Part shown: piece after piece, positions 1 to 64,000 of the stretch
How the letters are laid out: the number at the start of each line of letters is the position of its first letter
Position numbering within the stretch: position 1 is the first letter of the stretch
IMG/VR virus record: IMGVR_UViG_3300013120_000738
Coordinates: 163,726-227,725 of that record
Source of the DNA: a virus
DNA: 64,000 bases
Direction: 5' to 3' (one strand)
The notes under the pieces: model-generated
What the model saw: only the letters and a program-made list of their open reading frames with translations
The model's database searches: none
Told to the model about the DNA's origin: nothing
Translations under genes and position numbers: made by a program

Positions 1-19
1 AGCACCCGGCTCCATCAAG

Positions 20-52
20 GGCGGGTCGCCATCTGGGCGATCCGCCTTTTTT
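20..52 (+). terminator. Rho-independent terminator
   Basis: An 11-bp GC-rich stem with a 4-nt loop is followed by six T residues. It would end a plus-strand unit that lies mostly upstream of the window. Confidence 0.8.
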
Positions 53-77
53 CATGCGCCGATATTCCTTTGTCACA
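50..77 (+). promoter_or_regulatory. Bipartite promoter-like element (TTTCAT / TGTCACA)
   Basis: TTTCAT is followed 21 bp later by TGTCACA, 34 bp before the start of the gene at 111. It is the first plus-strand copy of the repeated element. Confidence 0.6.
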
Positions 78-80
78 GTG

Positions 81-107
81 AAGTATGGTTCACTGTCTCT
101 ATCTGGA
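81..107 (+). repeat. 27-bp direct repeat, copy 1
   Basis: Identical over 27 bp to 2551-2577. Here it forms the leader of the gene at 111 and supplies part of its ribosome site; in the second copy it is internal coding sequence. Confidence 0.9.
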
Positions 108-110
108 GGA

Positions 111-314
111 ATGCGTTATGCTCACGTCCACCGATGTCAAGGCCGTCCCATTGAACGAGGATGGGTGGCCGGATACAAGACATATGTGCCGGATCTTTGC
201 CGCGTCTGCAGTGCGGCTTTCTACGCTGAGAATGAGCGTAGGTTGCGGGAGATCCCCGATGAGAATCGCGAGTATCAAGCCCAGTATGCTCATGCATGTG
301 GCTATCGCGACTAG
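111..314 (+). CDS. Small Cys-containing protein, unknown
   Basis: A 67-residue product with a CRVC pair near residue 30 and further Cys/His, suggesting a small metal-binding fold. GGAGG lies almost against this ATG, and another ATG at 118 in a different frame is better spaced, but this frame has the more protein-like composition (basic/acidic C-terminal half, natural stop TAG). No family recognised. Confidence 0.5.
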   Translation: MRYAHVHRCQGRPIERGWVAGYKTYVPDLCRVCSAAFYAENERRLREIPDENREYQAQYAHACGYRD

Positions 315-316
315 TA

Positions 317-344
317 ATTCCCCAATTGGAAATTTTTTGTCACA
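317..344 (+). promoter_or_regulatory. Degenerate promoter-like element
   Basis: TGTCACA at 338-344 is intact but the upstream half is only weakly matched. No convincing plus-strand gene follows before the hairpin at 380-410, so it may drive a short RNA. Confidence 0.35.
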
Positions 345-357
345 GTCTCTCTGGGAA

Positions 358-372
358 TTTCCAACTTGGAAA
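358..372. repeat. TTTCC-N5-GGAAA palindrome
   Basis: TTTCC, AACTT, GGAAA. It lies between a promoter-like element and a strong hairpin and has no obvious gene behind it. A less perfect version is at 316-334. Confidence 0.7.
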
Positions 373-379
373 TGCGAGT

Positions 380-410
380 GGGGCCAAGGGTTTCATCGCC
401 CCTTGGCCCC
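380..410. terminator. GC-rich hairpin, probable terminator
   Basis: An 11-bp stem (GGGGCCAAGGG paired with CCCTTGGCCCC) sits between the plus gene at 111-314 and the minus gene at 440-745. No long T tract follows on either strand. Confidence 0.5.
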
Positions 411-439
411 ATCCTCGCACGGCGGAGAGACTGTCTCAT

Positions 440-486
440 TTAGCCCCGCATTCGGCATCGATCCGCCATCCAATTGTTTGACGCTG
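440..486. repeat. 47-bp perfect direct repeat, copy 1
   Basis: Identical over 47 bp to 23337-23383. In the distant copy it encodes an internal stretch of an intact gene; here it covers the 3' end of a minus-strand reading frame in another frame. Confidence 0.95.
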
Positions 487-745
487 CAGTAGATGTGTTC
501 GACCGTGCCATCGGGGTTTCTGATCGCGATCCGGGGATTTCCTGATTGGAAAACCCTGAAGGTGTGAGTTTGATGCCTTGATGGCCCAATTCTTTGGCCC
601 AATCGCTCAAAGCACGCGGTTGCATGCCTTCTACGGCTCTGGTGGCGGTCTCGACGGTCTCGCCGCGTTGTACGACCAGCTCCAGGACTATCAGCCGTAC
701 AAGTGAACTGTACGTGATGCTGGCGATGAGTGGCTTGTCTGCCAT
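440..745 (-). CDS. Hypothetical protein, possibly with a scrambled 3' end
   Basis: A 101-residue frame starting at ATG 745 behind GGAGG. The first 60-70 residues look like a real protein (a hydrophobic stretch near residues 10-25, then a helical acidic/basic part). The C-terminal third runs through a TTTCC-N5-GGAAA palindrome and the 47-bp repeat shared with 23337-23383, where a competing frame reads better. The natural C-terminus may have been replaced. No family recognised. Confidence 0.45.
   Translation of the reverse strand: MADKPLIASITYSSLVRLIVLELVVQRGETVETATRAVEGMQPRALSDWAKELGHQGIKLTPSGFSNQEIPGSRSETPMARSNTSTAASNNWMADRCRMRG
538..552. repeat. TTTCC-N5-GGAAA palindrome
   Basis: TTTCC, TGATT, GGAAA, lying inside the frame annotated at 440-745. 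Confidence 0.7.
706..726. repeat. 21-bp direct repeat, copy 1
   Basis: Identical to 32603-32623. Both copies lie in minus-strand coding sequence but in different reading frames. Confidence 0.85.
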
Positions 746-765
746 GGGGTGAATCCTCCCGGCGA

Positions 766-780
766 TTTCCTAGCAGGAAA
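766..780. repeat. TTTCC-N5-GGAAA palindrome
   Basis: TTTCC, TAGCA, GGAAA, about 20 bp upstream of the start of the minus-strand gene at 745. Confidence 0.8.
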
Positions 781-796
781 CGCGTATAAACAGGAG

Positions 797-856
797 CGGG
801 GTGCCGAGGATGTGGCTGCGAGCCTATGACGCTGCCAGTCGAACCTCGACACCCCG
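797..856. repeat. Inverted repeat / long hairpin
   Basis: CGGGGTGCCGAGG at 797-809 pairs, with two internal mismatches, with CCTCGACACCCCG at 844-856. It lies between two minus genes and could be a terminator of the upstream one or a leader of the downstream one. Confidence 0.5.
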
Positions 857-875
857 CGAGCGGAGAGACTGATTC

Positions 876-977
876 CTATTGGAGCCACCAGGCTCCCTGC
901 GGGGTCGACGTCAAGATGAACGTGCTGAACGCTGCGGACGCGACCGCGTAGGCCAGTACAACCAAAACAAACCGCAT
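876..977 (-). CDS. 33-residue single-pass membrane peptide
   Basis: ATG at 977 follows a GGAGA-type ribosome site; the stop is TAG. Residues 3-22 are almost wholly hydrophobic (FVLVVLAYAV and on), so the product is a one-helix membrane peptide or has an uncleaved signal. It has its own promoter-like element at 1066-1093. Function unknown. Confidence 0.65.
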   Translation of the reverse strand: MRFVLVVLAYAVASAAFSTFILTSTPQGAWWLQ

Positions 978-1065
978 GATCTTTCTCCGCGAAGTGTGTG
1001 AAAAAATGGCCGGGTCGCGACGAGCGACCCGACCGCTCGAAAGGAGATTGACTCGTACACTATCC

Positions 1066-1093
1066 TGTGACGAACCGATCCACAAGGTGAAAT
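1066..1093 (-). promoter_or_regulatory. Bipartite promoter-like element
   Basis: On the minus strand TTTCAC precedes CGTCACA at the usual spacing, about 90 bp upstream of the peptide gene ending at 876. Confidence 0.65.
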
Positions 1094-1101
1094 CCGCCAG
1101 A

Positions 1102-1314
1102 TCACCGCATCGAGATGATCTCGCGGACTTGGCCGTACTCCAGGAGTGGTGGCAGCTCGTACGTGCTGCTCGAGGGACGCGGCTGGCAGTGCTGCGTCAG
1201 CTCGTCGTACGATTCCACTCCCAGATAGTAGCGAGCCGCGATGATGCACATTTTGTGCGACCAGTTCGCGTGGACTTCTCGCAGCCGGTGAACCATCTGC
1301 AAAAACGTCTCCAT
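1102..1314 (-). CDS. Hypothetical protein, 70 residues
   Basis: ATG at 1314 has a strong GAGGAGGGAG ribosome site; the stop is TGA. The N-terminal half is helical and basic, the C-terminal half mixed. A promoter-like element lies at 1369-1396. No family recognised. Confidence 0.7.
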   Translation of the reverse strand: METFLQMVHRLREVHANWSHKMCIIAARYYLGVESYDELTQHCQPRPSSSTYELPPLLEYGQVREIISMR

Positions 1315-1368
1315 GTCTCTCCCTCCTCGAAAATAGTCCTCTTGCCGGTTATCTTCCGGCTGTCCGTT

Positions 1369-1396
1369 TGTGACAGACCGGTCCGAGGAGTGAAAC
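1369..1396 (-). promoter_or_regulatory. Bipartite promoter-like element
   Basis: TTTCAC followed by TGTCACA on the minus strand, 55 bp upstream of the gene at 1102-1314. With the plus-strand copy at 1468-1495 it forms a divergent promoter region. Confidence 0.7.
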
Positions 1397-1467
1397 TGGC
1401 TTTGGAGTTCTTGAATGGATATTTTCGGGCTTTGGTCGCATTCAGACCACCGACCGGCAGCGGCCGA

Positions 1468-1495
1468 TTTCACGCGGGGCCACCGGCTTGTCACA
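1468..1495 (+). promoter_or_regulatory. Bipartite promoter-like element
   Basis: TTTCAC at 1468 and TGTCACA at 1489, 75 bp upstream of the gene at 1570. The 255 bp between the divergent genes hold only these two elements. Confidence 0.7.
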
Positions 1496-1569
1496 GTGGG
1501 GCAGCGGAGAGAGGCGGCGGTGGTCGTCGCCGACCCGCACCACACCACTCTTTTTTCGGAGGTGCAGAC

Positions 1570-1755
1570 ATGCACAAGAAAGCCATCGCAGCCCTGCTCG
1601 AGTCTCTGGTCAAGCGCGTCGTCGCCAAGGCGAACGAGGCGGAGTGCGGCGACGAGCCCGCACTCGAGGAGGCGGAAGCCCGCACTCTCGTGGGGATCTG
1701 GCTCCGCAAGAACGCGGGGAAGGTCGTGAACGAGATCTGCGACGTCGAGGACTGA
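1570..1755 (+). CDS. Small helical protein, paralogue of 4961-5155
   Basis: A 61-residue product with ATG behind GGAGGTGCAG and a TGA stop. It is strongly similar to the minus-strand gene at 4961-5155: they share MHKKAIA, VKRVVAKANEAE and EEAEARTLVGI at the same positions. The pair implies a duplication with inversion. Composition suggests two or three amphipathic helices. Function unknown. Confidence 0.8.
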   Translation: MHKKAIAALLESLVKRVVAKANEAECGDEPALEEAEARTLVGIWLRKNAGKVVNEICDVED

Positions 1756-1782
1756 TTTCACGCGAGTGATCGGTCTGTCACA
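1756..1782 (+). promoter_or_regulatory. Bipartite promoter-like element
   Basis: TTTCAC begins immediately after the TGA stop of the gene at 1570 and TGTCACA follows. It precedes the gene at 1837 with a hairpin in between. Confidence 0.7.
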
Positions 1783-1785
1783 TGG

Positions 1786-1818
1786 CGTTGGGAGCACGGG
1801 GCTCCCAACGCTCCTTTT
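1786..1818 (+). terminator. Leader hairpin / terminator
   Basis: CGTTGGGAGC pairs with GCTCCCAACG across a short loop and CTCCTTTT follows. It sits between a promoter-like element and the next gene, so it may attenuate rather than terminate. Confidence 0.6.
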
Positions 1819-1836
1819 GTCTTTGGAGAGACTCAC

Positions 1837-2109
1837 ATGTCGTACGAACCCGACACAAGCCACTTGTCGCACGAGTGGCTCGGCATCGACCAGAAGGCGG
1901 CCGACGAAGGCGAAGCTGAAAAGCGATCCTTCCGATCCGTCACGAAGGTCGGCGAGCGGTACAAGAAACCGCGTGGCAAAAATGGCCGCACCCCGGCAGC
2001 ACGGGCCAAGGCCGAAAAGAAAGAGGCGAAGCTCTCGAAAGAGGCGGAAGCCCTCGCGAGAGAGGCACGGCTCCGCAAGATGATCAACCGCATCTTGTCG
2101 AGCGACTAG
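1837..2109 (+). CDS. Basic, charged hypothetical protein
   Basis: A 90-residue product with ATG behind GGAGAGACTCAC and a TAG stop. The N-terminal 35 residues are acidic; the rest is very rich in Lys, Arg, Ala and Glu and probably a charged helix that could bind nucleic acid. No family recognised. Confidence 0.75.
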   Translation: MSYEPDTSHLSHEWLGIDQKAADEGEAEKRSFRSVTKVGERYKKPRGKNGRTPAARAKAEKKEAKLSKEAEALAREARLRKMINRILSSD

Positions 2110-2124
2110 GTCTCTCCTCACACC

Positions 2125-2162
2125 GAGCAGGCCGCTTGGGGTCATCCCTGGGCGGCCTGCTC
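2125..2162 (+). terminator. Hairpin terminator
   Basis: GAGCAGGCCGC pairs perfectly with GCGGCCTGCTC just after the stop of the gene at 1837. Confidence 0.65.
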
Positions 2163-2177
2163 ACTTATGCGCGTCCA

Positions 2178-2192
2178 TTTCCACACAGGAAA
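2178..2192. repeat. TTTCC-N5-GGAAA palindrome
   Basis: TTTCC, ACACA, GGAAA, 10 bp before the GTG start of the small gene at 2203; its right arm can serve as ribosome site. Confidence 0.75.
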
Positions 2193-2202
2193 CGCCCCAA
2201 AT

Positions 2203-2334
2203 GTGCTACAGGACATAAGTTTCTTGCTGGGCCATATCGAAGAGTTCTTGGCGGTTCTCCAGCTGAATGTGTTGTTCCGAAAATGTTTGAGCGAACCCAG
2301 AACATATCTAGATGTGTTCCTCGAAGGAGCCTAA
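2203..2334 (+). CDS. 43-residue hydrophobic hypothetical protein
   Basis: GTG start 10 nt after the AGGAAA arm of a palindrome, TAA stop. The peptide is leucine- and phenylalanine-rich with a possible amphipathic or membrane helix. Another frame is open across the same stretch but lacks a good ribosome site. The remaining ~90 bp to the next promoter-like element hold nothing recognisable. Confidence 0.4.
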   Translation: MLQDISFLLGHIEEFLAVLQLNVLFRKCLSEPRTYLDVFLEGA

Positions 2335-2426
2335 ATCTTCTGTCTGACGCATTCAGAATCTTCAGATATATCCATTCTAGAGGAGAATTTTCCTTGAGTG
2401 GGCATATCTGGCGGTTCTGAACGTGC

Positions 2427-2454
2427 TTTCACGCTTGTATGGCCGTCTGTAACA
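2427..2454 (+). promoter_or_regulatory. Bipartite promoter-like element (TGTAACA variant)
   Basis: TTTCAC at 2427 and TGTAACA at 2448. A leader hairpin (2464-2482) and a palindrome follow before the start at 2510. Confidence 0.65.
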
Positions 2455-2486
2455 GTATTGAAAGGGGAGGACAGGCCTTCCCGCAA

Positions 2487-2501
2487 TTTCCAACCAGGAA
2501 A
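2487..2501. repeat. TTTCC-N5-GGAAA palindrome
   Basis: TTTCC, AACCA, GGAAA, directly followed by GGAG and the ATG at 2510. Confidence 0.85.
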
Positions 2502-2509
2502 GGAGTGCT

Positions 2510-2812
2510 ATGAAAAAGCGAATAGTGGAGGTGCTGGCGTGGGACGAGATAAGTATGGTTCACTGTCTCTATCTGGATGCATGCGACGCCAGAATCGTGA
2601 ACGAGGACGACGAAGGCGAGCTGGCTCTGGAGATCAACGCGGATGATGCCACCATCGAGGCCTTCCTGCGGCGTCTCTGGCACGACGACGAGGACGAGCC
2701 GGGCTGGACAGTGGCCAAGATATCTCGCGGAGAGGCCACGATCACCGTAGAGTGGCGGAGCGACCGCAACCACCTCGCCGTGAACACGCTGATGTTTGGG
2801 CCGTACGCCTAG
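2510..2812 (+). CDS. Acidic hypothetical protein, 100 residues
   Basis: ATG behind AGGAAAGGAG, stop TAG. The middle is very acidic (Asp/Glu runs near residues 30-60). Residues about 15-24 are encoded by the second copy of the 27-bp repeat also found at 81-107. No family recognised; it ends just before a terminator at 2826. Confidence 0.75.
   Translation: MKKRIVEVLAWDEISMVHCLYLDACDARIVNEDDEGELALEINADDATIEAFLRRLWHDDEDEPGWTVAKISRGEATITVEWRSDRNHLAVNTLMFGPYA
2551..2577 (+). repeat. 27-bp direct repeat, copy 2
   Basis: Identical to 81-107; here inside the coding region of the gene at 2510. Confidence 0.9.
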
Positions 2813-2825
2813 AAGTCTCGAATAT

Positions 2826-2866
2826 GCCCACCCAAAAGAATTTATTTCTGTGGGTGGGCTTCTTTG
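2826..2866 (+). terminator. Hairpin terminator
   Basis: GCCCACCC pairs with GGGTGGGC across an AT-rich loop and a T-rich run follows. Confidence 0.7.
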
Positions 2867-2882
2867 TGGATTTCGGGCGTGC

Positions 2883-2910
2883 TTTCACGTCCGTCTAGTC
2901 GTCTGTCACA
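2883..2910 (+). promoter_or_regulatory. Bipartite promoter-like element
   Basis: TTTCAC at 2883 and TGTCACA at 2904; a small hairpin and the palindrome at 2932 lie between it and the start at 2955. Confidence 0.7.
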
Positions 2911-2931
2911 CCAGAGGAGTAATCCCCTGAA

Positions 2932-2946
2932 TTTCCAACCAGGAAA
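2932..2946. repeat. TTTCC-N5-GGAAA palindrome
   Basis: TTTCC, AACCA, GGAAA, 8 bp before the start at 2955. Confidence 0.85.
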
Positions 2947-2954
2947 GGACGAAC

Positions 2955-3230
2955 ATGAAGACATGGCAGACTGGACAAAGAGTCCGAATCCGTTGCACTG
3001 ATCGCGGCAAAGTAATAGCCCGCGACGAGGATCCCGTTTACTTGATCTGTGGGACTCACTCAACTCGAGGAATGTGGTTGAGCGTCGAGGATGACACATA
3101 TGACGGCTACACGGCCGACGTAATCGTCCACGACGACACAAGCGGCGACGCAGACGACCCCACGTACCGCGTCGTACTGCAGGACAGCCGAGGTTCTCTG
3201 AGCCCCCGCGTCGTTCTGGTCGCGGCTTAA
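2955..3230 (+). CDS. Hypothetical protein, 91 residues
   Basis: ATG behind AGGAAAGGAC, stop TAA. The product is mostly predicted beta strand with an acidic centre; WQTGQRVRI at the N-terminus resembles the opening strand of small SH3-like barrels, but that is only a shape impression. The stop overlaps the next promoter-like element. Confidence 0.75.
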   Translation: MKTWQTGQRVRIRCTDRGKVIARDEDPVYLICGTHSTRGMWLSVEDDTYDGYTADVIVHDDTSGDADDPTYRVVLQDSRGSLSPRVVLVAA

Positions 3231-3253
3231 CGCACACACTACCGTTTGTCACA
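3226..3253 (+). promoter_or_regulatory. Bipartite promoter-like element
   Basis: TTAAC at 3227 overlaps the TAA stop of the preceding gene; TGTCACA is at 3247. Hairpin GGGGAGG/CCTCCCC (3264-3282) and a palindrome follow. Confidence 0.65.
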
Positions 3254-3285
3254 CCAGGAGAGAGGGGAGGAAAGACCTCCCCGAA

Positions 3286-3300
3286 TTTCCAACCAGGAAA
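3286..3300. repeat. TTTCC-N5-GGAAA palindrome
   Basis: TTTCC, AACCA, GGAAA, 10 bp before the start at 3311. Confidence 0.85.
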
Positions 3301-3310
3301 GGAATAGCCA

Positions 3311-3652
3311 ATGGCGGAGACAAAATCACTGGAGCTCCCAATCGAGGACTCGTACGTCCCAAGTGCTGGAGAGCTCAACAACTTCGTGTACTTGGTCTGC
3401 AAGTACACAGTCAACTGGGGCATGCGGGCCTGTGACCTGCAAGTCTGTCTGATGATGGCTGGCGGAGCCGAAGAGATCAAAGGCAATGCAGGACTCACCA
3501 AGCTCTGTGAAGTGACCTGCGAGTACTTGTGGGATCACGTCTGCGGTGAGCCCGAGGAACCGACCACCGACCAACTCTTCGACCACATCAAAGAGGGCCT
3601 GCAGGCCTGGTACAAGAACAGCACGCCAGAAGAAAGGGCCGCAACCGAATAA
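3311..3652 (+). CDS. Hypothetical protein, 113 residues
   Basis: ATG behind AGGAAAGGAATAGCC, stop TAA. Mostly helical, with several scattered Cys (CKYTVNWGMRACDLQVC region, residues 27-43). No family recognised. It is the third of four consecutive plus genes with identical leader architecture. Confidence 0.75.
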   Translation: MAETKSLELPIEDSYVPSAGELNNFVYLVCKYTVNWGMRACDLQVCLMMAGGAEEIKGNAGLTKLCEVTCEYLWDHVCGEPEEPTTDQLFDHIKEGLQAWYKNSTPEERAATE

Positions 3653-3676
3653 ACGCGGCCGATATTGCTTGTCACA
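3649..3676 (+). promoter_or_regulatory. Bipartite promoter-like element
   Basis: ATAAAC overlaps the preceding stop; TGTCACA at 3670. Leader hairpin CCTTGGG/CCCAAGG lies at 3680-3710. Confidence 0.6.
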
Positions 3677-3711
3677 CGTCCTTGGGGCGGGGATTATCCT
3701 CGTCCCAAGGA

Positions 3712-3726
3712 TTTCCAAGCAGGAAA
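3712..3726. repeat. TTTCC-N5-GGAAA palindrome
   Basis: TTTCC, AAGCA, GGAAA, 11 bp before the start at 3738. Confidence 0.85.
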
Positions 3727-3737
3727 GCGAGAGACAG

Positions 3738-3917
3738 ATGATCTTTGTGATCCGAGACAACACCAACGCATGCTTGCTGACCGGCACGCGTGTCGTCGAA
3801 GCCGACGACGAACGAACAGCATGGGAGCACGTCGCCAAATCCTGGCCATTGCCCCCATACAACCAGAGAGACGACTGCGAGTATCAAATTGTCCCCCAAC
3901 CAGTGGAGAAGGCATGA
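3738..3917 (+). CDS. Hypothetical protein, 59 residues
   Basis: ATG 11 nt after the AGGAAA arm, stop TGA overlapping the next ATG as ATGA. The pattern (MIFVIRDN, EADDERTAWEHVA) resembles short phage proteins with a beta-beta-alpha fold. The overlap argues that TGA is a true stop here. Confidence 0.7.
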   Translation: MIFVIRDNTNACLLTGTRVVEADDERTAWEHVAKSWPLPPYNQRDDCEYQIVPQPVEKA

Positions 3918-4132
3918 AAGCTGAAACACGACCAGGAATCATTACCAGCAGCCCAGATGACGCCGATTGCTTCGATTGGCTCAGTGATGGCTGGTATCAA
4001 ATATCTATCCGGCACACACCGGAAGCTCAAGCACTCATGGCGAAAGCCAAGAGCTGCATCGAAGATGGCGAGGACGTACCAGACGTGATCAGAAGACTGG
4101 AAGAGGCTGGCTTCGTCGTCTCCCGCCAATAG
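3914..4132 (+). CDS. Hypothetical protein, 72 residues
   Basis: Translationally coupled to the preceding gene through an ATGA overlap; stop TAG. Mixed alpha/beta composition, no family recognised. Last plus gene before the convergent minus array. Confidence 0.7.
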   Translation: MKAETRPGIITSSPDDADCFDWLSDGWYQISIRHTPEAQALMAKAKSCIEDGEDVPDVIRRLEEAGFVVSRQ

Positions 4133-4141
4133 TCCCCTAGA

Positions 4142-4156
4142 TTTCCCAGCAGGAAA
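4142..4156. repeat. TTTCC-N5-GGAAA palindrome
   Basis: TTTCC, CAGCA, GGAAA, here downstream of a stop codon and before a terminator, with no start codon behind it. Confidence 0.8.
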
Positions 4157-4162
4157 CGCATT

Positions 4163-4186
4163 GAGCCCCGGCTGCCGCCGGGGCTC
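4163..4186. terminator. Bidirectional terminator hairpin
   Basis: A perfect 10-bp stem (GAGCCCCGGC / GCCGGGGCTC) with a 4-nt loop lies between convergent genes ending at 4132 and 4197. Confidence 0.75.
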
Positions 4187-4196
4187 TTCAAATGCG

Positions 4197-4886
4197 CTAT
4201 TCGCCGCAGTAAGCTTTGGCGGCGTCGAAGGCCTCTTCTTCGGATTTGGGTTCGCGATTGAATACCACGAAGAGACGATGATTGGGTATTGGAGAATCTG
4301 GCCACGCACCCCAATAGCGGCAGACTCCCTCGTCGTACTGCGGCACCGAGTCCGCGTCGTGAACGTCCTCGGAGCAGATCGAGGCCATTACCTGGAGCTC
4401 CCCATCGGGGTTCGTCGTCAAGTCGACGATGTACGGTCCAAGGAGGTCTTCCTTGTCGAAGCCGTCTCTCAGAGCGTGTTCATCCAACGTCGCGTTGTCC
4501 ACGATGTGGCCAGCAAAGATGTGTTGTTTCTCAGGCCAGCCGTAGACCGACGTGTTGCTCGTGGAGGTAATCACATCCGTCAGATAGTTGTGGCCTTCCT
4601 CCAAACGAACATGACAGGGAGTGTCAAGAGACCAAAGAAGCTCGGAGAATTCCTGGGATTCTTCTACACTGAGCCGATTGCCCTTGAATATCGGGTACCC
4701 CAGCTCGTCAAATCCTCTCGAGATCATATACTGGAGGTCTTGAGCTTTGGGTTGGCCTGCCCAGATTTCTTTGGTGCTGATGATGCGTCCGTCGTCGAGT
4801 TCGATGGCTTGCAGCTGTGCTCGGCAGGTTGTGCCGTCGTATTTGCAGTTCTCGTAGACGCGGAGATAGAGTTTGGTCGCTTTCAA
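4197..4886 (-). CDS. Hypothetical protein, 229 residues
   Basis: TTG start at 4886 chosen because AAGGAGA lies 6 nt upstream; an in-frame ATG 24 nt earlier has no ribosome site. Stop TAG. Mixed alpha/beta, acidic, with several Trp and scattered Cys. First half and second half both read as compact domains but I recognise no family. Confidence 0.75.
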   Translation of the reverse strand: MKATKLYLRVYENCKYDGTTCRAQLQAIELDDGRIISTKEIWAGQPKAQDLQYMISRGFDELGYPIFKGNRLSVEESQEFSELLWSLDTPCHVRLEEGHNYLTDVITSTSNTSVYGWPEKQHIFAGHIVDNATLDEHALRDGFDKEDLLGPYIVDLTTNPDGELQVMASICSEDVHDADSVPQYDEGVCRYWGAWPDSPIPNHRLFVVFNREPKSEEEAFDAAKAYCGE

Positions 4887-4913
4887 GTGCTTTCTCCTTA
4901 TGCACATGCCGAA

Positions 4914-4940
4914 GGGGGCGGCCCTCTCGGACCGCCCCCC
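4914..4940. terminator. GC hairpin terminator
   Basis: GGGGGCGG pairs with CCGCCCCC just after the stop of the minus gene at 4961-5155. Confidence 0.65.
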
Positions 4941-4960
4941 GTTCGCACACACCACGCGGA

Positions 4961-5155
4961 CTAGCTCTCGTCGACGTCCTCGACGCCGCACACGGAGTCA
5001 ACGATGGTTCCGGCGTTCTTGCGGAGGTAGATGCCCACGAGCGTGCGGGCTTCGGCTTCCTCCAACGCGGGCTCTTCGCTCTCGGCCTCGTTGGCCTTCG
5101 CCACGACGCGCTTCACAATGCTGTCCACCAAATTCGCGATTGCCTTCTTGTGCAT
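4961..5155 (-). CDS. Small helical protein, paralogue of 1570-1755
   Basis: A 64-residue product with ATG behind AGAGGAGTGCAGAC, stop TAG. About two thirds of residues match the plus-strand gene at 1570, including the KRVVAKANEAE and EEAEARTLVGI blocks; this copy has a few extra C-terminal residues. Promoter-like element at 5223-5250. Function unknown. Confidence 0.8.
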   Translation of the reverse strand: MHKKAIANLVDSIVKRVVAKANEAESEEPALEEAEARTLVGIYLRKNAGTIVDSVCGVEDVDES

Positions 5156-5222
5156 GTCTGCACTCCTCTGAAAAAGCGTTGCGTGTGTGTGGGTCGCCAA
5201 CGCTGGCTCCCCTCTACTCCAC

Positions 5223-5250
5223 TGTGACAAGCCGCCACCGGGAGTTAAAT
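5223..5250 (-). promoter_or_regulatory. Bipartite promoter-like element
   Basis: ATTTAAC then TGTCACA on the minus strand. Its upstream half overlaps the TAA stop of the gene at 5245. Confidence 0.75.
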
Positions 5251-5442
5251 CGACGATCGCCGCCTTCGCAGCATTTGAAGGGCCGTATACTGCTGTGTGT
5301 CCTCTTCCGACGCGGCTTGTGACTTCTCCAAGCGTCCGCCACATCGAGGACATCGCGGCTGTGCAGCCCTTCTCCATTCCTTGTGCAAGACTTTGGACTT
5401 GCGTCCACAATCGGCACAAAAACCATAGGTCCAACTTGCCAT
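5245..5442 (-). CDS. Zinc-ribbon protein
   Basis: A 65-residue product with paired CADC and CPRC motifs about 20 residues apart, the spacing of a four-Cys zinc ribbon; the rest is basic. ATG has GGAG upstream; TAA stop lies in the next promoter-like element. Such ribbons bind nucleic acid or stabilise small regulators; the target is unknown. Confidence 0.75.
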   Translation of the reverse strand: MASWTYGFCADCGRKSKVLHKEWRRAAQPRCPRCGGRLEKSQAASEEDTQQYTALQMLRRRRSSI

Positions 5443-5483
5443 TGCTAAGACTCCAGATATTGGGGGTATTTCTCATGCCTTTC

Positions 5484-5511
5484 TGTGACAGACCACCCGC
5501 TGGGGTTAACT
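5484..5511 (-). promoter_or_regulatory. Bipartite promoter-like element
   Basis: AGTTAAC then TGTCACA on the minus strand, 42 bp upstream of the gene at 5245-5442 and overlapping the stop of the gene at 5506. Confidence 0.75.
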
Positions 5512-5853
5512 CTCCGCGATGATACTTTGCACGAGTTCTTTGAGTTCACGCGGCTTCATCGTCTGCAACAAGTACTCGGCTTGATCGCTGATCCCAGCGT
5601 TGTTGATGCTCGCAGCTTCGGCACCCTTCGCATCGTGGACGTGCTCATCGAGTAAGTTTTGGTCGTCGGCATCCTCGACGATTGCCGCGATCTCCTCGAT
5701 TGTTTGGGGATCCGGCCGATCCAGGCGATCAGGGATCTCTACCATCTCCACTAGACCCTCATCAGGACTCAATGCGTCGCCGATGTTGCCGGGATACGCG
5801 GTTTCGTCAGAGATAACGCCGACTAGGCGTCCGTCGTAGTATAGTGCGTACAT
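5506..5853 (-). CDS. Acidic hypothetical protein, 115 residues
   Basis: ATG behind GTAGGAGGAAGC, stop TAA. Begins with a short beta hairpin (MYALYYDGRLVGVIS) and continues as an acidic, mostly helical protein. No family recognised. Own promoter-like element at 5874-5900. Confidence 0.75.
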   Translation of the reverse strand: MYALYYDGRLVGVISDETAYPGNIGDALSPDEGLVEMVEIPDRLDRPDPQTIEEIAAIVEDADDQNLLDEHVHDAKGAEAASINNAGISDQAEYLLQTMKPRELKELVQSIIAES

Positions 5854-5873
5854 TTTGCTTCCTCCTACCGGTC

Positions 5874-5900
5874 TGTGACAGATCGACCCTAGCGGTGAAT
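5874..5900 (-). promoter_or_regulatory. Bipartite promoter-like element
   Basis: TTCAC then TGTCACA on the minus strand, 21 bp upstream of the start at 5853; overlaps the 3' end of the gene at 5889. Confidence 0.7.
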
Positions 5901-6095
5901 ACGATCCTCTCGCCAAATGATCACCCAAGACTCCTTTCGGTCATGCGAGACCTTCGGTGGATCCCTTTTAGCCACGGATATAATTCCCTTCGCTGGGATC
6001 TCATTGTCCTTTATAGCGTTCCGCAGATGCTTCTCGAATTCGGCTTCTGGCAGGACATAGAATTCCACCGAGTGGATATCAAGATGGTCATTCAT
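5889..6095 (-). CDS. Hypothetical protein, 68 residues
   Basis: ATG behind GCGGAGTAAGCC, stop TAG. Mixed alpha/beta, basic towards the C-terminus, no family recognised. Starts 3 bp after the stop of the upstream gene, so probably co-transcribed with it. Confidence 0.7.
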   Translation of the reverse strand: MNDHLDIHSVEFYVLPEAEFEKHLRNAIKDNEIPAKGIISVAKRDPPKVSHDRKESWVIIWREDRIHR

Positions 6096-6098
6096 GGC

Positions 6099-6296
6099 TT
6101 ACTCCGCGATCTGGCGAGCCCGTGTTTCACACGCGGCCTCATAAATGCGTTGGTAGAATAATTGTACTTCCGGATCAGAAGACTGTTCGAGGGTTTTGGC
6201 CTTCTCCATTGCACACGCACCGTGCGTGATCTCGGGGTTGCCGACGATCTGGCTTGTGTCGCCTACAGGTTCACGGCACACGCTGCATACACGCAC
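6099..6296 (-). CDS. Cys-containing hypothetical protein, 65 residues
   Basis: GTG start at 6296 chosen because GGAGGAAATCGC, the arm of a TTTCC-N5-GGAA palindrome, lies just upstream. An N-terminal CSVC pair and later Cys/His suggest a small metal site. Stop TAA. No family recognised. Confidence 0.6.
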   Translation of the reverse strand: MRVCSVCREPVGDTSQIVGNPEITHGACAMEKAKTLEQSSDPEVQLFYQRIYEAACETRARQIAE

Positions 6297-6300
6297 GCGA

Positions 6301-6315
6301 TTTCCTCCTTGGAAT
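6301..6315. repeat. TTTCC-N5-GGAA(T) palindrome
   Basis: TTTCC, TCCTT, GGAAT; its minus-strand arm is the ribosome site of the gene at 6099. Confidence 0.75.
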
Positions 6316-6334
6316 ATGGCCCACCACAATAATA

Positions 6335-6592
6335 CTACCCACCCGCGTGCTCGCACGCGTCCGCGATTTCCTCCCTGGAAATCCGATAGATCAAATGTGT
6401 GCCACAATCCTCAGTGAATTGAATAGTCTCGTCCTCTTGCAGACCCACGGCCAAGGCAATCCCATAGATCACTTGGGACTCGTCCAACATGGGGCAAGCA
6501 CCGATTTGAATGAGCTTCCGGCCATCATCACATCGATATATGGGGAATTGCCCATTCTCTTCTTGCTTGCTAACGTAAATCAGTAATGCCAT
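6335..6592 (-). CDS. Hypothetical protein, 85 residues
   Basis: ATG at 6592 with a weak GGAAG upstream, stop TAG. Compact mixed fold (YVSKQEE, QFPIYRCDDGRKL). The 3' part encodes RISREEIA through a TTTCC-N5-GGAAA palindrome. The start overlaps the 3' end of the upstream gene at 6580. No family recognised. Confidence 0.65.
   Translation of the reverse strand: MALLIYVSKQEENGQFPIYRCDDGRKLIQIGACPMLDESQVIYGIALAVGLQEDETIQFTEDCGTHLIYRISREEIADACEHAGG
6367..6381. repeat. TTTCC-N5-GGAAA palindrome (intragenic)
   Basis: TTTCC, TCCCT, GGAAA inside the gene at 6335. It encodes the same SxEEIA stretch as the intragenic copy at 12271. Confidence 0.75.
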
Positions 6593-6744
6593 TTGTCGTC
6601 TTCCGTTTCGTCGTCAACCTGGAGCTCGGCGTTATCCGCCGGAAAGTCTCCGTTCCGTGTCACGTCCTCGATCGTGTGTTCAACGGCAGCACGCGGTGCA
6701 TCCGTGAACGTCAAAACGACTGTGTAGTCTCCGCCCTTCGGCAT
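6580..6744 (-). CDS. 54-residue hypothetical protein
   Basis: ATG behind AAGGAATGAGAA, stop TGA. Reads as a small protein starting MPKGGDYTVVLTFTDAPR and ending acidic, typical of a beta-alpha-beta minidomain. It overlaps the start of the downstream gene by 13 bp. No family recognised. Confidence 0.65.
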   Translation of the reverse strand: MPKGGDYTVVLTFTDAPRAAVEHTIEDVTRNGDFPADNAELQVDDETEDDKWHY

Positions 6745-6747
6745 TTC

Positions 6748-7017
6748 TCATTCCTTCTTCCAGAGGCCATCATCGCCTTGTACCCAGCCATGCCCGACGC
6801 TCGGACGCGGCCACAGTGTTTTAATCGTGAACTCAGTCCGCCAAAGATACCCAACTCTCGTCGGGCGTGTGTCGGACCGTGTAGAGATGCGAAAGCCCTC
6901 GTCTTCGCCTTTGCAGCCGTGAGCGTAAGCGTGTCTGTCGCCCTCGACGATGTACAGATTGCTGGTGGCTCCGAGAGCTTTGGCACGGCTGACGCTTGCT
7001 TCTACTGCGTTTCTCAC
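6748..7017 (-). CDS. Hypothetical protein, 89 residues
   Basis: GTG start with TAGGAGAAACAC upstream, stop TGA. Contains GATSNLYIVEGDRHAYA and a Trp-rich C-terminus; mostly beta. No family recognised. Confidence 0.7.
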   Translation of the reverse strand: MRNAVEASVSRAKALGATSNLYIVEGDRHAYAHGCKGEDEGFRISTRSDTRPTRVGYLWRTEFTIKTLWPRPSVGHGWVQGDDGLWKKE

Positions 7018-7059
7018 GTGTTTCTCCTACGCTGTGGTGGTCGGGGAACTCGCCCCCGT

Positions 7060-7260
7060 TCACCATTTCTTAAAGACGTATGGCTTCCCGACCTCGTCCC
7101 CATCGAGTTCATCGGGATCACAATCCGAAAGATCTTCCTCCGCTGTCAGTTCAAGGTCGAACTTTTCAGCAGTACAAAGATCACCATCGATGAGCAAAAC
7201 CTTAGCATCCTCGGCTGGCGGCAAATTCGCAAAATACGTAGCTGCTTCTGCGTTCGTCAT
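7060..7260 (-). CDS. Acidic hypothetical protein, 66 residues
   Basis: The second of two adjacent ATGs is chosen as 7 nt from TAGGAG. Strongly acidic centre, stop TAA. No family recognised. Confidence 0.7.
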   Translation of the reverse strand: MTNAEAATYFANLPPAEDAKVLLIDGDLCTAEKFDLELTAEEDLSDCDPDELDGDEVGKPYVFKKW

Positions 7261-7278
7261 CATTTTCTCCTACGTTGT

Positions 7279-7306
7279 GGGGGCCGGGGAACTCGCCCCG
7301 GCCCCC
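7279..7306. terminator. GC hairpin terminator
   Basis: GGGGGCCGGGG pairs perfectly with CCCCGGCCCCC downstream of the NADAR gene. Confidence 0.7.
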
Positions 7307-7325
7307 GTCCGGCACCCCCAGGTCT

Positions 7326-7802
7326 TTACAGCCCTTCTGGATGCAAACTGTCTTTCAATGGCTCGCAGAATTCCGTACGGATCTCCATGAGGATTTTGCC
7401 GAGGTGGTTTTGGCCCTTGACGTGGCTGCATCCCTCGCAAGAGCAGACTCCCCAGAAGTCGTCGTGCCAGTTGTTGCCCTCGACAAGCTCCGCGTCCTCC
7501 GTCTGTGCCAGACGCTCCCAGAGATCCGGATTCCGCTTGAATTTGTCGCGGATGATCTCCCGCATGACGTCGATTTTGATGGCGTCCCACTCAGGACGCA
7601 AGGTGACGCGGCGGCCTGCCCGTTTGGCTTGGCCGGGCGTCGAGCAATCCTGGATGCCGTGTCGCTCTTCGATGTCCGTGGTCTTGGCCGCTTGAAATGC
7701 GTGCTCGCTCGAACTGAAGATCATGCCCTCGAAATGGACTTCGCACGGGTGGAAGTTGCTCAAGAATTTGTTGCTGCCCTTGAAGCTTTTGATGGCTTCC
7801 AT
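7326..7802 (-). CDS. NADAR domain protein (YbiA/DUF1768 family)
   Basis: A 158-residue protein covering the whole NADAR fold: SNKFLSNFHPCEV near residue 10, FSSSEHAFQAAK near 30, an AKRAGRRVTLRPEWD block near 60, and NNWHDDFWGVC followed by GKILMEIR near the end. Family members act on N-glycosidic bonds in ADP-ribose-linked or nucleotide substrates, and some reverse ADP-ribosylation of guanine in DNA. In a phage an anti-defence or NAD-related role is plausible but inferred. ATG behind AAAGGAGAGACG; promoter-like element at 7858-7885. Confidence 0.9.
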   Translation of the reverse strand: MEAIKSFKGSNKFLSNFHPCEVHFEGMIFSSSEHAFQAAKTTDIEERHGIQDCSTPGQAKRAGRRVTLRPEWDAIKIDVMREIIRDKFKRNPDLWERLAQTEDAELVEGNNWHDDFWGVCSCEGCSHVKGQNHLGKILMEIRTEFCEPLKDSLHPEGL

Positions 7803-7857
7803 TCGTCTCTCCTTTGCCTGGGGGTTCTGGGGACGCGAACCGTCCCCTTCACCCCAC

Positions 7858-7885
7858 TGTGACAAACGTCGGCCTCCGAGTTAAA
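7858..7885 (-). promoter_or_regulatory. Bipartite promoter-like element
   Basis: GTTTAAC then TGTCACA on the minus strand, 56 bp upstream of the NADAR start; its upstream half overlaps the stop of the gene at 7881. Confidence 0.75.
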
Positions 7886-8171
7886 CCCTGCAGGTCATTT
7901 GCCTCTTCAGTTCACGACCCCGCTCAGGTGTGCAAAAACCACCGTCCTTGAGTTGCCGCTGGAGGATTGCCGCCTCCCGCGTCGGCATCGGAATACTCAC
8001 GAATACTGGTCGACTATCGGTCCAAATGACGAGGCAAACTTCCTCATTGCACTTCGGACATTCTTTTGGCGGCGTCCCAGCCGTCCAATGAACGGTAAGA
8101 GTTTTATGCTCGTTGTAGAGCTGGTCACACTGGTTACAAAACCACCGACCGCCAGGCATAGTGTGGATCAC
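7881..8171 (-). CDS. Zinc-ribbon protein
   Basis: FCNQCDQ and CPKCNEEVC pairs about 25 residues apart form a likely four-Cys zinc ribbon. GTG at 8171 is preferred because GGAGG lies 8 nt upstream; an in-frame TTG further upstream would add 11 residues. Stop TAA. The HNH gene at 8214 begins divergently 43 bp upstream, so its insertion may have displaced the original promoter. Confidence 0.65.
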   Translation of the reverse strand: MIHTMPGGRWFCNQCDQLYNEHKTLTVHWTAGTPPKECPKCNEEVCLVIWTDSRPVFVSIPMPTREAAILQRQLKDGGFCTPERGRELKRQMTCRV

Positions 8172-8213
8172 TGGGGGAGCCTCCGATAAAAACTCCCTAA
8201 TCAAAGATAAAGT

Positions 8214-8612
8214 ATGACTACCAAAATTTGTAGCCGTTGTAATACCTTAACTCCAATCGAGGAATTCCCATTAAAGTACAACAAAAATCATCCTACTGCT
8301 AGAAAATCACACTGTAAAACATGTGAATACAAACGAATTAGAGAAAAACACCAAAAGCACAAAGCAGAGTTTAAAAAACGTGCTATTGAGTACTTGGGTG
8401 GTAAATGCTCTAATCCGTCATGCCCAATTTCTTCGCTCAACCTTCCAATTGAGATTCTTGACTTTCACCACAAAGGCGATAAAGATTCTTGTATCTCAAC
8501 ATTACTTAGCAAAAACACAACATGGACAACCATCAAAAAAGAATTAGATAAATGCGTCTTGTTATGTGTTCTATGCCATCGCCTTGAGCATTTAAAAGTC
8601 GGGCGGGTCTAA
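8214..8612 (+). CDS. HNH endonuclease, free-standing
   Basis: A 132-residue protein with an N-terminal zinc finger (CSRCNT, CKTC) and a C-terminal HNH module: LDFHHKGDK supplies the catalytic His, a CVLCH pair the second zinc knuckle. The gene is on the plus strand against its neighbours and clearly more AT-rich, both marks of a mobile homing-type endonuclease. A terminator follows at 8605. Its target is probably near the insertion point upstream of the gene at 7881. Confidence 0.85.
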   Translation: MTTKICSRCNTLTPIEEFPLKYNKNHPTARKSHCKTCEYKRIREKHQKHKAEFKKRAIEYLGGKCSNPSCPISSLNLPIEILDFHHKGDKDSCISTLLSKNTTWTTIKKELDKCVLLCVLCHRLEHLKVGRV

Positions 8613-8638
8613 GGGTGACATCCCCTTAGACCCTTTTT
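8605..8638 (+). terminator. Rho-independent terminator
   Basis: GGGTCTAAGGG pairs with CCCTTAGACCC and is followed by T5; it overlaps the HNH stop codon. Confidence 0.85.
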
Positions 8639-8676
8639 GTCTCCTGCACACAGAAACAAAACCCGACTCGGAGAGA

Positions 8677-9570
8677 TCAGGACTCTTCCATACGCATGAT
8701 GTAATCCATCTCCGCTTCCAACTCCTCCACCGGCGACAAGTCCGCGTAAGGATTCGTCGGCTCCGGAACCGTCGCCACCGGCACATCCCGCGTCAACGGA
8801 CCTGCCGGGACCGAATCCTGCCACCGCTCCGCGTCCGTCGCCCCAACCAATACCTCCGGATGATCCGCGACAAACTCCCGAGTCTCGGCCGCGTTCGGAT
8901 ACCAGGCCCGATAGTTGCTGGCACAGGTCTTGCCGCAGCCCGCGATCTTGGACTGGGCTTGAGTGAGAGCACTCCAGCAGTAGCAGCACATCCCGGCCTC
9001 TTTGCCGATCTCGCTGATGGCCTTCGCGGGATCCTCAGCGATCCGTCGCAGCAAATCCACCACGTCCTGACCGCACTCGTTACGCTTCTCGAAGGTACCG
9101 GTCGGCTGAATCCAGCCAAAGAAGTCACCCTCGCCGAATCGGTGGGATTCCGCCACCGAGACGCAACCCTTGTTGCGGGAGCGGGGACCTGCCAGCTTGA
9201 GCGTGAACTTGGTCCCGTTCAGATCGATGCGGACTTGGGGATTCTTGAGGCCAGCCCCGCCAGCGTCGCGGCGTGCTCGGCATTGCTCCATGTGGTCGAC
9301 GATCGTCTCCATGCCGGTGATCGCCTCGGGCTTGCGATCCGCCAGAAGCGGCTGATCGACCTGGAAGACAAAGAAATGAGCCCAAGCGGCCTGATTGGGG
9401 AACCATTGGTGGTACTTGGCGTACTTGGCCAGCAGAGTGCCGCCGTATTCGTACGCGAAGTTGCTCTTGAGCGAGCCCGCCCTGTGGTATTTCGCCAACC
9501 GGCGAGCCACTTCAGCATCCTCGTGGGGGCTCTCGAACTCTCCGAAATTCTTGACCTTGTAAGTCGTCAT
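8677..9570 (-). CDS. Hypothetical protein with C-terminal zinc motif (DUF6011-like)
   Basis: A 297-residue protein, ATG behind AGGAGAGATCGG, stop TGA. Residues near 200-230 carry CCYCWSAL followed by GCGKTCASNYRAW, the Cys arrangement of the small DUF6011 zinc domain seen at the ends of many phage and plasmid proteins. The N-terminal 190 residues match no family I know. Promoter-like element at 9612-9639. Confidence 0.7.
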   Translation of the reverse strand: MTTYKVKNFGEFESPHEDAEVARRLAKYHRAGSLKSNFAYEYGGTLLAKYAKYHQWFPNQAAWAHFFVFQVDQPLLADRKPEAITGMETIVDHMEQCRARRDAGGAGLKNPQVRIDLNGTKFTLKLAGPRSRNKGCVSVAESHRFGEGDFFGWIQPTGTFEKRNECGQDVVDLLRRIAEDPAKAISEIGKEAGMCCYCWSALTQAQSKIAGCGKTCASNYRAWYPNAAETREFVADHPEVLVGATDAERWQDSVPAGPLTRDVPVATVPEPTNPYADLSPVEELEAEMDYIMRMEES

Positions 9571-9611
9571 CCGATCTCTCCTGATAAAAAAGGGTTTCCT
9601 GATCAACCCTT

Positions 9612-9639
9612 TGTGACAGACCATCCCCAGGAGTTAATT
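9612..9639 (-). promoter_or_regulatory. Bipartite promoter-like element
   Basis: ATTAAC then TGTCACA on the minus strand, 42 bp upstream of the start at 9570. Confidence 0.75.
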
Positions 9640-9642
9640 CGG

Positions 9643-9891
9643 CTAGGCTACATCTCTAGCCACAATATGGCATTCAACGCCACTGGGCAGCCGAACGACT
9701 GCACCCTTTTGCGTCAAAGCAATTACTGGGACAGGTTCGTCCCATTTGTACCCGTGTTTTCTCAAATACCAAGGATTAATTTGACCGAGCCCATAGCCCG
9801 ATATAAGTCGGACTTGACGCGGCTTACCGGGTATTCCCCAGTATTCTACCGCATGTTTGAACATCTCGCGGATTGTGTCAGCTCGGGACAC
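9643..9891 (-). CDS. Hypothetical protein, 82 residues
   Basis: GTG start just after the TAA of the upstream gene, stop TAG. Contains WYLRKHGYKWDEPVPVIAL and a beta-rich C-terminus. No family recognised; probably coupled to the upstream zinc protein. Confidence 0.65.
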   Translation of the reverse strand: MSRADTIREMFKHAVEYWGIPGKPRQVRLISGYGLGQINPWYLRKHGYKWDEPVPVIALTQKGAVVRLPSGVECHIVARDVA

Positions 9892-9894
9892 GGA

Positions 9895-10140
9895 TTATAT
9901 CCCTTCCAGAGCATCGAATGCTTCCGCGAAAGCCACCAACAGGCTCTCTTCGTCGTCGGGCGTCTCTTCGATGAAGGCCTCGATCGTCTCGACCGCGACC
10001 GGCTCGAATTCGCCCCTGTAAATGCGGGCCATCTCCTCGCCGAAGGCCTGATGACAGTGCTTGTGCATCATGTCGCTGCCGAAGGCGATACCATCCGTGA
10101 CGCGTTCGTCACAATACGGGCAAACAAGTACTTGCTCCAT
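9895..10140 (-). CDS. Zinc-finger protein
   Basis: An 81-residue product with an N-terminal CPYCDERV and MMHKHCHQ cluster (C-x2-C and H-x-C-H), then an acidic helical tail. ATG behind AGGGAGAGAATC, stop TAA. Confidence 0.75.
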   Translation of the reverse strand: MEQVLVCPYCDERVTDGIAFGSDMMHKHCHQAFGEEMARIYRGEFEPVAVETIEAFIEETPDDEESLLVAFAEAFDALEGI

Positions 10141-10176
10141 GATTCTCTCCCTGTGAGCAAAAGATAGAAACCTCTG

Positions 10177-10380
10177 TCACTTGCTTGTGGCAGAGGAATC
10201 ATCGGGAGTGAAATTCGCAAGATCGGGATCGACGAGACGCGTGCACGCGCAGTGCTGGCTCTCGGTGGAGTTGGCGTCCTTGATGCGGCCGTCGATGATG
10301 AGAACGGAGCAGGGTGTGCCCCACGGCGTCCAGCCCTTGGCCCAAGTGATAGTAGGTTGCTGCTGTCCTTTTGATATCAT
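10177..10380 (-). CDS. Hypothetical protein, 67 residues
   Basis: ATG behind CAAGGAGGGATAGTC, stop TGA. CSVLIIDGR and HCACTRLVD suggest a small, possibly Cys-binding, mixed fold. No family recognised. Confidence 0.7.
   Translation of the reverse strand: MISKGQQQPTITWAKGWTPWGTPCSVLIIDGRIKDANSTESQHCACTRLVDPDLANFTPDDSSATSK
10186..10214 (-). promoter_or_regulatory. Bipartite promoter-like element (TGCCACA variant)
   Basis: TTTCAC then TGCCACA on the minus strand, 46 bp upstream of the start at 10140 and inside the 3' end of the gene at 10177. Confidence 0.6.
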
Positions 10381-10401
10381 GACTATCCCTCCTTGGCCCC
10401 T

Positions 10402-10430
10402 TGTGACCAAGCCCCGCTCAGGGGTAAATC
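10402..10430 (-). promoter_or_regulatory. Bipartite promoter-like element (GGTCACA variant)
   Basis: ATTTACC then GGTCACA on the minus strand, 22 bp upstream of the start at 10380. Confidence 0.65.
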
Positions 10431-10472
10431 CTAGGGATAGCCCTTTGATCGAGCGTTTAGAACAGCCTCCCT

Positions 10473-10910
10473 CTATTCTATCTTTGGGTAGCCGTCGTAG
10501 TCCTCGTAATCCGCCGGGAAGATGTCAGGACGTGCTTCTAGGAGATCATCCCACGTCGCGTCCGGATTCTCCTCGACGACCGGTACAACGGCAGCATCCC
10601 AAATCTCGTCGACCAACTCCTCGGTATCCATCCTAGTTAAAGGAGCAACGCCATCCATCAACATACCATGAAGCTCTTCACGAAGATCGCTAGCTTTCAT
10701 CCAGGTCAGACGCATAGCATGCCAACGACCAAGAATACAAGCGAGCTCGTGCTTGAGATCGTTGTCGACGACGCAATCCTTGAACTCTTTCGCAGATATG
10801 TCGTACTCTCTCACGATACGGAGCGGATACCGCTTGACCAGACCCCGAGCGTATTCGAGAATCTGGTCTTTGGTCACTTCGAGTTCAGATAGGAGTAATT
10901 TCTGCTTCAC
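10473..10910 (-). CDS. Hypothetical protein, 145 residues
   Basis: GTG at 10910 with GGAGGGCTGAC upstream, 1 bp after the TGA of the preceding gene; stop TAG. Mostly helical, acidic C-terminus. No family recognised; co-transcribed with 10912-11340. Confidence 0.7.
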   Translation of the reverse strand: MKQKLLLSELEVTKDQILEYARGLVKRYPLRIVREYDISAKEFKDCVVDNDLKHELACILGRWHAMRLTWMKASDLREELHGMLMDGVAPLTRMDTEELVDEIWDAAVVPVVEENPDATWDDLLEARPDIFPADYEDYDGYPKIE

Positions 10911-10911
10911 G

Positions 10912-11340
10912 TCAGCCCTCCACGGTCTGATAGAATTGCTCGGACTCGATCTCCTCTTCCTCGAGGCGTTTCTCAATGAGCTGCTGATCCGTGGCACCGG
11001 CCGCGATCGCCTTCCGGTACGCGGCGGCGGCCTGATACAGCCACTCCCACACTTTCAACTGTCCGGTCCGCTCATAAGGTGTGCTGACCTCTTCGTCGTC
11101 CAAGACGTCCTCGGCCGCGTACTGCAAAGCACTGAGCTCGGCCTGAGCCTTCTCCAAGTCCTCGTGCAGGTCCTGGATGGTCTTCTGAGCGTCCCGAAAC
11201 CAGAATTCGAGGGCACCGAAGGCAAAGACGTACTCGCTCGTTCCGAACTCGTCCTCGGCCTTCTTCGCCTTGCCGTCCTCGACAAGAGCGTCGGGATCGA
11301 CGGCCAAGACTTTCTTCATCCTCTCGCTATACCACACCAT
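10912..11340 (-). CDS. Helical/coiled-coil hypothetical protein
   Basis: 142 residues, ATG behind CAGGAGAGACGCG, stop TGA. Residues 50-85 (RDAQKTIQDLHEDLEKAQ) and the C-terminal third are strongly helical and probably coiled coil. Promoter-like element at 11383-11410. Confidence 0.75.
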   Translation of the reverse strand: MVWYSERMKKVLAVDPDALVEDGKAKKAEDEFGTSEYVFAFGALEFWFRDAQKTIQDLHEDLEKAQAELSALQYAAEDVLDDEEVSTPYERTGQLKVWEWLYQAAAAYRKAIAAGATDQQLIEKRLEEEEIESEQFYQTVEG

Positions 11341-11382
11341 CGCGTCTCTCCTGATAAGAGTGTAGAACCGCCATTGGTGTAC

Positions 11383-11410
11383 TGTGACAGACCGCGACGC
11401 GAAGTGAAAT
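11383..11410 (-). promoter_or_regulatory. Bipartite promoter-like element
   Basis: ATTTCAC then TGTCACA on the minus strand, 43 bp upstream of the start at 11340. Confidence 0.7.
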
Positions 11411-11440
11411 CAAGGGCGGCTCACCTCCCATGGGCCTGTT

Positions 11441-11455
11441 GCAGGTGCGACCTGC
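11441..11455. terminator. Short hairpin
   Basis: GCAGGT/ACCTGC with a 3-nt loop in the gap after the gene at 11488; weak terminator candidate. Confidence 0.35.
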
Positions 11456-11487
11456 TCACCACAACGAGTCTGTTGCCGCCATCGATC

Positions 11488-11766
11488 CTAGTCACGCGGG
11501 AAGAATTGATCCGCAATCCGCTGCAACAGGATCTCGTCGTCCGTCAAGATGAACAACGAGTGCACGTGGCCATCGTCGTAGAACGAAACGTGAGCCTCCT
11601 GATCGTCGGCCTTGACCAACATACCGCACAAGCCCTCGCTGTCGTCGACCTCAACGACCGTCAACTCGCCAGAGGCGGAATCGATGCATCCGAGCGGTAA
11701 CAGTGTCACATCGCAACCATCGGCTTCCAAACGCTCCACAATACCCAGAATCTTGTCGCTTGCCAT
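11488..11766 (-). CDS. Hypothetical protein, 92 residues
   Basis: ATG with AGGAG 9 nt upstream, stop TAG. Alternating beta strands and acidic loops (DVTLLPLGCIDSASGELTVV). No family recognised. Promoter-like element at 11816-11844. Confidence 0.7.
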   Translation of the reverse strand: MASDKILGIVERLEADGCDVTLLPLGCIDSASGELTVVEVDDSEGLCGMLVKADDQEAHVSFYDDGHVHSLFILTDDEILLQRIADQFFPRD

Positions 11767-11815
11767 ATCACCAAGCTCCTCGTGTTGAAGTAATACTACC
11801 GATCCTAAAGCCGCT

Positions 11816-11844
11816 TGTGACAGACAATACCCCGGATGGTAAAT
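11816..11844 (-). promoter_or_regulatory. Bipartite promoter-like element
   Basis: ATTTACC then TGTCACA on the minus strand, 50 bp upstream of the start at 11766. Confidence 0.7.
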
Positions 11845-12063
11845 CTAGCCGAATAATCCGCCACCGGTCGGCTGATTGTCCTTCGCGAATTGGCAGGCCT
11901 CCTCGTAGATGGCCGGGAGCTCATGGTCCTCGGAATAGCTCCAACCTTTCACAGAGACCGGGGTTAAACCACACTTGTTCGTGACACCGACATGTCTGAT
12001 GTCGGGCGTGACAATCACATCCAACTTACCCACTTTCGTCGAGTGAGGTATCCTTTCGCTCAT
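11845..12063 (-). CDS. Hypothetical protein, 72 residues
   Basis: ATG with AAGGGAATCGC upstream inside an imperfect TTCC/GGAA palindrome, stop TAG. Contains beta strands and a Gly-rich C-terminus. Overlaps the 3' end of the upstream gene by 38 bp. Confidence 0.65.
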   Translation of the reverse strand: MSERIPHSTKVGKLDVIVTPDIRHVGVTNKCGLTPVSVKGWSYSEDHELPAIYEEACQFAKDNQPTGGGLFG

Positions 12064-12625
12064 GCGATTCCCTTTCTGGAACAAGACCGTACTTTGCGAG
12101 TACATCGGTCATGTGTTGAATGTAATCGGCCCCGCTCACCGGCTTATCAAGATTGTAAAATTCATTCCCATCAACCAGGTCAAGAAATAACCCGTCGCGT
12201 GCATGGTGTACAATCTCAAGGAGTCCTTCCACGCTCACCGCTTCCACACGCCCCACGCGTACGCTCGCGATTTCCTCCATGGAAATCGGCTGGACATTAA
12301 CATGGTATCTATACTCCCCAGTACAAGCACTTCCGGCCATGTAACCGGAATTCTCTTCAAAGGAGAGACCAGAGGCATCCCAGTTACCATCGGACGACTC
12401 AAAATCAACCCAAGGATGTTGCGGTGTCCACTGTTTCGCAATCAACTTCTTGCAGTCATCAGCAGTACACCGGAGCCAAGCGTTGTCCTCATACGACTCA
12501 CCACAGAGCCAAAGAACAAGAGCTGCGATCGGCGTTTCAGCCTCAATAGTCTCGTCGGCCTGTAGAGTAGGATCCCCCATAGTATCCTCATGCCGAACCA
12601 AGCAGGTCAACCGCCATTTATTCAT
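12026..12625 (-). CDS. Hypothetical protein, 199 residues
   Basis: ATG at 12625, stop inside the next gene. Trp- and Cys-containing N-terminal half (LVLWLCGESYEDNAWLRC), acidic C-terminal half. Residues encoded at 12271-12285 (SMEEIA) lie in an intragenic palindrome. No family recognised. Confidence 0.7.
   Translation of the reverse strand: MNKWRLTCLVRHEDTMGDPTLQADETIEAETPIAALVLWLCGESYEDNAWLRCTADDCKKLIAKQWTPQHPWVDFESSDGNWDASGLSFEENSGYMAGSACTGEYRYHVNVQPISMEEIASVRVGRVEAVSVEGLLEIVHHARDGLFLDLVDGNEFYNLDKPVSGADYIQHMTDVLAKYGLVPERESHERKDTSLDESG
12271..12285. repeat. TTTCC-N5-GGAAA palindrome (intragenic)
   Basis: TTTCC, TCCAT, GGAAA inside the gene at 12026. Confidence 0.75.
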
Positions 12626-12800
12626 GCTTGTCCCCCCAACGCGTCTGAGTCCTTATGAATTCAACGATCGTGTCGGGGCAGTTCTCCAACTGCCCAACAA
12701 TCGTACGAAGGTCAGGCAAATCAAGGCCCTTCAAGTTCTCCTGTGCCGCCTTCAAGAGCTCAACAATTCCTGGTCGCCTCGGGTCGGAGCGTCCAACCAC
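12618..12800 (-). CDS. Hypothetical protein, up to 60 residues
   Basis: The frame is open from 12800, but the true start is uncertain: 48 bp overlap the upstream gene and a TTG near 12750 is an alternative. Helical (ELLKAAQENLKGLDLPDLR). Ends 8 bp inside the downstream gene. Confidence 0.55.
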   Translation of the reverse strand: MVGRSDPRRPGIVELLKAAQENLKGLDLPDLRTIVGQLENCPDTIVEFIRTQTRWGDKHE

Positions 12801-13213
12801 CCAACCATCGCCTCAAGAGCCGTACTGATGTCCGCCATCGCCTCAAGAGCCGTACTGATGTCCGCTCGAGACAGCAACTCGGTAACCCGCGACAAGTCCT
12901 CAAGATTCATCTTGCCGAGGATTTTCGTGATCTGGCGGGTGGTGTTCAGTCTCGCGGCGTACTCGTCGGCTGCGGTTTTGGAGAGGAATACCGTGTACTC
13001 ATCTTCGAGTTCCGGCTTGGTGCCACGAATGAGGCTGTAGAAAGCCTTGAGATCGTATTCGGCTGATGTCGCCGCACCTGTCTTCGGTTCGCAGACGACG
13101 TACAGAATGTCGACTGGGCGGGAGTATAATTCCTCCCAGTCGGCTACCGACTCGCGAAGTACTCGAAATTCGTCTGCGACTTTACGTTGGTCTCGGAGTT
13201 CTTGGGATAGCAT
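12752..13213 (-). CDS. Hypothetical protein with in-frame tandem duplication
   Basis: A 153-residue helical protein. A perfect 30-bp tandem repeat gives two consecutive copies of ADISTALEAM near residues 118-137. Stop TGA. The frame being preserved suggests a recent slippage duplication that is tolerated. No family recognised. Confidence 0.7.
   Translation of the reverse strand: MLSQELRDQRKVADEFRVLRESVADWEELYSRPVDILYVVCEPKTGAATSAEYDLKAFYSLIRGTKPELEDEYTVFLSKTAADEYAARLNTTRQITKILGKMNLEDLSRVTELLSRADISTALEAMADISTALEAMVGWLDAPTRGDQELLSS
12806..12865. repeat. Two perfect 30-bp tandem repeats
   Basis: 12806-12835 and 12836-12865 are identical and lie in frame within the gene at 12752. Confidence 0.95.
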
Positions 13214-13432
13214 TTACCTGCTCCTTAGGTGGGCTCGCTTTGCGAGTCTTTGGGCCTCGGGATCGTCAGGGATCATCATGAGGGTCGCGGCACAGCCCTT
13301 GCTTGCGGTGCCGATCATATAACCCGTTTGTTTTGTCGCTGTGCTACAGCTTACGCATGTGGTTGTCTCCGGCAGTGCTTCGAGTCGTGCGGCGGGGATC
13401 GGCTCCCCGCAGGCCTCGCAGTTTCTCTCCAT
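13214..13432 (-). CDS. DksA/TraR-type C4 zinc-finger protein
   Basis: 72 residues. The N-terminus CEACGEPIPAARLEALPETT followed by CVSC is the DksA/TraR signature C-x2-C-x17-C-x2-C with the conserved IP-x2-RL-x-A-x-P. The N-terminal coiled coil of DksA is absent, as in short TraR-like phage proteins that bind RNA polymerase near its secondary channel. ATG behind ACAGGAGAGAGCG, stop TAA. A transcription-modulating role is inferred from the family. Confidence 0.85.
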   Translation of the reverse strand: MERNCEACGEPIPAARLEALPETTTCVSCSTATKQTGYMIGTASKGCAATLMMIPDDPEAQRLAKRAHLRSR

Positions 13433-13467
13433 CGCTCTCTCCTGTGGATAGGGTTCTTCTGCCCGCT

Positions 13468-13496
13468 TGTGACAGGGGAATCCCCAGGAGTTAATA
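13468..13496 (-). promoter_or_regulatory. Bipartite promoter-like element
   Basis: ATTAAC then TGTCACA on the minus strand, 36 bp upstream of the DksA/TraR-like gene. Confidence 0.75.
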
Positions 13497-13787
13497 CTAG
13501 CTAAGGGCTATCTCTCGGATGTCGTTCTTAATGAATGTGAGGAAGATGTGGCTGTCATTACCCGCGTCGGCGTCGGTAACTTCCAGGTCTCCCCATGGGG
13601 CTTCCGCTTCCTTGATCACGATGTCGTCCGCCTCAGACCCGTCGAAAGTCCTCATAAAGTACGCGACGAGGAGCGGATCTCGCTCAATGGGATCATCGGG
13701 GACGAATAATAGGGTTTCGTCCGGCCTTGATGGGCAATTCTGGCACTCCACATAAGCAACAACGATCGCGAATTTGCCTTTTTGCAT
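13497..13787 (-). CDS. Hypothetical protein, 96 residues
   Basis: ATG behind TTGGAGACAAAAAC, stop TAG. Starts with a beta strand and a CQNC pair, then an acidic mixed region. No family recognised. Confidence 0.7.
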   Translation of the reverse strand: MQKGKFAIVVAYVECQNCPSRPDETLLFVPDDPIERDPLLVAYFMRTFDGSEADDIVIKEAEAPWGDLEVTDADAGNDSHIFLTFIKNDIREIALS

Positions 13788-13808
13788 GTTTTTGTCTCCA
13801 AAGAAACA

Positions 13809-13838
13809 CCGGGATGATGGGTGCACCCACCATCCCGG
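13809..13838. terminator. Strong hairpin terminator
   Basis: CCGGGATG pairs with CATCCCGG and the inner TGGGTGCACCCA is self-complementary, giving a nearly continuous stem upstream of the gene at 13497. Confidence 0.65.
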
Positions 13839-14140
13839 CTGGATAACCGATTCTCGATGTCCTAGACTACCGACTACTCATCGCCAGCGGCCAGCGGGGG
13901 CGTGCATCTGACGCAGCCCGCTCGGCGGAAATCAGGCTCCTAGCCAGTAGCGTCAACAAATCACCAAATCTCGATCATCCTATCCTCCATCTGTGAAAAG
14001 CGGCGGGGCGGCCCCTGGTACGTGCTGTGACGCCTCCCAGGAGCCGCCAGGGCGACGACCCCGGCCTAGGGAAAGCTTACTCTGTCACCCCCGCTCCGCC
14101 ACATGCGAATCTAAAGGGTTCCGACCATGTGCACGAGTAC
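13839..14140. other. About 300 bp without a convincing gene
   Basis: Only very short frames occur. There are GC-rich inverted segments and, near 14030, a minus-strand TCACAGC preceded by CTCCTGGG that resembles a compressed promoter-like element. It could encode a small RNA, but nothing is decisive. Confidence 0.4.
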
Positions 14141-14329
14141 TTACCCAAACCCACGCAAAGACGCCCAACCGGGCAGCAACGCTAGAGCCAAAGTGGAAGC
14201 ACGAAAAACCGTGCACACGGTCTGAACTCGAGTCTTACATCGCGGCGGCCGACTGGCGGGATCGTCGCAACAACCTTTGACGACTCCCGCCAGCGACGCA
14301 ACCGCGATAATGATAATCAGTCCGTGCAA
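14141..14329 (-). CDS. Small membrane or exported protein
   Basis: 62 residues from a TTG start with GAGGAGGGACAAG upstream. Residues 4-16 (LIIIIAVASLAGV) are hydrophobic, followed by CC and a basic region, so it may be an exported or lipid-anchored peptide. The promoter-like element at 14352 directly precedes it. Confidence 0.5.
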   Translation of the reverse strand: MHGLIIIIAVASLAGVVKGCCDDPASRPPRCKTRVQTVCTVFRASTLALALLPGWASLRGFG

Positions 14330-14351
14330 AACTTGTCCCTCCTCAACCCAC

Positions 14352-14380
14352 TGTGACCAACCATCCCCAGGGATTAAACT
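14352..14380 (-). promoter_or_regulatory. Bipartite promoter-like element (GGTCACA variant)
   Basis: GTTTAAT then GGTCACA on the minus strand, 22 bp upstream of the TTG start at 14329; overlaps the stop of the HNH gene. Confidence 0.65.
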
Positions 14381-14853
14381 CCTAAATCAGCTATCCGATG
14401 ATGATACGGACAAAGCAAAAGCGTTTTATCATGATCTAAAGGATCATCACCAAAATGATGCATATCAACCATTCGTCGGTCACCCTTTAAATCCAAATCA
14501 CAACCAGACGGATGTTGGCAGACAATACCAAATTTAGTTAAAAGCTCATCTTTCTTGATCATGTGCTCCCGACGATTTTTGGTTTGTCTCTTCTGCCTTT
14601 CCACACCAGTAAACTCGAAATCTCTCTTACACTTTTTGTCGCAGAAGTTATTCTTACACCGTTTGACTTGTGAAGGAATTCTCTCAAGTTCCTTCCCACA
14701 AGTTGCACAGCAAACCACAATCTTCCCGCTGCTACGTAAAGAATTACCATGTTTTGCCGTGCAACTAAGCGAACAGAATCTAGCTCTCCCTCGCTTTAAA
14801 TCTGCTGGTCTTGCGTCAAACTCGACGCCACATTGTTCACATTTTGTTTTCAT
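14374..14853 (-). CDS. HNH endonuclease with zinc fingers
   Basis: 159 residues. Two N-terminal Cys4 fingers (CEQCGVEF/CSLSC and CATCGKEL/CDKKC) precede a C-terminal HNH module with VDMHHFGDD and LCPYHH. ATG at 14853 is preferred over the open frame extending to 15006, because GGAGG precedes it inside a long hairpin (14854-14893). More AT-rich than its neighbours. Probably a mobile homing-type nuclease whose translation is controlled by that hairpin. Confidence 0.85.
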   Translation of the reverse strand: MKTKCEQCGVEFDARPADLKRGRARFCSLSCTAKHGNSLRSSGKIVVCCATCGKELERIPSQVKRCKNNFCDKKCKRDFEFTGVERQKRQTKNRREHMIKKDELLTKFGIVCQHPSGCDLDLKGDRRMVDMHHFGDDPLDHDKTLLLCPYHHRIADLGV

Positions 14854-14893
14854 CGCTTCCACCTCCACTTTATTTTTGATGGAAGTGGAAGCG
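14854..14893 (-). promoter_or_regulatory. Hairpin sequestering the HNH ribosome site
   Basis: A 14-bp stem with one G-U pair and a 12-nt loop ends exactly at the HNH ATG and contains the GGAGG in its 3' arm. In long transcripts it would block translation. Confidence 0.75.
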
Positions 14894-14971
14894 ACAACAG
14901 TGGAGATGTCGCCATCGAAGGCGAGTCCAGTGTCTTTGCTGACCAATCCCACAGGGTCTTGCTGAGGCAAT

Positions 14972-15328
14972 TTACTGCGGCGAGCTACCACGCTCAGATT
15001 CGTCACTCGGAGACCTGTCGATACCTGTCATCCCCTCCTCTTCGAAGCCAGCATCATCCGGCTCCCACTGAAACGAAAAATCCTCATACTCCCAGTCACC
15101 AGCAATACCACCGGCACGGGCTCGATCAACAACAGCGTGAATTTGAGGACCTAATTCCTCATCCCACTCAATACGCGGATCAAGCGACTGAATTTCTCGC
15201 CTCTTCATCGCCTCCATCGTCGCATCATAGTCCTCGAACCGGAAGGTCCCATAGACTGTGCGAGTGTCGCCGTTAGACGCTCGGTATCGCTTGGAGACGC
15301 GACGCTCGTAAGGGTTGTCGCTTGGCAC
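14972..15328 (-). CDS. Hypothetical protein, 118 residues
   Basis: GTG with GGAGGAAGTAA upstream, stop TAA. Mixed alpha/beta with an acidic C-terminal tail. Overlaps the 3' end of the upstream gene by 56 bp. No family recognised. Confidence 0.7.
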   Translation of the reverse strand: MPSDNPYERRVSKRYRASNGDTRTVYGTFRFEDYDATMEAMKRREIQSLDPRIEWDEELGPQIHAVVDRARAGGIAGDWEYEDFSFQWEPDDAGFEEEGMTGIDRSPSDESERGSSPQ

Positions 15329-15539
15329 TTACTTCCTCCTTCCAACGCTTAATGCAATCCAAGCAAGCACCCTCGACGTCGGGATCGATCCAGAACACAA
15401 ATTCGAGCTCCTCATCGTCCGTCACCAGTGCTTGCGGGATTGTGCCGTGACAATCCGGATATAGGTGCCAGTAGCCGTCCAAGCCGACGTATCGGCCATC
15501 CTCAACGATCTTCTGGCTCAAACTACCCATCCAAGACAT
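15273..15539 (-). CDS. Hypothetical protein, 88 residues
   Basis: ATG behind AGGAGGACAAGAGC, stop TAA inside the downstream gene. Contains LYPDCHG and CLDCIKRW, a possible metal-binding pair. Promoter-like element at 15561-15588. Confidence 0.7.
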   Translation of the reverse strand: MSWMGSLSQKIVEDGRYVGLDGYWHLYPDCHGTIPQALVTDDEELEFVFWIDPDVEGACLDCIKRWKEEVSAKRQPLRASRLQAIPSV

Positions 15540-15560
15540 GCTCTTGTCCTCCTGCCCACC

Positions 15561-15588
15561 TGTGACGAACCCACCGTCAGAGGTAAAT
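15561..15588 (-). promoter_or_regulatory. Bipartite promoter-like element (CGTCACA variant)
   Basis: ATTTACC then CGTCACA on the minus strand, 22 bp upstream of the start at 15539. Confidence 0.65.
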
Positions 15589-15788
15589 TAACGATAGTTC
15601 GCCGAACAGCCACCAATACTGTCGATGAACTGGTGCTCTACACCGCCATTCCGAGCAGTGATAACCGCATTACTGACCGATCCCGGCCGCGACGGACGAG
15701 CCAAAAAACGACACTTCGGACGACACTTCGGACACTCCGAATGTTCTTTAAAGTCAAACTGTGTCCCACAATGCTGACACTCGATCAT
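15588..15788 (-). CDS. Zinc-ribbon protein
   Basis: 66 residues with CQHCGTQF and CPKCRPKC about 15 residues apart, a four-Cys ribbon, then a basic tail. ATG behind AAGGAGAATTATC, stop TAA. Confidence 0.75.
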   Translation of the reverse strand: MIECQHCGTQFDFKEHSECPKCRPKCRFLARPSRPGSVSNAVITARNGGVEHQFIDSIGGCSANYR

Positions 15789-15836
15789 GATAATTCTCCT
15801 TTTGAAGGGACGCCAAGGTTGGCTATCTGACCGCTG

Positions 15837-15852
15837 CCACAAGTACTTGTGG
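15837..15852. repeat. Perfect 16-bp palindrome
   Basis: CCACAAGTACTTGTGG lies in the leader of the gene at 15588; it could be an operator for a dimeric regulator. Confidence 0.7.
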
Positions 15853-15927
15853 CCAGTGCTAAAGAGCTGGCCCGCTCCCTGCCACCTTTATCGCGCGTTA
15901 CCAACCCTGGCGTCCGCTCAAAAGAAT

Positions 15928-15951
15928 GGCCGGGGGCTTTCGCCCCCGGCC
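15928..15951. terminator. GC hairpin terminator
   Basis: GGCCGGGGGC pairs with GCCCCCGGCC just after the stop of the DUF932-like gene. Confidence 0.75.
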
Positions 15952-15966
15952 CAGAACATCACACCC

Positions 15967-17193
15967 TTAGTTCTGTGCGTGATCCGAACCCGTCAGGCCC
16001 GCACCCATCTTCGCCGTCACCAAGAAGTCCGAGAAATCCTCGAACTTCTCCTTGGTGCCCTCCATGTCGTACTCGCCGCTGATCAGCGAGCCAACCCACG
16101 CGTTCAGGCGTCGGGAACCCTCCGTGCTGGCGTAATGCGTCGCCACTTCCGTCGCGAAGTTGATGCTGTCGTAGACCGTCGCCTTGGTCGGGAGGGTCTT
16201 CTGTCGCTTGTGCGACAAAGCATCGAGATTGGCCAGCCCATACAGGTGACTCGTGTCCCCCGTCATCGTGTGAAAGGCCTTGATAACCGGCGAGCCGATC
16301 ACATCCGTATCCTCGCCCAACGAGGACTGTGCACGACCTTCCGGCGTCGACAACGCCCAACCCTGGAGTCCAGGGGACTTCTTCAAGGACGGCTCGTCCA
16401 CGCCGACGATCTGCTTGTTGGCGTGCAGCTTCACGAGCAACTGGTAGAGCATGTTGCTCTCGTAGACCGACGCCCAGGACGTCGTAGCCGCTTCCATCCG
16501 CTGGCGGAGAGCCGCGTAGCCCTCGTCGTTGCCGAAACCATCCAAGGCCCGTGTGATCGCCGGAGTGACATCCTCCCCACCCTTGCCGATGCTCAACTGG
16601 CTGCGGAACGCCTTGGCGAATCCGATCATGCCATTCGAGCAGATCTGGCGAAGCAGCGAGAGGTAGATGTTCGGGCTCCCGTACCCGTCGACGGGCGTCC
16701 TCATGAGAAAACGATTCGAGAACATGTCGCCCGCGACGTCGAAGTTATTCGAGCCAGTTCGGGGCGTGTGGGTGGACTCCACGATGCCGTCGTGGTAGCC
16801 GATCTCCTGCCCATGGTATCGTTCGAGCAGATCCACGATGTCGTCGAAGCCCACGACCGGCCGCGTCGGCATGCTGGCGGCCCGCAAAGTCGTCTTGCCG
16901 GTCTGCTGATCCTTCTCGATGCAGACACGCAAGCGATCGTTCTGCTCCCGCTCCGCGATGCGGTTGAAAACCTCATCGTGATCGAAGTACTTGAAGCAGT
17001 TCGAACCGATGCCGAAACGAGCGAAGAGACTCGTCCAGAACCGGTCGGACGGCTGGTGCTTCTCGTCCTGCACGACCACGCCCGTCACGGTCTTGCGACC
17101 GGACTTCGCGTCTGTCTCCTGTTCCACGACGATGTCATTGATCGGCGTGATCCGGTAGTCGAACGAGTAGCGTTCGGTGAGAGAAGTAGTCAT
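15967..17193 (-). CDS. DUF932-like phage/plasmid protein
   Basis: 408 residues. The layout, with an N-terminal conserved region, a central FRTPV/NGM-type block (residues about 150-200: DVAGDMFSNRFLMRTPVDGYG, interrupted here) and ICSNGMIGFAK, resembles DUF932 proteins carried by many phages and plasmids. Their biochemical role is not established; association with replication or recombination has been suggested from context. ATG at 17193 with GGAGG upstream; promoter-like element at 17255. Confidence 0.6.
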   Translation of the reverse strand: MTTSLTERYSFDYRITPINDIVVEQETDAKSGRKTVTGVVVQDEKHQPSDRFWTSLFARFGIGSNCFKYFDHDEVFNRIAEREQNDRLRVCIEKDQQTGKTTLRAASMPTRPVVGFDDIVDLLERYHGQEIGYHDGIVESTHTPRTGSNNFDVAGDMFSNRFLMRTPVDGYGSPNIYLSLLRQICSNGMIGFAKAFRSQLSIGKGGEDVTPAITRALDGFGNDEGYAALRQRMEAATTSWASVYESNMLYQLLVKLHANKQIVGVDEPSLKKSPGLQGWALSTPEGRAQSSLGEDTDVIGSPVIKAFHTMTGDTSHLYGLANLDALSHKRQKTLPTKATVYDSINFATEVATHYASTEGSRRLNAWVGSLISGEYDMEGTKEKFEDFSDFLVTAKMGAGLTGSDHAQN

Positions 17194-17254
17194 AGGTCTG
17201 AAACCTCCGAAAAAGGGTGTGAAAAATGTGGGGGATTGCCCCCGTCCAGTATCC

Positions 17255-17283
17255 TGTGACCAACCCATACTAGGCGGTTAAAT
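17255..17283 (-). promoter_or_regulatory. Bipartite promoter-like element (GGTCACA variant)
   Basis: ATTTAAC then GGTCACA on the minus strand, about 60 bp upstream of the start at 17193. Confidence 0.7.
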
Positions 17284-17291
17284 CCAGGGGA

Positions 17292-17366
17292 CTATTGGGC
17301 GATTATCGCGGCCACCAGTCGTACAAACGCTAGGACTAATCCCAAATGCCAAAACGGCCAAACCAT
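17292..17366 (-). CDS. 24-residue membrane peptide
   Basis: ATG at 17366, stop TAG. Nearly the whole peptide is hydrophobic (FWHLGLVLAFVRLVAAII), as in the tiny membrane peptides at 876 and 14141. A degenerate promoter-like sequence is at about 17426-17447. Ribosome site is weak. Confidence 0.4.
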   Translation of the reverse strand: MVWPFWHLGLVLAFVRLVAAIIAQ

Positions 17367-17434
17367 AATGTTCGTACCTATGGGTCACCAACCGATAATC
17401 CCCCATACCCCTTTCAAATACGTTCGGACAGAAT

Positions 17435-17455
17435 CCCCAGGATTATCCCCTGGGG
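17435..17455. terminator. Short GC hairpin
   Basis: CCCCAG pairs with CTGGGG right after the stop of the gene at 17457. Confidence 0.5.
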
Positions 17456-17456
17456 C

Positions 17457-17765
17457 TCACCCCAAATTCTCCTCGATCGCGATGAAAATGTCTTCGAGAT
17501 CGAACCCATCGTTGATCTGGCAATCATCCTCCCAGACGTCGTCCGGACTCTCGACCGGATGAGGACCATAAAAGAAGGTCTCGTCGCCAGCATTCCTCGC
17601 CACAAAAAAGCTGGCAAGGACTACCCCATCTTCCTCAAGATGATAAAGAAGGGCATGCCGAGGATTCTCGCTGAGGTACTCGAACAGCTCGTCGAGAGAC
17701 CTTTGCTGGCGATTATCCTCGAACACGCCACTATCTTCGCCAAACGAACACAAATACGTTGTCAC
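17457..17765 (-). CDS. Acidic hypothetical protein, 102 residues
   Basis: GTG at 17765 with AAGGAGCAAGACA upstream. Acidic mixed fold (RSLDELFEYLSENP, then HLEEDGVVLASFFVA). No family recognised. Confidence 0.7.
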   Translation of the reverse strand: MTTYLCSFGEDSGVFEDNRQQRSLDELFEYLSENPRHALLYHLEEDGVVLASFFVARNAGDETFFYGPHPVESPDDVWEDDCQINDGFDLEDIFIAIEENLG

Positions 17766-17789
17766 TGTCTTGCTCCTTGATAGAAGAAA

Positions 17790-17824
17790 CTGGCGACGCC
17801 CAAGACCACCCTGGACGCCGCCAG
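17790..17824. terminator. Hairpin after the helicase gene
   Basis: CTGGCGACG pairs imperfectly with CGCCGCCAG in the gap between the helicase and the next gene. Confidence 0.4.
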
Positions 17825-17842
17825 CCCCAAGCACAGGATACG

Positions 17843-19009
17843 CTAGAAGCGAAGCCGCCTCGCCTTCTTGTCCTTCCGGTTGAGAATGAACTGAGGCATC
17901 TCAACCGGTGTGGTAGCGATAGCAATCCTCGCCTGATTGTTGATCTCCTGCAGATGCGGATTCACCCGCAAAGTCCGCCACTCGCTCTCCTGCCAGAGAT
18001 ACTGCTGCTCCGGCATCGCAGTCCGAATCATCGGCCAGCGAGTATTCTTCGACTGAACCACCTGCTTGTGGCCCAATCCTGAATACTGCCGGAACACCCG
18101 ACCACTCATTTGCATCGTCGGACCCTTCCCCGAATCCCTCACCCACGCCGTAGCCAACGAAGGCTCATCAAAACCCTCCGTCAAGACCATGCAATTAATG
18201 AGACAAGGAATGTCGCCAGCCCGAAACGCCTGAAGTTTGTCCTCAGTCACCTTCGGCTCTCCACCGCGTACGACGTCGCTGACGATCCCTCGCTTCTGGA
18301 AGAGGTTGTGTAGCTCAAAACACTGCTCCAACTCCAGAAAGTAGAAGATCGACTTGCCCCAGCGATCCGGCTCAGCACAATAGAAATCGCAAATGGTCTC
18401 CGGATCCCACTTCGGGATCGAGAAATGGTGGTACTTGCTGAGGAAGCCATCCTGAATCAACTGATGGATACCCGCGTCCTTGATGACCTTCGAGAAGCAA
18501 AGCTTCATGCTGTCGGTCCGAAAGGGCGTCGCAGTCAGCCCAAGAACGAAGTCCGGCTCAATCGTGTTGTGCAAGTGAGTGCACGAGCTTGCGGCGTCGT
18601 GTTGTGCTTCGTCTATTATCATGAGGACCTTCTTACCGGCCTGTTTGGCGGCCAGAAGCTTCTCAGGATAACGATCGAACATCGACGTCGGGTGAAAATC
18701 CTGTAGGTCGATACCCTTCTGTGTGTTCTCGCGGCCAACCTGTCCAAGAAGGTTCCGCCGCATCGCCACCCAGCCCGTAACAAGATCAGGGAACTGAGAG
18801 CGGAGAACTTTCGCCAGAACGAGCCCCATGATGGACTTGCCGCTGCCGGTGGGACTCTCCACCATCACCGACTGCACAGCCGGTTCGATCTCGTCGGCAC
18901 CGTTCACATACTTGCCAGTGAACATGTCCACAGCTTTACCAACGATCCGACGCTGGTAGGGGCGTGGCTCCACACCTGTGCCGCTAATCGCGGCCTCGAT
19001 CCGTTTCAT
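17843..19009 (-). CDS. SF2 DNA/RNA helicase (UvsW/DEAD-like)
   Basis: 388 residues. RPYQRRIV near residue 17 is a Q-motif-like start; SPTGSGKSI is Walker A; MIIDEAQHD is the DEAQ-type Walker B; LGLTATPFR is motif III; a C-terminal RecA domain contains LTEGFDEPS and the QMSGRVFRQ arginine-finger motif VI. The family unwinds or remodels nucleic acid with ATP and supports recombination-dependent replication in phages. ATG at 19009 behind AGGAGACAGCT; own promoter-like element at 19056. Complete. Confidence 0.92.
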   Translation of the reverse strand: MKRIEAAISGTGVEPRPYQRRIVGKAVDMFTGKYVNGADEIEPAVQSVMVESPTGSGKSIMGLVLAKVLRSQFPDLVTGWVAMRRNLLGQVGRENTQKGIDLQDFHPTSMFDRYPEKLLAAKQAGKKVLMIIDEAQHDAASSCTHLHNTIEPDFVLGLTATPFRTDSMKLCFSKVIKDAGIHQLIQDGFLSKYHHFSIPKWDPETICDFYCAEPDRWGKSIFYFLELEQCFELHNLFQKRGIVSDVVRGGEPKVTEDKLQAFRAGDIPCLINCMVLTEGFDEPSLATAWVRDSGKGPTMQMSGRVFRQYSGLGHKQVVQSKNTRWPMIRTAMPEQQYLWQESEWRTLRVNPHLQEINNQARIAIATTPVEMPQFILNRKDKKARRLRF

Positions 19010-19055
19010 AGCTGTCTCCTGTGCTTGGAATACACGAACTTATCCTGTGTACTCC

Positions 19056-19085
19056 TGTGACGAGCAACCCCCCAGGAGGTAAATC
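19056..19085 (-). promoter_or_regulatory. Bipartite promoter-like element (CGTCACA variant)
   Basis: ATTTACC then CGTCACA on the minus strand, 47 bp upstream of the helicase start. Confidence 0.65.
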
Positions 19086-19272
19086 AAGCAGCCCAAGCCC
19101 AACGAATACTAGTCGTCGCGTCCTTACCATTCGAAGGATGATATACCGTATACCAACCCTTCACAACAGCGACAACAATGAAACCCCTGTACGGACCTTC
19201 CTCGATCGTGTCGTCGACCTTGTACCTAGCTCCAGACAAAATGATGTCCCCCCAATTCCTCGATACGGTCAT
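19084..19272 (-). CDS. Hypothetical protein, about 62 residues
   Basis: Stop TGA in the promoter-like element. The ATG at 19272 overlaps the upstream gene by 47 bp; a later ATT/TTG behind GGGGGGACATC is a possible alternative. Beta-rich (GFIVVAVVKGWYTVYHP), SH3-like in pattern. No family recognised. Confidence 0.6.
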   Translation of the reverse strand: MTVSRNWGDIILSGARYKVDDTIEEGPYRGFIVVAVVKGWYTVYHPSNGKDATTSIRWAWAA

Positions 19273-19630
19273 GGATGGCCTTCACCCATTCGTAATCATT
19301 GGCCGTCCCAACATACGGAACGGCATCCCGAAAGATGATCAGACGACGCAACTCCTCATCGAAAGCAGGTACCACAAACGAAGCTCCCCAGTTATAGACG
19401 AGCTCCCCGTCCCACTCCCAAATGACGCAGCCCCGATCATCCTCCTTGTACAAGTTGATCTTGCCGAGCCAACATGTACCGTGATGTTCCTTCATCGCGG
19501 CAATGAGTTCCCGGTTAGTGTCATTGAGGACATCATCGGCCTCCGCTGGACAAAATCCACCACCCTGGCGGACAGAGTTCATGAAGGCCCGAAGATGCCT
19601 CTTCTTTGCCGCTGCCAACGTCGTTGTCAT
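19226..19630 (-). CDS. Hypothetical protein, 134 residues
   Basis: ATG with AGGGGACGACTGAC upstream, stop TAG. Mixed alpha/beta; contains KINLYKEDDRGCVIWEWDGE. No family recognised. Confidence 0.7.
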   Translation of the reverse strand: MTTTLAAAKKRHLRAFMNSVRQGGGFCPAEADDVLNDTNRELIAAMKEHHGTCWLGKINLYKEDDRGCVIWEWDGELVYNWGASFVVPAFDEELRRLIIFRDAVPYVGTANDYEWVKAIHDRIEELGGHHFVWS

Positions 19631-19631
19631 G

Positions 19632-19751
19632 TCAGTCGTCCCCTAAACCATAATCGTCGATATCTGAAGTGAAAGACCCAGTATGGCTCCTATGCGGACA
19701 ATCCAAACAATCGTTAATCACAATAACCTTCGCTCGTGGCGACAATACCAT
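19632..19751 (-). CDS. 39-residue Cys/His peptide
   Basis: ATG behind GGGGAGGACATT, stop TGA one base before the next start. Contains CLDCPHRSH, a compact metal-binding pattern. Preceded by a promoter-like element at 19770. Confidence 0.6.
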   Translation of the reverse strand: MVLSPRAKVIVINDCLDCPHRSHTGSFTSDIDDYGLGDD

Positions 19752-19769
19752 AATGTCCTCCCCGAACCC

Positions 19770-19797
19770 TGTGACAGACAATCCCCAGGAGTTAAGT
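19770..19797 (-). promoter_or_regulatory. Bipartite promoter-like element
   Basis: CTTAAC then TGTCACA on the minus strand, 19 bp upstream of the start at 19751. Confidence 0.75.
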
Positions 19798-20064
19798 CCT
19801 CGGAACTACCCCATACGCTCTCTTGCGATACAAATCCTTATACCGAAGCGTCGCAAAAGTCTGAGCGATCCCGTCCCGCAACCGACGCTTCATCCGATTC
19901 GCCTGGCCCACAGTCAAAATCGCCTCAGAAAAATCACCACTACAAATATTGCGATCCTTCGTAAGTTCATCAATACCCTCATTGACCAGATCCATCACAT
20001 CATCAAAAAGATGCTCCCGGATCTCCTCTACCTGTTGCATCGTCACTGGCTTTATTCTTGGCAC
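19792..20064 (-). CDS. Helical hypothetical protein, 90 residues
   Basis: GTG with GGAGGATATT upstream, stop TAA. Helical throughout (QQVEEIREHLFDDVMDLVNE). Overlaps the upstream gene by 13 bp. No family recognised. Confidence 0.7.
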   Translation of the reverse strand: MPRIKPVTMQQVEEIREHLFDDVMDLVNEGIDELTKDRNICSGDFSEAILTVGQANRMKRRLRDGIAQTFATLRYKDLYRKRAYGVVPRT

Positions 20065-20318
20065 AATATCCTCCTCAATCTATCAGGATTTCCAGAAGTC
20101 GTAAAAACAAATGACGACCTAGTCGCCCTAGATCCAGTCGGTGTCACCCGCAAAACCGTATACTCCTCTTCATTGTACACCAACGTACCATGATCAGGAG
20201 CATAAACAATAAGGTCAGAATCAGGATTCTCCACCCGATCAGACACAGCCCAAAGCAAAGTACCATCAGTACCACTTATAGGTTGCTCAATCAAGTGATA
20301 GAAATGAAGATCAGTCAC
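20052..20318 (-). CDS. Hypothetical protein, 88 residues
   Basis: GTG starts right after the HNH stop with GGAGTCTTAA as ribosome site; stop TAA. Beta-rich. Its position immediately behind a mobile endonuclease suggests it was once directly downstream of the GHKL gene. Confidence 0.7.
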   Translation of the reverse strand: MTDLHFYHLIEQPISGTDGTLLWAVSDRVENPDSDLIVYAPDHGTLVYNEEEYTVLRVTPTGSRATRSSFVFTTSGNPDRLRRILCQE

Positions 20319-20975
20319 TTAAGACTCCAAGTATTCAGCAGCAGCTCTAAGCCGTTCTGGATTATCACCAAAAAGGCCTATACCACTATTACAATTCGAG
20401 CACAATAAACCACGATATTTGCCAGTTTTATGACAATGATCAATATGAAATGATGGACCAGTCGGTGATTTACAAATCTCACAAGTAGTACCCACCATTT
20501 CAGCTATTTCGAGGGCTTTTTCATTCGGCACACCCATTTTCTTACAACGACGAAGGATATGCTGTCGCTTATGAGCGGCACCAGTACAGTGCTTACAAGT
20601 AGATCTTCTACCATCATAACTATACTTGCTCTTCCAAAAATCCGTTAATGGTAGCTGACATTTACATTTGGTACAAACACGCTTACCATCTGAAAGAGTA
20701 ATCGCATGCCGGTGGCACTTTATACAAATAGAAGCTTTAGATGATTTCCGACCACCACATTGCGGACAAACATCCCTACCAGTACGAAGTTTTATATCAG
20801 TGCATTTTCTACATTGCTTCGCACGTTTGCTCTTACGAGCACCACAAGAGCATAAATCATACCGATTAGCTTGTGTTTGTGCTTTAGTTAATTGTTGTTC
20901 AACCTTCCTACAACCACCACACTGTTTGGCACGTCTATCCTTTTGCTTACCACACTTTGGGCATTTGTCTTTCAT
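20319..20975 (-). CDS. Zinc-finger/endonuclease VII-type nuclease
   Basis: 218 residues. Four successive CPKCGKQ-type zinc knuckles occupy residues 1-120, then a recombination endonuclease VII-like module: TTCEICKSP, FHIDHCHKTG, RGLLCSNCNSGIG and a C-terminal GDNPERLRAAAEYL. T4 endonuclease VII relatives resolve branched DNA, and free-standing versions behave as homing nucleases. It starts in an ATGA overlap with the GHKL gene on the same strand and is AT-rich, so it sits inside the operon without a terminator. Confidence 0.85.
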   Translation of the reverse strand: MKDKCPKCGKQKDRRAKQCGGCRKVEQQLTKAQTQANRYDLCSCGARKSKRAKQCRKCTDIKLRTGRDVCPQCGGRKSSKASICIKCHRHAITLSDGKRVCTKCKCQLPLTDFWKSKYSYDGRRSTCKHCTGAAHKRQHILRRCKKMGVPNEKALEIAEMVGTTCEICKSPTGPSFHIDHCHKTGKYRGLLCSNCNSGIGLFGDNPERLRAAAEYLES

Positions 20976-22543
20976 TTGAAGCACCAATTAAATCGAGAAA
21001 CATTTGCTAGTACACAACCCATGACTTCTGTATATTTACCAGCAAATCTCTCATCATGCCAAGACATCCCCAACCCATGAACAAACTCATGTGCAGCAAC
21101 AGCAATAAGTTGTTTCTTCCCCTCCGACTTAAAATTCCACCGCTTCTTGAAGGACTTCGAGTAGCTGGCGTTCTGCTCAACCACCTTGCACGGGTTCAAG
21201 TAATAGACTCTCCCATAATCGCCCCGCTCATGCTGAGCAGCATCATCTTCGCTGAAAAGGAATCCTATGGAGAATTCATCCTCGACATCGAACAACCGAT
21301 GCATCTCCAGCATTATCCGACCCCAAAACCGGGCCAACTTAGTACTGTGGCTGGAGAACTCACCACTGCCCGGATCATAGTAAGCCGGAACCTTCAAATC
21401 CGTCTCATTCTTAAGGACGAACTGATGCCCCAGGGTAGCAACCTGCCGACGCGGTACCGGCCGCACCTCATCCGAATAAGCAGCCGCTCTGACCGGTCGG
21501 TCAGTCTCCGCCACCAAGTGGTATAGAGGATCCTGCGGTTCGTCCCCATCGACCACATCAATTCCATCCTGTGGCGACTCGACGATAGTAGGGGCAATTT
21601 GATCCTTCTCGACCCCATTAGGATACCCAGGATGCTCCCGTACTGGCTCCGGCGGAGCAACCGGCTCTGCCACCAGGTCCACTACATCCAAAGTCCGCTG
21701 ATGGCAAAGCTTCGTCCCATGGTACTCCTTATACCGAGGACCACGCCGACGATCCTTCAAAGCCGAGGACTTATCAACCGCCAGCTCCGTCACAAAATCC
21801 GAGAGCTCATTGCGGTACGGATTTACCAGCCCGTCGCGGTTCGCCGTTAGTACGTCATTACTCGCACCTTTCAGCTCAACGATAACCGTCCTATCGAACC
21901 CAGTCGACTGGACGAACATCGGAATCCCCCCAATCCTGACACACAGACGGTATTTTTTCGACCGGTTGGTCCAAACCTTACCGAAACCCAGGTCTCTTCG
22001 AGGACTACCTTTTCGGTAGGAAGTATCCAGGGTATTCCCGTCTACTTCGAGGGTACCGCTCCATTGAGCCCAGAAGGCGAACTTGCCGAAATTCTGGCGT
22101 AATTCCTCCTGCTGATCACCCTTCATGATCACGTCCGAACGCGTACCATGAAAATAGGTCTCTTCTCGCAGATCGTAATCGCCGCCACAGCCATCCGCAA
22201 CCCACGACCCAGAATGGATCTTCCAAGACTTGTGGGTAAAATAGAGAAGCTCTTTAGCTTTACCGAACCCCCCGACAGTGTGGTCAAAGTCCTTACCGGA
22301 CTCACCCAGGGCTAAGAGTTTGTCGCAAAGCTCCTCGCGGCTCATGGGGGCACCGTTATTCTCGACGGTAACCCAAGTATCTCCCTCAGGAGTCAGGCCG
22401 ATCTTGACCTGAATGTACATGCAACCGGGAGCATCCGTACAATTCTGGAGAATCTCCCGAACCCAAGCCCAGGTCGGATCCTCATAGTCGTTGGGGACCT
22501 TAGCAAAGAAAGAAGGCCCGATACGTACCTGATGCTGTGCCAT
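20972..22543 (-). CDS. GHKL ATPase fused to a zincin-like metallopeptidase
   Basis: 523 residues, ATG at 22543 behind AGGAGATATCGACG, stop TGA. The N-terminal 200 residues carry the Bergerat ATP fold: REILQNCTDA (N-box), VENNGAPMS (metal/nucleotide box) and GGFGKAKELL (lid). The C-terminal ~100 residues contain AVAAHEFVHGLGMSWHDE, a zincin HExxH with a downstream His, then YTEVMG. Between them is a long low-complexity linker. This combination suggests ATP-driven conformational control of a protease, but the substrate is unknown and either domain could be inactive. Confidence 0.8.
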   Translation of the reverse strand: MAQHQVRIGPSFFAKVPNDYEDPTWAWVREILQNCTDAPGCMYIQVKIGLTPEGDTWVTVENNGAPMSREELCDKLLALGESGKDFDHTVGGFGKAKELLYFTHKSWKIHSGSWVADGCGGDYDLREETYFHGTRSDVIMKGDQQEELRQNFGKFAFWAQWSGTLEVDGNTLDTSYRKGSPRRDLGFGKVWTNRSKKYRLCVRIGGIPMFVQSTGFDRTVIVELKGASNDVLTANRDGLVNPYRNELSDFVTELAVDKSSALKDRRRGPRYKEYHGTKLCHQRTLDVVDLVAEPVAPPEPVREHPGYPNGVEKDQIAPTIVESPQDGIDVVDGDEPQDPLYHLVAETDRPVRAAAYSDEVRPVPRRQVATLGHQFVLKNETDLKVPAYYDPGSGEFSSHSTKLARFWGRIMLEMHRLFDVEDEFSIGFLFSEDDAAQHERGDYGRVYYLNPCKVVEQNASYSKSFKKRWNFKSEGKKQLIAVAAHEFVHGLGMSWHDERFAGKYTEVMGCVLANVSRFNWCFK

Positions 22544-22587
22544 CGTCGATATCTCCTGTGCTGAAGAATATACTTCCGATGACCCCA

Positions 22588-22616
22588 TGTGACGAACCCA
22601 CCGCCAGAGGGTAAAT
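22588..22616 (-). promoter_or_regulatory. Bipartite promoter-like element (CGTCACA variant)
   Basis: ATTTACC then CGTCACA on the minus strand, 45 bp upstream of the GHKL-protease start. Confidence 0.65.
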
Positions 22617-22891
22617 TAGGGGGATTCCTCCGACAAAGCCGCCACAAGCTCCTCAGCAAACCGAAACCCGCGTTCACGAGCTAGGACATCCGCCGTCTGG
22701 CAGTCGATTACCTCATCGTTCCAGTACAACAGCCCATCCCTCGCGGTGATCTCGACGTCCTCATCCAGAACTTCGAGGAGGGCTCGAACGTAGCCGGAAT
22801 GATAGTTCCATTGCTTGCTATCATCCGGCCAACGCTCTATAGCCGCTCTCCCGATCTGCAGACGACGCTTAACCTCGTCCACAGACATCAT
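22616..22891 (-). CDS. Hypothetical protein, 91 residues
   Basis: ATG overlaps the TGA of the upstream gene (ATGA). Helical N-terminus (DEVKRRLQIGRAAIERW), then mixed. No family recognised. Confidence 0.7.
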   Translation of the reverse strand: MMSVDEVKRRLQIGRAAIERWPDDSKQWNYHSGYVRALLEVLDEDVEITARDGLLYWNDEVIDCQTADVLARERGFRFAEELVAALSEESP

Positions 22892-23085
22892 TGCTGGTCA
22901 CCCCGCTGCTGGTAGTCCATACGAACGCGGTGCAAACGACGACCGAGTGCCACGAGTTCTTCCTCGGTCTCGCCATCAAGCTCATGAATGAGCGAAGAAA
23001 GCAGACGAGCCATCGGAAGATTAAACGAGCACTGAACAACCCCCTGAAACACCGGGGGCACATTAAAAACCGGCTTCTGAGCCAT
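22888..23085 (-). CDS. Helical hypothetical protein, 65 residues
   Basis: ATG behind GAGGAGGTCGCT, stop TGA. Second half helical and acidic/basic (LIHELDGETEEELVALG). No family recognised. Confidence 0.7.
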   Translation of the reverse strand: MAQKPVFNVPPVFQGVVQCSFNLPMARLLSSLIHELDGETEEELVALGRRLHRVRMDYQQRGDQQ

Positions 23086-23116
23086 AGCGACCTCCTCAAG
23101 TGGATAGAAATACGAG

Positions 23117-23653
23117 TTACTCTACCGACTCTGTGGCAGAAGCAATACTCTGAAGTAAATCCACAATAGGACTCAGCATCTGCCCCAAATCATCCTTCTC
23201 ATTGTCAATAAGACCCCGCAGAGCGTCCGCATACTCCCCAGCATTCTTCGAGACGCGATACCACCGACCCACAACAGTCCTAAGGGCTAACAAGATCGAA
23301 CCCTCCCCATGATAGGACTCAATAATCTCGAAGACATTAGCCCCGCATTCGGCATCGATCCGCCATCCAATTGTTTGACGCTGATGCTCGGCGAGCAACC
23401 TCCCAGCCATGTCCGATATCTCCAGGGCTTCCTTAAAATGAATCTCCCCAGGACTAAATCTCGGCTCCCTAACCCATTTGAAGGTGGGTACGCAGGACGC
23501 AGAATCCAACCGGTTATCCCAACCTTCATCCAAAATTTTCGAGATGGCCTCTTTCTTGTCGGTAGCCCGTACCGTAATCCGGCCGATGGTACCTTCCTGA
23601 TCTTGATCGTCCATCCAACCAAGATTACAAACCCACAGATCCTCGCGTGACAT
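23117..23653 (-). CDS. Hypothetical protein, 178 residues
   Basis: ATG just after the GAGGAAATCACG arm of a palindrome, stop TAG. N-terminal beta region (GTIGRITVRATDKKEA), helical C-terminus. Residues around TIGWRIDAECGA are encoded by the 47-bp repeat also found at 440-486. No family recognised. Confidence 0.75.
   Translation of the reverse strand: MSREDLWVCNLGWMDDQDQEGTIGRITVRATDKKEAISKILDEGWDNRLDSASCVPTFKWVREPRFSPGEIHFKEALEISDMAGRLLAEHQRQTIGWRIDAECGANVFEIIESYHGEGSILLALRTVVGRWYRVSKNAGEYADALRGLIDNEKDDLGQMLSPIVDLLQSIASATESVE
23337..23383. repeat. 47-bp perfect direct repeat, copy 2
   Basis: Identical to 440-486; here natural coding sequence of the gene at 23117. Confidence 0.95.
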
Positions 23654-23658
23654 CGTGA

Positions 23659-23673
23659 TTTCCTCTCTGGAAA
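23659..23673. repeat. TTTCC-N5-GGAAA palindrome
   Basis: TTTCC, TCTCT, GGAAA; supplies the ribosome site of the gene at 23117 and abuts the stop of the next gene. Confidence 0.85.
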
Positions 23674-24192
23674 TTAGAGGGATTTTAAGTAAGCCTGGAC
23701 CTCAGGGTGCCAGTCCTCTTGAAGATCATAGAAGGGTGTGTCCGCCGCCTCAGCAGCCTGACAACCAGGATGAGTGTCATAATCAAAATCGTCGCCTTGG
23801 GGCTCCTCCCAATAATCAGAAAACCCACCCTTCGTCGACCGCATGTCCACATGCTCAAGGACACTCCGGACAAGATCACAGACTTTCTTCGAGGCCTCGC
23901 CCATCTCAGGGAGAATATCCAAGAGCTCTGAACCGCTGTCCGAAGCGTAACCATTATCGACCCACTGGGCAAACCCACCATTTTCAACCTGATAGTTCAG
24001 ATTCCCCAGCATTACCGCCCGTCTCTCAGCTACACTGAGCTCCCGAAGGAATTGGGCGTATGTCCAAGATCTTGCGACGACGTCACCAGCAGCTTTACTG
24101 GTCGCTTCGCACTTCCTCCCTTGTTCTTGCCACTTATCGTAAGCAGCGTTCATGAGTTGTTGCCAGAGGCTATTGTCATCTACCGTTGCCAT
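23674..24192 (-). CDS. DUF4375-like protein
   Basis: 172 residues, ATG at 24192 behind GGAGGTTGAGC. LNYQVENGGFAQWVDNGYA near residue 80 is the signature block of DUF4375 (DMP19-like), followed by a helical half. Family members are common in bacterial and phage accessory regions; biochemical role unknown. Confidence 0.75.
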   Translation of the reverse strand: MATVDDNSLWQQLMNAAYDKWQEQGRKCEATSKAAGDVVARSWTYAQFLRELSVAERRAVMLGNLNYQVENGGFAQWVDNGYASDSGSELLDILPEMGEASKKVCDLVRSVLEHVDMRSTKGGFSDYWEEPQGDDFDYDTHPGCQAAEAADTPFYDLQEDWHPEVQAYLKSL

Positions 24193-24208
24193 GCTCAACC
24201 TCCGATGA

Positions 24209-24223
24209 TTTCCTAGCAGGAAA
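24209..24223. repeat. TTTCC-N5-GGAAA palindrome
   Basis: TTTCC, TAGCA, GGAAA, 17 bp upstream of the DUF4375-like gene. Confidence 0.85.
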
Positions 24224-24225
24224 TC

Positions 24226-24531
24226 CTAGTTGGCCAGATGATCCTCGTCCTGGCTCAAGTGGTTACGAAATGAATCCCCCCAATCCACCAAAGGCTTGTG
24301 AGAGACCTTGCCCTCGGTGAAGACTTCTTTGTTCTCTTCCCACCACGCACCAAGCAGAATTGTTTGTTGGACTTGTTCCATGCTTGGTAGGACGTCTGGG
24401 TGCCGATGGGTGATTGTGTCGCGGATCCCGCAGGGGACGAATGCCCCGTTAACATCTTGGGTGATCGCGATTTCCCACTGACGATCTGCTCCCTCGAGCA
24501 GAATTACACCAACAACTTGTGGTTTTGACAT
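24226..24531 (-). CDS. Hypothetical protein, 101 residues
   Basis: ATG behind AGAGGAGGACAGTAAT, stop TAG. Begins with strands (VVGVILLEGADRQWEIAIT), then helical with Trp residues. No family recognised. Confidence 0.7.
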   Translation of the reverse strand: MSKPQVVGVILLEGADRQWEIAITQDVNGAFVPCGIRDTITHRHPDVLPSMEQVQQTILLGAWWEENKEVFTEGKVSHKPLVDWGDSFRNHLSQDEDHLAN

Positions 24532-24554
24532 ATTACTGTCCTCCTCTGACTTAC

Positions 24555-24583
24555 TGTGACAAACTACAGCCCTATGTTAATTT
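24555..24583 (-). promoter_or_regulatory. Bipartite promoter-like element
   Basis: ATTAAC then TGTCACA on the minus strand, 24 bp upstream of the start at 24531; the HNH gene at 24608 lies just beyond it on the other strand. Confidence 0.7.
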
Positions 24584-24607
24584 CGTACTAGGCTGCAAAC
24601 ATAAAAT

Positions 24608-25075
24608 ATGAAAACTTGTGAAAGATGCGAACAACCACAACCTATTACACACTTCAAATTACATAGAGGTAAAAGAGGAAATATATGTCGAAAATGTAGA
24701 AATAATGCAGCAAAAGCTAAAAATCGTTGCCCCCATTGCTACAAACCATTAGAAAATAATAGATGCCAACATTGTGGTAAACGTCACAAACAACGATATC
24801 AAGAAATAAAGAAAATAGTAATTGAACATTATGGTGGTAAGTGCCAATGCCCAGGATGCCAAGAAGATCGATTACCATTCCTTACTATAGATCATAAAAA
24901 TGGAGACGGAGCAGAACACCGCAGAAAAATCCCAGCAGCGAGAAAAAGAATTTACGCCTGGCTCCTAAAAGAAAACTTCCCAGACGATTTCCAAATATTA
25001 TGTTGGAACTGTAATTGTGCGAAATCTACTGATGGGCATTGCCCAGTACATACGCAAACAGCCCCACCCAAATAG
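24608..25075 (+). CDS. HNH endonuclease, free-standing
   Basis: 155 residues, AT-rich, opposite strand to its neighbours. N-terminal zinc knuckles (CERCEQ/CRKC and CPHC/CQHCGK) and a C-terminal HNH: FLTIDHKNGDGAEHRRK, then ILCWNCNCAKS. It is related to the HNH gene at 54228, which shares the IDH-N-DGA-HR block and the WNCN/ANCQ knuckle. No good ribosome site precedes the ATG. A terminator overlaps its stop. Confidence 0.85.
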   Translation: MKTCERCEQPQPITHFKLHRGKRGNICRKCRNNAAKAKNRCPHCYKPLENNRCQHCGKRHKQRYQEIKKIVIEHYGGKCQCPGCQEDRLPFLTIDHKNGDGAEHRRKIPAARKRIYAWLLKENFPDDFQILCWNCNCAKSTDGHCPVHTQTAPPK

Positions 25076-25087
25076 GTGGGGCTGTTT
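25059..25087 (+). terminator. Rho-independent terminator
   Basis: CAGCCCCACC pairs perfectly with GGTGGGGCTG, followed by TTT, at the end of the HNH gene. Confidence 0.85.
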
Positions 25088-25113
25088 AACGCGAGCAAGG
25101 ACAGGCAGGTAAT

Positions 25114-25791
25114 TCATGCCTTGACGTACTTGGTGCACGAACTGCCCATGGCGTCCGTGAACTCTTCCATCTTGCCGGTGTCCCGACCGCAGATGACCGA
25201 CAAACGCTGCAGCGTACCAGGCTTGAAGGCCTTCTTCTCCACCGGATCGATCAGTTCAGCAGCCTGATCCTCGTCCAAAATCTCCTCCTTCACGAGCTTC
25301 GTGATAGCCCGCTCCAGAGCCTTCTCGATGACCTCGCTGACGCCCTCGACCGCCAAAACGTCCCGGTTGAACTGGATGGTGGTCTCCTCGTACAACAAGT
25401 CCGCCACCGCGTCCGCACCGAGCAAATCGGCCAATTCCTCTTCCTGCTCCGGCTTCACGCCGTACTGAGCGGACCGATCCTGCACGACCAGCGTGACCTT
25501 CTCGCCCGACGCGTTCTGCACGACCATGGGCGTCTCGGGGAACACACCGATGTCGGCGTACGTGCTGAAGAATTGGGCCTCGGCGTAAGGCAACACAACC
25601 GCTTTGTGCACCTTCATCTTCGCGTCGATGGCCTTCTTGTCCGCCGCGAGTTGCGTCAACTCGTGCACGGACTCGGCGACTTTCTCGGAGGCGGGATCGC
25701 CGACCAACCACGTGGTCTGCTTTTTCTTAGTCTTCTTCGCACCCGCCTGCTTGTCCTGCTTCGCCGCAGCAGCTTTCGCAAAAAGTCCCAT
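25114..25791 (-). CDS. Hypothetical protein, 225 residues
   Basis: ATG behind GAGGAGGTCCATC, stop TGA. Starts with a basic Ala/Lys-rich segment (residues 1-28), continues as an acidic helical and beta mixture, and repeats EEELADLLGADAVADLL-type helices. GC-rich and well translated (high G/C third positions), so probably an abundant protein. No family recognised. Confidence 0.75.
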   Translation of the reverse strand: MGLFAKAAAAKQDKQAGAKKTKKKQTTWLVGDPASEKVAESVHELTQLAADKKAIDAKMKVHKAVVLPYAEAQFFSTYADIGVFPETPMVVQNASGEKVTLVVQDRSAQYGVKPEQEEELADLLGADAVADLLYEETTIQFNRDVLAVEGVSEVIEKALERAITKLVKEEILDEDQAAELIDPVEKKAFKPGTLQRLSVICGRDTGKMEEFTDAMGSSCTKYVKA

Positions 25792-25863
25792 GATGGACCT
25801 CCTCAAAGTGAAAACATCGTTCGCTCGGCAACCACCATGGTCGCCGCATCGTTGATATCGCAC

Positions 25864-25892
25864 TGTGACAAATACGTCCACCAAGGTTAAAT
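25864..25892 (-). promoter_or_regulatory. Bipartite promoter-like element
   Basis: ATTTAAC then TGTCACA on the minus strand, 72 bp upstream of the start at 25791. Confidence 0.75.
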
Positions 25893-25895
25893 CAA

Positions 25896-26189
25896 CTACT
25901 CGTCCCCCTCCGCAGGTGGTGAAGCCTCCCGCATCTTCTTATCAATAACCGACTCGGTCGGCGTAACAGGAACAGACGGACCCATCTTCCCAGTACTAGG
26001 ACCCTTCACCATCGGCCCAGTCCTCTCCGGAGATTCGATACCTACCTTCTTAAAAATAGCATCCAACCTCCTACACAGAACATCAGCCGCCTCACGATGA
26101 TGAAAATTAATAGCTTCCATCTGAGCCGTCGAATCCGCGTCCAAATACATCCCCTTCAGCTCATCAATAACAACCTCAAACTGAGACAT
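25896..26189 (-). CDS. Hypothetical protein, 97 residues
   Basis: ATG behind AGGAGGACATT, stop TAG. N-terminal helices then a Pro/Thr/Ser-rich tail that is probably disordered. No family recognised. Confidence 0.7.
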   Translation of the reverse strand: MSQFEVVIDELKGMYLDADSTAQMEAINFHHREAADVLCRRLDAIFKKVGIESPERTGPMVKGPSTGKMGPSVPVTPTESVIDKKMREASPPAEGDE

Positions 26190-26198
26190 AATGTCCTC

Positions 26199-26498
26199 CT
26201 AAATTTGTTCATCCCAATCCCAATAGCCACCCTTCGCACCACAAACCTCATCACGCGAAGGAGTCTCAACCCGGCAACTAATAACATTATTCGTAGTCGA
26301 AGCCCTAATCTCCTCCGAACCCCCACCCTCCAAAGACTCCACAAGCTCCCCAACAGTCCTGGCCCCAACCGACGCCGCCATCTGCTGAAGAACCTCCTTA
26401 TCTTCATACCAATCATCCATATCCGCCTTAATAGCCCTAAACTCCCCCTCACGCTTCCTCACATGGATCTCCGGGTGATAAGCAACTATCTTTCCCAT
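26199..26498 (-). CDS. Hypothetical protein, 99 residues
   Basis: ATG behind GGGGGCTGGTTAA. Helical core (DWYEDKEVLQQMAASVG) and Gly-rich C-terminus. First gene of the minus array here; divergent from the ligase gene across a 73-bp gap. Confidence 0.7.
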   Translation of the reverse strand: MGKIVAYHPEIHVRKREGEFRAIKADMDDWYEDKEVLQQMAASVGARTVGELVESLEGGGSEEIRASTTNNVISCRVETPSRDEVCGAKGGYWDWDEQI

Positions 26499-26571
26499 TT
26501 AACCAGCCCCCTAGTCTTGGTAACACACGAGGAATAGGAATATCCCCGACACGTATTTAAAGGACAAGAGC

Positions 26572-27291
26572 ATGAACACCACAACAGTACCAGTCGATCG
26601 CTACATCTGGCCACCACGCCCCGACGCGGCCATCCCCAGGGACGAAACAGACTTCCTGAAGGGCTCGACCTGGATCGCACAACTGAAATACAACGACAGT
26701 CGCTGTCTAGTAAAATATTTACCCGACAACACCGTCGAACTCTGGAACCGACACGGCGAAAAATTCAGATCATACACATGCCCAGACTGGCTAGCCGAAC
26801 AACTCCTCGAAGTACGATTCCTACTCGGCCTAGCCCCAAACGAATACCACCTACTCGACGGAGGACTACTCGACGCCAAACACAGGGCAATCAAAGACAC
26901 CATCGTGGTCTGGGATGTACTCGTCGACTCCGGCATGTACCAAGTCGGCACCACCTACCGCGACCGGTACGAAAAGTACTTCGGTGCCCACACCCGACAA
27001 AGACCATTCTGGAACTTCAGCCACCAGGACTACGAAAAATCCCACACCTTCGGATTCGCCCTCACCAAGAACACATTCTTCCCATCCAACCACAAACACC
27101 AAACCTGGGACGAACTATGGGAACGAGTCCACGCCGTCAACAAACCCTGGCTAAACATGGGCGTCGGCCCCCTACTCGAAGGCCTCGTCTTCAAAGACCT
27201 CAGCGGCAAACTCAAAAGAGCCTACCGCGAGAAAAACAACCAACACTGGGTTATGCGATCCCGCGTAGCCACCGGACGACACGCATTCTAA
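26572..27291 (+). CDS. ATP-dependent DNA/RNA ligase, adenylation domain
   Basis: 239 residues. Nucleotidyltransferase motifs appear in order: QLKYNDSR (motif I, adenylated Lys), ELWNRHGEKF, LLDGGLLDAKH (motif III region), VVWDVL, LLEGLVFKD (motif IV) and HWVMRSR (motif V). Motif I departs from the usual K-x-D-G-x-R. No OB domain follows, so it is a minimal ligase such as those sealing nicks in phage repair. ATG behind AAGGACAAGAGC. Coding strand is unusually rich in A and C. Confidence 0.8.
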   Translation: MNTTTVPVDRYIWPPRPDAAIPRDETDFLKGSTWIAQLKYNDSRCLVKYLPDNTVELWNRHGEKFRSYTCPDWLAEQLLEVRFLLGLAPNEYHLLDGGLLDAKHRAIKDTIVVWDVLVDSGMYQVGTTYRDRYEKYFGAHTRQRPFWNFSHQDYEKSHTFGFALTKNTFFPSNHKHQTWDELWERVHAVNKPWLNMGVGPLLEGLVFKDLSGKLKRAYREKNNQHWVMRSRVATGRHAF

Positions 27292-27333
27292 CTCCCCACA
27301 GTCGGGGAACCACCAAATAAGGAAACCCTGACT

Positions 27334-27804
27334 ATGGAACGAATCCTCATCAAAACAGTCCCCACGGGCCGCATCGAAATAACCATCGACGGCCCAACCC
27401 CCCTTATCCAATTCAACTGCGACTGCCTAGACGCCCGCCCCATCTGCCAAGCAATCTGCTGCCGCAACCGCCCCGACTACGCATGCGCCATAGACAACCC
27501 AGAAGACCTAGAAACCTTCAAAGACTGCCTAATCCCACACCCATTCGTCCCACAAGTCAAACTATTACCCCACCACGGCGGCCACTGCCTATTCCTAGAC
27601 GAAGACTCCAAATGTTCCATACACGACCACAAACCAACCATCTGTACCCGCTGGCACTGCAGCCCCGAAGGCGGAACCGCCGAAATCCGCGACAAAGGCT
27701 TCAGCCTCATCCCAGCCCTCGGCGATCTCCAACATGATTGGATAGAAAAAACTTATCCCGAAGCACCTAAACCCTCACCCCGCCCTCAGGGGACCACCGA
27801 ATAA
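27334..27804 (+). CDS. YkgJ-family Cys-cluster protein
   Basis: 156 residues. CQAICC, then GHCLFLDEDSKCSIHDHKPTIC (shortened here as GHCLFLDE...CSIHDHKPTIC) is the YkgJ/PF03692 pattern, thought to bind zinc or an iron-sulfur cluster. Follows the ligase in the same orientation, leader with ATAAGGAAAC. Confidence 0.8.
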   Translation: MERILIKTVPTGRIEITIDGPTPLIQFNCDCLDARPICQAICCRNRPDYACAIDNPEDLETFKDCLIPHPFVPQVKLLPHHGGHCLFLDEDSKCSIHDHKPTICTRWHCSPEGGTAEIRDKGFSLIPALGDLQHDWIEKTYPEAPKPSPRPQGTTE

Positions 27805-27808
27805 GGAA

Positions 27809-27832
27809 ACATTGAGTATGTAAGCTCAATGT
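27809..27832 (+). other. Leader hairpin
   Basis: ACATTGAG pairs with CTCAATGT across an 8-nt loop, between the YkgJ-like gene and the next gene. Confidence 0.5.
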
Positions 27833-27852
27833 ATTTAAGGATCCCACTAAAA

Positions 27853-27867
27853 TTTCCCATAAGGAAA
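27853..27867. repeat. TTTCC-N5-GGAAA palindrome
   Basis: TTTCC, CATAA, GGAAA, 5 bp before the ATG at 27873. Confidence 0.8.
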
Positions 27868-27872
27868 GCATC

Positions 27873-28283
27873 ATGGACAAAGAACAAGCCCAACTAAGCT
27901 GGTCACGAGCCAACAAACTCGCAGAACTCGCCGGAATCGCCCCACCGGCCGCCAGAAACTACATCTCAACCCTCAAAAAAGACACCGAAGAGGGCTGGAG
28001 ACAACTCACAACACTCCTCGACGGCGACAAGGACGCTCGAAACGGAATCATCCGAAACCACATCGACCTCGCCAAAGCCCACAAGACCCCACAAAGGGCT
28101 TCCAAGGGCGACCCCACACGCTCCCCACGGGCCGGAGCCCCCGCCGAATCCTCAAACGGTACCGAAGGAACCGCCGGGGTCGACATCAACCTCCTCCGAG
28201 CCCTAAAGAAACTCCTCACCAAGGGCTACGCACTCGAAGACATCCAAACAGGCTGCAAGTTCATCCAAGAACTACGCTCATAA
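27873..28283 (+). CDS. Hypothetical protein, 136 residues
   Basis: ATG after AAGGAAAGCATC, stop TAA. Helical N-terminus, a Ser/Pro/Gly-rich middle (residues 70-100), helical C-terminus (RALKKLLTKGYALEDIQ). Last gene of the plus trio. No family recognised. Confidence 0.7.
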   Translation: MDKEQAQLSWSRANKLAELAGIAPPAARNYISTLKKDTEEGWRQLTTLLDGDKDARNGIIRNHIDLAKAHKTPQRASKGDPTRSPRAGAPAESSNGTEGTAGVDINLLRALKKLLTKGYALEDIQTGCKFIQELRS

Positions 28284-28333
28284 GCACGCCCTAGTCCTCG
28301 ACCGCACCAGAAACATAGAACGACCCCCGACCA

Positions 28334-28348
28334 TTTCCACGGAGGAAA
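28334..28348. repeat. TTTCC-N5-GGAAA palindrome in a larger hairpin
   Basis: TTTCC, ACGGA, GGAAA is flanked by CCCCCG and CGGGGG, which extend the stem. Confidence 0.8.
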
Positions 28349-28397
28349 TCGTACGGGGGCTCCTCTTATATCCGAACGTAATCTTACGCGTTCGCAT

Positions 28398-28423
28398 AAG
28401 TCCTCATAAGGCCTTGAGGACTT
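28398..28423. terminator. Hairpin, probable terminator
   Basis: AAGTCCTCA pairs perfectly with TGAGGACTT across an 8-nt loop. Confidence 0.6.
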
Positions 28424-28440
28424 TCTAGACGCCCGCTCGA

Positions 28441-28455
28441 TTTCCTCCGTGGAAA
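28441..28455. repeat. TTTCC-N5-GGAAA palindrome
   Basis: TTTCC, TCCGT, GGAAA, nested between GCCCGC and GGCGGGC. With the copy at 28334 it forms an inverted pair about 90 bp apart. Confidence 0.8.
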
Positions 28456-28486
28456 TAACCCCCCTTTACCGGGTGGCGGGCTTCAC

Positions 28487-28602
28487 ATATATCTCCGAGC
28501 TTCTCCTTTAGCTTCCCTTGAATTCTACGCGCGTGAAGGGCCGGAAGTCCTAGAGAGTGCTTGCGGGTCAGAAAGATATCTTCCGTGGCCTCGGAGATAT
28601 AT
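28487..28602. repeat. 13-bp inverted repeat enclosing 90 bp
   Basis: ATATATCTCCGAG at 28487-28499 is the exact reverse complement of 28590-28602. The enclosed region has further small hairpins. Confidence 0.75.
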
Positions 28603-28704
28603 CCGGTCTTGTTGGTGTTTTGGAGATTCGGGTATTTTATTTCTCTGTTAGTATAGTTATTGGTCTTTGTGGTGGGTTTCTTGGGGTGATTTCCCCTTTG
28701 GGAA

Positions 28705-29165
28705 TTATTTGGGCCAGCCGGTGTGGTTTCTGAACCAGTGGGTGAGTTTTTGGATGCTTTGGGGGTCGTTGAGGTCGCATTGGTAGCAGATTGTTGGGCG
28801 GTCTGCTGGTTGGATTGTGAGGGTTGTACCTTGGATTTTTATTTTGTGGCTTGGGGCGTGGCAGCAGGTGGCGGGTTTGTCGTAGGTCCAGCGGTGTGAG
28901 CCGTCTGGTCCTTGGTAGTAGTGGATGTGGAGGTGGGTTATTTGGGTTTGGAGTTCTTGTCTTATGGCTTCTATTGTTGGGTTTTTGGGGTTTGTGGGGG
29001 TTAGGAGGATTTGGTCTGTGATGTTGAATGCTTGTAGGTGTTTGAGGATTTGTTGTGGTGTGTAGGTTTTGTGAGGGTTTTGCCTGTGGGGAGTTGTGCT
29101 GTGTAGGTTTTGTTGGGGTTTGTGAGTTTTTGGAGGTTTTTTATGGTTGCTTTGATTTTGGTCAT
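28705..29165 (-). CDS. DP-motif family protein, interrupted by a -1 frameshift
   Basis: ATG at 29165 opens a frame that ends soon after, but a -1 shift near 29065 (ACA AAA CC) continues into a long frame with natural protein composition, ending TAA at 28705 (about 153 residues). The C-terminus CYQCDLNDPQSIQKLTHWF carries the D-L-x-DPQSI motif shared with many small genes to the right. Coding strand is very rich in A and C. Sequencing error, pseudogene or programmed shift cannot be separated here. Confidence 0.6.
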
Positions 29166-29199
29166 GATTTGTGTTTATGTCGTGGAGTTCTGGGATCCA

Positions 29200-29493
29200 T
29201 TAGTTTTCGAGTTGGTCTAGGAGGTCTGTGAGGTTGTCGGGTGTGGCTCCTATCCATTCTGTGGCTGTGGTGATGGCGTTTTGGATTCCTTCGGTGATTT
29301 TTTGCATTTTTTGGACGTAGTCGTGGAGTTGGTTGTAGGCTGAGAGGCCGTGTTGGGCGACGTGTCTTGGGTCTGTAGGGATTGTTTTTTTGAGGGTTTG
29401 GTAGAGGTGTCCGAGGTATTTGCAGAGGAGGCAGTAGTTTATTGCTTTTGCTATTTGGGTGTAATAACTCGAAAAACCTTCGCAAGAATTCAC
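29200..29493 (-). CDS. Hypothetical protein, 97 residues
   Basis: GTG start overlaps the TGA of the upstream gene (GTGA), stop TAA. Helical, ending IGATPDNLTDLLDQLEN, a weak version of the DP-motif C-terminus. The gene straddles the point where base composition changes. Confidence 0.7.
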   Translation of the reverse strand: MNSCEGFSSYYTQIAKAINYCLLCKYLGHLYQTLKKTIPTDPRHVAQHGLSAYNQLHDYVQKMQKITEGIQNAITTATEWIGATPDNLTDLLDQLEN

Positions 29494-29810
29494 TCGAAAG
29501 AAGTCCTTATAATTTTTACGAGATTTTCTAGGACGTCTGGATCGGCTATTGGAAGTTTTCTATTCTCGGTACTAAAATGATGCTCTAGGAATGGGTTTTC
29601 TAGAACTACATCAAGAAAGTCACCGCTGTGATAAATCTTTGCTTGTTTTCGACTCTCGTATGGATTATGTGATTCACTGTAGACTCTAACTCGCGGAATT
29701 CTAGCGGCGTTATCAATCTCTACACCGCAATCGAAGCCCTGAGAAAGCAAGTATTCCTCGACACCGTGTAGGATCGCTGCGGTGATACCCCATTCAGCTG
29801 TCAGAATCAT
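29490..29810 (-). CDS. Hypothetical protein, 106 residues
   Basis: ATG in an ATGA overlap with the upstream gene, stop TGA overlapping the next GTG. Mixed fold (FDCGVEIDNAARIPRVRVY). No family recognised. First gene with the balanced composition typical of the region to the right. Confidence 0.7.
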   Translation of the reverse strand: MILTAEWGITAAILHGVEEYLLSQGFDCGVEIDNAARIPRVRVYSESHNPYESRKQAKIYHSGDFLDVVLENPFLEHHFSTENRKLPIADPDVLENLVKIIRTSFE

Positions 29811-30102
29811 TTTACATAGAGCGTGTTGTACTTTTTCATATCCAGCACTTCTTCTGCCACATCCTCAAAAATCTGAGGGTCTGCTGTAGCGATTGGCAAA
29901 TTCAACCTCTCTAGTTCTTTCTCTAACACAGCTTCCAAATCATCGGTGTGTAAGTCGACTAATACTCCAGGACCAGGGTTGATAATTACTCTTACGGTTT
30001 GAGGTCAAGAATTATGATTTCAGCGTCAGGCTCTTCGAGGCCATTAGCACTTACTTCAACCCTGTTGACTCCTCTGCTGAGGAGCCGGAAGAAATACCTC
30101 AC
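29807..30102 (-). CDS. Hypothetical protein, interrupted by a -1 frameshift
   Basis: GTG at 30102 overlaps the TGA of the upstream gene and opens a 36-codon frame ending TAA at 29992. A -1 shift at AAA CC continues without a start codon into a well-formed 60-residue frame ending TGA at 29807, overlapping the next ATG. The joined product (about 98 residues) reads smoothly across the join. Sequencing error or a programmed shift are both possible. Confidence 0.55.
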
Positions 30103-30323
30103 TTCCAATGCCCTTCTGCATCATCAAACTCGTCAGCTAGCCTTTGAGCTCTTATCCGGCGATTCTCCATCGATTCATGATCTTGGCCGGTGAGTTGTTT
30201 GTAAACCTCGTTGTAGGCCTCGGCTTGGCTAAGAGCCATACCGGGGTCACGAAGTTCACAGTTGAGCAATACAATGAGTGGTCCTACAGACGATTCTGAG
30301 AGTTGGATTGTTTTACCCGCCAT
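30099..30323 (-). CDS. Helical hypothetical protein, 74 residues
   Basis: ATG behind CCGGAGGAATCCT, stop TGA. MAGKTIQLSESSVGPLIVLLNCEL then helical and basic. No family recognised. Confidence 0.7.
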   Translation of the reverse strand: MAGKTIQLSESSVGPLIVLLNCELRDPGMALSQAEAYNEVYKQLTGQDHESMENRRIRAQRLADEFDDAEGHWK

Positions 30324-30768
30324 AGGATTCCTCCGGCCTGTAATGCCGAACCATTCGCTCGGCATAGTGTTTCACGAGAGTATCCTGGTAAACCATTCTT
30401 CTGCCCGAAGAGCAGACCTGATCAGCATCAATAGGTTGGAACCACCTGTTGAACCAATGAGGATTCCCGCGACCACTTGTCTTGACTTTCGAAAGTCTTT
30501 CTAGGACTTCTTCGTCGTCTAGGATTACGGAGTGTACTGCGTCCTCGGCGACGGGCATCGCTGCGAGCATAACGTGATCGAAGGAGTTGAATTCGCAGTC
30601 TGCGTACAGTTTGATTTTTGGTATACGCTGTTGAACCGCCGCTTCGATACGCTTAATGACATCATCCGGAAGCTCAAAAGGGAATCCTGGATATGCCTTC
30701 AGCTTGTTCCTGGGGTCAGGTCTGCAAAGCGACAGCGTTCTTCTCGCGAATGGATTGCTCATTTTCAT
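30313..30768 (-). CDS. Hypothetical protein, 151 residues
   Basis: ATG in an ATGA overlap, ends 11 bp inside the next gene. Mixed fold; DDVIKRIEAAVQQRIPKIKLY in the middle. No family recognised. Confidence 0.7.
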   Translation of the reverse strand: MKMSNPFARRTLSLCRPDPRNKLKAYPGFPFELPDDVIKRIEAAVQQRIPKIKLYADCEFNSFDHVMLAAMPVAEDAVHSVILDDEEVLERLSKVKTSGRGNPHWFNRWFQPIDADQVCSSGRRMVYQDTLVKHYAERMVRHYRPEESYGG

Positions 30769-30947
30769 TCTTTTGGTAACTCGTTGTCCAGGAGATCTTT
30801 AAGATCCTCGAACGTCACACCAGATTGTTTTTGGCACTGTTCGATCGTGTACTGGCGAGACCGCGCAAGAGCTATGGCTGTATCCGCTCTGTCCCGCATC
30901 CATGTGGCGATTCTATCGATCGCTTTTTCACGTTCTTCTGGTGTCAT
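30765..30947 (-). CDS. Helical hypothetical protein, 60 residues
   Basis: ATGA overlaps at both ends, so coupled translation. EEREKAIDRIATWMRDRADT is a clear amphipathic helix; the rest is also helical. Confidence 0.7.
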   Translation of the reverse strand: MTPEEREKAIDRIATWMRDRADTAIALARSRQYTIEQCQKQSGVTFEDLKDLLDNELPKE

Positions 30948-31144
30948 TGTTCTTCCGCTGCTCGTATAGTGCTAACGGTTTTGACAACAACTTCAACAGC
31001 GTCGACTTTGCGGGCCAACTCGCCCTCATCTACTCGCCTGTTGTGAATGACTTGTCCACACTTTACGGCGTGTTCTGAGAAATACTTCTTGTCTGTATAG
31101 CCCTTGTCGGCATCAACGTACTGAAGTCTGTATTCGTGTTGCAT
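30944..31144 (-). CDS. Hypothetical protein, 66 residues
   Basis: ATG behind GTGAGGAAGCG, stop TGA overlapping the next ATG. Mixed fold, one Cys, no family recognised. Confidence 0.7.
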   Translation of the reverse strand: MQHEYRLQYVDADKGYTDKKYFSEHAVKCGQVIHNRRVDEGELARKVDAVEVVVKTVSTIRAAEEQ

Positions 31145-31151
31145 CGCTTCC

Positions 31152-31649
31152 TCACGAAGTCAAGAGTGGTTGGTCACAGTGAAACCGAACGTAACTCCGA
31201 CCCGACGCGGTGAGGATATGCTGGCAAAGCCAGTCGAAATCCTCAGTACTCATGAGCATCGTGCAGGCCGGGATGTTGTCGAGCATCTCTTTTTGCCAAT
31301 CAGCATGACGCTGTCGCTCGTGTTCGACGTCGTAATCGCCAGTCCTAAAAGGCGAATTGGATCGGTCATTAAAGGGCTCGAAGCCACCACCGACAACCAA
31401 TCCCTTACCGGCCTCAAAAACGTTGAAAGGACGATCCTCTTCACGATCGGACTTCCAGAGGAAGGCGAATGGAAGGCCACAAGCGATACTTTGGATTTCA
31501 TTCGGAATTACGGGGGTCCTGTCGCGGTTTTCGGCGAACATGAACTGCCACGTACATTGGCCGGTTTTGCCAAGTTTGTCCGTGGTCACGATTAGGATTG
31601 TTTTGTCCTGTTCGACGGATTCCTGTGTGAGTTCTGCTGTATCGCTCAT
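31152..31649 (-). CDS. Hypothetical protein, 165 residues
   Basis: ATG behind AAGGAGAACCC, stop TGA. N-terminal helix, beta-rich centre, C-terminal CQHILTASGRSYVRFHCDQ. First gene of the coupled operon down to 29200; promoter-like element at 31682. Confidence 0.7.
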   Translation of the reverse strand: MSDTAELTQESVEQDKTILIVTTDKLGKTGQCTWQFMFAENRDRTPVIPNEIQSIACGLPFAFLWKSDREEDRPFNVFEAGKGLVVGGGFEPFNDRSNSPFRTGDYDVEHERQRHADWQKEMLDNIPACTMLMSTEDFDWLCQHILTASGRSYVRFHCDQPLLTS

Positions 31650-31681
31650 GGGTTCTCCTTCAGATTATTTGATTTCTATAA

Positions 31682-31710
31682 TGTGACAAAAGGTATCGAA
31701 AGAGTTAAAT
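31682..31710 (-). promoter_or_regulatory. Bipartite promoter-like element
   Basis: ATTTAAC then TGTCACA on the minus strand, 33 bp upstream of the start at 31649. It is the last of the dense array of full matches. Confidence 0.7.
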
Positions 31711-32023
31711 CATGGTTGAGCTAAATCAACGTTAAAATGAGCTGCCAATCGCGTCATTAGGTCAATGAAATCGTCATAATCAGGACCGAGAGGCGTTGCA
31801 TCAGTATAGCGGTCTTTAACAACTCGAAATTGAGTGGCCGAATATGGTAATTCATGATCTGGAATGTCGGCTATAAAATCAGATAGAGCAATGACTCTAT
31901 TCCATAGTTTTAGTCCAGAGCATCTATAATCTCGGGCTACACAGAAAATTCGATATCAACGATCCAACACTCATAGAGAGAATAAGGAATTTCTTTGATG
32001 CGGAAAATTCTCGTTGTCAACAT
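31710..32023 (-). CDS. Hypothetical protein, interrupted by a -1 frameshift
   Basis: ATG at 32023 overlaps the upstream stop and opens a frame ending TAG at 31937. A -1 shift there (TCT GTG TAG to GTA GCC) joins a natural 76-residue frame ending TGA at 31710; together about 104 residues. The second part contains PDYDDFIDLMTRLAAHF, similar to the DP-motif C-termini. Third such lesion within 3 kb. Confidence 0.55.
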
Positions 32024-32124
32024 TCCTGATCATTTAGTTGATTCTTATGGGAAGATTTCAAACAGTGCTTTAATCCGGCTTCATCGGCTATCGCCGCGAG
32101 TAGCTCAGGGACCATTTGGATCAT
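32017..32124 (-). CDS. 35-residue hypothetical peptide
   Basis: ATG 3 bp after the upstream TAG with AGGA almost adjacent, stop TGA overlapping the next ATG. Helical first half (MVPELLAAIADEAGLKH). Small, so only moderately supported. Confidence 0.4.
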   Translation of the reverse strand: MIQMVPELLAAIADEAGLKHCLKSSHKNQLNDQEC

Positions 32125-32126
32125 TC

Positions 32127-32354
32127 CTAAAAACCCGCTTGTAATCGCCCTATTGCGTTTTCTATTCCATTGCCGCTTTTTCTTTTATCGTCCCGACCAA
32201 GCAAAGTGTCTATGAGTGGGAGGCCTAGCTGTTGGCGGACGTAATTATTCAGGCTTAAGTCCGCAGCCTTAGCCCTTCTGTTCAAATCGTGTCTTTCGCT
32301 TTCGTGTCCCCTTACGGTGACAATAACGATGCACTTTTCCGGCTGTTCATCCAC
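32127..32354 (-). CDS. Ribbon-helix-helix-like protein
   Basis: 75 residues. An N-terminal beta strand (CIVIVTVRGH) followed by RHDLNRRAKAADLSLNNYVR matches the ribbon-helix-helix arrangement of small DNA-binding proteins or antitoxins. GTG overlaps the TAG of the upstream gene. Autoregulation is typical of the family but not shown here. Confidence 0.55.
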   Translation of the reverse strand: MDEQPEKCIVIVTVRGHESERHDLNRRAKAADLSLNNYVRQQLGLPLIDTLLGRDDKRKSGNGIENAIGRLQAGF

Positions 32355-32758
32355 TATTTGATCTCCCTATCCCAGGACTTGCCAACTTCCCATGGATGCT
32401 TACCGTCTTCTTTCATGGCTTTCGCATCCTCTGAGAGTGTTTCTGTAATGGCGTTTAGAAATTGCTCAAAGGTACAGTTATAGAATACATTCTTTGTATT
32501 GCTCAATACTATAACGCCACCAATTATTGTATTATCTTCAAGAGTAAGTGTACCTCTTCCAATACCATCATCATCGTCGACCAGAAGATTACGTAAATCC
32601 TTAACTGTACGTGATGCTGGCGACTGTGACAAAGGAATATCGGCGCATTCAGTAAACTTGAGCCTAGCACACTCCGCATCTGGTACATCAATAGCAAAAT
32701 CGAAAACAAAACTTTTTTCGCTTTTTTCAGTGATTCGTACTAAAAAACTACCACTCAC
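32354..32758 (-). CDS. Hypothetical protein, 134 residues
   Basis: GTG in a GTGA overlap, stop TAG. Beta-rich N-terminus, central DDDDGIGRGTLTLEDN, helical C-terminus. The DNA at 32603-32623 repeats 706-726. No family recognised. Confidence 0.65.
   Translation of the reverse strand: MSGSFLVRITEKSEKSFVFDFAIDVPDAECARLKFTECADIPLSQSPASRTVKDLRNLLVDDDDGIGRGTLTLEDNTIIGGVIVLSNTKNVFYNCTFEQFLNAITETLSEDAKAMKEDGKHPWEVGKSWDREIK
32603..32623. repeat. 21-bp direct repeat, copy 2
   Basis: Identical to 706-726. Confidence 0.85.
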
Positions 32759-32994
32759 TGCACGATCCCTCGTATTTCGAAGCTGTACTTAGCCTTACCG
32801 AGAAGCCACCAAACCAGAATTCCAGTTGCAAGATCTCCGTTGGGCAATATCGCTTTTTGTGGTTTGGCTTTCAGCTCATTCAATGCTGCTGGTCTGCCTT
32901 CTATGAGCATTACTTCTGCGTTTGGGTCTTCAATACCTCCATCATCAAGCAATAAATAATTGCCATTGTCTTTTACGACCCTGTAAGCTCTCAT
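32755..32994 (-). CDS. Hypothetical protein, 79 residues
   Basis: ATGA overlap with the upstream gene, GTGA with the downstream one. Beta-rich. No family recognised. Confidence 0.65.
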   Translation of the reverse strand: MRAYRVVKDNGNYLLLDDGGIEDPNAEVMLIEGRPAALNELKAKPQKAILPNGDLATGILVWWLLGKAKYSFEIRGIVQ

Positions 32995-33320
32995 CCGTTC
33001 ACCGCAATAATAACTCTTTCATTCCCGTGGTTTTGAATTTGTAGGACTCTTGTAACGACAGGCTTTAATTCAAGAATGGGAGGTTCCGGCTCCCATTCGA
33101 GCATGTCATAGTCATAGGGATCATCGTCCCAATCCCAATATTCGTCCTGATCGTCCCACCCGTCGTCCCATTCGTCTTCGGGTTCATCGTCATACGGGCT
33201 CAAATTGTCCCAGGTCTCTTCTTCGAGATCGGCAAGATCTAAAGCCGCATCAGCCCATTCATCTTCAAGTTCTTGCCGCCAATCAAGCTTCTCGCGTCGT
33301 TCCTTCTTTCGGATCGGCAT
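32991..33320 (-). CDS. Asp/Trp-rich acidic protein
   Basis: 109 residues, ATG behind GGAGGAGATTA, stop TGA. Residues 45-80 are almost only Asp, Glu, Trp, Tyr and Pro (DEWDDGWDDQDEYWDWDDD), so strongly negative and probably disordered, possibly a DNA mimic. N-terminus basic. Confidence 0.65.
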   Translation of the reverse strand: MPIRKKERREKLDWRQELEDEWADAALDLADLEEETWDNLSPYDDEPEDEWDDGWDDQDEYWDWDDDPYDYDMLEWEPEPPILELKPVVTRVLQIQNHGNERVIIAVNG

Positions 33321-33961
33321 TAATCTCCTCCACACGGTCCGCCGTTCAACTTACAGAGATACTCGTCTTCGTAGAGATTTGGTCCCACCCGGTTGCAGAT
33401 CGGGCAACCGTAAGCGAACTGGTAGTCGATAGCCGGGACGCCATCAAGCCGAAGAAGACTTCGATCAATCCCAAGTTCATTTGCGACTTGCGTGAGAGCC
33501 AGTGAAGGATCCCAAGGACCCGAATCCGGTATCCGGAGGACTCCAACGACTTCCTCGAACGGGTGTTCGTGATCTACATAAGCATCCGAGTGTTCAACCT
33601 CGATCGTCCTCGGTGCCTTCTTCATCACTGCGTAATAGTCCATCTTAGGTCTCCTGAGTTTGTGGTTTCTCAGGTGTGACAGGCCCATGCTTCTTGGATA
33701 TCGAACAAGTGACGCTAAAATCTCCTCCAAATCAACATCAGGCTTTGATAAATCAAAAGCATATTGTTCAGCATCATGAGGCAGTGCTATCGTAAAAGGT
33801 TGGGCGGCAAGAATTATAGCAAGAAGAGACTTATCTAATGATTTGTCTACAGAATCGACGGGTTCGTCAGTCTCTATGTAAATTCCATGTCCTATTGCGT
33901 GGGCATACAAAGGCTCTTCCAAATGCTTATTCAGATAATCAAGAACTAGTTGCAGGAGCAT
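33320..33961 (-). CDS. Two-part protein: DP-motif domain read through into a Cys-cluster protein
   Basis: One open frame of about 213 residues. Residues 1-106 resemble the adjacent gene at 33939 (shared L-S-x-P-x-VDLE-x2-L-x2-L). At ATG 33643, behind the strong site AGGAGACCTAAG, a second natural start gives a 107-residue protein with CPICNRVG...CKLNGGPCGG, a four-Cys cluster. TGTCACA lies about 40 bp before that start. Possibly two genes joined by loss of a stop codon. Ends TAA. Confidence 0.6.
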   Translation of the reverse strand: MLLQLVLDYLNKHLEEPLYAHAIGHGIYIETDEPVDSVDKSLDKSLLAIILAAQPFTIALPHDAEQYAFDLSKPDVDLEEILASLVRYPRSMGLSHLRNHKLRRPKMDYYAVMKKAPRTIEVEHSDAYVDHEHPFEEVVGVLRIPDSGPWDPSLALTQVANELGIDRSLLRLDGVPAIDYQFAYGCPICNRVGPNLYEDEYLCKLNGGPCGGD

Positions 33962-34244
33962 GATTCGCCACAAAATCTCTTACTTTGATATCCCTAATTA
34001 ACTGATCTAAGACCCTCTCAAGATCGACGCTAGGATTGCTAAGGTCATAGGCGGAACTTGAGATACCTGTACAAAGCAAATGTGCTATTTCTACTGTAGA
34101 GCCATAAATAAAAATACGAGTCATAACAGTATCAGAAACTGAAATATCAATCCTGTGCCCGTTCCACACTCCGTATGATTGTACATGATACGCAAAAATC
34201 CTGTACCTGAGATAAGACACGATTATATCAACTAATTGACTCAT
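33939..34244 (-). CDS. DP-motif family small protein
   Basis: 101 residues, ATG overlapping the upstream TGA, stop TGA. N-terminal helix, beta core, then YDLSNPSVDLERVLDQL, the family C-terminal motif. Function unknown. Confidence 0.7.
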   Translation of the reverse strand: MSQLVDIIVSYLRYRIFAYHVQSYGVWNGHRIDISVSDTVMTRIFIYGSTVEIAHLLCTGISSSAYDLSNPSVDLERVLDQLIRDIKVRDFVANHAPATSS

Positions 34245-35179
34245 CTCCGTTTCTTTTTAGCCTTCTTAGCTGCCTCTGCTTCGCGTACCGATTCAACATC
34301 AATTTTGTAATACGGCTCATGTTGAGGAATCTGATATCCCCTCTTCACTAACTTCTCAACATATTCATCGCACAGGGATAACAGAAATTCCACGTCTCTC
34401 TCAAATTTAAGACCTCTCGCAGTTTTCAAATACCAGATCTGATTTTTCTGTTCGTGTGGACCAAAACTGAAATGATATGTTCTGATTCGGTCAGGACTGA
34501 TCTTATCAAAATCTGTGACACTCCAGCTAGACACATTAATACCATAAGTCAACTGATCTAATACTTTGTACGATCTACAATAAATCGGAATGAAATTCCC
34601 CCACTTCTGGTCAACAAACAATCCTGTCAATTGCTTTTTTTCTGACTCTGAACCGTTTATACAGAAGTACTTTAATCTCTTTATCCACCATCCGAGTAAA
34701 TCATTATCGCGTCTTAGTCCTAAGAAACCGAAATTGAAAATTCCACGCTTCAGATAAATCGTTTCAAGTGTCTTTATGTCTCGTATAGACTCCTCTGGAG
34801 TACACCTGTGCGGAGTTACCAAGATCGGAGATTCATCAAACAAAGGCTCCAAATCAAGATATTGCAACACATACTGATCAGGATCTAGATGAACTACTCT
34901 TTCATATTCCTTGAAAAGACGATTAAATACATGACCCTTGATAGCCGTACAAAGCTCTACGATAGTATAAGACTTAGCCCATCTTGGCGTTCTAAATTCT
35001 ACAATTCGATCGATAGCAGGGTTATCGCGAAGCTCTTGCGGAACTGCACTATGGCAATCGACGCTAGTATTGACTAGAATCCAAATAAACGGATCATCGT
35101 GGAACCTTTTAAAGGACTCTGCGAGCACTTGTACTTGTGGAGCATAATTAAGATCAGATATCGTGAAATACGCAATCAC
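34241..35179 (-). CDS. Glycosyltransferase-like protein (nucleotide-diphospho-sugar transferase)
   Basis: 312 residues. GTG at 35179 is chosen for its GTGA overlap and AAGGGG ribosome site. The N-terminus VIAYFTISDLNYAPQVQVLAES and central VVHLDPDQYVLQYL resemble GT-A fold enzymes, with D-x-D as metal/nucleotide-sugar site; GIFNFGFLGLRRD follows. C-terminus is very basic (KKAKKKRR). Stop TGA overlaps the next ATG. Likely transfers a sugar to a glycan or protein; acceptor unknown. Confidence 0.7.
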   Translation of the reverse strand: MIAYFTISDLNYAPQVQVLAESFKRFHDDPFIWILVNTSVDCHSAVPQELRDNPAIDRIVEFRTPRWAKSYTIVELCTAIKGHVFNRLFKEYERVVHLDPDQYVLQYLDLEPLFDESPILVTPHRCTPEESIRDIKTLETIYLKRGIFNFGFLGLRRDNDLLGWWIKRLKYFCINGSESEKKQLTGLFVDQKWGNFIPIYCRSYKVLDQLTYGINVSSWSVTDFDKISPDRIRTYHFSFGPHEQKNQIWYLKTARGLKFERDVEFLLSLCDEYVEKLVKRGYQIPQHEPYYKIDVESVREAEAAKKAKKKRR

Positions 35180-35427
35180 TTTAGCCCCTTCGTGACACAT
35201 CTTTTACAGATGAAATCGTCCGGAGACCATCTATCACCTTCAGTTGTCGCTCTAAGCTTTGCATATTCATCGCTTCTATACCACTCTTCTAGCGAATGGT
35301 CGTTGATATTTGGGAGAGTTACTTCACGATGATAATCCATACAACAAAGAGCTAACTGCCCATCGTACATTATATGAACCCATTTGCAAATCCTACTACA
35401 TCGCCTTAAATTGCTGGACTTTTGCAT
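35176..35427 (-). CDS. Stand-alone SPASM-like iron-sulfur protein
   Basis: 83 residues. CSRICKWVHIMYDGQLALCC (20 residues), later NINDHSLEEWYRSDEY and FICKRC form the C-terminal SPASM/twitch domain normally attached to radical-SAM enzymes, where it holds auxiliary 4Fe-4S clusters. No CxxxCxxC radical-SAM domain is present here or upstream. It is coupled to the glycosyltransferase by a GTGA overlap. It may pair with a host or distant radical-SAM partner, or be a remnant. Confidence 0.65.
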   Translation of the reverse strand: MQKSSNLRRCSRICKWVHIMYDGQLALCCMDYHREVTLPNINDHSLEEWYRSDEYAKLRATTEGDRWSPDDFICKRCVTKGLK

Positions 35428-35566
35428 AGCTACTCTGCACGTGGACAAGGACGACCGGATCACCAGGGGCATCCAAATGATCCGTCGTCATAGAGAACTT
35501 TACGCCACCACCAACCTTAGGAGTAATTTCGGTGACGCGGTAAGCAACTGTCGATTCGTCTAGCAC
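35396..35566 (-). CDS. 56-residue hypothetical protein
   Basis: GTG at 35566 overlaps the stop of the upstream gene, TAG stop inside the SPASM-like gene. Beta-rich (VAYRVTEITPKVGGGVKFSM). No family recognised. Confidence 0.55.
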   Translation of the reverse strand: MLDESTVAYRVTEITPKVGGGVKFSMTTDHLDAPGDPVVLVHVQSSYAKVQQFKAM

Positions 35567-35751
35567 GATCGAAGAAGTCCTGTACCAATCAAATCGTTCA
35601 CAGCTTGTTTCAGAAGAGCCTCTTGTTGATGCTTCTTATGCTTCTCGTCCTTCTGAGTATGGGCGACGGCAGCCTCTTCATCAGTCAAGTCCACCGTTTC
35701 ACCACAGACAGGGCACCGAGCCTCAGTCGGGAACATCGTACCACTAAGCAT
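35560..35751 (-). CDS. Small zinc-knuckle protein
   Basis: 63 residues with CPVCGETVD and a following His region (AVAHTQKDEKHKKHQQ). ATG overlaps the upstream TAG and uses GAGGAAGAAGA. No family recognised. Confidence 0.65.
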   Translation of the reverse strand: MLSGTMFPTEARCPVCGETVDLTDEEAAVAHTQKDEKHKKHQQEALLKQAVNDLIGTGLLRSC

Positions 35752-36046
35752 TTTCTTCTTCCTCTCTACGTCTTCGACGTCGCTTAACCTTCTCGATCCC
35801 ATCGGCAATAGCGGCCCACAGAAACACACCGCCAAGCCCAAGAACAAAACCTACCGGAATCTCAAAGACCACACAGAGCAACTTCTGCCAGAACGTAGCT
35901 GGACCAAAAGCCCACCAAATCCCGTAGATGGCACCACACCACAATGTGATCACAAAGATCGCAGAAATGATTGGTCCACCAATCACATTCAGCACAGTAT
36001 TGAAAAGAGCACTTTCTGCTCGATCAAGCAGTGTTCGCCGCCGCAT
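35744..36046 (-). CDS. Two-helix membrane protein
   Basis: 100 residues, two clear hydrophobic segments (residues about 20-45 and 58-80) and a very basic then acidic C-terminus (KVKRRRRRREEEE). Overlaps the 3' end of the kinase-phosphatase by 23 bp. Likely an inner-membrane protein; role unknown. Confidence 0.7.
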   Translation of the reverse strand: MRRRTLLDRAESALFNTVLNVIGGPIISAIFVITLWCGAIYGIWWAFGPATFWQKLLCVVFEIPVGFVLGLGGVFLWAAIADGIEKVKRRRRRREEEENA

Positions 36047-37013
36047 TTTTTAGACCTTCCTCGAAAAATTGTACATGATTAAAGTGCTCGAAACCGAGCC
36101 GATTAGCCCAAGTCCGATCTTTTGTCTGATCACCAACATAAATGCACTGGTCGGGATCAAGAAAGTACTTGCGAATGAAGTAAACGCCCATTCCACTTTG
36201 AGGCTTCACACAATAACACGAGTCCCCAGGCGGTAAATGTGGGCAATACTGTAACTCATCCACGGTGACACCGAGCTGCTTGTGTGTCTCATCGAAGCAC
36301 GCTTTGGCTTGTTCTCTCGACAAAACTCCCTTCGAAACACCTGACTGATTCGACGCCCCCAAGAGAAGATAACCCTGATCCCGATAATATTGCATGACTT
36401 TACCGCGACCAGGAATAACAGAGACTTCACTTGGTTGGCACGGATACTTGCCGTTGCCGCCATTGGTGAATCTAAGAGTGCCATCATAATCGAAGATAAC
36501 AGCCTTGTTGCAGAATGCCGTTCCAAGGGGATTTCTCTTGAACTTGATCTTCTCGATCTTGGCGTAACCCTCGGCCATTGTGGGCTTCTCAAACTGCTTG
36601 CGGTACAGGAATAACACCGCTGGCGGGAAGATGTTTGGGTCATTCTTGGCTTGCGGGTGATCCGCGATCTCATTAGCAGTCCTGAAGACGCACTCATAAC
36701 GATCCCACATCCGGTGGAGTGCGTTGATTTGACAATCCTCGATTTTGATGTCCATCAAGACGCATTTGACCGGCACACCATGTTGTTTGGCGAGGTCGAT
36801 GAACGGTTGCCGCATGCCATTGGTCGGAAAGGTATTGTCGAGAACTACGCTCTCACCCTTAGCGAGACACCTACCGACTGCTGGTAGTAAATCCATGACC
36901 TTGCCGCTTACAAGATCTCGGCTGACGTGTCGATAGCCTCGGTCGATGTAAGTTTTGGAGATACCTGTTTTGCCGGAGGCTTGTGGCCCCACCAACATTA
37001 TCACTTCTTGCAT
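36024..37013 (-). CDS. Polynucleotide kinase-phosphatase
   Basis: 329 residues. N-terminal kinase: MLVGPQASGKTG is the P-loop and VVLDNTFPTN a conserved Walker B-like block. C-terminal HAD phosphatase: VIFDYDGTLRF with the two catalytic Asp, GASNQSGVSKG, and GDQTKDRTWA. The order matches PNKP-type enzymes that heal broken nucleic-acid ends (5' phosphorylation, 3' dephosphorylation), useful with the ligase at 26572. ATG after GAGAGTATCTC; promoter-like element at 37056. Confidence 0.88.
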   Translation of the reverse strand: MQEVIMLVGPQASGKTGISKTYIDRGYRHVSRDLVSGKVMDLLPAVGRCLAKGESVVLDNTFPTNGMRQPFIDLAKQHGVPVKCVLMDIKIEDCQINALHRMWDRYECVFRTANEIADHPQAKNDPNIFPPAVLFLYRKQFEKPTMAEGYAKIEKIKFKRNPLGTAFCNKAVIFDYDGTLRFTNGGNGKYPCQPSEVSVIPGRGKVMQYYRDQGYLLLGASNQSGVSKGVLSREQAKACFDETHKQLGVTVDELQYCPHLPPGDSCYCVKPQSGMGVYFIRKYFLDPDQCIYVGDQTKDRTWANRLGFEHFNHVQFFEEGLKNAAANTA

Positions 37014-37038
37014 GAGATACTCTCTTTCATGTACGCGA

Positions 37039-37053
37039 TTTCCAGTCTGGAAA
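37039..37053. repeat. TTTCC-N5-GGAAA palindrome
   Basis: TTTCC, AGTCT, GGAAA, 26 bp upstream of the kinase-phosphatase start and next to a promoter-like element. Confidence 0.8.
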
Positions 37054-37055
37054 TC

Positions 37056-37083
37056 TGTTACAGATTATGATTCATCCGTTAAT
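37056..37083 (-). promoter_or_regulatory. Bipartite promoter-like element (TGTAACA variant)
   Basis: ATTAAC then TGTAACA on the minus strand, 43 bp upstream of the kinase-phosphatase. Confidence 0.6.
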
Positions 37084-37382
37084 TTCTTGTAGAGGATTTC
37101 TAACGTTAGGACTGAATCTTTTATTATTCTTTCTATTATCTCAATACTTTGGGGGCTGTTTAGATCTATTTCTTTGTGTAGGTCAGTCTGAAAAGTACCA
37201 CAAATAGAATATACATGGAGTTTTGTATCAGCAAAGTGAATATGTACTATATCTCTATCTTCTCCATAGACAACGAAAATAATAGGGCTTGTCGCTACAC
37301 CACGAAAACCAGTCAACTTGAAAGTAAGATTGGGGAATTTAGATCGAAGATGTTTGGCTAGGACCTCAGGGACAGTTAACAT
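37065..37382 (-). CDS. DP-motif family small protein
   Basis: 105 residues, start in a TGATG overlap. Helix-beta core, then EIDLNSPQSIEIIERII, a close match to the family C-terminus. Function unknown. Confidence 0.7.
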   Translation of the reverse strand: MLTVPEVLAKHLRSKFPNLTFKLTGFRGVATSPIIFVVYGEDRDIVHIHFADTKLHVYSICGTFQTDLHKEIDLNSPQSIEIIERIIKDSVLTLEILYKKLTDES

Positions 37383-37687
37383 CACCACCCAATCTTTATT
37401 GGCTTCTCTAGAACTTTTGCATCAAATCCGATATTCACAGCAATAGCTTTAGCCGGATCTTGCCAACAGAATCCCTCCAATTCTAACCCATTTTCAAATC
37501 TGACTGACACAATATATTCAGATAGACTCAAAGGACCTTTGAGGACTGTTACTTCAACGCATTCAACACCAGGCACCTCTGCACCTTCTGTCGTAACTAC
37601 AATAGAATTAGGACCTTTTATTCTTTCTCCATCGACTACAGTTGAATAGCCTGGGTGATTATGTGATTGTAAAAGCTTAAAAATCAC
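37382..37687 (-). CDS. Hypothetical protein, 101 residues
   Basis: GTG in a GTGA overlap, stop TGA. Beta-rich; FCWQDPAKAIAVNIGFD near the end is a weak family motif. No family recognised. Confidence 0.65.
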   Translation of the reverse strand: MIFKLLQSHNHPGYSTVVDGERIKGPNSIVVTTEGAEVPGVECVEVTVLKGPLSLSEYIVSVRFENGLELEGFCWQDPAKAIAVNIGFDAKVLEKPIKIGW

Positions 37688-38535
37688 GTCAGATGTTCCA
37701 CAAAATCCTTGACAGCGAATTCGATCAATTCTCGATCCATAAGTGTCATGCTTCTGTAATCGACTTTGCCAGCACCAGGAGTATAATTGTTAGTAACAAC
37801 GAACGATTTGCAAGTTGATGCTGGTCTTCTCAACGGATAATAGTGCTCAAAATCAGGGCTTACAACAATGTGAATAACATTACGCCGCGTATCTCTACCA
37901 ACAACATAAAACCAGCAATCCTCAGACGGAGAACTAATATCATGAGAGACCGATAAATTATCGGTAATCGTGACTATACCAGTACACGAACAAGAAACCA
38001 ATAAATGACATCGACTAAATAATTTGTCAGTCCTCGAACTATGTGAGTTCTTCTTAATAACCTCCTTCTTGAAGGTTAGTGGCACTAAGTCTTTCTTGCC
38101 CTTCAATTTCTTACTCGCAGACTCTCCACGTAGCTGATCAGTCCACTTAAAGAAATCATCTAAGCCTCCTTGGCTCCACTTGACACCAACTGGTAGGCTA
38201 CTGGTACGAGTGTTTTGCCATTGTGCTACTGCGTCTTCTGGCTTACAATCCTTCTTCTTTGTGATAGTGAAGTCGGAGAAGATTCTATAATTCCCGATCT
38301 CATTCTGTAGCTTAATCTGGCCAGTGACTGTAACAACACCGGCAGGAGAAGTCCTGGATTGGTGTAGAGTCATTCTAACATGCCGTTTCGAATTACTCAT
38401 AGTCCAATCAGGTTTTTGATTACGCCAATTGCCATCCCAAAGCAAGCAATTCTTTGTCTCGCGTACTTTATAACCCTGGCCTTCAAGGCCTTTTAAGACC
38501 AATTTTGTCAGGACTCGTTGAGGCAATCCGGGCAT
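37684..38535 (-). CDS. Large paralogue of the CWFYV family
   Basis: 283 residues, ATG behind AAGGAATAATCAG, stop TGA. Similar to the gene at 40376: both have a DPLTF/VPLTF block, then PSEDCWFYVVGRD against PDSECWFHLSC, and an ending ELIEFAVKDFVEH against KLIRHAIEDFL. Fold and function unknown. Confidence 0.7.
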   Translation of the reverse strand: MPGLPQRVLTKLVLKGLEGQGYKVRETKNCLLWDGNWRNQKPDWTMSNSKRHVRMTLHQSRTSPAGVVTVTGQIKLQNEIGNYRIFSDFTITKKKDCKPEDAVAQWQNTRTSSLPVGVKWSQGGLDDFFKWTDQLRGESASKKLKGKKDLVPLTFKKEVIKKNSHSSRTDKLFSRCHLLVSCSCTGIVTITDNLSVSHDISSPSEDCWFYVVGRDTRRNVIHIVVSPDFEHYYPLRRPASTCKSFVVTNNYTPGAGKVDYRSMTLMDRELIEFAVKDFVEHLT

Positions 38536-38954
38536 CTGATTATTCCTTCTCCATCTATTACAGATGGTGGTTCAGAGTTAAAATAATTATCAACTATAGC
38601 AAAAAGCTCATCGATAAATTGAGGATTCTCATAACCCAAGTGAGCTACTGAATCTTGTGGATCTTGGCCTTCTGGCACTGTAGTCATTGGCCAAGACCAG
38701 ATATCAATATAAGCTGCACCAGGGCAGATTGTGAGAGGAGGATGTACGCAACGCGGGTCTGGTGCACCATAGATCAGAGTAATATTTATACAGAAGCGGG
38801 GAGGATTCTCACCGGCACTGAGGTCATGGTTCACGATCGTGCTGGCGATCGCGTCCCCATAGCGCTCTCGCAGTAACCGATCTATCTCTTTACCAATCGC
38901 TAGGATCTCGTCCGGGACTTTGCTCTCTGGGATCCTCGGTACTTGTTCTGCCAT
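38508..38954 (-). CDS. DP-motif family protein, 148 residues
   Basis: ATG at 38954, overlaps the downstream gene. Contains GYENPQFIDELFAIVDNYF, matching the family C-terminal motif, then an IRCPDC zinc-like pair at the end. Function unknown. Confidence 0.65.
   Translation of the reverse strand: MAEQVPRIPESKVPDEILAIGKEIDRLLRERYGDAIASTIVNHDLSAGENPPRFCINITLIYGAPDPRCVHPPLTICPGAAYIDIWSWPMTTVPEGQDPQDSVAHLGYENPQFIDELFAIVDNYFNSEPPSVIDGEGIIRCPDCLNES
38556..38583 (-). promoter_or_regulatory. Degenerate promoter-like element (TGTAATA)
   Basis: TTTTAAC then TGTAATA on the minus strand, inside the 3' end of the gene at 38508 and 21 bp upstream of the start at 38535. Confidence 0.5.
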
Positions 38955-39117
38955 TTAGTAATTCCCAGGTGTGCCCCTTTTTCTTCCACGTGTGTTTGGA
39001 TCGTTCTTTTGTATGGACTTGTATTGTTGACGATCCTTTCTTCGCTATTTTGTGGATTCTATTGGCGGTGTAAGCAGCCTTAATAGTTTCCGGCAATTGG
39101 TCATAATTTAGAAGCAC
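38890..39117 (-). CDS. Basic hypothetical protein, 75 residues
   Basis: GTG behind CAGGAGAAATAA, stop TAG 65 bp inside the next gene. Basic with KHTWKKKGHTWELL. The long overlap makes the C-terminus uncertain. Confidence 0.6.
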   Translation of the reverse strand: MLLNYDQLPETIKAAYTANRIHKIAKKGSSTIQVHTKERSKHTWKKKGHTWELLNGRTSTEDPREQSPGRDPSDW

Positions 39118-39171
39118 TTATTTCTCCTGTCTCTCGAGTTGTGATAAGTAATTACCCATTTATAGCTTTGA

Positions 39172-39345
39172 TCAGCTTGGTCTTTCATATTTATCATTCT
39201 TGGCGACTAACATCCAACTCGTCAGGAGATTCATCAACTTCTCAGGTTCCCCAAGTCCCCCATACTTAGCAAGCTGGTACCGCAACTCGCGGCAGACCTT
39301 GTTGGCCCTTTCATTCCGCCTTTCTTCACGAGTTTTGTGGCTCAC
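39172..39345 (-). CDS. 57-residue basic hypothetical protein
   Basis: GTG behind GGAAGAAATGC, stop TGA, overlapping the upstream gene by 20 bp. Starts HKTREERRNERANKVCRELR, a basic helix. No family recognised. Confidence 0.6.
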   Translation of the reverse strand: MSHKTREERRNERANKVCRELRYQLAKYGGLGEPEKLMNLLTSWMLVAKNDKYERPS

Positions 39346-39718
39346 GCATTTCTTCCAATCGTTTCTGGAATTCCTCTTCCTGTTCCCGTAGCATCAATTC
39401 GCCTTCCGACCTGGTTCGATCGTAATGGGCCTGGCTTGTGCCATAGACAATATTGCCATTACCGGCAAAACGGTCATCGATATTAAACCTCGTGGACGGA
39501 ATAAAGCCTTTGCCGTGGAATCCTCGGACGTGATGGATATAGAGGCTGTAATGCTCAGTCTGCATAATCGGCCCATCGGTCGCATGTTTTATGTGCATGC
39601 TGACCGTAGGAGATTCCCCATAATCCTCGGCATGAGTTTCGTTGCGCCACGCCCCTTCGTCCCCGAAAAAGCGTTGCCAGTCACTCTTACTCAGCTTCTT
39701 CTTCCAGTCAGTCGGCAT
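39326..39718 (-). CDS. Hypothetical protein, 130 residues
   Basis: ATG overlapping the upstream gene, stop TGA. Tyr/His-rich beta middle (MQTEHYSLYIHHVRGFHG) and a charged helical C-terminus. No family recognised. Confidence 0.65.
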   Translation of the reverse strand: MPTDWKKKLSKSDWQRFFGDEGAWRNETHAEDYGESPTVSMHIKHATDGPIMQTEHYSLYIHHVRGFHGKGFIPSTRFNIDDRFAGNGNIVYGTSQAHYDRTRSEGELMLREQEEEFQKRLEEMREPQNS

Positions 39719-40059
39719 GGTTTCACTCGTTTCGGAAAGAGGATTTCAACGTACTTTGAAAAATGATTTGCGAGCTTCTCTTTGTCGCACCTGTAGCCTA
39801 GATGAAAGGCTAACAACGCCATAGAATACTGCATCCCAAGCGAAATTGTAGTATTCTTGCAGTACCGCATCAAGATCCGAAAAGCCCTATCGAACCTCAA
39901 CCAAAGGCGCAAGCCACCATCCGTAGGATGCTTCGTATCTAGAATAGTCAAGGCCTCGTGGACATCATCGGGGCATGGGTTGCTATTGAAATGCCCATCG
40001 AAGCACTTCTGGAGGTAGGGCAAGCATTCTTGTTCGAGTAATTCTTTGTGCTTGATCAT
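39691..40059 (-). CDS. Hypothetical protein, 122 residues
   Basis: ATG behind TGAGGTTTATC, stop TGA. Helical; several Cys. No family recognised. Confidence 0.7.
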   Translation of the reverse strand: MIKHKELLEQECLPYLQKCFDGHFNSNPCPDDVHEALTILDTKHPTDGGLRLWLRFDRAFRILMRYCKNTTISLGMQYSMALLAFHLGYRCDKEKLANHFSKYVEILFPKRVKPCRLTGRRS

Positions 40060-40067
40060 GATAAACC

Positions 40068-40379
40068 TCAATCAGTAACGTAAGAAAAACCGTATTTGGT
40101 TGCCAGTGCCCCCAAACGCTCTTTAACAAGATCATTGGGAGTCGACGGAGAACGAACACCAACCCATGGTGGCTCCTGCCGTTCAAACCACTCTCCTCTT
40201 AACTCTTGTAGTTCTGAGAAATCTTCGATGAACTCTTCAATATTGAAATTCGGATCATCAAGCCTCTCCAAAAGAGTCTGACTATAAGACCCAATACAGA
40301 CAACTACCGATAAGTCCTCTCCAGACGTCTCGACCTCTACGAGAGTTGTTCCATCTCTAGTTCGCAAGTAATGAGTCAT
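40068..40379 (-). CDS. Possible DP-motif family protein, 103 residues
   Basis: ATGA overlap with the upstream gene. RLDDPNFNIEEFIEDF is central rather than C-terminal, so membership is weaker. Function unknown. Confidence 0.65.
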   Translation of the reverse strand: MTHYLRTRDGTTLVEVETSGEDLSVVVCIGSYSQTLLERLDDPNFNIEEFIEDFSELQELRGEWFERQEPPWVGVRSPSTPNDLVKERLGALATKYGFSYVTD

Positions 40380-41290
40380 ACGCCGCTCAAAAAGTCCTCT
40401 ATTGCATGGCGAATCAATTTCTCATCTATCTGGGTGCAAGCCGAAAAATCTATGTAAGTACCTTCCGGCTGCAATGTCTTAGAAATTCTCCAATGTGGGC
40501 CAGCCTTTATAACTGGATAATACACTAGCTTATCACTTTTGATTTTTACTAGCATATGAGGAGAAGCCCCACTACCATTATAATTGGTAGAACAAGACAA
40601 ATGGAACCAGCATTCGGAATCTGGTACCTCAGCCCTGTCAGTGACACGAAGATTCGGCTCTATCCTAGCAAATCCCAGGACTTCGACCGTATGAAGAAAA
40701 TGCTTGATAGTGAAACGACGTCCATGAGATCGGCCGTGGCCAGAAGAAAATTCCTGGATAGTTGATTCTTCAAACGTCAACGGATCGTAAAGATCTTCCG
40801 TCTTGTCTTTCTTACGCCGCTCCTCTAGTGTGGCTCCAACGAATTTAGGAATATCCTGGATTGTCTCATCAAGTTGGCCAGCAATTCTATACCGCCTTAT
40901 TCCTTTCAAATCCTCTTCTGGAATATCAACTTTTTCATTACCTTTCAAGTCTGTCCATCTGATCCATCGTTCTCGAAACGGAGATTTTGCCTTTCTCCAT
41001 GTATTGAGTTCGCTCTTCACATGTACTTGAATATCAATAGAATGATACCATTCATCGACACCCGAGGGCCAACCTGTTTTATTCGCATGTGTCCCAAATG
41101 ATCTATATTCCTTCTTAGAAGAAGTCGTCATCACCGTGAACTTAACACCGCGTTCCGTATGGGTCGCGGTCCACTTTTCGTCCCCTTCCCGTTGCTTGTA
41201 AGGATTCTTGCGGATCACGAACCCTAGGTCCTCAAAGGCTTTCTTGAGCCTCAGGACGGCCTCTTTGTGGGTTATAGAAAGAACGGGCAT
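40376..41290 (-). CDS. Large paralogue of the CWFYV family
   Basis: 304 residues, ATG behind GGGAGACTTAA. Shares blocks with 37684 (DPLTF, DSECWFHL, KLIRHAIEDF). N-terminal helix then beta-rich region with several Trp. Function unknown. Confidence 0.7.
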   Translation of the reverse strand: MPVLSITHKEAVLRLKKAFEDLGFVIRKNPYKQREGDEKWTATHTERGVKFTVMTTSSKKEYRSFGTHANKTGWPSGVDEWYHSIDIQVHVKSELNTWRKAKSPFRERWIRWTDLKGNEKVDIPEEDLKGIRRYRIAGQLDETIQDIPKFVGATLEERRKKDKTEDLYDPLTFEESTIQEFSSGHGRSHGRRFTIKHFLHTVEVLGFARIEPNLRVTDRAEVPDSECWFHLSCSTNYNGSGASPHMLVKIKSDKLVYYPVIKAGPHWRISKTLQPEGTYIDFSACTQIDEKLIRHAIEDFLSGV

Positions 41291-41413
41291 TTAAGTCTCC
41301 CATATCGCTTCGAAATCTTTAGCCACTGTATTCCATGTGTTGTGTCGGTCTTCATCGAAAGCCTTAGCCCGTTTTGCAAGCTCTTGCATAGACTTGATAG
41401 CGCGAACCGACAC
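41291..41413 (-). CDS. 40-residue helical peptide
   Basis: GTG at 41413, stop TAA immediately before the ribosome site of the next gene. QELAKRAKAFDEDRHNTWNT is a clear helix. No strong ribosome site; an internal ATG is an alternative start. Confidence 0.45.
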   Translation of the reverse strand: MSVRAIKSMQELAKRAKAFDEDRHNTWNTVAKDFEAIWET

Positions 41414-41423
41414 GCGTCAGGTG

Positions 41424-41672
41424 TCAGTTTTCGTCGAGCGTCTTTTCCATTGATGCCCGAAACATCGCTGCTTCACGGAATGCCCTCGCTACGTCCACTT
41501 GGATTGCCCGCGAAATGATCCCTGTCTCCCACGCACGTCCGCACGCAATAAATTCTGATCGTTCGACATCGGACGTCAAATCGCTCCATAGACGGTCGGC
41601 ATAATGCGATGCACACCGAGCGGCCTCGCCGCTCCTGGTTGCGTCGTTGTTCGGTTCGTCGGTCTTGCTCAT
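41424..41672 (-). CDS. Helical hypothetical protein, 82 residues
   Basis: ATG behind AAAGGACCAACG, stop TGA. Locally more GC-rich than its neighbours. ARCASHYADRLWSDLTSDVE and a helical tail. No family recognised. Confidence 0.65.
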   Translation of the reverse strand: MSKTDEPNNDATRSGEAARCASHYADRLWSDLTSDVERSEFIACGRAWETGIISRAIQVDVARAFREAAMFRASMEKTLDEN

Positions 41673-41730
41673 TCGTTGGTCCTTTCGTTTTCGCCCAATG
41701 TGTGTAGAGCTTGTCATCCCCCGGCGTCGG

Positions 41731-41838
41731 TCACAGGTTCAATGCCTCTGCCGCGATCCGTTTGGTAGCAGACATCACAGCCAACCCACCGCCAATGGCT
41801 TCCTGGTGAGTGATGATGGCTTGCAGGGCTTCTCGCAT
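41731..41838 (-). CDS. 35-residue peptide
   Basis: ATG at 41838, stop TGA. LQAIITHQEAIGGGLAVMSA reads as a natural helix. It overlaps the 3' end of the longer gene at 41775 in another frame, so one of the two ends is probably not real. Confidence 0.45.
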   Translation of the reverse strand: MREALQAIITHQEAIGGGLAVMSATKRIAAEALNL

Positions 41839-42563
41839 GGTGTTGTTTTCTTCCCGTCAAAGAATAATGCCGGGTCAAATTTCGGATCTTCAAAAAAGGG
41901 GATTGGTATTACTTTGCATCGTGAGCCACTGGATTGTCCAAACGTTACAACAAATTCTCCGGATTTCAAGCCAAGAGTTATGCTGCTGTATACTTTCGGA
42001 GCACTTAGGACTATAACAGATCGATTTTCTGCTTTCTTGGCTTTAGCCACGAATTTGACATCAGCATAACCAGCCGCTTTGAGTTTTCTCTTAAGGTCAT
42101 CTAATATAATGTTCTGGAGAATACCTTCAAACTTTGTTTTTTCTACGATCTCACCATCACATGTCTTAAGAATTTCAGTAACTGTGTTGACAACCTGTGG
42201 CCACTTGCCACTAAACACCATTGGATTTTGGCTAACAACCCAAACATCATTCTCGTCGTCAGATGGTTTATTATTTCGCTTAAAACATATATGCGGTTGA
42301 TATTCTGCTTTTACTTCGCCGTCGTATTTAGTTACAGCCTTCCGAACCGATATCAGAATACTCCGAATTCTCCATTCTGAAGTTTCAGTTTGGGATCTAG
42401 GGCTAATCATATCAAATTCAATTTGTGCACCACGCTTCATATTCATAGCAGTCACTCTATATAGAGTATTCCTAAAGTGACCATAGCCAAACTGCTTCAA
42501 AAAAGCCTTGAGAACATCAAAATCCTGTTCTCTATACGATACTGGAATCGCTGCTTTAGTCAT
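41775..42563 (-). CDS. Hypothetical protein, 262 residues
   Basis: ATG in a TGATG overlap, stop TGA. Beta-rich with repeated sheets (SVIVLSAPKVYSSITLGL). Weakly reminiscent of the 37684 and 40376 proteins in layout. The last ~25 residues overlap another small frame and may be artefactual. Confidence 0.65.
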   Translation of the reverse strand: MTKAAIPVSYREQDFDVLKAFLKQFGYGHFRNTLYRVTAMNMKRGAQIEFDMISPRSQTETSEWRIRSILISVRKAVTKYDGEVKAEYQPHICFKRNNKPSDDENDVWVVSQNPMVFSGKWPQVVNTVTEILKTCDGEIVEKTKFEGILQNIILDDLKRKLKAAGYADVKFVAKAKKAENRSVIVLSAPKVYSSITLGLKSGEFVVTFGQSSGSRCKVIPIPFFEDPKFDPALFFDGKKTTPCEKPCKPSSLTRKPLAVGWL

Positions 42564-42787
42564 CAAATCTCCAAACCGTGCACTAATGGATCGACAGCCT
42601 CATGAATCTGTCGAATCCTGTCATCGTAGTCAACAATCTCCTGATTCGGATTACTGAGATCACGTACCTCAATCAAGGCCTTGAGAAGATTTGTCGCACG
42701 AAACGACCGTATCTTCTTCATGGGAGGACCGTTATCCATTATGACGATCTCTTTATTTGTCAGATCCAACAGTACCGCGTGAGGCAT
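42563..42787 (-). CDS. Hypothetical protein, 74 residues
   Basis: ATG overlapping the upstream gene, stop TGA. Begins HAVLLDLTNKEIVIMDNG; EVRDLSNPNQEIVDYDDRI resembles the DP motif. Function unknown. Confidence 0.65.
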   Translation of the reverse strand: MPHAVLLDLTNKEIVIMDNGPPMKKIRSFRATNLLKALIEVRDLSNPNQEIVDYDDRIRQIHEAVDPLVHGLEI

Positions 42788-43430
42788 CTTTGAGTTGTCC
42801 TAATTGTTTGAGAAATAATTCCTCCAACGGTACGATAGCACCGCCGTGGACAGTGTAATCGCTGGTCTTCAACACGCCCGTACCGTCATCGTAAACACTG
42901 AACCAAAGCCGTATTCCAGAAGTTTGGCCTAGAACACTACTAGGTGCCGGTCTTGGTGGACCGTCGACGTACACAGCATTGTTTCTGCACGTTATCTTAC
43001 AGATCTTCAACGCTTCTGGAGCGTGTTCCTTCAAAAGCTTCCTCACAGCCGCTTTAGCAGTACTTGCTGGAAGGTTACAAAGGCGCATCTTTTGAACGTC
43101 TTTTTTGTTGTCCGCATCTCCCATCAAAGCTACGATCGTATCAACAACGACCAAAACCCTGTCAATAGTTCTTTGGGGGTCTGTGTTGGGATCTTCCAGG
43201 GCTCCGTGGCGAAACTCTAGGTGTTCTCGCTCGGCACTGCTATTGAAATTACTGCTCATTCCACCAATTATCGATAACCTAATCCCATCTTCATCACAAA
43301 ATACCTCGGGATTGCCAAAGATGGCAAGACGAAGACCATTATTCTTTCGAGTGAAGGCGATCTGGCGGGCCTTCAAAGAGTCCTCGAGAGTGAGTCGGAG
43401 CATGTCGCTGATTGTTAGTTCTTTTGGCAT
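42753..43430 (-). CDS. Hypothetical protein, 225 residues
   Basis: ATG in a TAATG overlap. HGALEDPNTDPQRTIDRVL in the middle resembles the DP motif; STAKAAVRKLLKEHAPEALK is helical; GIRLWFSVYDDGTG beta. Function unknown. Confidence 0.65.
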   Translation of the reverse strand: MPKELTISDMLRLTLEDSLKARQIAFTRKNNGLRLAIFGNPEVFCDEDGIRLSIIGGMSSNFNSSAEREHLEFRHGALEDPNTDPQRTIDRVLVVVDTIVALMGDADNKKDVQKMRLCNLPASTAKAAVRKLLKEHAPEALKICKITCRNNAVYVDGPPRPAPSSVLGQTSGIRLWFSVYDDGTGVLKTSDYTVHGGAIVPLEELFLKQLGQLKDASRGTVGSDK

Positions 43431-43780
43431 TAGTCGCGAACCCATTCAATTATTTGTTCTTCTTTATAACACTTAGCCGCTTCTCTAGTCACCCTGCGAA
43501 GCTCAGTACTGACCAGGCTTCTAGGGTGTGACAAATCAAGTTTATGTGTGACGCAACGGCCTCTGAATCGACGGCCTTGATTAGTTGTCGGTACGTTATA
43601 ACCTCTGCGCCATATATCACGAACGAAAAAGATCAACAAGCCGTTCTCAATAGTCATCCAAACATGCCGTGGCTTGTGGCGGATAGTAATAATATTAGCA
43701 CCCATAGAGTGATCACACCAATTCCTCGTAATGAGGTCGGCGATCCTACGGATGACGGCAGTTTCTTCCTCGTGATTCAT
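43430..43780 (-). CDS. DP-motif family small protein
   Basis: 116 residues, ATGA overlap at the start and TAATG at the end. Helix, beta core with WMTIENGLLIFFVRD, then KLDLSHPRSLVSTELRRV. Function unknown. Confidence 0.65.
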   Translation of the reverse strand: MNHEEETAVIRRIADLITRNWCDHSMGANIITIRHKPRHVWMTIENGLLIFFVRDIWRRGYNVPTTNQGRRFRGRCVTHKLDLSHPRSLVSTELRRVTREAAKCYKEEQIIEWVRD

Positions 43781-44160
43781 ATCTGAATTCTGTCTTCGAT
43801 GAGCGTCAATGCGAGTGCAAGCCCCTTCACATCCTCGCCGATCTGATCCGGATCAAGGATCATGAAGTTCGACATCCCTGCCATAGCTTCAAAAGTCGTA
43901 TACCCGTCAGTGATGATGAGCTTGAGGCCACGATTGGCACCAAAGTCGTTCCGAACACATGCCAAATTCGTACCACCTTCAGGCCTGCTCAGAACAGCAC
44001 TATCGAAATCAGGAAGCATAGCATTACTCTTGATCTCGTGGCTGAATGTGACGACATAACTGTTGGGATGAGCAAACCTCTGCAGGTGCTTCATCAACTC
44101 GTTGATTCGTCCTATAGCCTGCGTCGGCAGGCTCCCGCTAACATCGATCGCAATTAACAT
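43777..44160 (-). CDS. VWA-like domain protein
   Basis: 127 residues. MLIAIDVSGSLP is the D-x-S-x-S MIDAS motif, RPEGGTNLA supplies the Thr and LIITDGYT the Asp, in the order of von Willebrand A domains similar to the C-terminal part of DUF2201-type proteins. The whole protein is one domain. VWA proteins act as metal-dependent partners in complexes, often with MoxR-type ATPases, none of which is seen here. ATG behind AGGAGGACAAATCC. Confidence 0.8.
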   Translation of the reverse strand: MLIAIDVSGSLPTQAIGRINELMKHLQRFAHPNSYVVTFSHEIKSNAMLPDFDSAVLSRPEGGTNLACVRNDFGANRGLKLIITDGYTTFEAMAGMSNFMILDPDQIGEDVKGLALALTLIEDRIQI

Positions 44161-44172
44161 GGATTTGTCCTC

Positions 44173-44445
44173 CTATAACATTGTGACAGAAGGACTCGAC
44201 GAGTTAAATCCGGATACGACAATGGCGGACGATAAAAACCGCCCGCCATTGCCGCCGTTCAACAAGGATGGACCCACTTTATTTTTAATTATCACCGCCT
44301 CGCCACGATCACCACCATCAAGTTCTGGTACGTACACAATACATTCATATGACCTACCATTCCCTTCTTTATCTTCCTGTGGAATAGTTATTACTCCATC
44401 ATTGTCGAATTTTATCCATCTATCAGGTGGTGATTGGCCATCCAC
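44173..44445 (-). CDS. Hypothetical protein, 90 residues
   Basis: GTG with AAGGAATAATCTC upstream. Gly/Asp-rich beta protein. Its last ~12 codons run through the promoter-like element at 44182. Confidence 0.55.
   Translation of the reverse strand: MDGQSPPDRWIKFDNDGVITIPQEDKEGNGRSYECIVYVPELDGGDRGEAVIIKNKVGPSLLNGGNGGRFLSSAIVVSGFNSSSPSVTML
44182..44209 (-). promoter_or_regulatory. Bipartite promoter-like element
   Basis: ATTTAAC then TGTCACA on the minus strand, 22 bp upstream of the VWA gene. The only full match between 32 kb and the right end. Confidence 0.7.
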
Positions 44446-44723
44446 GAGATTATTCCTTCTATTGATTGGGGATCACGTAAATCAAAAGATGTCCCACTAA
44501 GTGGCTGCGTATGCTGGCAATCAGCCTCTGCTATCTCTTCCCAAAAGCAGACATTTGCCAAAATATTAGTGGATAATACCTCTCGTGGGTCTTTAGGAAT
44601 CCAAATCCTTAATACAGTAGCCCTACCATGACTTACCTCCATAGACAAGACAGTAGCAAAGTGCTCTTTCTTGACTAGAGGTAATAATTGATCGGCAACC
44701 GGCCTAAAGAAGTATTCAGTCAT
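44412..44723 (-). CDS. DP-motif family small protein
   Basis: 103 residues. Start overlaps the upstream TGA. Ends GTSFDLRDPQSIEGIISWM and a short tail, nearly identical in pattern to the C-terminus of the gene at 28705. Function unknown. Confidence 0.7.
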   Translation of the reverse strand: MTEYFFRPVADQLLPLVKKEHFATVLSMEVSHGRATVLRIWIPKDPREVLSTNILANVCFWEEIAEADCQHTQPLSGTSFDLRDPQSIEGIISWMANHHLIDG

Positions 44724-45015
44724 TGAAGACCGTCAATCTAATTGGTTTATCCGGCACGTGGCTACCACCACTAGTAGAATCATAATGCCAAGCCTGAATG
44801 TCGCCCTCATCATCCTGTACAACATCAATCTGACCAAACCTTACAGAGTTGCCTGTATCAGGGTTGTAAATTATAAGTGTGTGCATTCCTGCTGGCGGAT
44901 TCAGACCTGGCCTTTTTGCTCCTTCTAGCTGCGAAGCTTCGATGGTCAAGGTCCGTCTTTCTTTGTCCCAATCGAACAATTCTAATTTGTAGCTAGCTGA
45001 TTTCGTCGCGCACAT
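44716..45015 (-). CDS. Beta-rich hypothetical protein, 99 residues
   Basis: ATG behind AAGGAGGCTCTATA, stop TGA. Many strands, compact, no family recognised. Confidence 0.7.
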   Translation of the reverse strand: MCATKSASYKLELFDWDKERRTLTIEASQLEGAKRPGLNPPAGMHTLIIYNPDTGNSVRFGQIDVVQDDEGDIQAWHYDSTSGGSHVPDKPIRLTVFND

Positions 45016-45565
45016 TATAGAGCCTCCTTAACAAGCGACCCACGCCTTTTTTATTCTTGGTACGTTGGCTATGTGGTACCCAACTAGTTATTTGTCTCAA
45101 CTCCTCAGGGGTGCAAAGCTTGATAGCATGTCTAATCTGGCCTAATTTAGCACCACCATTCGCTATTGGCCCGTCTACATTTGGGGGCAATGAGACAACC
45201 ATAGGCTCAATGACATAAAGCCAATAATTCTTCAACGGCAGAATACTGTAAGCAAGATCTGCTGGGTGTTGTCCGACCTTGTCGAGCAATTGTTCAATAC
45301 TAGTTGGATCGGCTAAATTCACATCGAATAATACTGGCGATAGACCATAATCCTTACACAAGACATAATGAGCGTGGCAATCAGTTACGAAAATATTGCA
45401 ACTCAATTGTCGCCGTTTGAATGCAATGCTATTGCCAGTAACTCTTACTCCACATCCGATATGCTTTTTTATCTCAGCGGCTATGACTTCGGCATATTCA
45501 TTCTCAGCCCCAGTAAATGGTTGATCTCCTTTTGGCACATTATAATTCTTATTCTTTTGTTTCAT
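44993..45565 (-). CDS. DP-motif family protein with C-terminal extension
   Basis: 190 residues. Residues about 20-90 form the usual core ending VNLADPTSIEQLLDKV; a basic extension of 90 residues follows. ATG has no clear ribosome site; an internal GTG is an alternative. Function unknown. Confidence 0.65.
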   Translation of the reverse strand: MKQKNKNYNVPKGDQPFTGAENEYAEVIAAEIKKHIGCGVRVTGNSIAFKRRQLSCNIFVTDCHAHYVLCKDYGLSPVLFDVNLADPTSIEQLLDKVGQHPADLAYSILPLKNYWLYVIEPMVVSLPPNVDGPIANGGAKLGQIRHAIKLCTPEELRQITSWVPHSQRTKNKKGVGRLLRRLYNVRDEIS

Positions 45566-45761
45566 TAGCTTTGTCGCCCTTACTTCTGCTCGGCCGCTTC
45601 ACAACAGTCGCAGAAACTGGATCATCACCGCTAGCTAGCGAAATATCTTTGGTATTGATCCGAATTCCGTGGTATTTTTCGGTCCACGAAACAAGTGCTT
45701 CTTTGATCGCGTCCTCACCGATCGTAAACTGAATCTCTCGGGCTGGTGTTGATCTAGGCAT
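45549..45761 (-). CDS. Hypothetical protein, 70 residues
   Basis: ATG overlapping the upstream gene, stop TAA. Beta-alpha pattern with a Lys-rich tail. No family recognised. Confidence 0.65.
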   Translation of the reverse strand: MPRSTPAREIQFTIGEDAIKEALVSWTEKYHGIRINTKDISLASGDDPVSATVVKRPSRSKGDKANETKE

Positions 45762-45957
45762 CACTATACCTCTCAGCTTGTTTTATCCCTAGTACCGTCA
45801 TGTGCAATTCAACATCCTCGTCACCGACTTGTGCTACACCGGAGCATTCCTCTATCGAGTCCTCCACTAACTCCATGATTTCGTCTGCACATTCGTCTTC
45901 ATCGACGTTTTCACCTAATGAACGCACATCGACGTTGACGAGGATTTCTAGCTTCAT
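45754..45957 (-). CDS. Acidic hypothetical protein, 67 residues
   Basis: ATG behind GGAGAAAGAG, stop TAG. Starts MKLEILVNVDVRSLGENVDE, a beta-alpha fold, strongly acidic. No family recognised. Confidence 0.7.
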   Translation of the reverse strand: MKLEILVNVDVRSLGENVDEDECADEIMELVEDSIEECSGVAQVGDEDVELHMTVLGIKQAERYSDA

Positions 45958-45974
45958 CTCTTTCTCCAGACCGC

Positions 45975-46002
45975 TGTTACAAACAGCAATTATTCGGTAA
46001 AT
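45975..46002 (-). promoter_or_regulatory. Bipartite promoter-like element (TGTAACA variant)
   Basis: ATTTACC then TGTAACA on the minus strand, 18 bp upstream of the start at 45957; overlaps the epimerase stop. Confidence 0.6.
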
Positions 46003-46988
46003 CCTTTTGGATTTTTTCTATGCCACTCCCAGGCCGATTCAATTATTGGTATAATTCCTGTGTATTTTGGCTGCCAACCTAATACAGAACAAGCAAATGA
46101 TGAATCAGCCACCAAAACTGGCGGGTCGCCATCTCGACGAACCTCAATAGTATGGGGAATTTCTCGACCAGCCACAAACTGACATGTTTCGATTATCTCT
46201 TTAACAGTAGTTCCTTGCCCAGTACCAAGATTCAAAGCCAACGACGTATTAGGCTGTAACTTTCTCAAAGCTGCGACATGGGCAGAGGCTAGATCATCAA
46301 CATGAATGTAATCCCTTATGCAAGTTCCGTCGCGGGTCTGATAATTGTCTCCATATATGAAAACACGAGGCCTTTGATCAAGAGCTACCTGTAAAACTAG
46401 AGGGATCAAATGCGTTTCGGGTTCATGATCTTCACCAAGTTCACCTGAAGCACCGGCAGCATTAAAATACCGTAGAATAATATAACTGAACCCATATGCT
46501 CTTGCGTAATGATCTATTGCCCGTTCCATAAAAAGCTTCGTATATCCATAAGGATTCACCGGCACTTGCTCTTCTTTTTCGGTGATAGGTATACTCTTCG
46601 GGATGCCGTAAGTTGCACAACTACTAGAAAAGATTATTTGGTTTACTCCAACCTCCCGCATCGCTCCTAGAAGGCTTAGAGTTCCTGCAACATTGTTCTC
46701 ATAGTATTTCTCTGGGTCCTTAACAGATTCCTCGACATATGCTAAAGCAGCGAAATGCATTACTGCATCGATCTTTTTATCCTTGAGTGTTGATACTAAG
46801 AGTCTAGTATTCCTCAGATCACCGACTACAAGTTGCCAACGCAACAACTTTGATGACCGATAGACCGCTTCACTATGACCTCTCACCAAATTGTCATACA
46901 CCCAGACGTTATAACCTCGCCGAACTAACTCACGAGCAGCGAATGAACCCACATAACCGGCTCCACCAGTGACCAAAATATTATCCAT
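45990..46988 (-). CDS. galE: UDP-glucose 4-epimerase-like SDR enzyme
   Basis: 332 residues, full length. VTGGAGYVGS is the NAD-binding G-x2-G-x2-G; MHFAALAYVEES, the catalytic SSCATYG Ser/Thr and YGYTK Tyr/Lys pair, and RYFNAAGA are typical of GalE. It interconverts UDP-glucose and UDP-galactose or the N-acetyl forms. Belongs functionally with RfbA and RfbB at 57-60 kb. ATG overlaps the upstream gene end. Confidence 0.9.
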   Translation of the reverse strand: MDNILVTGGAGYVGSFAARELVRRGYNVWVYDNLVRGHSEAVYRSSKLLRWQLVVGDLRNTRLLVSTLKDKKIDAVMHFAALAYVEESVKDPEKYYENNVAGTLSLLGAMREVGVNQIIFSSSCATYGIPKSIPITEKEEQVPVNPYGYTKLFMERAIDHYARAYGFSYIILRYFNAAGASGELGEDHEPETHLIPLVLQVALDQRPRVFIYGDNYQTRDGTCIRDYIHVDDLASAHVAALRKLQPNTSLALNLGTGQGTTVKEIIETCQFVAGREIPHTIEVRRDGDPPVLVADSSFACSVLGWQPKYTGIIPIIESAWEWHRKNPKGFTE

Positions 46989-47376
46989 TATAAAACCTTG
47001 TTATAGCCGCTCTTAACAGATCAAATAATTTCGGATCACAATACTCAATTTGTGTGTCAATCTTGGGTTGAGTACTGGCAAAATGCACAGCTTCATCAGT
47101 CAGAATGATCGACGCTGACCTACGAGGACCGCCACAAACATCAGGATTTGTAGAGAGACCAACAAAATCCTTATTTGGTCTGTGCAATGACACGCCCCTT
47201 TTAATAACTTGTGGTAGCGATTCATCAAGCCAGCCAAAAATCGCCTCCCTAAAACCTTCAGGTGATCTTCTGCCTAATGATGCTAAGTCACCAGGAAGCT
47301 GAATATACCGAGTATTCCAGTCACTTGTCCTGGAGTACGGATTATGTCGGAAGTGCCTGTTTGTAGACCTGCTCAT
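46981..47376 (-). CDS. Hypothetical protein, 131 residues
   Basis: Overlaps both neighbours. N-terminus basic; ends EYCDPKLFDLLRAAITRF, related in pattern to the DP-motif C-termini. Function unknown. Confidence 0.65.
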   Translation of the reverse strand: MSRSTNRHFRHNPYSRTSDWNTRYIQLPGDLASLGRRSPEGFREAIFGWLDESLPQVIKRGVSLHRPNKDFVGLSTNPDVCGGPRRSASIILTDEAVHFASTQPKIDTQIEYCDPKLFDLLRAAITRFYNG

Positions 47377-48172
47377 GCCTTATTTTTCCCATACGCTGGC
47401 GAATTTTCGAAAGTACTATTGGCTTACCATTCTCGTCGGCATGCCAAAGCTGTTTTAGTGTTACAGTCGGCTCCCCATTGGTTAAAATCACCCCATCTCT
47501 GATAACAACTTCTATACCATCCTTAGTAACAAATGTAGCAGTGTCCTTATCAACAAGAGATAATAATTCCTCCTCAGTACTTTCATATTCTATATCACGA
47601 GCAATCCAGATGATTACTGGGTACCTGGGGACAAATGATGCGCTACCTAATTCACTAGTTTTTCTAAGCCTATCTGCTAAATCACGCTCAACACCCCAAT
47701 AAATCGTGTTCAAGTAATCTAGATGTTCTAATAACCTATCAAAGAACTCTGGGTGGCTAAATGAATAAGTCCACGCATGACGACCCGCCCCACCGAAATG
47801 GGTTGCTATTGTTGAACTTCTTCTATTTGCAGAATATGGGGACCACACATAAGATGCGAGAGTCGTCATATCAGCTGAGAAATCAATCCGAGAAATCTGA
47901 ATAGCAGCAGTAGCCCTCTTAAGAACATAAAAATCATATGTGTTTTGATCCTTGAACGCGTATCGTACCACGCCAGAACTAGGATTTACTGTCTTAAAGT
48001 AAGATTTGATATATTCTCGTATTGCAATTTTCACTTCTCTATAGACAGGATCTGAATACTGGTAACTCTTAGAGCGGTTTCGACATGAATATTTCTTAGC
48101 AGCCTTAGCTCTAGCTTTGGCATTGGCTTGCTTTTGTCTAGTCGTTAGCCGTTTACCACTTCTACTGCCCAT
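47342..48172 (-). CDS. Basic hypothetical protein, 276 residues
   Basis: A Lys/Arg/Ala-rich N-terminal tail (residues 1-35) precedes a mixed domain with FSHPEFFDRLLEHL (DP-like) and later beta strands. Nucleic-acid binding is plausible from the tail. No family recognised. Confidence 0.65.
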   Translation of the reverse strand: MGSRSGKRLTTRQKQANAKARAKAAKKYSCRNRSKSYQYSDPVYREVKIAIREYIKSYFKTVNPSSGVVRYAFKDQNTYDFYVLKRATAAIQISRIDFSADMTTLASYVWSPYSANRRSSTIATHFGGAGRHAWTYSFSHPEFFDRLLEHLDYLNTIYWGVERDLADRLRKTSELGSASFVPRYPVIIWIARDIEYESTEEELLSLVDKDTATFVTKDGIEVVIRDGVILTNGEPTVTLKQLWHADENGKPIVLSKIRQRMGKIRHEQVYKQALPT

Positions 48173-49142
48173 TAGCCTTAGCAGATTTGTCTATTTCTAA
48201 TGTATAATCAATGAATTGATTAGATAAGATTTTCAAAGCAGCTTCGTTTGGCTGCTTACCGGCCCAATTAATTTGTATAATACGTCTGAGAATATCGCCA
48301 GAGAAAAACTTCTCAACAGTCGATAGTTGAATATCCCTTTTGACAGTTTTTAGACCAGCAAATTTTATCCAGGCTTCGTATGCAGCTAATGGCCTATTTA
48401 ACCTTAGACAAGGCATTATAGGTATTCCAGCCTTTTCTAATTCATCCGCTGTCAGCAATAAATGAATATAAGCCTTGTTAGTATGCTCATAGCTATGGCC
48501 ACCGTGCCTTGCAGTCCACGGATGTAACCGCAAAAACATATAACCATCTTCTACTAATAGTCCTTTTAGCCATGATAAGACTTTGGCGGGGTCTTCATCC
48601 ACCATGTGATCTAGAACGTCGTATAGTACTATGATGTCATAAGGAGCTTTTGCTCGAACATCTTCCTTTTTCGTCGTAAAGACAACGTTACTATTACCCC
48701 ATTCGCTGAATTGCTTAATATCATATCCAACAACTTTACTAGTATCCCGCGAATCGAATTCTAGCGTCGTATATCCGCTCCCACAACCAAAATCAAGGAT
48801 TTTCTTCCCGGCTAGATTGGTTCCGACCATGTTGACGATTTGTACAGCTCTATATTGTTTCTCAGTCTCTGGCGCGTCCTCAGTTACTATTAAATGTTCC
48901 GGGACGGCTTCTGGCCACTCGTCTACTCTCCAATCAGGTGCTGGTACAAGTTTTGGTGTTGGGAGACTTATTGCAACGCTTCTCTTTGGTAATTTCCCTG
49001 ACTGAGGAGGTTTTGCTGCCTTTTTCTCTGGTTTTGGTTTCTCTTTCTCCTTCTCTTTCTCCTCTGGTGTCACGAGCTTTCGTAATATTTCGACCTGTTC
49101 CTGTATCCCATCTAGCGCCTTCAATATTTGCTGTGTATTCAT
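48162..49142 (-). CDS. SAM-dependent methyltransferase
   Basis: 326 residues. ILDFGCGSGYTTLEF is motif I, VVGYD the motif II acidic residue, YDIIVLYDVLDHM the post-II block. Before it lies a 70-residue Lys/Glu/Pro-rich linker with a short N-terminal helix. Class I fold; substrate not evident, perhaps a sugar or small molecule given the nearby nucleotide-sugar genes. Confidence 0.85.
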   Translation of the reverse strand: MNTQQILKALDGIQEQVEILRKLVTPEEKEKEKEKPKPEKKAAKPPQSGKLPKRSVAISLPTPKLVPAPDWRVDEWPEAVPEHLIVTEDAPETEKQYRAVQIVNMVGTNLAGKKILDFGCGSGYTTLEFDSRDTSKVVGYDIKQFSEWGNSNVVFTTKKEDVRAKAPYDIIVLYDVLDHMVDEDPAKVLSWLKGLLVEDGYMFLRLHPWTARHGGHSYEHTNKAYIHLLLTADELEKAGIPIMPCLRLNRPLAAYEAWIKFAGLKTVKRDIQLSTVEKFFSGDILRRIIQINWAGKQPNEAALKILSNQFIDYTLEIDKSAKANGQ

Positions 49143-49476
49143 CCTTATACCATACTTCGTCGTTAAAGGTGAGAAACGTGAGGCCGCGCTTAGAGATATG
49201 ATCCTCTAATGCTTGGTATAATCGACTGCCTTTAGCAACAAGAGTATTCGGTTGCCTAGTCAATACAATATATACATCGTCATAATGGAGAAACAGGTGC
49301 TTCTCGAATAGAGTGATAATCCCAGGAATACAATTAGGGTCTGCCCAATCCTCTGGAGCACATGGCTTATAAGTAATTGTATCGCCGTCAAGGATTACCT
49401 TTACTCCATGGTCAAACATGTGACGCCACAGAGCTAGATGGCGACTTGTCTGTGGTGTTGCACTACAGCCTGCCAC
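48934..49476 (-). CDS. Hypothetical protein with doubtful C-terminus
   Basis: The first ~110 residues (VKVILDGDTITYKPCAPEDW, ITLFEKHLFLHYDDVYIVL) look real. The last ~70 residues run 209 bp into the methyltransferase gene in another frame and are low-complexity Lys/Arg/Glu/Thr. The natural end is probably near 49140, so a shift or error is likely. Confidence 0.5.
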   Translation of the reverse strand: MAGCSATPQTSRHLALWRHMFDHGVKVILDGDTITYKPCAPEDWADPNCIPGIITLFEKHLFLHYDDVYIVLTRQPNTLVAKGSRLYQALEDHISKRGLTFLTFNDEVWYKDEYTANIEGARWDTGTGRNITKARDTRGEREGERETKTREKGSKTSSVREITKEKRCNKSPNTKTCTST

Positions 49477-49906
49477 GATACATAAGAGCCTTCTTTACAT
49501 TTTCATGTCTGAGGATTCTACCCGCCATTTTATCAAAACATTGCGGGTCATCAAGATCCTCAAATAATTGTCCAAGATGACTAACACTCTCACTGTATCT
49601 TCTATCCCAATTATGGGATTCATATATTACCACACGCAAATAAGACTTGTACGGCGACAAATTAGGCATATCAGAAACAGTATAATGCTCTAATTCTGCC
49701 TGGCTATACGTCCTAGCCTGGACATCAAACCGAAAGAATGGAGGAGGAACGTGATGCCGCCCCTCACAGAATAGATGGAAAGCAACGCAATAAACACCCT
49801 GTATAGCACAACCGCCGAAATCCCTGACGTCCCATGGGTGTTTTATACATTTCTTAACCGCCTCCTGCAGCAATCTGCTCGTCGCTCTCGCTAGTGTCTT
49901 CTGCAT
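49463..49906 (-). CDS. DP-motif family protein, 147 residues
   Basis: ATG at 49906 chosen; the frame is open to 49936. Contains FEDLDDPQCFDKMAGRIL near the C-terminus. Aromatic core (FHLFCEGRHHVPPPFFRF). Function unknown. Confidence 0.6.
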   Translation of the reverse strand: MQKTLARATSRLLQEAVKKCIKHPWDVRDFGGCAIQGVYCVAFHLFCEGRHHVPPPFFRFDVQARTYSQAELEHYTVSDMPNLSPYKSYLRVVIYESHNWDRRYSESVSHLGQLFEDLDDPQCFDKMAGRILRHENVKKALMYRGRL

Positions 49907-51179
49907 CGGATGACCGCGATATGTAAGTTGGATCAAATAGATGAATGAGAGGAGTTAAGGACTGAATTACTTGCTCAGCACGCTTGTACTCGCTTCGTGC
50001 CTCCTCATTCATATTCATCCAAATCGTGAGATCTGTTTCTTCCTTCTTCAAGGCCGTGACTTCAGCTTCAAGATCTCTAAGTCTTGTACGTACAGTACCC
50101 AATCGTTCAAGCTTATCCTTGCATTCTCGCAAGGCTGGTACGTTAAAGCCTTTCAGATCTTCGGCTTCCTTCGCCATTTCTATTGGTTTATCTGGTTTCT
50201 TCGGGGCACCAAATACTTCACCTTCCCCAATCTCCGTCAGAGTCCACTTAGTGCCTTTCTTCTCCATGAATCCACGTCTCTTGGACGTAAGCGACCGAAC
50301 GACCGGCCCCGCATTGAAAATTCTTTTAGCGCTTGGATACTTATCCCTTATTACAGCCAGCATAGCCCCAGTAAAATCCTTCTGCTCAATAGGGAATTCC
50401 ATCGCCCGAAGCACCCACAACAAATTGTTGAGATCCTCGGTAAATCCTCGAAGATTGAGAGTCCCTTCGGTGATAATCCCCTTGAAGGCGTTGATTTCTT
50501 TTGCAGGGTCCAGAACCAAATTATCCGGATACTGCAGGGCTGCTTTGCGGCTGAAAGTCAGTTTAGTCCTTTCATCCTCCTGGGTGACATCCTCCAAAAG
50601 GGCTTTGACCCGCTGATTCGGCTTGACACCGATTTTCGTCAAGTCCTTGGTGTATCCGTGATCCCAGTTAGCTATAGGAATCAGCCCGTTAATCGGAGCT
50701 CTTTTACCATCACCAGGCTTGAGCTGCACAATCAGGTAATCTGACTTGACGACCCAAATGTTTACCCAATAGGCGGCACCAATCTCTAATTGGTTGATAT
50801 CCATATTGTCTATCTTGCCAAGAGATTCACTGGGCAGATCTTTTCGCACGACTCCAGTGTCCGGCTTAGTCCCGTTGAAGTCATGGAATATATCCATAGC
50901 TTCGTAGTCAGGCGGGGGAAGAAGCAACAGCTCCCAAGCAGTCTCGTGGCCACCTGGCATGACACAAATCTTGAGGCCGAAATTTGCCCCTCTTTGCAAC
51001 ATAGAAGTCGCTTTGAATTTGTGTCGTTGCTTGGTACGGCATTGAGGGAGGACCGTCCAGAGTCCTACATAGCCGTAATTAGTCAGTTCGGCTTCCAGCA
51101 GCTTCCGGATTGCATCCAGCTCGCGCGGGGAGTCGATCTCCTTGTTGCCAAACGTTATTGTTGGCTTGTTCGTCAACAT
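49854..51179 (-). CDS. S1-domain-containing protein
   Basis: 441 residues. Residues about 127-205 (VNIWVVKSDYLIVQL, GLIPIANWDHG, VKALLEDVTQEDERTKL) match an S1 OB-fold RNA-binding domain. N-terminal domain unknown; residues 230-330 helical; C-terminus a coiled coil (ECKDKLERLGTVRTRLRDLE). Probably an RNA-binding factor. Stop TAA. Confidence 0.7.
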   Translation of the reverse strand: MLTNKPTITFGNKEIDSPRELDAIRKLLEAELTNYGYVGLWTVLPQCRTKQRHKFKATSMLQRGANFGLKICVMPGGHETAWELLLLPPPDYEAMDIFHDFNGTKPDTGVVRKDLPSESLGKIDNMDINQLEIGAAYWVNIWVVKSDYLIVQLKPGDGKRAPINGLIPIANWDHGYTKDLTKIGVKPNQRVKALLEDVTQEDERTKLTFSRKAALQYPDNLVLDPAKEINAFKGIITEGTLNLRGFTEDLNNLLWVLRAMEFPIEQKDFTGAMLAVIRDKYPSAKRIFNAGPVVRSLTSKRRGFMEKKGTKWTLTEIGEGEVFGAPKKPDKPIEMAKEAEDLKGFNVPALRECKDKLERLGTVRTRLRDLEAEVTALKKEETDLTIWMNMNEEARSEYKRAEQVIQSLTPLIHLFDPTYISRSSDAEDTSESDEQIAAGGG

Positions 51180-51456
51180 GATTGACCCTCTTGTATTTAG
51201 CTTTTAGTCCCCGTCCTTCCCTGACTATTTTATTGCGGGCTCTTAGAGATTTTAAGCGACCCTCAATATATCTCCGCCTGCCTCGTTCTATTTTGAAAGG
51301 AGTTGATCCATCCGGGATCTCCCGTGGGTACATCTGAGCATATGCACGCAGCGCAATCTCAGGAGGTACCCTGTAGGCGAGATGCACGAAGTCACCCAAA
51401 GAGTGCCATTCGCCATCTGCTAGCACTTCTAGAAACTCGGACGTTTTTATCTTCAT
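51079..51456 (-). CDS. Basic hypothetical protein with doubtful C-terminus
   Basis: ATGA overlap with ParB. The first 85 residues look natural (FLEVLADGEWHSLGDFVHLA resembles a winged-helix start). The last ~35 overlap the S1 gene by 100 bp in another frame and are probably artefactual. Confidence 0.6.
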   Translation of the reverse strand: MKIKTSEFLEVLADGEWHSLGDFVHLAYRVPPEIALRAYAQMYPREIPDGSTPFKIERGRRRYIEGRLKSLRARNKIVREGRGLKAKYKRVNHVDEQANNNVWQQGDRLPARAGCNPEAAGSRTD

Positions 51457-52484
51457 TTCTTTTTTGATTTTCTAAGAGCCTTCCGGAAGATCTCATCTAG
51501 GGTCTTCTTGCCTTCTCGGTAAACTCTTTGATACCGCAACCGATCATCCTCGGTCTCGATACCAAAATCTTCTAAAGATTCGAATGGACCACGAGTGGCA
51601 TTCTTCCCACGACCCGTTTTCTTACCTTCATTCACGAAGTCGGTAAGATCTTTCAGCTTTCGCCACAGGCGATCCCGGTCTGCGTTCTTCGATCGTGTAT
51701 CGGGCTTGTGCCGCGACACGAAAGACCGCCAGTTATCGGCCTCGAGGATGCGATCTTTCGCGGTGGTTTTAGTGGCCACCTTTTTCACGAGGTCTTCAGT
51801 CTCTTCGGTGGACAGTCTATTTCCGGCAACAATCTCACCAACTCTCACCAGAACCTTAGGCTGATTGGCGAATCGTTTGATCGATTTCACGTGTGTTGAG
51901 TTGACAAGACTGGTGTCAACATTCGCATTAAACAAGGACTTACGGACGTCCCGCTCCTCGATTGCCTCTCTCAATCGCTCGAATTTCACATTGAAGTGGG
52001 TAGCGATCGTGGACAGAGGAATGTGGGCACCATTAACTTTGTAGCCTTCACGAAAGACTTCGATAGCGTGACTAATCCGCTCATCATCCTTAGGCGGCTC
52101 ACCGGTGACGAGGTTCAAGCTACGAGCGATCATGTCTTGAAGAGGCTTTGTGGCGTTCTTCACAACGTGGGCCACCACTTCTTCGGCTCCGAACAAATCG
52201 GTAGCTCCTACTCGGTGATTACCGCCCAGAATGTATCCGCTCGTTGTGCAGACGATGTAAGGGATGGGGATACCAGCCTCCATCGATTCTGCGATTCGCC
52301 AAACAAGATCATCATCCAGCGAATTCTCTTCCACCCTGGCGTTGTTGCTCCGTGAGGCTTTCACTTGCAATTGCTGCAGGGTCAAGTGTTCGACATCAAG
52401 CCGTACACTAATGTTCATGATTTTGGCGGTGCTTTTGATCTTTGCTACCGCCAATTCGTCGGGGATCCAGTTGACTGTAGGCAT
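51453..52484 (-). CDS. ParB/sulfiredoxin-fold protein
   Basis: 343 residues. GYILGGNHRVGATDLFG (residues about 85-100) is the ParB/Srx GG-x-H-R nucleotide-binding motif. Residues 150-190 resemble the ParB helix-turn-helix region. C-terminus very basic. Members bind CTP or ATP; some segregate plasmids, others are kinases or nucleases. Could act in phage genome partition or transcription. ATG behind AAGGAGGGCTAATT. Confidence 0.8.
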   Translation of the reverse strand: MPTVNWIPDELAVAKIKSTAKIMNISVRLDVEHLTLQQLQVKASRSNNARVEENSLDDDLVWRIAESMEAGIPIPYIVCTTSGYILGGNHRVGATDLFGAEEVVAHVVKNATKPLQDMIARSLNLVTGEPPKDDERISHAIEVFREGYKVNGAHIPLSTIATHFNVKFERLREAIEERDVRKSLFNANVDTSLVNSTHVKSIKRFANQPKVLVRVGEIVAGNRLSTEETEDLVKKVATKTTAKDRILEADNWRSFVSRHKPDTRSKNADRDRLWRKLKDLTDFVNEGKKTGRGKNATRGPFESLEDFGIETEDDRLRYQRVYREGKKTLDEIFRKALRKSKKK

Positions 52485-52537
52485 AATTAGCCCTCCTTAG
52501 TGGTACAATACCTCAGAGAGGTCGGGTAATTATTATC

Positions 52538-52566
52538 TATTACAAGCCGGAATCGATGGTTAAATT
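52538..52566 (-). promoter_or_regulatory. Degenerate promoter-like element
   Basis: ATTTAAC then TGTAATA on the minus strand, 54 bp upstream of ParB. Confidence 0.5.
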
Positions 52567-52949
52567 CTATTTGCATCTTCCGTCAGTTGTTTAGCTTTAT
52601 CCTCTAGTTCCCTAATCCTAGTAGGTATATCGGCGGAGGGGACATCTATTCCTGCCAGAGCGGCTATGATGGAGATAGCACTATTGTCGACTATCCGCCA
52701 AAGAGTATTGCGCCAAATAGCACATGGAATATAGACAGGTTGCGGCCCGATATCCTTTCGAGCCACGCCTATTAGCAATGGATCAGAATCTGGGTCACCT
52801 AATTCACCTTCCGTGAACTCAAGAATAATATATTCAGCTTTTTCTGATTTAATAGTATGAAGCACTCGTGCAACGACATACCCAGACGTATGGTCTAAGT
52901 CAGGTAGTGCACTAGTGTCACCAGACGACATTAGATTGACTAGTGGCAT
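52560..52949 (-). CDS. Hypothetical protein, 129 residues
   Basis: ATG 1 bp after the upstream TAA. Beta-rich first half (AEYIILEFTEGELGD), helical end. No family recognised. Confidence 0.65.
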   Translation of the reverse strand: MPLVNLMSSGDTSALPDLDHTSGYVVARVLHTIKSEKAEYIILEFTEGELGDPDSDPLLIGVARKDIGPQPVYIPCAIWRNTLWRIVDNSAISIIAALAGIDVPSADIPTRIRELEDKAKQLTEDANRI

Positions 52950-52950
52950 C

Positions 52951-53301
52951 TTACGAGGCTGATCTAAGCACCAAAGTGGGCTTAGACCTAGCAGCGGGTG
53001 CGGATTTGACGGCAATCTCTTTGCCAACCGCAGCGGCTATCAATAAGACAGTTCGCATTTGGGGTCGCTTTGTCCATCTCTCTCCGAGATTAGCAACCGT
53101 TTGATATGCCAATCCTTTGCCATCTACTTCCTTCGTAGCTCTCGCCAGATCAGTCCAGCCCTCTAGGCCTTGATCCACCGCCTCCTGGAAGAGTTCATCG
53201 AGGATTTTATCCAACTCTGTGAAGTACCAGTGGTTCTCTTCCAACTCTTTCTTGGCCAGCTGTCTCTCGTAGACATCAACAAATCGTAGAATTCGTGACA
53301 T
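52951..53301 (-). CDS. Helical hypothetical protein, 116 residues
   Basis: ATG behind GGGAGGGTAAAAT; that ribosome site lies in the arm of the hairpin at 53308. The middle (GLAYQTVANLGERWTKRPQM) resembles a helix-turn-helix such as those of phage repressors, so a DNA-binding regulator is possible. Confidence 0.6.
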   Translation of the reverse strand: MSRILRFVDVYERQLAKKELEENHWYFTELDKILDELFQEAVDQGLEGWTDLARATKEVDGKGLAYQTVANLGERWTKRPQMRTVLLIAAAVGKEIAVKSAPAARSKPTLVLRSAS

Positions 53302-53307
53302 ATTTTA

Positions 53308-53351
53308 CCCTCCCAATGTAAGTTTACCATGATCACAATACATTGGGAGGG
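53308..53351 (-). promoter_or_regulatory. Hairpin sequestering a ribosome site
   Basis: CCCTCCCAATGTA pairs perfectly with TACATTGGGAGGG; the minus-strand 3' arm holds the GGGAGGG of the gene at 52951. It could also act as a terminator of 53374. Confidence 0.65.
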
Positions 53352-53373
53352 CTAAACTATTATCGAAAGAAGG

Positions 53374-53793
53374 TTAAGCTGCCACTGGTTCAGCACTATA
53401 GAATGCTTTCAATTGGGCAACTACATCATCCAAATCATCAGGAATATCCAATGGTCGGACATCCTCGGGCTTCTCAACTGGTCTTCTAGCCTGTTGATAG
53501 GCATGGAGAACTTGAAGGTAATAATTCCTTCTTTTACCTTCCTTATCCGTAGTACTCCTAAAGCCGTAACTATGGAATTCTTTCTCGTCCAATCTGTGCC
53601 ATCCATATTCGAGAAATGGGCTACAGTGGACAGGAGCGGGGCCGGTCTGGTAAACAGTTTTCCGATCCCACCTGATGAATCTTTTTACATCACGGTATGC
53701 TTTCAACAAGATACCATGAGCTTCCTTGAGAAACAAAAATCCTTCGCGATCTACAGGGTGAAAACCCCACTTGCTTTCAAAAACTGCGGACAT
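53374..53793 (-). CDS. Hypothetical protein, 139 residues
   Basis: ATG behind AAGGGTAACAACA. Aromatic and basic, helical C-terminus with DIPDDLDDVVAQLKAF. No family recognised. Confidence 0.7.
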   Translation of the reverse strand: MSAVFESKWGFHPVDREGFLFLKEAHGILLKAYRDVKRFIRWDRKTVYQTGPAPVHCSPFLEYGWHRLDEKEFHSYGFRSTTDKEGKRRNYYLQVLHAYQQARRPVEKPEDVRPLDIPDDLDDVVAQLKAFYSAEPVAA

Positions 53794-53881
53794 TGTTGTT
53801 ACCCTTACACAGAAAGTAATGAACTATTGAAACTACTAACCAACAAGAGGGGTTATGGTGGTCTGATATATCACAACATGA

Positions 53882-54229
53882 TTATCCTCCTATTAAAGAG
53901 AGTTTACTGAGAATTCGCCTGTTGTCAAACAACGGCTCGGTAGCGATTGCTGTTATCCCAATACCGAGATCGGAATCATTGAAAGTGGCATATTTTATGC
54001 CTTTGAAATCCAATTTATCAATAATACACGATAAATCGGGAGCCTCCGCCAGCACTAGATGAGGGTGGTGGGCCTGGATTAATCCAGCAATAGCGGCCTC
54101 CAGACTAGCATGAATCGCTTGTACAATTTTTTGCTGTGACGATAAATTAGAATGAACAATAACATAACAATGTCCACCATATGGGCTGTTTACTTTTTGT
54201 TCAAATTTATTGCGGGGTGGTGCAGCCAT
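53882..54229 (-). CDS. PTH2-like peptidyl-tRNA hydrolase fold protein
   Basis: 115 residues. YVIVHSNLSSQQKIVQAIHA, then HHPHLVLAEAP and YATFNDSDLGIGITAIATEP follow the PTH2 order (N-terminal strand and helix, conserved acidic and Gly/Thr-Ala end). PTH2 enzymes release peptides from tRNA; phage homologues are often uncharacterised. Its ATG overlaps head-to-head with the HNH ATG at 54228. Confidence 0.7.
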   Translation of the reverse strand: MAAPPRNKFEQKVNSPYGGHCYVIVHSNLSSQQKIVQAIHASLEAAIAGLIQAHHPHLVLAEAPDLSCIIDKLDFKGIKYATFNDSDLGIGITAIATEPLFDNRRILSKLSLIGG

Positions 54230-54836
54230 GTCTAAATCCAAGTATCAAAAACGAAAAGAAGCCGGTTTGTGTACCGTATGTGGAACAAAAAAACCCGCTA
54301 AAGGTAAATTCAGTTGTGAATCTTGTCTAAATAAATCACGGAAAAGAAATAAAGAATACAAGAAACGATATAAAGAAGATAATGTATGTAGAAATTGCGG
54401 AAAAGAAACAGACAAATATTTATGTGATAAGTGTAGAAAAGCAAAAAACAAAAGATCGAGTAGAAATAGAAAAGAAAGGATAAAGCGTGGTTTATGTTCG
54501 TGTGGACGAAAGCCTAATGAAGGATATAAAAGATGTGTTGTCTGTATCAAAGGAATGAAGCAATTAAGAATAAAGAATAGAGATAAAGTATTCGAAGCAT
54601 ATGGTGGCCCAATATGTAATTGTTGTGGTGAGACAGAATTACTGTTTCTAACTATTGACCACATCAACAACGATGGGGCAACACACAGAAAAGAACTTGG
54701 TGGGAGAAACTTTGGCGGATCTAGAATGCACAAATGGCTAATCGATAACGATTTTCCGCCTGGGTTCCAGATGTTATGTGCTAACTGCCAATTGGGTAAG
54801 CACTTAAATGGCGGAATTTGCCCACATAAATCATAA
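54228..54836 (+). CDS. HNH endonuclease, free-standing
   Basis: 202 residues, AT-rich. Three zinc-knuckle pairs (CTVCGTKK/CESC, CRNCGK/CDKC, CSCGRK/CVVC) precede an HNH: FLTIDHINNDGATHRKE and MLCANCQLGKH. Shares the IDH-N-DGA-HR and final knuckle with the gene at 24608. Inserted between the PTH2 start and the tRNA. Confidence 0.85.
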   Translation: MSKSKYQKRKEAGLCTVCGTKKPAKGKFSCESCLNKSRKRNKEYKKRYKEDNVCRNCGKETDKYLCDKCRKAKNKRSSRNRKERIKRGLCSCGRKPNEGYKRCVVCIKGMKQLRIKNRDKVFEAYGGPICNCCGETELLFLTIDHINNDGATHRKELGGRNFGGSRMHKWLIDNDFPPGFQMLCANCQLGKHLNGGICPHKS

Positions 54837-54902
54837 TTATGTTGTCACGTCATCTCATTGATCCTTACATGATTTTTGCTCTAGATTTTAAATACGTCAG
54901 AG

Positions 54903-54976
54903 CGCCCCCGGCAGGATTCGAACCTGCAACACACTGTTTTGAAGACAGCCGAGCTAACCAATTGCCCCACGGGGGC
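54903..54976 (-). tRNA. tRNA with anticodon UCA (opal suppressor, Trp-like)
   Basis: Complete cloverleaf of 74 nt: acceptor GCCCCCG/CGGGGGC, D-stem GGGC/GCTC with loop AATTGGTTA, anticodon stem GCTGT/ACAGT with loop CTTCAAA, 5-nt variable region, T-stem GCAGG/CCTGC with loop TTCGAAT. Positions 34-36 are TCA, so it reads UGA. Short variable arm excludes selenocysteine tRNA. G73 and overall shape suit tryptophan. CCA is not encoded. Confidence 0.88.
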
Positions 54977-54992
54977 GACAAGATAGAAATAC

Positions 54993-55676
54993 ATGCTACA
55001 ACATCAAAATAAATTCATCATTGTCGCAGGTAATAGAACAGGATCATCATGGCTCGTACACCTATTAGGACAGCACCCAGAAGTGATATGCTTCGACGAA
55101 GTCCTAAATGACACCACGAATTCAGAAGTTGGTACCAGCATTCGCCTCCAACACCTATACTTCAGCCAAACTAGTATGAGAAGAAGAGCACAAGTTAATA
55201 GGGTAGCTGGTTTTAAAATTATATATTGGCGTCTAACCGAACAAGTACACAGATTTATAGAAGACCACAACGTTCTAGTAATTCACCTGTTAAGACGCAA
55301 TCTAGTAGACTGCATGGTATCCCAACTTGTAGCAAAACAAACTAAAATCTGGCACGTCTATGATAATCAAGATTATGAGGGTCGACTAGCTGAATATAAT
55401 GCTACCAGAATACATATCAAACCATCTAAAATGCACACTTGCTTTAGAAAAAGAGAACAAGCAATAAATGATCTTGAAGGCCGACACAGAACATTATTAT
55501 TCTATTATGAGGACCTACCTAGCATAGATGATATTCATGATTTCTTAGGAATAGAAAGAGTCGATGTTGGCGGTGCTATATTAAAGCAACGCAGAGCACC
55601 AAAAAATGTGATAGTTACGAACTATGAAGAACTAGAAAAAGAATTCAGAGATACTAAGTATCAATGGATGTTCTAA
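54993..55676 (+). CDS. Sulfotransferase
   Basis: 227 residues. FIIVAGNRTGSSWLVHLLGQ is the 5' PAPS-binding loop and VIHLLRRNLVDCMVSQL the 3'-phosphate motif of Stf0/carbohydrate sulfotransferases. It transfers sulfate from PAPS to a sugar or other hydroxyl. On the plus strand right after the tRNA, without a clear ribosome site. Its 3' end overlaps a convergent gene by 23 bp. Confidence 0.8.
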   Translation: MLQHQNKFIIVAGNRTGSSWLVHLLGQHPEVICFDEVLNDTTNSEVGTSIRLQHLYFSQTSMRRRAQVNRVAGFKIIYWRLTEQVHRFIEDHNVLVIHLLRRNLVDCMVSQLVAKQTKIWHVYDNQDYEGRLAEYNATRIHIKPSKMHTCFRKREQAINDLEGRHRTLLFYYEDLPSIDDIHDFLGIERVDVGGAILKQRRAPKNVIVTNYEELEKEFRDTKYQWMF

Positions 55677-56391
55677 ACACATGCTCGTACTGTTTAATAA
55701 ATTTCTCGTACCCTATCTCTTTTAGATGGGCTGGTGTAGCAATATGTGTTGGAGGTACAAATTTAGCAAGCTTATCCTCACGACACTGAAGATTACCTAC
55801 ACCAAATTTCAATAATAACCTCATCAAAGCTTTGAGAGAAGCCTCAATCACTGGTGTATCATTAGTACTACGAATCATCCGCTTAAATAAGTTCAGCGGC
55901 ATATCTCCACCATCTCTAAAACCATAACCACAACGACCTCTAGCATTTGTTATATTATGGCGATGTTCTTCATCTGATAATTCTATCGGCTGAACAAACT
56001 TCATTCTAGCACTGACAATCTTCTCCCACCCAGCAAGACTAGTAACTAATAAAGCATTCTTACTTTCTGCTGCATTACCATGATCGACATATGTGTCCAT
56101 AATAGACACTAACATACGAAAATTAGTAATACTCAACCAGTACTCATGATGCCCCTCAAAGACTTCCTTAAATAGTTCCCAATCATCTTGCCATGGTTTC
56201 TTCTTTAGCTTTCGACGTAGCCTAGCTATCAATCTCTTTATAAGTATACTATCGCATTCAGTTTTCTCTTGTAATTCCTCCAAGCTTATTTTGATATAAG
56301 GATCGTGTTCAGCCCTTCTCATTCCTCTCTTGAAGGCACAAGCACAACTATGCTTTTCATCCGCACAAGGTCTATATGACGAGCCACTCAT
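55654..56391 (-). CDS. Hypothetical protein, 245 residues
   Basis: ATG at 56391; stop in the sulfotransferase 3' end. Helical, basic middle (RLIARLRRKLKKKPWQDDW), a possible Cys pair at the N-terminus (CACAFKRG). No family recognised. Confidence 0.65.
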   Translation of the reverse strand: MSGSSYRPCADEKHSCACAFKRGMRRAEHDPYIKISLEELQEKTECDSILIKRLIARLRRKLKKKPWQDDWELFKEVFEGHHEYWLSITNFRMLVSIMDTYVDHGNAAESKNALLVTSLAGWEKIVSARMKFVQPIELSDEEHRHNITNARGRCGYGFRDGGDMPLNLFKRMIRSTNDTPVIEASLKALMRLLLKFGVGNLQCREDKLAKFVPPTHIATPAHLKEIGYEKFIKQYEHVFRTSIDT

Positions 56392-56737
56392 TAGCAAACT
56401 CGTTGATCTTGAGTTCCAAATCCTCTACCTTGTTTAGTAGCTCTATTCCTTCTTCCAGTTTTTCATCTGGAGTATCAGGACCTAATCTAGACCTCCAGAA
56501 GTCCAATTTAAGCTGAGTTAATGCATATTCTCTTTGAAGAGGATGCACCTTCATAGCTATATGCCATTCTCTTCTACAATTATGGCATAACCATGCTATG
56601 AGACCAAAAGCCATTTGGACCTCAGCACAAAGGATAGCTTCTACCTTCTGCTCCTCGTCATATTCTTCATCGAAACTTCCACTACCACATCTCGAGCAAG
56701 GTTTAGGAATTACTTGTATACCAGGACCGTCAAACAT
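56372..56737 (-). CDS. Zinc-containing hypothetical protein, 121 residues
   Basis: CSRCGSG and WLCHNCRREW form a two-part four-Cys site, then helices (LLNKVEDLELKINEF). ATG overlaps the upstream TGA. No family recognised. Confidence 0.7.
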   Translation of the reverse strand: MFDGPGIQVIPKPCSRCGSGSFDEEYDEEQKVEAILCAEVQMAFGLIAWLCHNCRREWHIAMKVHPLQREYALTQLKLDFWRSRLGPDTPDEKLEEGIELLNKVEDLELKINEFANEWLVI

Positions 56738-57140
56738 GATGACTCCATAAACATTGGTTTTCGTTTGCAACTCTATAATCATCGCGAAAACGAGCCGCCA
56801 TAGCTGCTCTATCTTCGTCGTTCAAATACCTTCTGAGGTAGGTCATATTCTCATCATGACCAAGACATATCTTGATGGTCTTCAACCCAAGTTTAAATAG
56901 TATTGCATTTCTGGTAGCACTAGTCACACCATTTGCGGCGTTAAACCTAAATGTACCATTCTCAAAGTAAAGACCCTCATACCTTACACAACTATCCTCC
57001 ATCTGTATAATAAAGCACACATGAATGACTGGTTCGAATCTCGGATCGAACAAATTAGCAGGAGATATAATCTGAGACGGATTAGTATTACTCAAGGCTT
57101 TCAAAAGAGCCCACTCAGGATGATGTGTTATTTTCGTCAA
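56730..57140 (-). CDS. Hypothetical protein, 136 residues
   Basis: TTG start with GAGGCCTACA upstream, stop TGA. Mixed fold; GVTSATRNAILFKLGLKTIKIC in the middle. No family recognised. Confidence 0.6.
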   Translation of the reverse strand: MTKITHHPEWALLKALSNTNPSQIISPANLFDPRFEPVIHVCFIIQMEDSCVRYEGLYFENGTFRFNAANGVTSATRNAILFKLGLKTIKICLGHDENMTYLRRYLNDEDRAAMAARFRDDYRVANENQCLWSHHV

Positions 57141-57417
57141 TGTAGGCCTCTTCTAAATGCTCAATAGAATGTAGGACTTCCTCTATAGTTTTCATAGGTA
57201 CCTTAGGTCTTGTACTGTGATGGATAAGAATTACTATAGTTCTGCGCTTTAGTGACCCGTCTAGTAATCCCTTCATGCCCCTACTGATACTTCTAATAGC
57301 ATCAGCTAACTTCTCAACATCAGGAGCTTTTTGACCTTTTGGCTTTGATGGGCGAGGAGTAGTAGGTGGATTAGGATTTTGCCCACCTTTGCTCGGATGC
57401 ACAGCTGGTTTTGTCAT
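57115..57417 (-). CDS. Hypothetical protein, 100 residues
   Basis: ATGA overlap with RfbB. A Pro/Lys-rich N-terminus, then helical (DVEKLADAIRSISRGMKGLL). No family recognised. Confidence 0.65.
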   Translation of the reverse strand: MTKPAVHPSKGGQNPNPPTTPRPSKPKGQKAPDVEKLADAIRSISRGMKGLLDGSLKRRTIVILIHHSTRPKVPMKTIEEVLHSIEHLEEAYIDENNTSS

Positions 57418-58406
57418 CTCCAGGCCTCGTTGTTTTTATACCAGTCAATACATCCATCGAGGCCTTCACCAAGTTCTATTTTAGGTGTCCAACCTGTAGC
57501 ACGCAGCTTGTCACAATTAAGAGCATATCTCCTATCATGTCCAGGTCTGATATCGAAGTCGTCAATGTGTTTAATGAGGTCAGCCGACTTACCAAGGCGA
57601 GCAAGAATCCTGGTAGCCAATTCGTTATTAGTTAATTCTTGACTACCAGCAACATGCCAAATCTCACCCCCAGGCAATTCCTCTCGCTTTTTCAATATAT
57701 GAAGTATAGCCTCAACATGGTCTTGAACGTGTAACCACTGGCGGACATGCTCTCCATCACCGTAAACTGGTAATGATTCGTCATTTAATGCCTTGCCAAC
57801 AAAGACTGGGATAGCTTTTTGAGGATGCTGGTAAGGGCCATAATTATTCTCAGTCCTTGTGACTGCAGTCCACATATGAAATGTGTGGAAGTATGAGATT
57901 GCTAGAGCATCAGCGCCAGCTTTGGATGCCGAGTATGGGTTTCTTGGGCATAATGGTGCATCTTCCTTATACGCACCTTCCAGGATCTGGCCATAGACCT
58001 CATCGGTTGATACATTAATAAATGCTCCAACCCTTTGTCTACGGGCTTCTTCCAGCATGTTAGCCGTACCAAGTGTATTGGCTTCGATAAATGGCCTGGG
58101 ATCTCTGATGGAATGGTCCACAAAGGTACGAGCTGCGAAATGCACTATAGCATCTACGTGCTCACAAAGTCCAGAGATATCACCATTTATGTCACCGTAA
58201 GTGATTCTCAGAAATCCTTCTTCACTAGCACGACGTATCCATGGTGAATCTTCAAGTCTCGGACGAGTCCATTCCGTCGTATCCCTAGCAAATGCCGTCA
58301 CCTTTGAGATATCAGTACCGATTTCATTGTACTTCATGCTCAAAACGTGTCTCACGAAAGCACTACCAATAAAACCGCGCGCTCCAGTTACGAGGACGTG
58401 GGACAT
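57414..58406 (-). CDS. rfbB: dTDP-glucose 4,6-dehydratase-like SDR enzyme
   Basis: 330 residues. VTGARGFIGSAF is the NAD-binding loop; VSTDEVYG with the catalytic Thr-Asp-Glu, NPYSASKAGAD with the YxxxK pair and RTENNYGPYQHPQKAIP are the RfbB/RmlB signatures. It makes dTDP-4-keto-6-deoxyglucose from the RfbA product. ATG behind GGAGGAAGAA; overlaps the end of an HNH gene. Confidence 0.9.
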   Translation of the reverse strand: MSHVLVTGARGFIGSAFVRHVLSMKYNEIGTDISKVTAFARDTTEWTRPRLEDSPWIRRASEEGFLRITYGDINGDISGLCEHVDAIVHFAARTFVDHSIRDPRPFIEANTLGTANMLEEARRQRVGAFINVSTDEVYGQILEGAYKEDAPLCPRNPYSASKAGADALAISYFHTFHMWTAVTRTENNYGPYQHPQKAIPVFVGKALNDESLPVYGDGEHVRQWLHVQDHVEAILHILKKREELPGGEIWHVAGSQELTNNELATRILARLGKSADLIKHIDDFDIRPGHDRRYALNCDKLRATGWTPKIELGEGLDGCIDWYKNNEAWR

Positions 58407-58954
58407 TTCTTCCTCCAATTAGCCACATGTTGGCACATTTGTATAAAATGATCGTTACCAAATCGTTGTTTCATCATATTGATGTCTTTGTGAACCCATT
58501 GAACATTACCGACAACATAACCAGATTCACTATTAATCCGATCTAATGACGCAGTAAAATCACCAGCACAAAAGCTAGTATGATTTTTAGGGAATGTTAG
58601 AAGTAAGCCGCTCAGAGCACACAATTTCTTTTGTTTAATAAATAAGTCCCAGAGATATTCGATTTTCAAATCAAATGGAATTTTACGGCGCTTGGCATGT
58701 CGTTTCATCTTAGCCACTATTGTGGTGCTTAATTCACCGACACCAAGCCAATAGGGACTCTTCTCTCTCCGATATTGTGTTAATAAGCAACCACAACTTT
58801 TAACACCTCTCCCTTTCTTTTTCAAATTACTTCTGGCTACCTCAGTCGTATTGCCACATTCACATTGACATAACCAATACGTTGATTTGTGAGATTCTGG
58901 CCTGTCTGGTGCTCTCCCAATAACTGTCAGCTTACCAAATTCTTCACCAATCAT
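58388..58954 (-). CDS. HNH endonuclease (AP2/NUMOD-like)
   Basis: 188 residues. N-terminal EFGKLTVIGRAPDR and CQCECGNTTEVARSNL zinc-like segment, then ASLDRINSESGYVVGNVQW, the end of an HNH core. It is related to the gene at 60168, which has the same EFGKLTVIG and SLDRI-GNV-WVHK blocks. It lies between RfbA and RfbB in the same orientation, so it has invaded the sugar operon. Confidence 0.8.
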   Translation of the reverse strand: MIGEEFGKLTVIGRAPDRPESHKSTYWLCQCECGNTTEVARSNLKKKGRGVKSCGCLLTQYRREKSPYWLGVGELSTTIVAKMKRHAKRRKIPFDLKIEYLWDLFIKQKKLCALSGLLLTFPKNHTSFCAGDFTASLDRINSESGYVVGNVQWVHKDINMMKQRFGNDHFIQMCQHVANWRKKCPTSS

Positions 58955-58984
58955 GATGTTCTCCCAATAAACCTACGAGTTTGT

Positions 58985-59734
58985 TTACTCTAGGTTTGAT
59001 TGGGATCGTATTTTATCTGTTGCTTCTAAGAATTGTGGAACTGATTGACCAAGATCGAACCACTCGCCAACAAGGCGAGTATAATGGAGCTGATCCCTCT
59101 GTAGATATGTATAAAGCAAGTCCGTTACTTCATACTCGCCACGAGCAGATGGTTGTAATCTGTTAATTCTAAGCCAAACGTTATGATCAAATAAGTATAA
59201 ACCAGTAACCCCTAAATTACTTATTGGTTTTTCAGGTTTCTCTACAATGCTAACTGGTTTATCATCTTCTAATACAAGAACTCCCATGCTTGATGGATCT
59301 TCCGTTTCCGTTACCCAAACATGAGCACCGGAACCTTGATTTGCCTCAAAAGACTCTATATCTCTAGCAATAATAGGTTGATCTTCAGCAGAAAAAATAT
59401 TATCTGCTAACATAACAAGCACAGACTCACCATCATCAACGAAAGGGTACCCATACTTGATAGCGTCAGCAATTCCTCTAGGATCTTTCTGAACAGCAAG
59501 ATAAGTAATAAATCTATTATATGGTGGCTCACCACAACTAATCAAACGACCGTAACCAGCCATGTCCTCAGGAGTAGTAACTATAAGAACTGAATCTATA
59601 TGAAGTTTATCAAATAACGCAAAAGCATGCCCTATCATGGGCTGCTTACCAACAGGCAACAAATGCTTATTGACTCCAAGAGTCAATGGGAATAATCTAC
59701 TACCTGTTCCGCCAGCTAATATGATGCCTTTCAT
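58985..59734 (-). CDS. rfbA: Glucose-1-phosphate thymidylyltransferase-like enzyme
   Basis: 249 residues. IILAGGTGSRLFPLTLGVNK is the nucleotide-binding signature, then LLPVGKQPMIG, MLADNIF and VEKPEKPIS. Makes dTDP-glucose from dTTP and glucose-1-phosphate, feeding RfbB. The family is usually about 290 residues, so this one is a short form, as in many phage versions. No clear ribosome site. Confidence 0.88.
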   Translation of the reverse strand: MKGIILAGGTGSRLFPLTLGVNKHLLPVGKQPMIGHAFALFDKLHIDSVLIVTTPEDMAGYGRLISCGEPPYNRFITYLAVQKDPRGIADAIKYGYPFVDDGESVLVMLADNIFSAEDQPIIARDIESFEANQGSGAHVWVTETEDPSSMGVLVLEDDKPVSIVEKPEKPISNLGVTGLYLFDHNVWLRINRLQPSARGEYEVTDLLYTYLQRDQLHYTRLVGEWFDLGQSVPQFLEATDKIRSQSNLE

Positions 59735-59750
59735 AATATCTATATACAGC

Positions 59751-59775
59751 AGTGGGCACCCATTGGGTGCCCACT
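59751..59775. terminator. Perfect hairpin terminator
   Basis: AGTGGGCACC pairs with GGTGCCCACT across a 5-nt loop, between the secreted peptide gene and RfbA. Confidence 0.7.
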
Positions 59776-59808
59776 ACCTCGCGTCGGCTCGGCGCTGCGA
59801 AAGAGAAT

Positions 59809-60072
59809 CTAGTGACAGCATCTGAAACGGCCGAAGAATCGTCTAACCGGCTGCCTAGCAAAGACCCGTTTGAAAGGCCTACAAACCCTAGCGTGGCACG
59901 CCCCCTTCTGGACTGCCTCCTTCTGAACGACCGTCTTCTGTACTGGTTCGTCAGTAGCCACCATCACAACACAATGGCCGCCAGAGCATCGCTTGATAAT
60001 CCGTGCGTCCGCTTTTGAAACGAATGCGGACACGACCAACAGTGCAACAAGTACAATAACAATCCTTCTCAT
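59809..60072 (-). CDS. Secreted Cys-rich basic peptide
   Basis: 87 residues, ATG behind AAGGAGAGATT. RRIVIVLVALLVVSAFVSKADA is a classical signal peptide (22 residues, shortened as RRIVIVLVALLVV...SKADA) with a plausible Ala-x-Ala cleavage; the mature part is basic with five Cys. Could be exported by the host and act in the envelope. No family recognised. Confidence 0.75.
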   Translation of the reverse strand: MRRIVIVLVALLVVSAFVSKADARIIKRCSGGHCVVMVATDEPVQKTVVQKEAVQKGACHARVCRPFKRVFARQPVRRFFGRFRCCH

Positions 60073-60167
60073 AATCTCTCCTTCTTTTGAATTCTAATTT
60101 ATATTTACGTTGCCTTTAGCACCCATAAACATAACACGTGATGTTATTCTTAATCAAATTTTATATT

Positions 60168-60953
60168 ATGAGAACACCCATAAAAGTTGGCGACCAATAT
60201 GGTCAATGGACAATAATCGAGAAGATACGAAGAAGTCCAAAGCATTATGCTTGGAAGTGTCGGTGTAAATGTGGTGCTATTAGAACGATATATTCTCCAC
60301 GATCAAGTTTTGAACGTTGCCAAGCATGTAAATCAACCAACAAAGAAAAACAAGATAGCCTCATAGAAAAAGAATTCGGTAAACTAACGGTGATAGGAGA
60401 AACAACAAAATATGGACGAAAACGATGGAAGTGTGTATGCGAGTGTGGTGCAGAAGTGACTCGTTCGACATATTCTTTAACATCGGGGAGTTCAACGAAA
60501 TGCCGCGAATGTTCTTATAAATCAATGCGACTAAATGGCAAAATGTCATACCAGCGATATTTTATTATTATGAATGGTGCTAAGAAAAGAAATATTACAT
60601 TCAATCCTGAACTTACGCGTGAATTTCTAAATAAATTGTTCGCTGAACAGAATAAAAGATGTGCTATTTCAGGGATGCCTATAAAATTCGCCGACACAGG
60701 AAAATTATCTCAGAAAGGCGAAGATACTGCGTCGTTAGATAGAATAGATTCCAATAAACCTTACGAAATTGGTAATGTTCATTGGGTACACAAAGTTGTG
60801 AATATTATGAAAGGTCGCCTACCACTAGAAGAATTTGTCAGATGGTGTAAACAAATTACAGCAAATCAAACCGGGTTTGAAAATAGCGACGTCCCATCTG
60901 ATGTCTATACACAGTCAAATTGGTTGTTTGGTACACCAAGTGATATCACTTAA
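60168..60953 (+). CDS. HNH endonuclease (AP2/NUMOD-like)
   Basis: 261 residues, AT-rich, opposite strand to its neighbours. Two EFGKLTVIG-type repeats (one as VGDQYGQWTIIEK), each with CxCG zinc pairs, then TASLDRIDSNKPYEIGNVHW and a helical end. Related to the HNH gene at 58388. ATG at 60168 lacks a strong ribosome site. Ends 8 bp inside the convergent gene. Confidence 0.82.
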   Translation: MRTPIKVGDQYGQWTIIEKIRRSPKHYAWKCRCKCGAIRTIYSPRSSFERCQACKSTNKEKQDSLIEKEFGKLTVIGETTKYGRKRWKCVCECGAEVTRSTYSLTSGSSTKCRECSYKSMRLNGKMSYQRYFIIMNGAKKRNITFNPELTREFLNKLFAEQNKRCAISGMPIKFADTGKLSQKGEDTASLDRIDSNKPYEIGNVHWVHKVVNIMKGRLPLEEFVRWCKQITANQTGFENSDVPSDVYTQSNWLFGTPSDIT

Positions 60954-61380
60954 CTTTCCCAGAGTTGGATATTGGTTCAAAAACTATTTCGTTTACGTCT
61001 TCAAGTTTCGCCCAAAATCGGGCTCCTTTAAATTTTTGCTGGCGGTCGGACACAGAAGTATCCTCCTCAGGCTGGTGGTGCCAACGACGGCCACCACTCT
61101 TTGAGACCTTAGCACGTTCCTTATCATTGGGGGCGAATTTGACCCAGAATGTAATGCTGTCCCACTCGCTCTTACCCTTCCGGATGTATATCCTATCCAC
61201 CTGTAAGACCGTCCCCTTCTCAAGGACTGCAAGGATTGATCTCGTATCGCCGTAACTATATGTTAATCCTGGCTGAAGCCTCGTCAGCAAGGAATCGTTG
61301 CGGCCTTCGGTGAATAGTGGGAATTCCCAATCGTCTGTCAGGCGGATTTGATGTCCAATCGATGGTACGTAGAACTTCAT
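60946..61380 (-). CDS. Hypothetical protein, 144 residues
   Basis: TGATG overlap with the upstream gene. Beta-rich with basic loops. No family recognised. Confidence 0.7.
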   Translation of the reverse strand: MKFYVPSIGHQIRLTDDWEFPLFTEGRNDSLLTRLQPGLTYSYGDTRSILAVLEKGTVLQVDRIYIRKGKSEWDSITFWVKFAPNDKERAKVSKSGGRRWHHQPEEDTSVSDRQQKFKGARFWAKLEDVNEIVFEPISNSGKVK

Positions 61381-61811
61381 CAGATGTCCTCCACAAAGCT
61401 TGCTATTGCAGCGTTGATTATTTCTTTGTTCTCGGTATTGAGAACGAACGGTGAATCTGCTAGATCTCGACGCGCAATATAAAATACCTCACCATCCGTG
61501 AGGAATTCGTCGTCATCTTGTGCACCAGTCCTTATTCGCCAAGGATACTCGACCTTGACGTAGAACCAGCATAATTTGTCGGGGACAACAAGATCAGCCC
61601 CCATCACATCGAATTGCGCGAACCGCTTGCCATCTTGCCTCAGAACGGCTATCGAGACCTCGGTTACGCGGAGTGTGTTACCACCGAATGTGGCATTCTG
61701 TGGTTCCCACGTAGAATTGTGGTACCTCTTGTTTTTCAGCTTCTTTAGATCTATCTGAGCGTCTGGCTGAAACTCAAGAGGTTCCTTTTTAATCGTCAGA
61801 CTCGTCGGCAT
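61380..61811 (-). CDS. CWFYV-family protein, short form
   Basis: 143 residues, ATG with GGAGATTGCG upstream. VVPDKLCWFYVKVEYPWR and an ending EIINAAIASFVEDI match the blocks shared by the larger proteins at 37684 and 40376. Function unknown. Confidence 0.7.
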   Translation of the reverse strand: MPTSLTIKKEPLEFQPDAQIDLKKLKNKRYHNSTWEPQNATFGGNTLRVTEVSIAVLRQDGKRFAQFDVMGADLVVPDKLCWFYVKVEYPWRIRTGAQDDDEFLTDGEVFYIARRDLADSPFVLNTENKEIINAAIASFVEDI

Positions 61812-62796
61812 CGCAATCTCCGTGGCTGCAACATTCGTCCTGGGCAGCGTCTTCGGCGGCATGTAGGACCATTTCGTCCTCTGGGCTCATGCCATTTGTC
61901 TCTTCCGCATCACCGGCAAGAGCCTTCGTGAGCATATTACCAAGGATCGATCGCTTCACGGTCTTTTGTTCATAATTGTCGGGGATATTCTTACCACCGC
62001 TGATTAGGACTTCGAGATCCATTGGAGTCTCGACGACAACGTACTCGACTTCGCCGAACATCAGTGCGACCGTCTGAATCAATTCGTCCACTTTGCCGAT
62101 CATAGCACCGAATAGCGGCGTCGGGCTCTTTGTGATCTGCTCGTAGATGTGTTTGACCTTCTTGAGGGTCAGGACTGTCGGATCGTCAGCGGGCATCAGA
62201 GTCCACATGCCGCCGTTTGTGATCGGCCGGAGAGTCATCGTGGCGTGGTCGACAATATATCCATCTTGCTTGAGGAGTCGTACGTCCATTTCGACGAGGG
62301 CTACACTTTCGCCGTGGCCTGCATGGTACAATCCGAAGTGGCCAATAATTGGCTTGTCCTCGTCCTCTTTCTCCGGTGGCTGAAACTCACTGGCGAACTC
62401 TTGAAGGGCCTCGAGAACGCTTTCGTCGTCTGGAATGCAGACAACAATTTCATCACCGTCGATCTTGCCGATGTTAATTGGTTCACCGTCTTCGATCTCG
62501 ACCTGCCACAACTTCCACTCGTCACAGTCCACATAGACATCGTGAGAGCCATCCTCGTTCGTTTTCAAGTACGTGACCTGAATTGAACTCGATAGGATTT
62601 GAAGGTCAGACAGGACTTCCACCCAGATGTTGTGGCCGTCGTTTGTTTCTTGGCAACCGGGGGCGGGTTCTCGATCGGCGTACTCTTCAAAGTACTCTTC
62701 TGGAGATCTTCCCCAATTCTTGATGAATTCTGTTCGCTTACCCGCGTCGTCGATCGCTTTGATGCACTCTTCTCGTGAGGTAGGAAGTGTCGTCAT
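61789..62796 (-). CDS. Acidic hypothetical protein, 335 residues
   Basis: ATG behind AGGGGAAACGAA. Mixed fold, strongly acidic, with a C-terminal Cys/His/Asp tail (DECCSHGDCDADES). No family recognised. Confidence 0.7.
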   Translation of the reverse strand: MTTLPTSREECIKAIDDAGKRTEFIKNWGRSPEEYFEEYADREPAPGCQETNDGHNIWVEVLSDLQILSSSIQVTYLKTNEDGSHDVYVDCDEWKLWQVEIEDGEPINIGKIDGDEIVVCIPDDESVLEALQEFASEFQPPEKEDEDKPIIGHFGLYHAGHGESVALVEMDVRLLKQDGYIVDHATMTLRPITNGGMWTLMPADDPTVLTLKKVKHIYEQITKSPTPLFGAMIGKVDELIQTVALMFGEVEYVVVETPMDLEVLISGGKNIPDNYEQKTVKRSILGNMLTKALAGDAEETNGMSPEDEMVLHAAEDAAQDECCSHGDCDADESDD

Positions 62797-63013
62797 TTCG
62801 TTTCCCCTGTAGGTCTTTAGTCAAGCTTGGGTGGAGGCAAGCCATCGCTCCAAGCTTGTACAGATCCCTCTTCGTGTTGATGACCATGACGACATCTTCA
62901 TCATGGCCGGTTATTAATAGCAGATCGTCCTTCAAGACAAATCCACTAACTCTGGTTGGTTTCAGCGACGGAAAAAGATTCTTCGCCGCTTTCTTCGCTG
63001 CTCGCCAAATCAT
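62738..63013 (-). CDS. Hypothetical protein, 91 residues
   Basis: Overlaps both neighbours by about 60 bp. Beta-rich (GFVLKDDLLLITGHDEDVV). The C-terminal 15 residues are basic and lie in the next gene. No family recognised. Confidence 0.6.
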   Translation of the reverse strand: MIWRAAKKAAKNLFPSLKPTRVSGFVLKDDLLLITGHDEDVVMVINTKRDLYKLGAMACLHPSLTKDLQGKRNDDTSYLTRRVHQSDRRRG

Positions 63014-63308
63014 CGGTAAGTCCTCGTTCGACGTGGTACATCTCGGCGTCGCCGAGCGGTTGTAGTTGAATTCGGCACCCCTGCCACTTATCCATAGTCC
63101 ACAATTGGTTCTTTGTCTCAGTAAATCTGGTGATAATAATACGGAATTGGGCAGTAGGCCTGTAAAAGGCCTGATAGGCGATGCTCGCGTCTACCTCCTC
63201 GAAGAAGGTGGCACGATCGTATCGCATATTATCGAAGAGCCCTGGGAGGTCTCGGCCGGTCACCAGAGCGTATTGTTGCCATTTGAGAGTTGATGGAAGC
63301 TTTCTCAT
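62946..63308 (-). CDS. Hypothetical protein, 120 residues
   Basis: ATG behind GGGAGGATAAG, 1 bp after the upstream TAA. Mixed fold with acidic C-terminus. No family recognised. Confidence 0.65.
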   Translation of the reverse strand: MRKLPSTLKWQQYALVTGRDLPGLFDNMRYDRATFFEEVDASIAYQAFYRPTAQFRIIITRFTETKNQLWTMDKWQGCRIQLQPLGDAEMYHVERGLTDDLASSEESGEESFSVAETNQS

Positions 63309-63309
63309 C

Positions 63310-63738
63310 TTATCCTCCCGCACATTTCGGGCACAAAGTTTTGCCCTGTGCTGAATTAGCGTAAGAATCACTGCATTCTGCTCCACAGCGGTCGCACAAC
63401 ACTTCATCCAAGTAAGTGGCGAAGAGATAATGGTCAACCGGATGCGATCCCATGAAAATCGTGCCCACTACCAAACAATCAGCACCGCTGCTGACAAATT
63501 TCTCATTGTGTAAATGGACACTACCAAGTTCATCAATGTCATCCTTGACTTGCAAAGTATCAGGGCTGCAGAATGGTTCCTGTTCGTCGTCGTTGAACTG
63601 ATCTGACCAGAGTTGTTTCAAAAACGTATCTCGGCCATGGTTTTTCTCAGGGATTTCGATAATTTTTCTCCATGGTACCGGATGTTCTCGCAAATCCAGA
63701 TTGCCGACTATCCAGCTTGAGATAATTGCTCTAGGCAT
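63310..63738 (-). CDS. Zinc-knuckle hypothetical protein, 142 residues
   Basis: ATG behind AAGGAGGAAAGG, stop TAA. C-terminal CDRCGAECSDSYA and CPKCAGG form a four-Cys site; the rest is mixed. No family recognised. Confidence 0.7.
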   Translation of the reverse strand: MPRAIISSWIVGNLDLREHPVPWRKIIEIPEKNHGRDTFLKQLWSDQFNDDEQEPFCSPDTLQVKDDIDELGSVHLHNEKFVSSGADCLVVGTIFMGSHPVDHYLFATYLDEVLCDRCGAECSDSYANSAQGKTLCPKCAGG

Positions 63739-63880
63739 CCTTTCCTCCTTGATGTTCTGCAGTCTTTCTGCGTCTTTCGTCGAATTCCAGAACGCGCCGA
63801 ATCGCCTGTTCGCGGATGTGATCGGCGTAGTCATCACCTTGCTCTATCGCGTCTACGGCTTTCGCGATGGACTGCGGCAC
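63731..63880 (-). CDS. Charged helical peptide, about 49 residues
   Basis: GTG at 63880; the best ribosome site is 15 nt upstream. DHIREQAIRRVLEFDERRRK is a strong helix. Stop TAG overlaps the next start. Confidence 0.5.
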   Translation of the reverse strand: MPQSIAKAVDAIEQGDDYADHIREQAIRRVLEFDERRRKTAEHQGGKDA

Positions 63881-63911
63881 GCCGTGTTTCGACTGCTCTC
63901 CTACACAACAC

Positions 63912-63938
63912 TGTTACAAAAGATATGATGGTAGTTAA
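63912..63938 (-). promoter_or_regulatory. Bipartite promoter-like element (TGTAACA variant)
   Basis: ATTAAC then TGTAACA on the minus strand, upstream of the coupled genes ending at 61380. Confidence 0.5.
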
Positions 63939-63954
63939 TTTAGTAGGAGGAATC

Positions 63955-64000
63955 ATGAAAGTAGTAATGACACTCCTCGTAAGGGACGAGGAAGACATTA
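63955..64000 (+). CDS. Start of a possible glycosyltransferase, truncated by the window
   Basis: ATG behind TAGGAGGAATC. The visible MKVVMTLLVRDEEDI is typical of family 2 glycosyltransferase starts, where a strand leads to R-x-E-E. Only 15 residues are visible. Confidence 0.5.
   Translation, partial: MKVVMTLLVRDEEDI

Follow-up and report, generated by a model that had tools for sequence, protein, structure and literature searches.

Organization of the locus

The window, by which we mean the whole 64,000-nucleotide stretch of DNA analyzed here, lies at the end of a record of 227,725 bases that carries a viral classification. A gene at 20972..22543 on its minus strand encodes a 523-residue protein (ATG start, TGA stop) in which a GHKL ATPase fold is joined to a zincin fold, and which is homologous along its length to 39 other loci. 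An earlier note, made from the letters of the sequence, had described a frame of this size at the same positions and gave no strand: the frame is confirmed, and it is open on the minus strand only, the plus strand being broken by stops. Reading the sequence directly, we find a ribosome-binding site, AGGAG, at 22553..22557 (minus), 9 nt 5' of the ATG at 22543, and an ATGA overlap in which the TGA of the fusion gene shares bases with the ATG of the next gene in the window, an endonuclease VII-like gene at 20319..20975 (minus; PF02945, E 1.4e-20).

No terminase was found in the parent record by a search with two families and one relative, and this record is probably incomplete; its viral nature thus rests on the IMG/VR label and on phage-type neighbours. 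Elsewhere in the window lie a tRNA-SeC-like gene (54902-54976, minus, anticodon tca), possibly a phage tRNA reading UGA, and a drop in G+C content from about 0.53 to 0.43 at about 28000-34000, after which the content stays low to the window end. In the record of another family member (locus L026, genome G569), the large terminase match is split in three within one 1455-codon frame (C1:180475-184830, minus), which looks like a gene with two inteins.

Distribution and history of the family

An alignment-based scan detected relatives in three bacterial contigs and in 34 viral loci, some of them on records of 200-494 kb. Detection required the alignment: viral and genome contigs scanned with one protein alone returned no relatives. 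The window protein also matches six megaplasmids, from Pseudomonas, Rhizobium, Bosea and Methylorubrum; where these matches have an annotation it reads 'hypothetical protein' or 'ATP-binding protein', and all six proteins bear the C-terminal HExxH. Such a spread over viruses, plasmids and bacterial contigs rules out a one-off or an annotation artefact. Two loci (L016 and L017), which scored only 39 bits and lack HExxH, were left out. The non-redundant family comprises 40 members, 31 of them viral (window included) and nine on bacterial contigs, mostly megaplasmids. When 274 and 289 genomes from two bacterial classes were scanned, ignoring six short GHKL-only matches, the full architecture appeared only in the genome on which the search was centred; as sampled, the family is thus rare in cells and belongs mainly to viruses and megaplasmids.

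Conservation extends to both halves of the protein. Invariant in 40/40 members are H485, E486, H489, H496, W407, G427, R236, G64, K84, G91, G94 and A96, and R29, E30, Q33, N34 and D37 are invariant in the 38 members that have this stretch, two being without it. Neither active site is lost in any of the 40, and a chance occurrence of HExxH is ruled out by its presence, together with a third His, in every member. Pairwise distances of the N- and C-terminal domains are correlated (Mantel r 0.785; 0/2000 permutations as high): the two domains diverged together, which argues for a single old fusion and rules out a recent or repeated one. In the family tree, the bacterial and plasmid members sit among the viral ones as two distinct groups, so that more than one passage of the gene between phages and bacterial replicons is probable. 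At three viral loci (L042, L045 and L047) the family genes reach 1060-1170 aa, with several hundred additional residues past the zincin domain.

None of the Pfam, NCBIfam, PHROG and PADLOC families accounts for the protein. Pfam returned only weak HATPase and Matrixin matches to the window protein, PHROGs no match at E <0.02 and PADLOC no firm match; in NCBIfam, the sacsin N-terminal ATP-binding-like domain matched below threshold, at E 2e-6 and with 27.9 bits where 50 are required. A tblastn search of 50,697 phage records, with the window protein or with five relatives from elsewhere in the family, found no relative, and a PDB sequence search with the window protein alone found no match. Nor is a GHKL-zincin fusion described in the open-licence literature searched. 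The earlier note's remark that it knew no standard phage protein with this pairing thus agrees with the libraries and literature covered: both folds are known, while their pairing, and the family that carries it, are undescribed as far as tested.

The N-terminal GHKL half

In the AlphaFold2 model of the full-length protein (mean pLDDT 79, above 90 in both domains), residues 1-267 (21743..22543, minus) form a GHKL ATPase domain followed by a transducer-like domain. Then comes a disordered linker, residues 286-367 (21443..21688, minus; pLDDT <50 at 286-369), and then the zincin domain. A GHKL ATPase connected by a linker to a zincin, as the earlier note had proposed, is thus modelled with high confidence in both parts, and the fusion architecture is well supported. 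The closest folds to residues 1-267 are MORC2/MORC4 (Z 17) and TRAP1 (Z 16.6), with Hsp90, MutL and topoisomerase VI-B also among the matches; Foldseek reaches E 1e-10 with this domain, and the N-terminal profile matches MutL at E 7e-8 and MORC3 at E 1e-6. Like the window protein, MORC, MutL, topoisomerase VI-B and Hsp90/TRAP1 place a transducer-like domain after the GHKL fold; where they carry CW/coiled-coil, endonuclease, topoisomerase or chaperone parts, however, the window protein has its C-terminal zincin.

The motifs that the earlier note had singled out, an N-box, GGFGK and HEFVH, are all present, and their key residues are invariant in the family. The N-box, REILQNCTD (residues 29-37; 22433..22459, minus), includes R29, E30, Q33, N34 and D37, of which E30 and N34 are the catalytic Glu and Mg-binding Asn expected of the GHKL superfamily; the G2 box, GGFGKA (residues 91-96; 22256..22273, minus), includes G91, G94 and A96. 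R236, the invariant transducer Arg, lies in TANRD (residues 233-237; 21833..21847, minus).

Viral fold matches to residues 1-267 are mostly RIIA proteins. The GHKL half of phage RIIA (T4 rIIA) is distantly homologous to that of the family (hhalign 96.6%, E 5e-10), about as near by profile score as MutL and MORC, and the invariant TxNRD of the family matches, when aligned by eye, the SRE of RIIA. Nevertheless, a plain RIIA identity is ruled out: none of seven RIIA proteins carries HExxH or shows detectable similarity to the family in its C-terminal half, and phrog_612 (RIIA) matches neither the window protein nor anything in the 16 records holding a family gene. An AAA+ ATP-dependent protease is also ruled out, as there is no AAA+ or Walker domain, Pfam gives weak HATPase and Matrixin matches only, and the fold is GHKL.

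An altered G1 box in the window's clade

The NNG reported by the earlier note does exist in the window protein, in which residues 61-67 read ENNGAPM, but it is not canonical. The G1 box, NNGAPM (residues 62-67; 22343..22360, minus), has Asn for the canonical Asp and GxP for GxG, whereas the family as a whole shows D(D/N)GxGM as its consensus. Thus the Asp that contacts adenine in GHKL proteins (DxGxG) is present in most relatives and replaced in the window protein (N62, P66). Across the 40 members, position 62 is D in 29, N in 10 and G in one; Asn occurs in the window protein and nine relatives, nearly always paired with the Gly-to-Pro change (P66 in the window). These ten members and one that bears Asp form one supported clade, an exception in this respect within the family and in comparison with MORC, MutL, topoisomerase VI-B and Hsp90/TRAP1. 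The window protein therefore has the GHKL fold, with its nucleotide site altered.

In Hsp90, Asp-to-Asn at this very site abolishes ATP binding. Canonical ATP binding is therefore doubtful in the window's clade, and the description of the window protein as 'ATP-gated' in the earlier note is doubtful with it. The Asn-bearing clade may have lost nucleotide switching altogether, its GHKL half serving as a fixed or differently regulated scaffold. The Hsp90 precedent and the replacement of D and G by N62 and P66 speak for such a loss; still, we consider it unlikely, because E30, N34, K84 and the G2 box stay invariant in the Asn clade, which is not expected of drift after loss. Since these other residues of the nucleotide site are kept, a changed preference for the nucleotide would be a likelier outcome than loss.

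The C-terminal zincin half

The C-terminal motif of the window protein, HEFVHGLGMSWHDE (residues 485-498), lies in a predicted Wss1-like zincin domain, residues 368-523 (20975..21442, minus), that reaches pLDDT 89 when folded alone. Its predicted zinc site and catalytic Glu are in HEFVH (residues 485-489; 21077..21091, minus), and the presumed third zinc ligand is H496 (21056..21058, minus). The earlier note had reckoned with a motif that would fall outside a zincin fold; the predicted fold is a zincin. Wss1 entries lead the fold matches (Z 9.8-9.7, rmsd 3.0-3.2 over 114-115 residues); YbeY (1oz9) comes level with them at Z 9.6, and selecase and SPRTN (6mdx, Z 7.7) follow. In Foldseek the first seven rows are all Wss1 or minigluzincins (E 0.03-0.14; Wss1 E 0.027, prob 0.99), and the C-terminal profile finds proabylysin and two Wss1 proteins as its three best solved sequences, all at a weak E (0.05-0.08).

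With Wss1/WLM proteins and the minigluzincins abylysin, jannalysin and selecase, the domain shares its predicted fold and the HExxH(x5-7)H pattern, the Glu and the downstream His being conserved throughout the family; it differs from Wss1 in its fusion to GHKL and in an identity of only about 10% in structural alignment. WLM and YgjP-like are the commonest Pfam matches among 29 members (7/29 each; best E 1.2e-4, for WLM), and no SprT match is listed for the family. Since the best whole-protein WLM score seen, 19 bits, falls below the curated cutoff of 26, we class the domain, on its sequence, as WLM-like and not as WLM. At one locus (L009:5070-5765, plus), the family gene is immediately preceded by a separate ORF of 232 aa that also bears HELAHHEGWKHDSEF and has a weak WLM match (E 0.0066): this is a second, standalone WLM-like peptidase.

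As YbeY ties with Wss1, the domain might not work as a protease: the GHKL half could instead switch a metal-dependent nuclease or hydrolase of YbeY type, or a metal-binding effector that catalyzes nothing. However, the metal motif of YbeY, which is not a protease, reads HGxLHLxGxDH, with Gly at its second position, whereas the family has the catalytic Glu there in 40/40, so that YbeY identity by motif is rejected; Pfam matches, moreover, are to WLM, YgjP-like and other peptidases. We therefore hold a non-proteolytic role to be improbable.

Two described systems offer partial parallels. In VcSduA, of the Shedu defence system, a GHKL ATPase and a clamp-like middle domain are proposed to control a C-terminal effector within one chain (PMC12137116); that effector is a PD-(D/E)xK nuclease in bacterial defence, whereas the family effector is a zincin. 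Zincin-like peptidases of polyvalent proteins and ArdC-like proteins occur on phages and plasmids (PMC5512222), but have other partner domains, and GHKL, HSP90 and histidine kinase go unmentioned in that paper.

Genomic neighbourhood

Neighbours differ widely between family loci, and the counts of named neighbours given here are raw. Among 82 nearby genes assigned with Pfam and PHROGs, the families listed include integrases (6), Ku (2), UvsX/RecA (2), UvrD-type helicases (2) and clamp loader (2), as well as RadC, Lon and endonuclease VII. Integrases are found at six of the nine bacterial or plasmid loci (L005, L006, L007, L013, L011 and L012), which form two clades. In two gammaproteobacterial contigs (L011:7468-10591 and L012:38-3000), RadC, the family gene and a tyrosine recombinase follow one another on one strand. 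Among viral records, 4/16 hold a tyrosine recombinase and in none does it adjoin the family gene; the recombinase is thus a neighbour at bacterial and plasmid loci only. In the window, a DNA helicase gene lies at 17843..19009 (minus; phrog_16, E 1e-34). In the window's clade, three of 12 records have this helicase, and in each of the three it is linked to the family gene, at a distance of no more than about 3.3 kb. Endonuclease VII is unsupported as a conserved neighbour, being adjacent in the window alone. On a Rhizobium plasmid (L004:4033-5758, minus), two adjacent genes lie close upstream of the family gene: a clear Ku homologue and a gene that is probably the second Ku match counted above. 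Taken by gene content, the neighbourhood points to DNA transactions.

The earlier note had suggested that the protein removes a host or defence protein. In such a counter-defence role the GHKL half would recognize a host or rival-phage defence complex, which the zincin half would cut. The literature does propose that SprT-like and ArdC-like zincins of jumbo phages cut host proteins, and the very patchy distribution of the family is compatible with this role. On the other hand, RIIA proteins have no zincin, the family is present on bacterial megaplasmids too, and no defence or anti-defence family is among the best 25 neighbour families listed. We found no direct support for this proposal and regard it as rather unlikely; occurrence on megaplasmids and the many nameable neighbours that are DNA recombination and repair genes favour instead a DNA-bound substrate.

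A chaperone-protease that would process phage structural proteins during assembly might be conceived from the Hsp90-like N-terminal half, and maturation proteases are common in large phages. Megaplasmids, however, make no virion, so that their carrying the family argues against a purely virion role, and many nameable neighbours are DNA-metabolism genes; this explanation is very unlikely.

Proposed function

We tentatively prefer to see the protein as a clamp protease switched by nucleotide, with DNA-bound proteins as its substrates. MutL, topoisomerase VI, Hsp90 and MORC undergo ATP-driven dimerization, trapping DNA or clients. By analogy, the GHKL and transducer half is predicted to dimerize upon nucleotide binding, as in MORC, Hsp90, MutL and topoisomerase VI-B; the dimer would close round DNA or a DNA-bound client, and closure would bring the client within reach of the tethered Wss1-like zinc protease. 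This protease may then cut tightly bound or covalently trapped proteins off DNA, such as crosslinks, roadblocks or stalled recombinases, and large replicons, namely jumbo phages and megaplasmids, would benefit by keeping replication and recombination going. We infer dimer closure, proteolysis and the DNA-bound nature of the substrate, the last from the fold and the neighbours; no DNA-binding domain was identified in the family protein. Wss1 and SPRTN are described as cleaving DNA-crosslinked proteins (PMC4559962, PMC5127644).

Known ATP-dependent proteases are AAA+ machines; a single chain that couples a GHKL-type ATPase to a protease is not known to us. It is possible, if doubtful, that the family represents a new class of nucleotide-dependent protease apart from AAA+, in which a GHKL clamp would close on DNA and drive a tethered Wss1-like peptidase: a one-chain prokaryotic counterpart of eukaryotic DNA-protein-crosslink proteolysis, whose switch, in the window's clade, would have departed from canonical adenine recognition. 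A family member is carried by megaplasmid NC_012811, at about 516-519 kb, in Methylorubrum extorquens AM1. This laboratory strain converts methanol to formaldehyde, which crosslinks proteins to DNA, and so lends itself to a direct test of the crosslink idea. If the clamp-protease reading is true, jumbo phages and megaplasmids would carry another route for coupling a nucleotide switch to proteolysis, which could explain how large mobile genomes clear proteins stuck on their DNA.

Follow-up and report, generated by a model that had tools for sequence, protein, structure and literature searches.

The jumbo myophage record described here carries a real tRNA gene with the anticodon UCA and uses UGA as a stop throughout, a combination that is already known from other phages and is not a new genetic code. 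The record comprises 227,725 bases, and encodes a tail sheath, baseplate hub, DnaE-like DNA polymerase, NAD-dependent ligase and primase; the window (the whole stretch of DNA that was analysed, 64 kb in length) is its right-hand part, bases 163,726-227,725. The suppressor tRNAs of non-recoding phages are a recognised loose end, being seen as steps to a code change, as decoding aids or as anti-host tools, and the present record offers a clean case, in which recoding is excluded genome-wide against relatives with no detected tRNA. The features at the locus, in window coordinates, are as follows.

54903-54976, minus strand: class I UCA tRNA gene (ARAGORN, Rfam, fold and stem pairs)
54940-54942, minus strand: anticodon UCA, read from the sequence, for UGA and, by U34 wobble, also for UGG
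54228-54836, plus strand: HNH endonuclease gene adjoining the tRNA (PHROG 2255, E 3.1e-7, on the longer ORF 54210-54836)
54993-55676, plus strand: sulfotransferase-like gene (Pfam PF00685, E 3.4e-7)

Run at this locus, as an earlier note on this DNA had advised, ARAGORN detects a tca tRNA at 54902-54976, on the minus strand, which the note had left unstated; its label, ‘tRNA-SeC’, arises because of the anticodon alone. Rfam family RF00005 matches 54903-54976 on the same strand over its full length (63.9 bits, E 1.5e-11) and the minimum-energy fold is a cloverleaf, such that the complete cloverleaf, UCA anticodon and G73 previously noticed are all confirmed. Segment by segment, the tRNA reads GCCCCCG-UG-GGGC-AAUUGGUUA-GCUC-G-GCUGU-CUUCAAA-ACAGU-GUGUU-GCAGG-UUCGAAU-CCUGC-CGGGGGC-G. 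All 21 of the 21 pairs in its 7+4+5+5 stems form, as Watson-Crick or G-U pairs; the D stem (GGGC/GCUC) is unusual, with one G-U, yet intact. The anticodon loop is CUUCAAA, the T loop UUCGAAU and the variable loop GUGUU (5 nt), with G1:C72 at the end of the acceptor stem, G73 as discriminator and CCA not encoded in the gene. Such a cloverleaf is far beyond chance, and the gene is real. It has the 7/4/5/5 cloverleaf, short variable loop and UCA anticodon of a class I opal-suppressor-type tRNA, and is therefore not tRNA-Sec, an identity ruled out by the 5-nt variable loop, the 7+5 acceptor/T arrangement and the 4-bp D stem. No clear sigma-70-type promoter or terminator was found at the gene.

A simple gene caller returned 330 genes in the record, 108 of them in the window, with stops divided between TAA (130), TGA (117) and TAG (83). 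TGA closes 40 of the 108 window genes, bearing out the ‘more than 30’ counted before, and 117 of 330 across the record; the tight ATGA/GTGA overlaps reported earlier are likewise present, the four-base ones numbering ten inside the window and 26 outside it, and Trp is indeed written TGG (1,152 codons). To reconcile these observations with the tRNA, the earlier note had suggested that some other genes, perhaps late ones, are written with in-frame TGA that is read as Trp; an idea prompted by the UCA tRNA itself, and by the existence of phages that do so (PMC7886860, PMC12386605), but one that the record refutes. Three IMG/VR contigs are relatives of the phage (their DnaE-like polymerase is 66-68% identical), collinear with record bases from about 15 to 130 kb; we aligned their ORFs to the record, retaining only the parts that share the frame of called genes. 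Across 50,607 residues so aligned, in 102 genes, there is no interior TGA, and every stop seen in the alignments lies before a start or at a natural end. Where a TGA-ended gene is co-terminal with a relative's ORF (24 genes), a relative uses TAA or TAG in 17. In the gene that ends at 57,467 a weak alignment runs on for about 12 residues past the TGA; identity is about 50% over the alignment as a whole and similarity after the stop is loose, which is best read as C-terminal variation.

A stop-naive hidden Markov coding model, in which all 64 codons are treated alike, was refitted to four regions and gave interior TAA/TAG/TGA counts of 10/10/3, 4/9/9, 26/48/25 and 12/9/7, with no TGA excess over TAA and TAG in any of the four, and in-frame extensions are shorter after TGA than after TAA or TAG. 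As for the structural genes singled out in the note, the tail sheath gene has no in-frame TGA, and nor does a 3,128-aa ORF. Families for RF1/RF2 (PF00472), where a release-factor change had been envisaged, and for Trp/Tyr-type synthetases (PF00579) were both not found in the record, with controls matching; a phage-encoded release factor or Trp-tRNA synthetase is accessory, not obligatory, for code 4 recoding. With no interior TGA, mixed stops in the relatives, no TGA excess and neither release factor nor synthetase, we therefore reject code switching for this record, itself a linear fragment, and regard even a version limited to a few genes as scarcely credible.

The first part of the window (1-28000) is richer in GC (about 54%) than the remainder of the record (about 41%), with a coding signal weaker than elsewhere, genes more thinly spread (density 34-81% in the 4-kb bins as far as 20 kb) and few family matches beyond an SF2 helicase at 17843-19009; bases 1-20000 have no near match among annotated phages, and 1-28000 as a whole may be of foreign or chimeric origin. 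Code-4 ORF coverage is higher in this part and at first resembled recoding, a candidate that we discarded, the best ORFs being TGA-free and TAA and TAG just as frequent there under the stop-naive model. At record 151265-152785, two same-frame genes, the second a DNA methyltransferase, are split by TGA and 12 bases, making a possible readthrough pair; similar same-frame pairs also occur after TAA and TAG, and when TGA-readthrough fusions were compared with PHROGs no fusion family was found, the one match coming from the C-terminal, methyltransferase half of one pair.

With the anticodon masked, the nearest of the 316 tRNAs in the retrieved loci is a phage tRNA-Trp(CCA), with a score of 94, followed by a Streptomyces phage tRNA-Arg(UCU) at 91, in a set that is biased because its neighbours were fetched by BLAST with this same UCA tRNA; by this comparison the body of the tRNA appears closest to that of tRNA-Trp(CCA), and tRNA-Arg(UCU) comes only just behind. 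A less biased isotype test took genomic tRNAs with an identical variable loop and T arm, whatever their anticodon, and yielded 14 stretches, called by ARAGORN as six Trp(CCA), six Asn, one Met, one uncalled and no Arg; the six Trp(CCA) matches are all bacterial, from Omnitrophota and myxobacterial genomes, and the Asn matches are archaeal in five cases and bacterial in one. Position 34 alone separates the anticodon loop from the Trp loop CUCCAAA, and the U31:A39 pair is that of tRNA-Trp. G73 is a Trp identity element, and the tRNA combines it with an anticodon arm, variable loop and T arm that resemble those of Trp, as in a tRNA-Trp lineage; its G1:C72 differs from the A1:U72 of E. coli tRNA-Trp. 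Close copies were found neither of its anticodon and T arms in IMG/VR, nor of a C/U34 form in GTDB genomes.

The annotated BLAST neighbours are mostly Streptomyces phage tRNAs with the anticodon UCU, most of whose records say tRNA-Arg, and the best of them is 79% identical over 72 nt; in a comparison with E. coli tRNAs, weak, partial tRNA-Arg matches were the only ones among the matches listed. Given these neighbours, and a C35 common to this tRNA and Arg tRNAs, the gene might encode an Arg-charged opal suppressor (a tRNA-Arg(UCU) changed at position 36), or one charged with some other amino acid, in either case with similarly leaky readthrough. We think this unlikely: position 20 is U, where A20 is an Arg identity element, the discriminator is G but A in these phage Arg tRNAs, and in its variable loop, T arm and U31:A39 the tRNA agrees with Trp. 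The tRNA-SUP-TCA of the phage Lera has likewise been called Trp or Arg (PMC12386605). On the strength of these resemblances Trp is favoured, but not proved, as the amino acid, such that of the earlier description as a tryptophan-type opal suppressor rather than tRNA-Sec the normal, non-Sec architecture stands and the Trp identity is only probable (94 for Trp against 91 for Arg(UCU)).

We propose, with about as much belief as doubt, that this is a Trp-type tRNA, derived from tRNA-Trp(CCA) by a C34 to U34 change, that reads UGG by wobble and leaks at UGA without reassigning it. U34 can read UGG by wobble. In this model, the single change at position 34 would have turned a tRNA-Trp(CCA) into the UCA tRNA, which, if expressed, would be charged with Trp by the host tryptophanyl-tRNA synthetase and would add to Trp decoding at UGG; it would also compete weakly with host RF2 at UGA, so that UGA stops in both host and phage messages may be read through at a low level, the codon not being reassigned. 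The phage's own genes retain UGA as a stop and, it seems, put up with the leak, many of them having another in-frame stop shortly afterwards.

Partial readthrough of UGA predicts backup stops behind TGA-ended genes, a testable expectation for which we defined a backup as a second in-frame stop within 5 codons. Backups follow 48 of 104 TGA genes (46%) and 53 of 188 TAA/TAG genes (28%; p=0.003), an excess that persists when genes overlapped by the following one are set aside (p=0.026) and that holds for the core (p=0.024) as for the accessory regions (p=0.032). Two relatives with no detected tRNA have backups behind 32 of 89 TGA genes and 39 of 127 TAA/TAG genes, and neither shows a significant excess (15/45 versus 19/73, and 17/44 versus 20/54). 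The record's own TGA genes do not differ significantly from those of the relatives (p=0.19), the backups behind non-overlapped TGA genes show no bias away from TGA, and UGA is by its nature a leaky stop. The low-level readthrough that the earlier note had offered as its second explanation is weakly favoured by the excess within the record, but not by the comparison with relatives or by the choice of backup codon, and as a sign of UGA readthrough the backup stops are suggestive only.

The surroundings of the gene bear on a different reading, that of a bystander or pre-emergent suppressor, brought in by a small horizontal cassette (HNH endonuclease, tRNA, sulfotransferase), with little or no function at present and a later code change possible. 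The tRNA lies between two lower-GC genes on the opposite strand: the HNH ORF at 54210-54836 has 36.5% GC (a Pfam search of 54228-54836 gave no match), and the sulfotransferase-like gene, at 37.3% GC and with no relatives found in IMG/VR, starts 17 nt from the 5' end of the tRNA. This arrangement, with an HNH neighbour, suggests that the tRNA was acquired in a small cassette. The window is largely accessory, with few matches in the relatives; the record holds three tRNAs, Met(cat) and Pro(tgg) being the others, and none was detected in the three relative contigs, which are fragments. The lack of a clear promoter would also suit a bystander, as would the ‘suppressor pre-emergence’ without recoding reported for crAss-like phages (PMC7886860). 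Against this, no stem pair is broken, unlike in a decaying gene, and the excess of backup stops hints that UGA leakage carries a functional cost; we consider the bystander reading possible but doubtful.

Several further features of the record were observed. Searches for terminase families gave no match in what is a linear fragment, and T4-type capsid families also went unmatched, as did the capsid control everywhere, which leaves the capsid result uninformative. The DnaE-like polymerase is split in two genes (record 70263-72968 and 74314-75741, with three small ORFs between), which match PHROG 405 positions 42-439 and 440-1043. This split is kept in one relative (G001), and in the other two (G002 and G003) the C-terminal gene aligns only to residue 535, as though an intron, intein or other insertion interrupted it. 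The 3,128-aa ORF (record 113062-122448) has apparent von Willebrand A and trypsin-like stretches on reading its translation, and its first 2,313 residues have no PHROG match. At 57414-59734 in the window lie sugar-nucleotide genes, an epimerase and a nucleotidyltransferase, relatives of which occur together on another contig.

Two other roles for the tRNA can be envisaged. It could be a tRNA-Trp variant whose changed anticodon loop goes uncut by host anticodon nucleases, and which still decodes UGG, readable by U34, leaving the UGA leak as a side effect. Phages have been proposed to carry tRNAs whose altered anticodon loops escape tRNA-cutting defences (PMC10264068), in a paper whose main text mentions neither Trp nor suppressors, and we think this role improbable. 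A slightly smaller chance attaches to a weapon against the host, in which the phage's own UGA stops would be shielded by backups while the tRNA lets ribosomes run through those of the host and so impairs host or defence proteins; anti-host use of suppressor tRNAs has been suggested for recoding phages (PMC7886860).

Setting the Trp-type, leaky tRNA that we prefer against known systems, a class I UCA tRNA pattern run on IMG/VR matched 98 stretches. ARAGORN found 40 tca tRNAs in the retrieved loci, two of them being this tRNA in two overlapping sequences, and about eight tca loci, by a rough judgement of ORF coverage by eye, gain clearly from TGA-as-sense over a TAG control; with so few gaining, UCA tRNAs without obvious recoding are common. 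One survey reports a Sup-TCA tRNA in 11 of 73 code-4 phages (PMC11210395). Zeta crAss-like phages such as Lera have, as here, a UCA tRNA of isotype Trp or Arg, but their genes carry in-frame TGA, which the present phage lacks (PMC12386605, PMC7886860). Other crAss-like phages share with it a suppressor tRNA without recoding, described as pre-emergence (PMC7886860) or as apparently inactive (PMC12386605), and stops shortly followed by another stop are described in crAss-like phages by the same two papers; these cases belong to another phage group, however, and the worked examples considered here are TAA or TAG suppressors. Closest in kind is the Agrobacterium jumbo phage Atu_ph07 (MF403008), with a UCA tRNA and 267 UGA stops (PMC6102473). 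It has 33 tRNAs to the three here, and a 490,380-bp IMG/VR contig, matched by the class I UCA pattern, has a UCA tRNA that encodes CCA and differs in sequence (46 matching positions). Atu_ph07 is nevertheless a direct precedent for a UCA tRNA in a phage where UGA is still a stop (PMC6102473).
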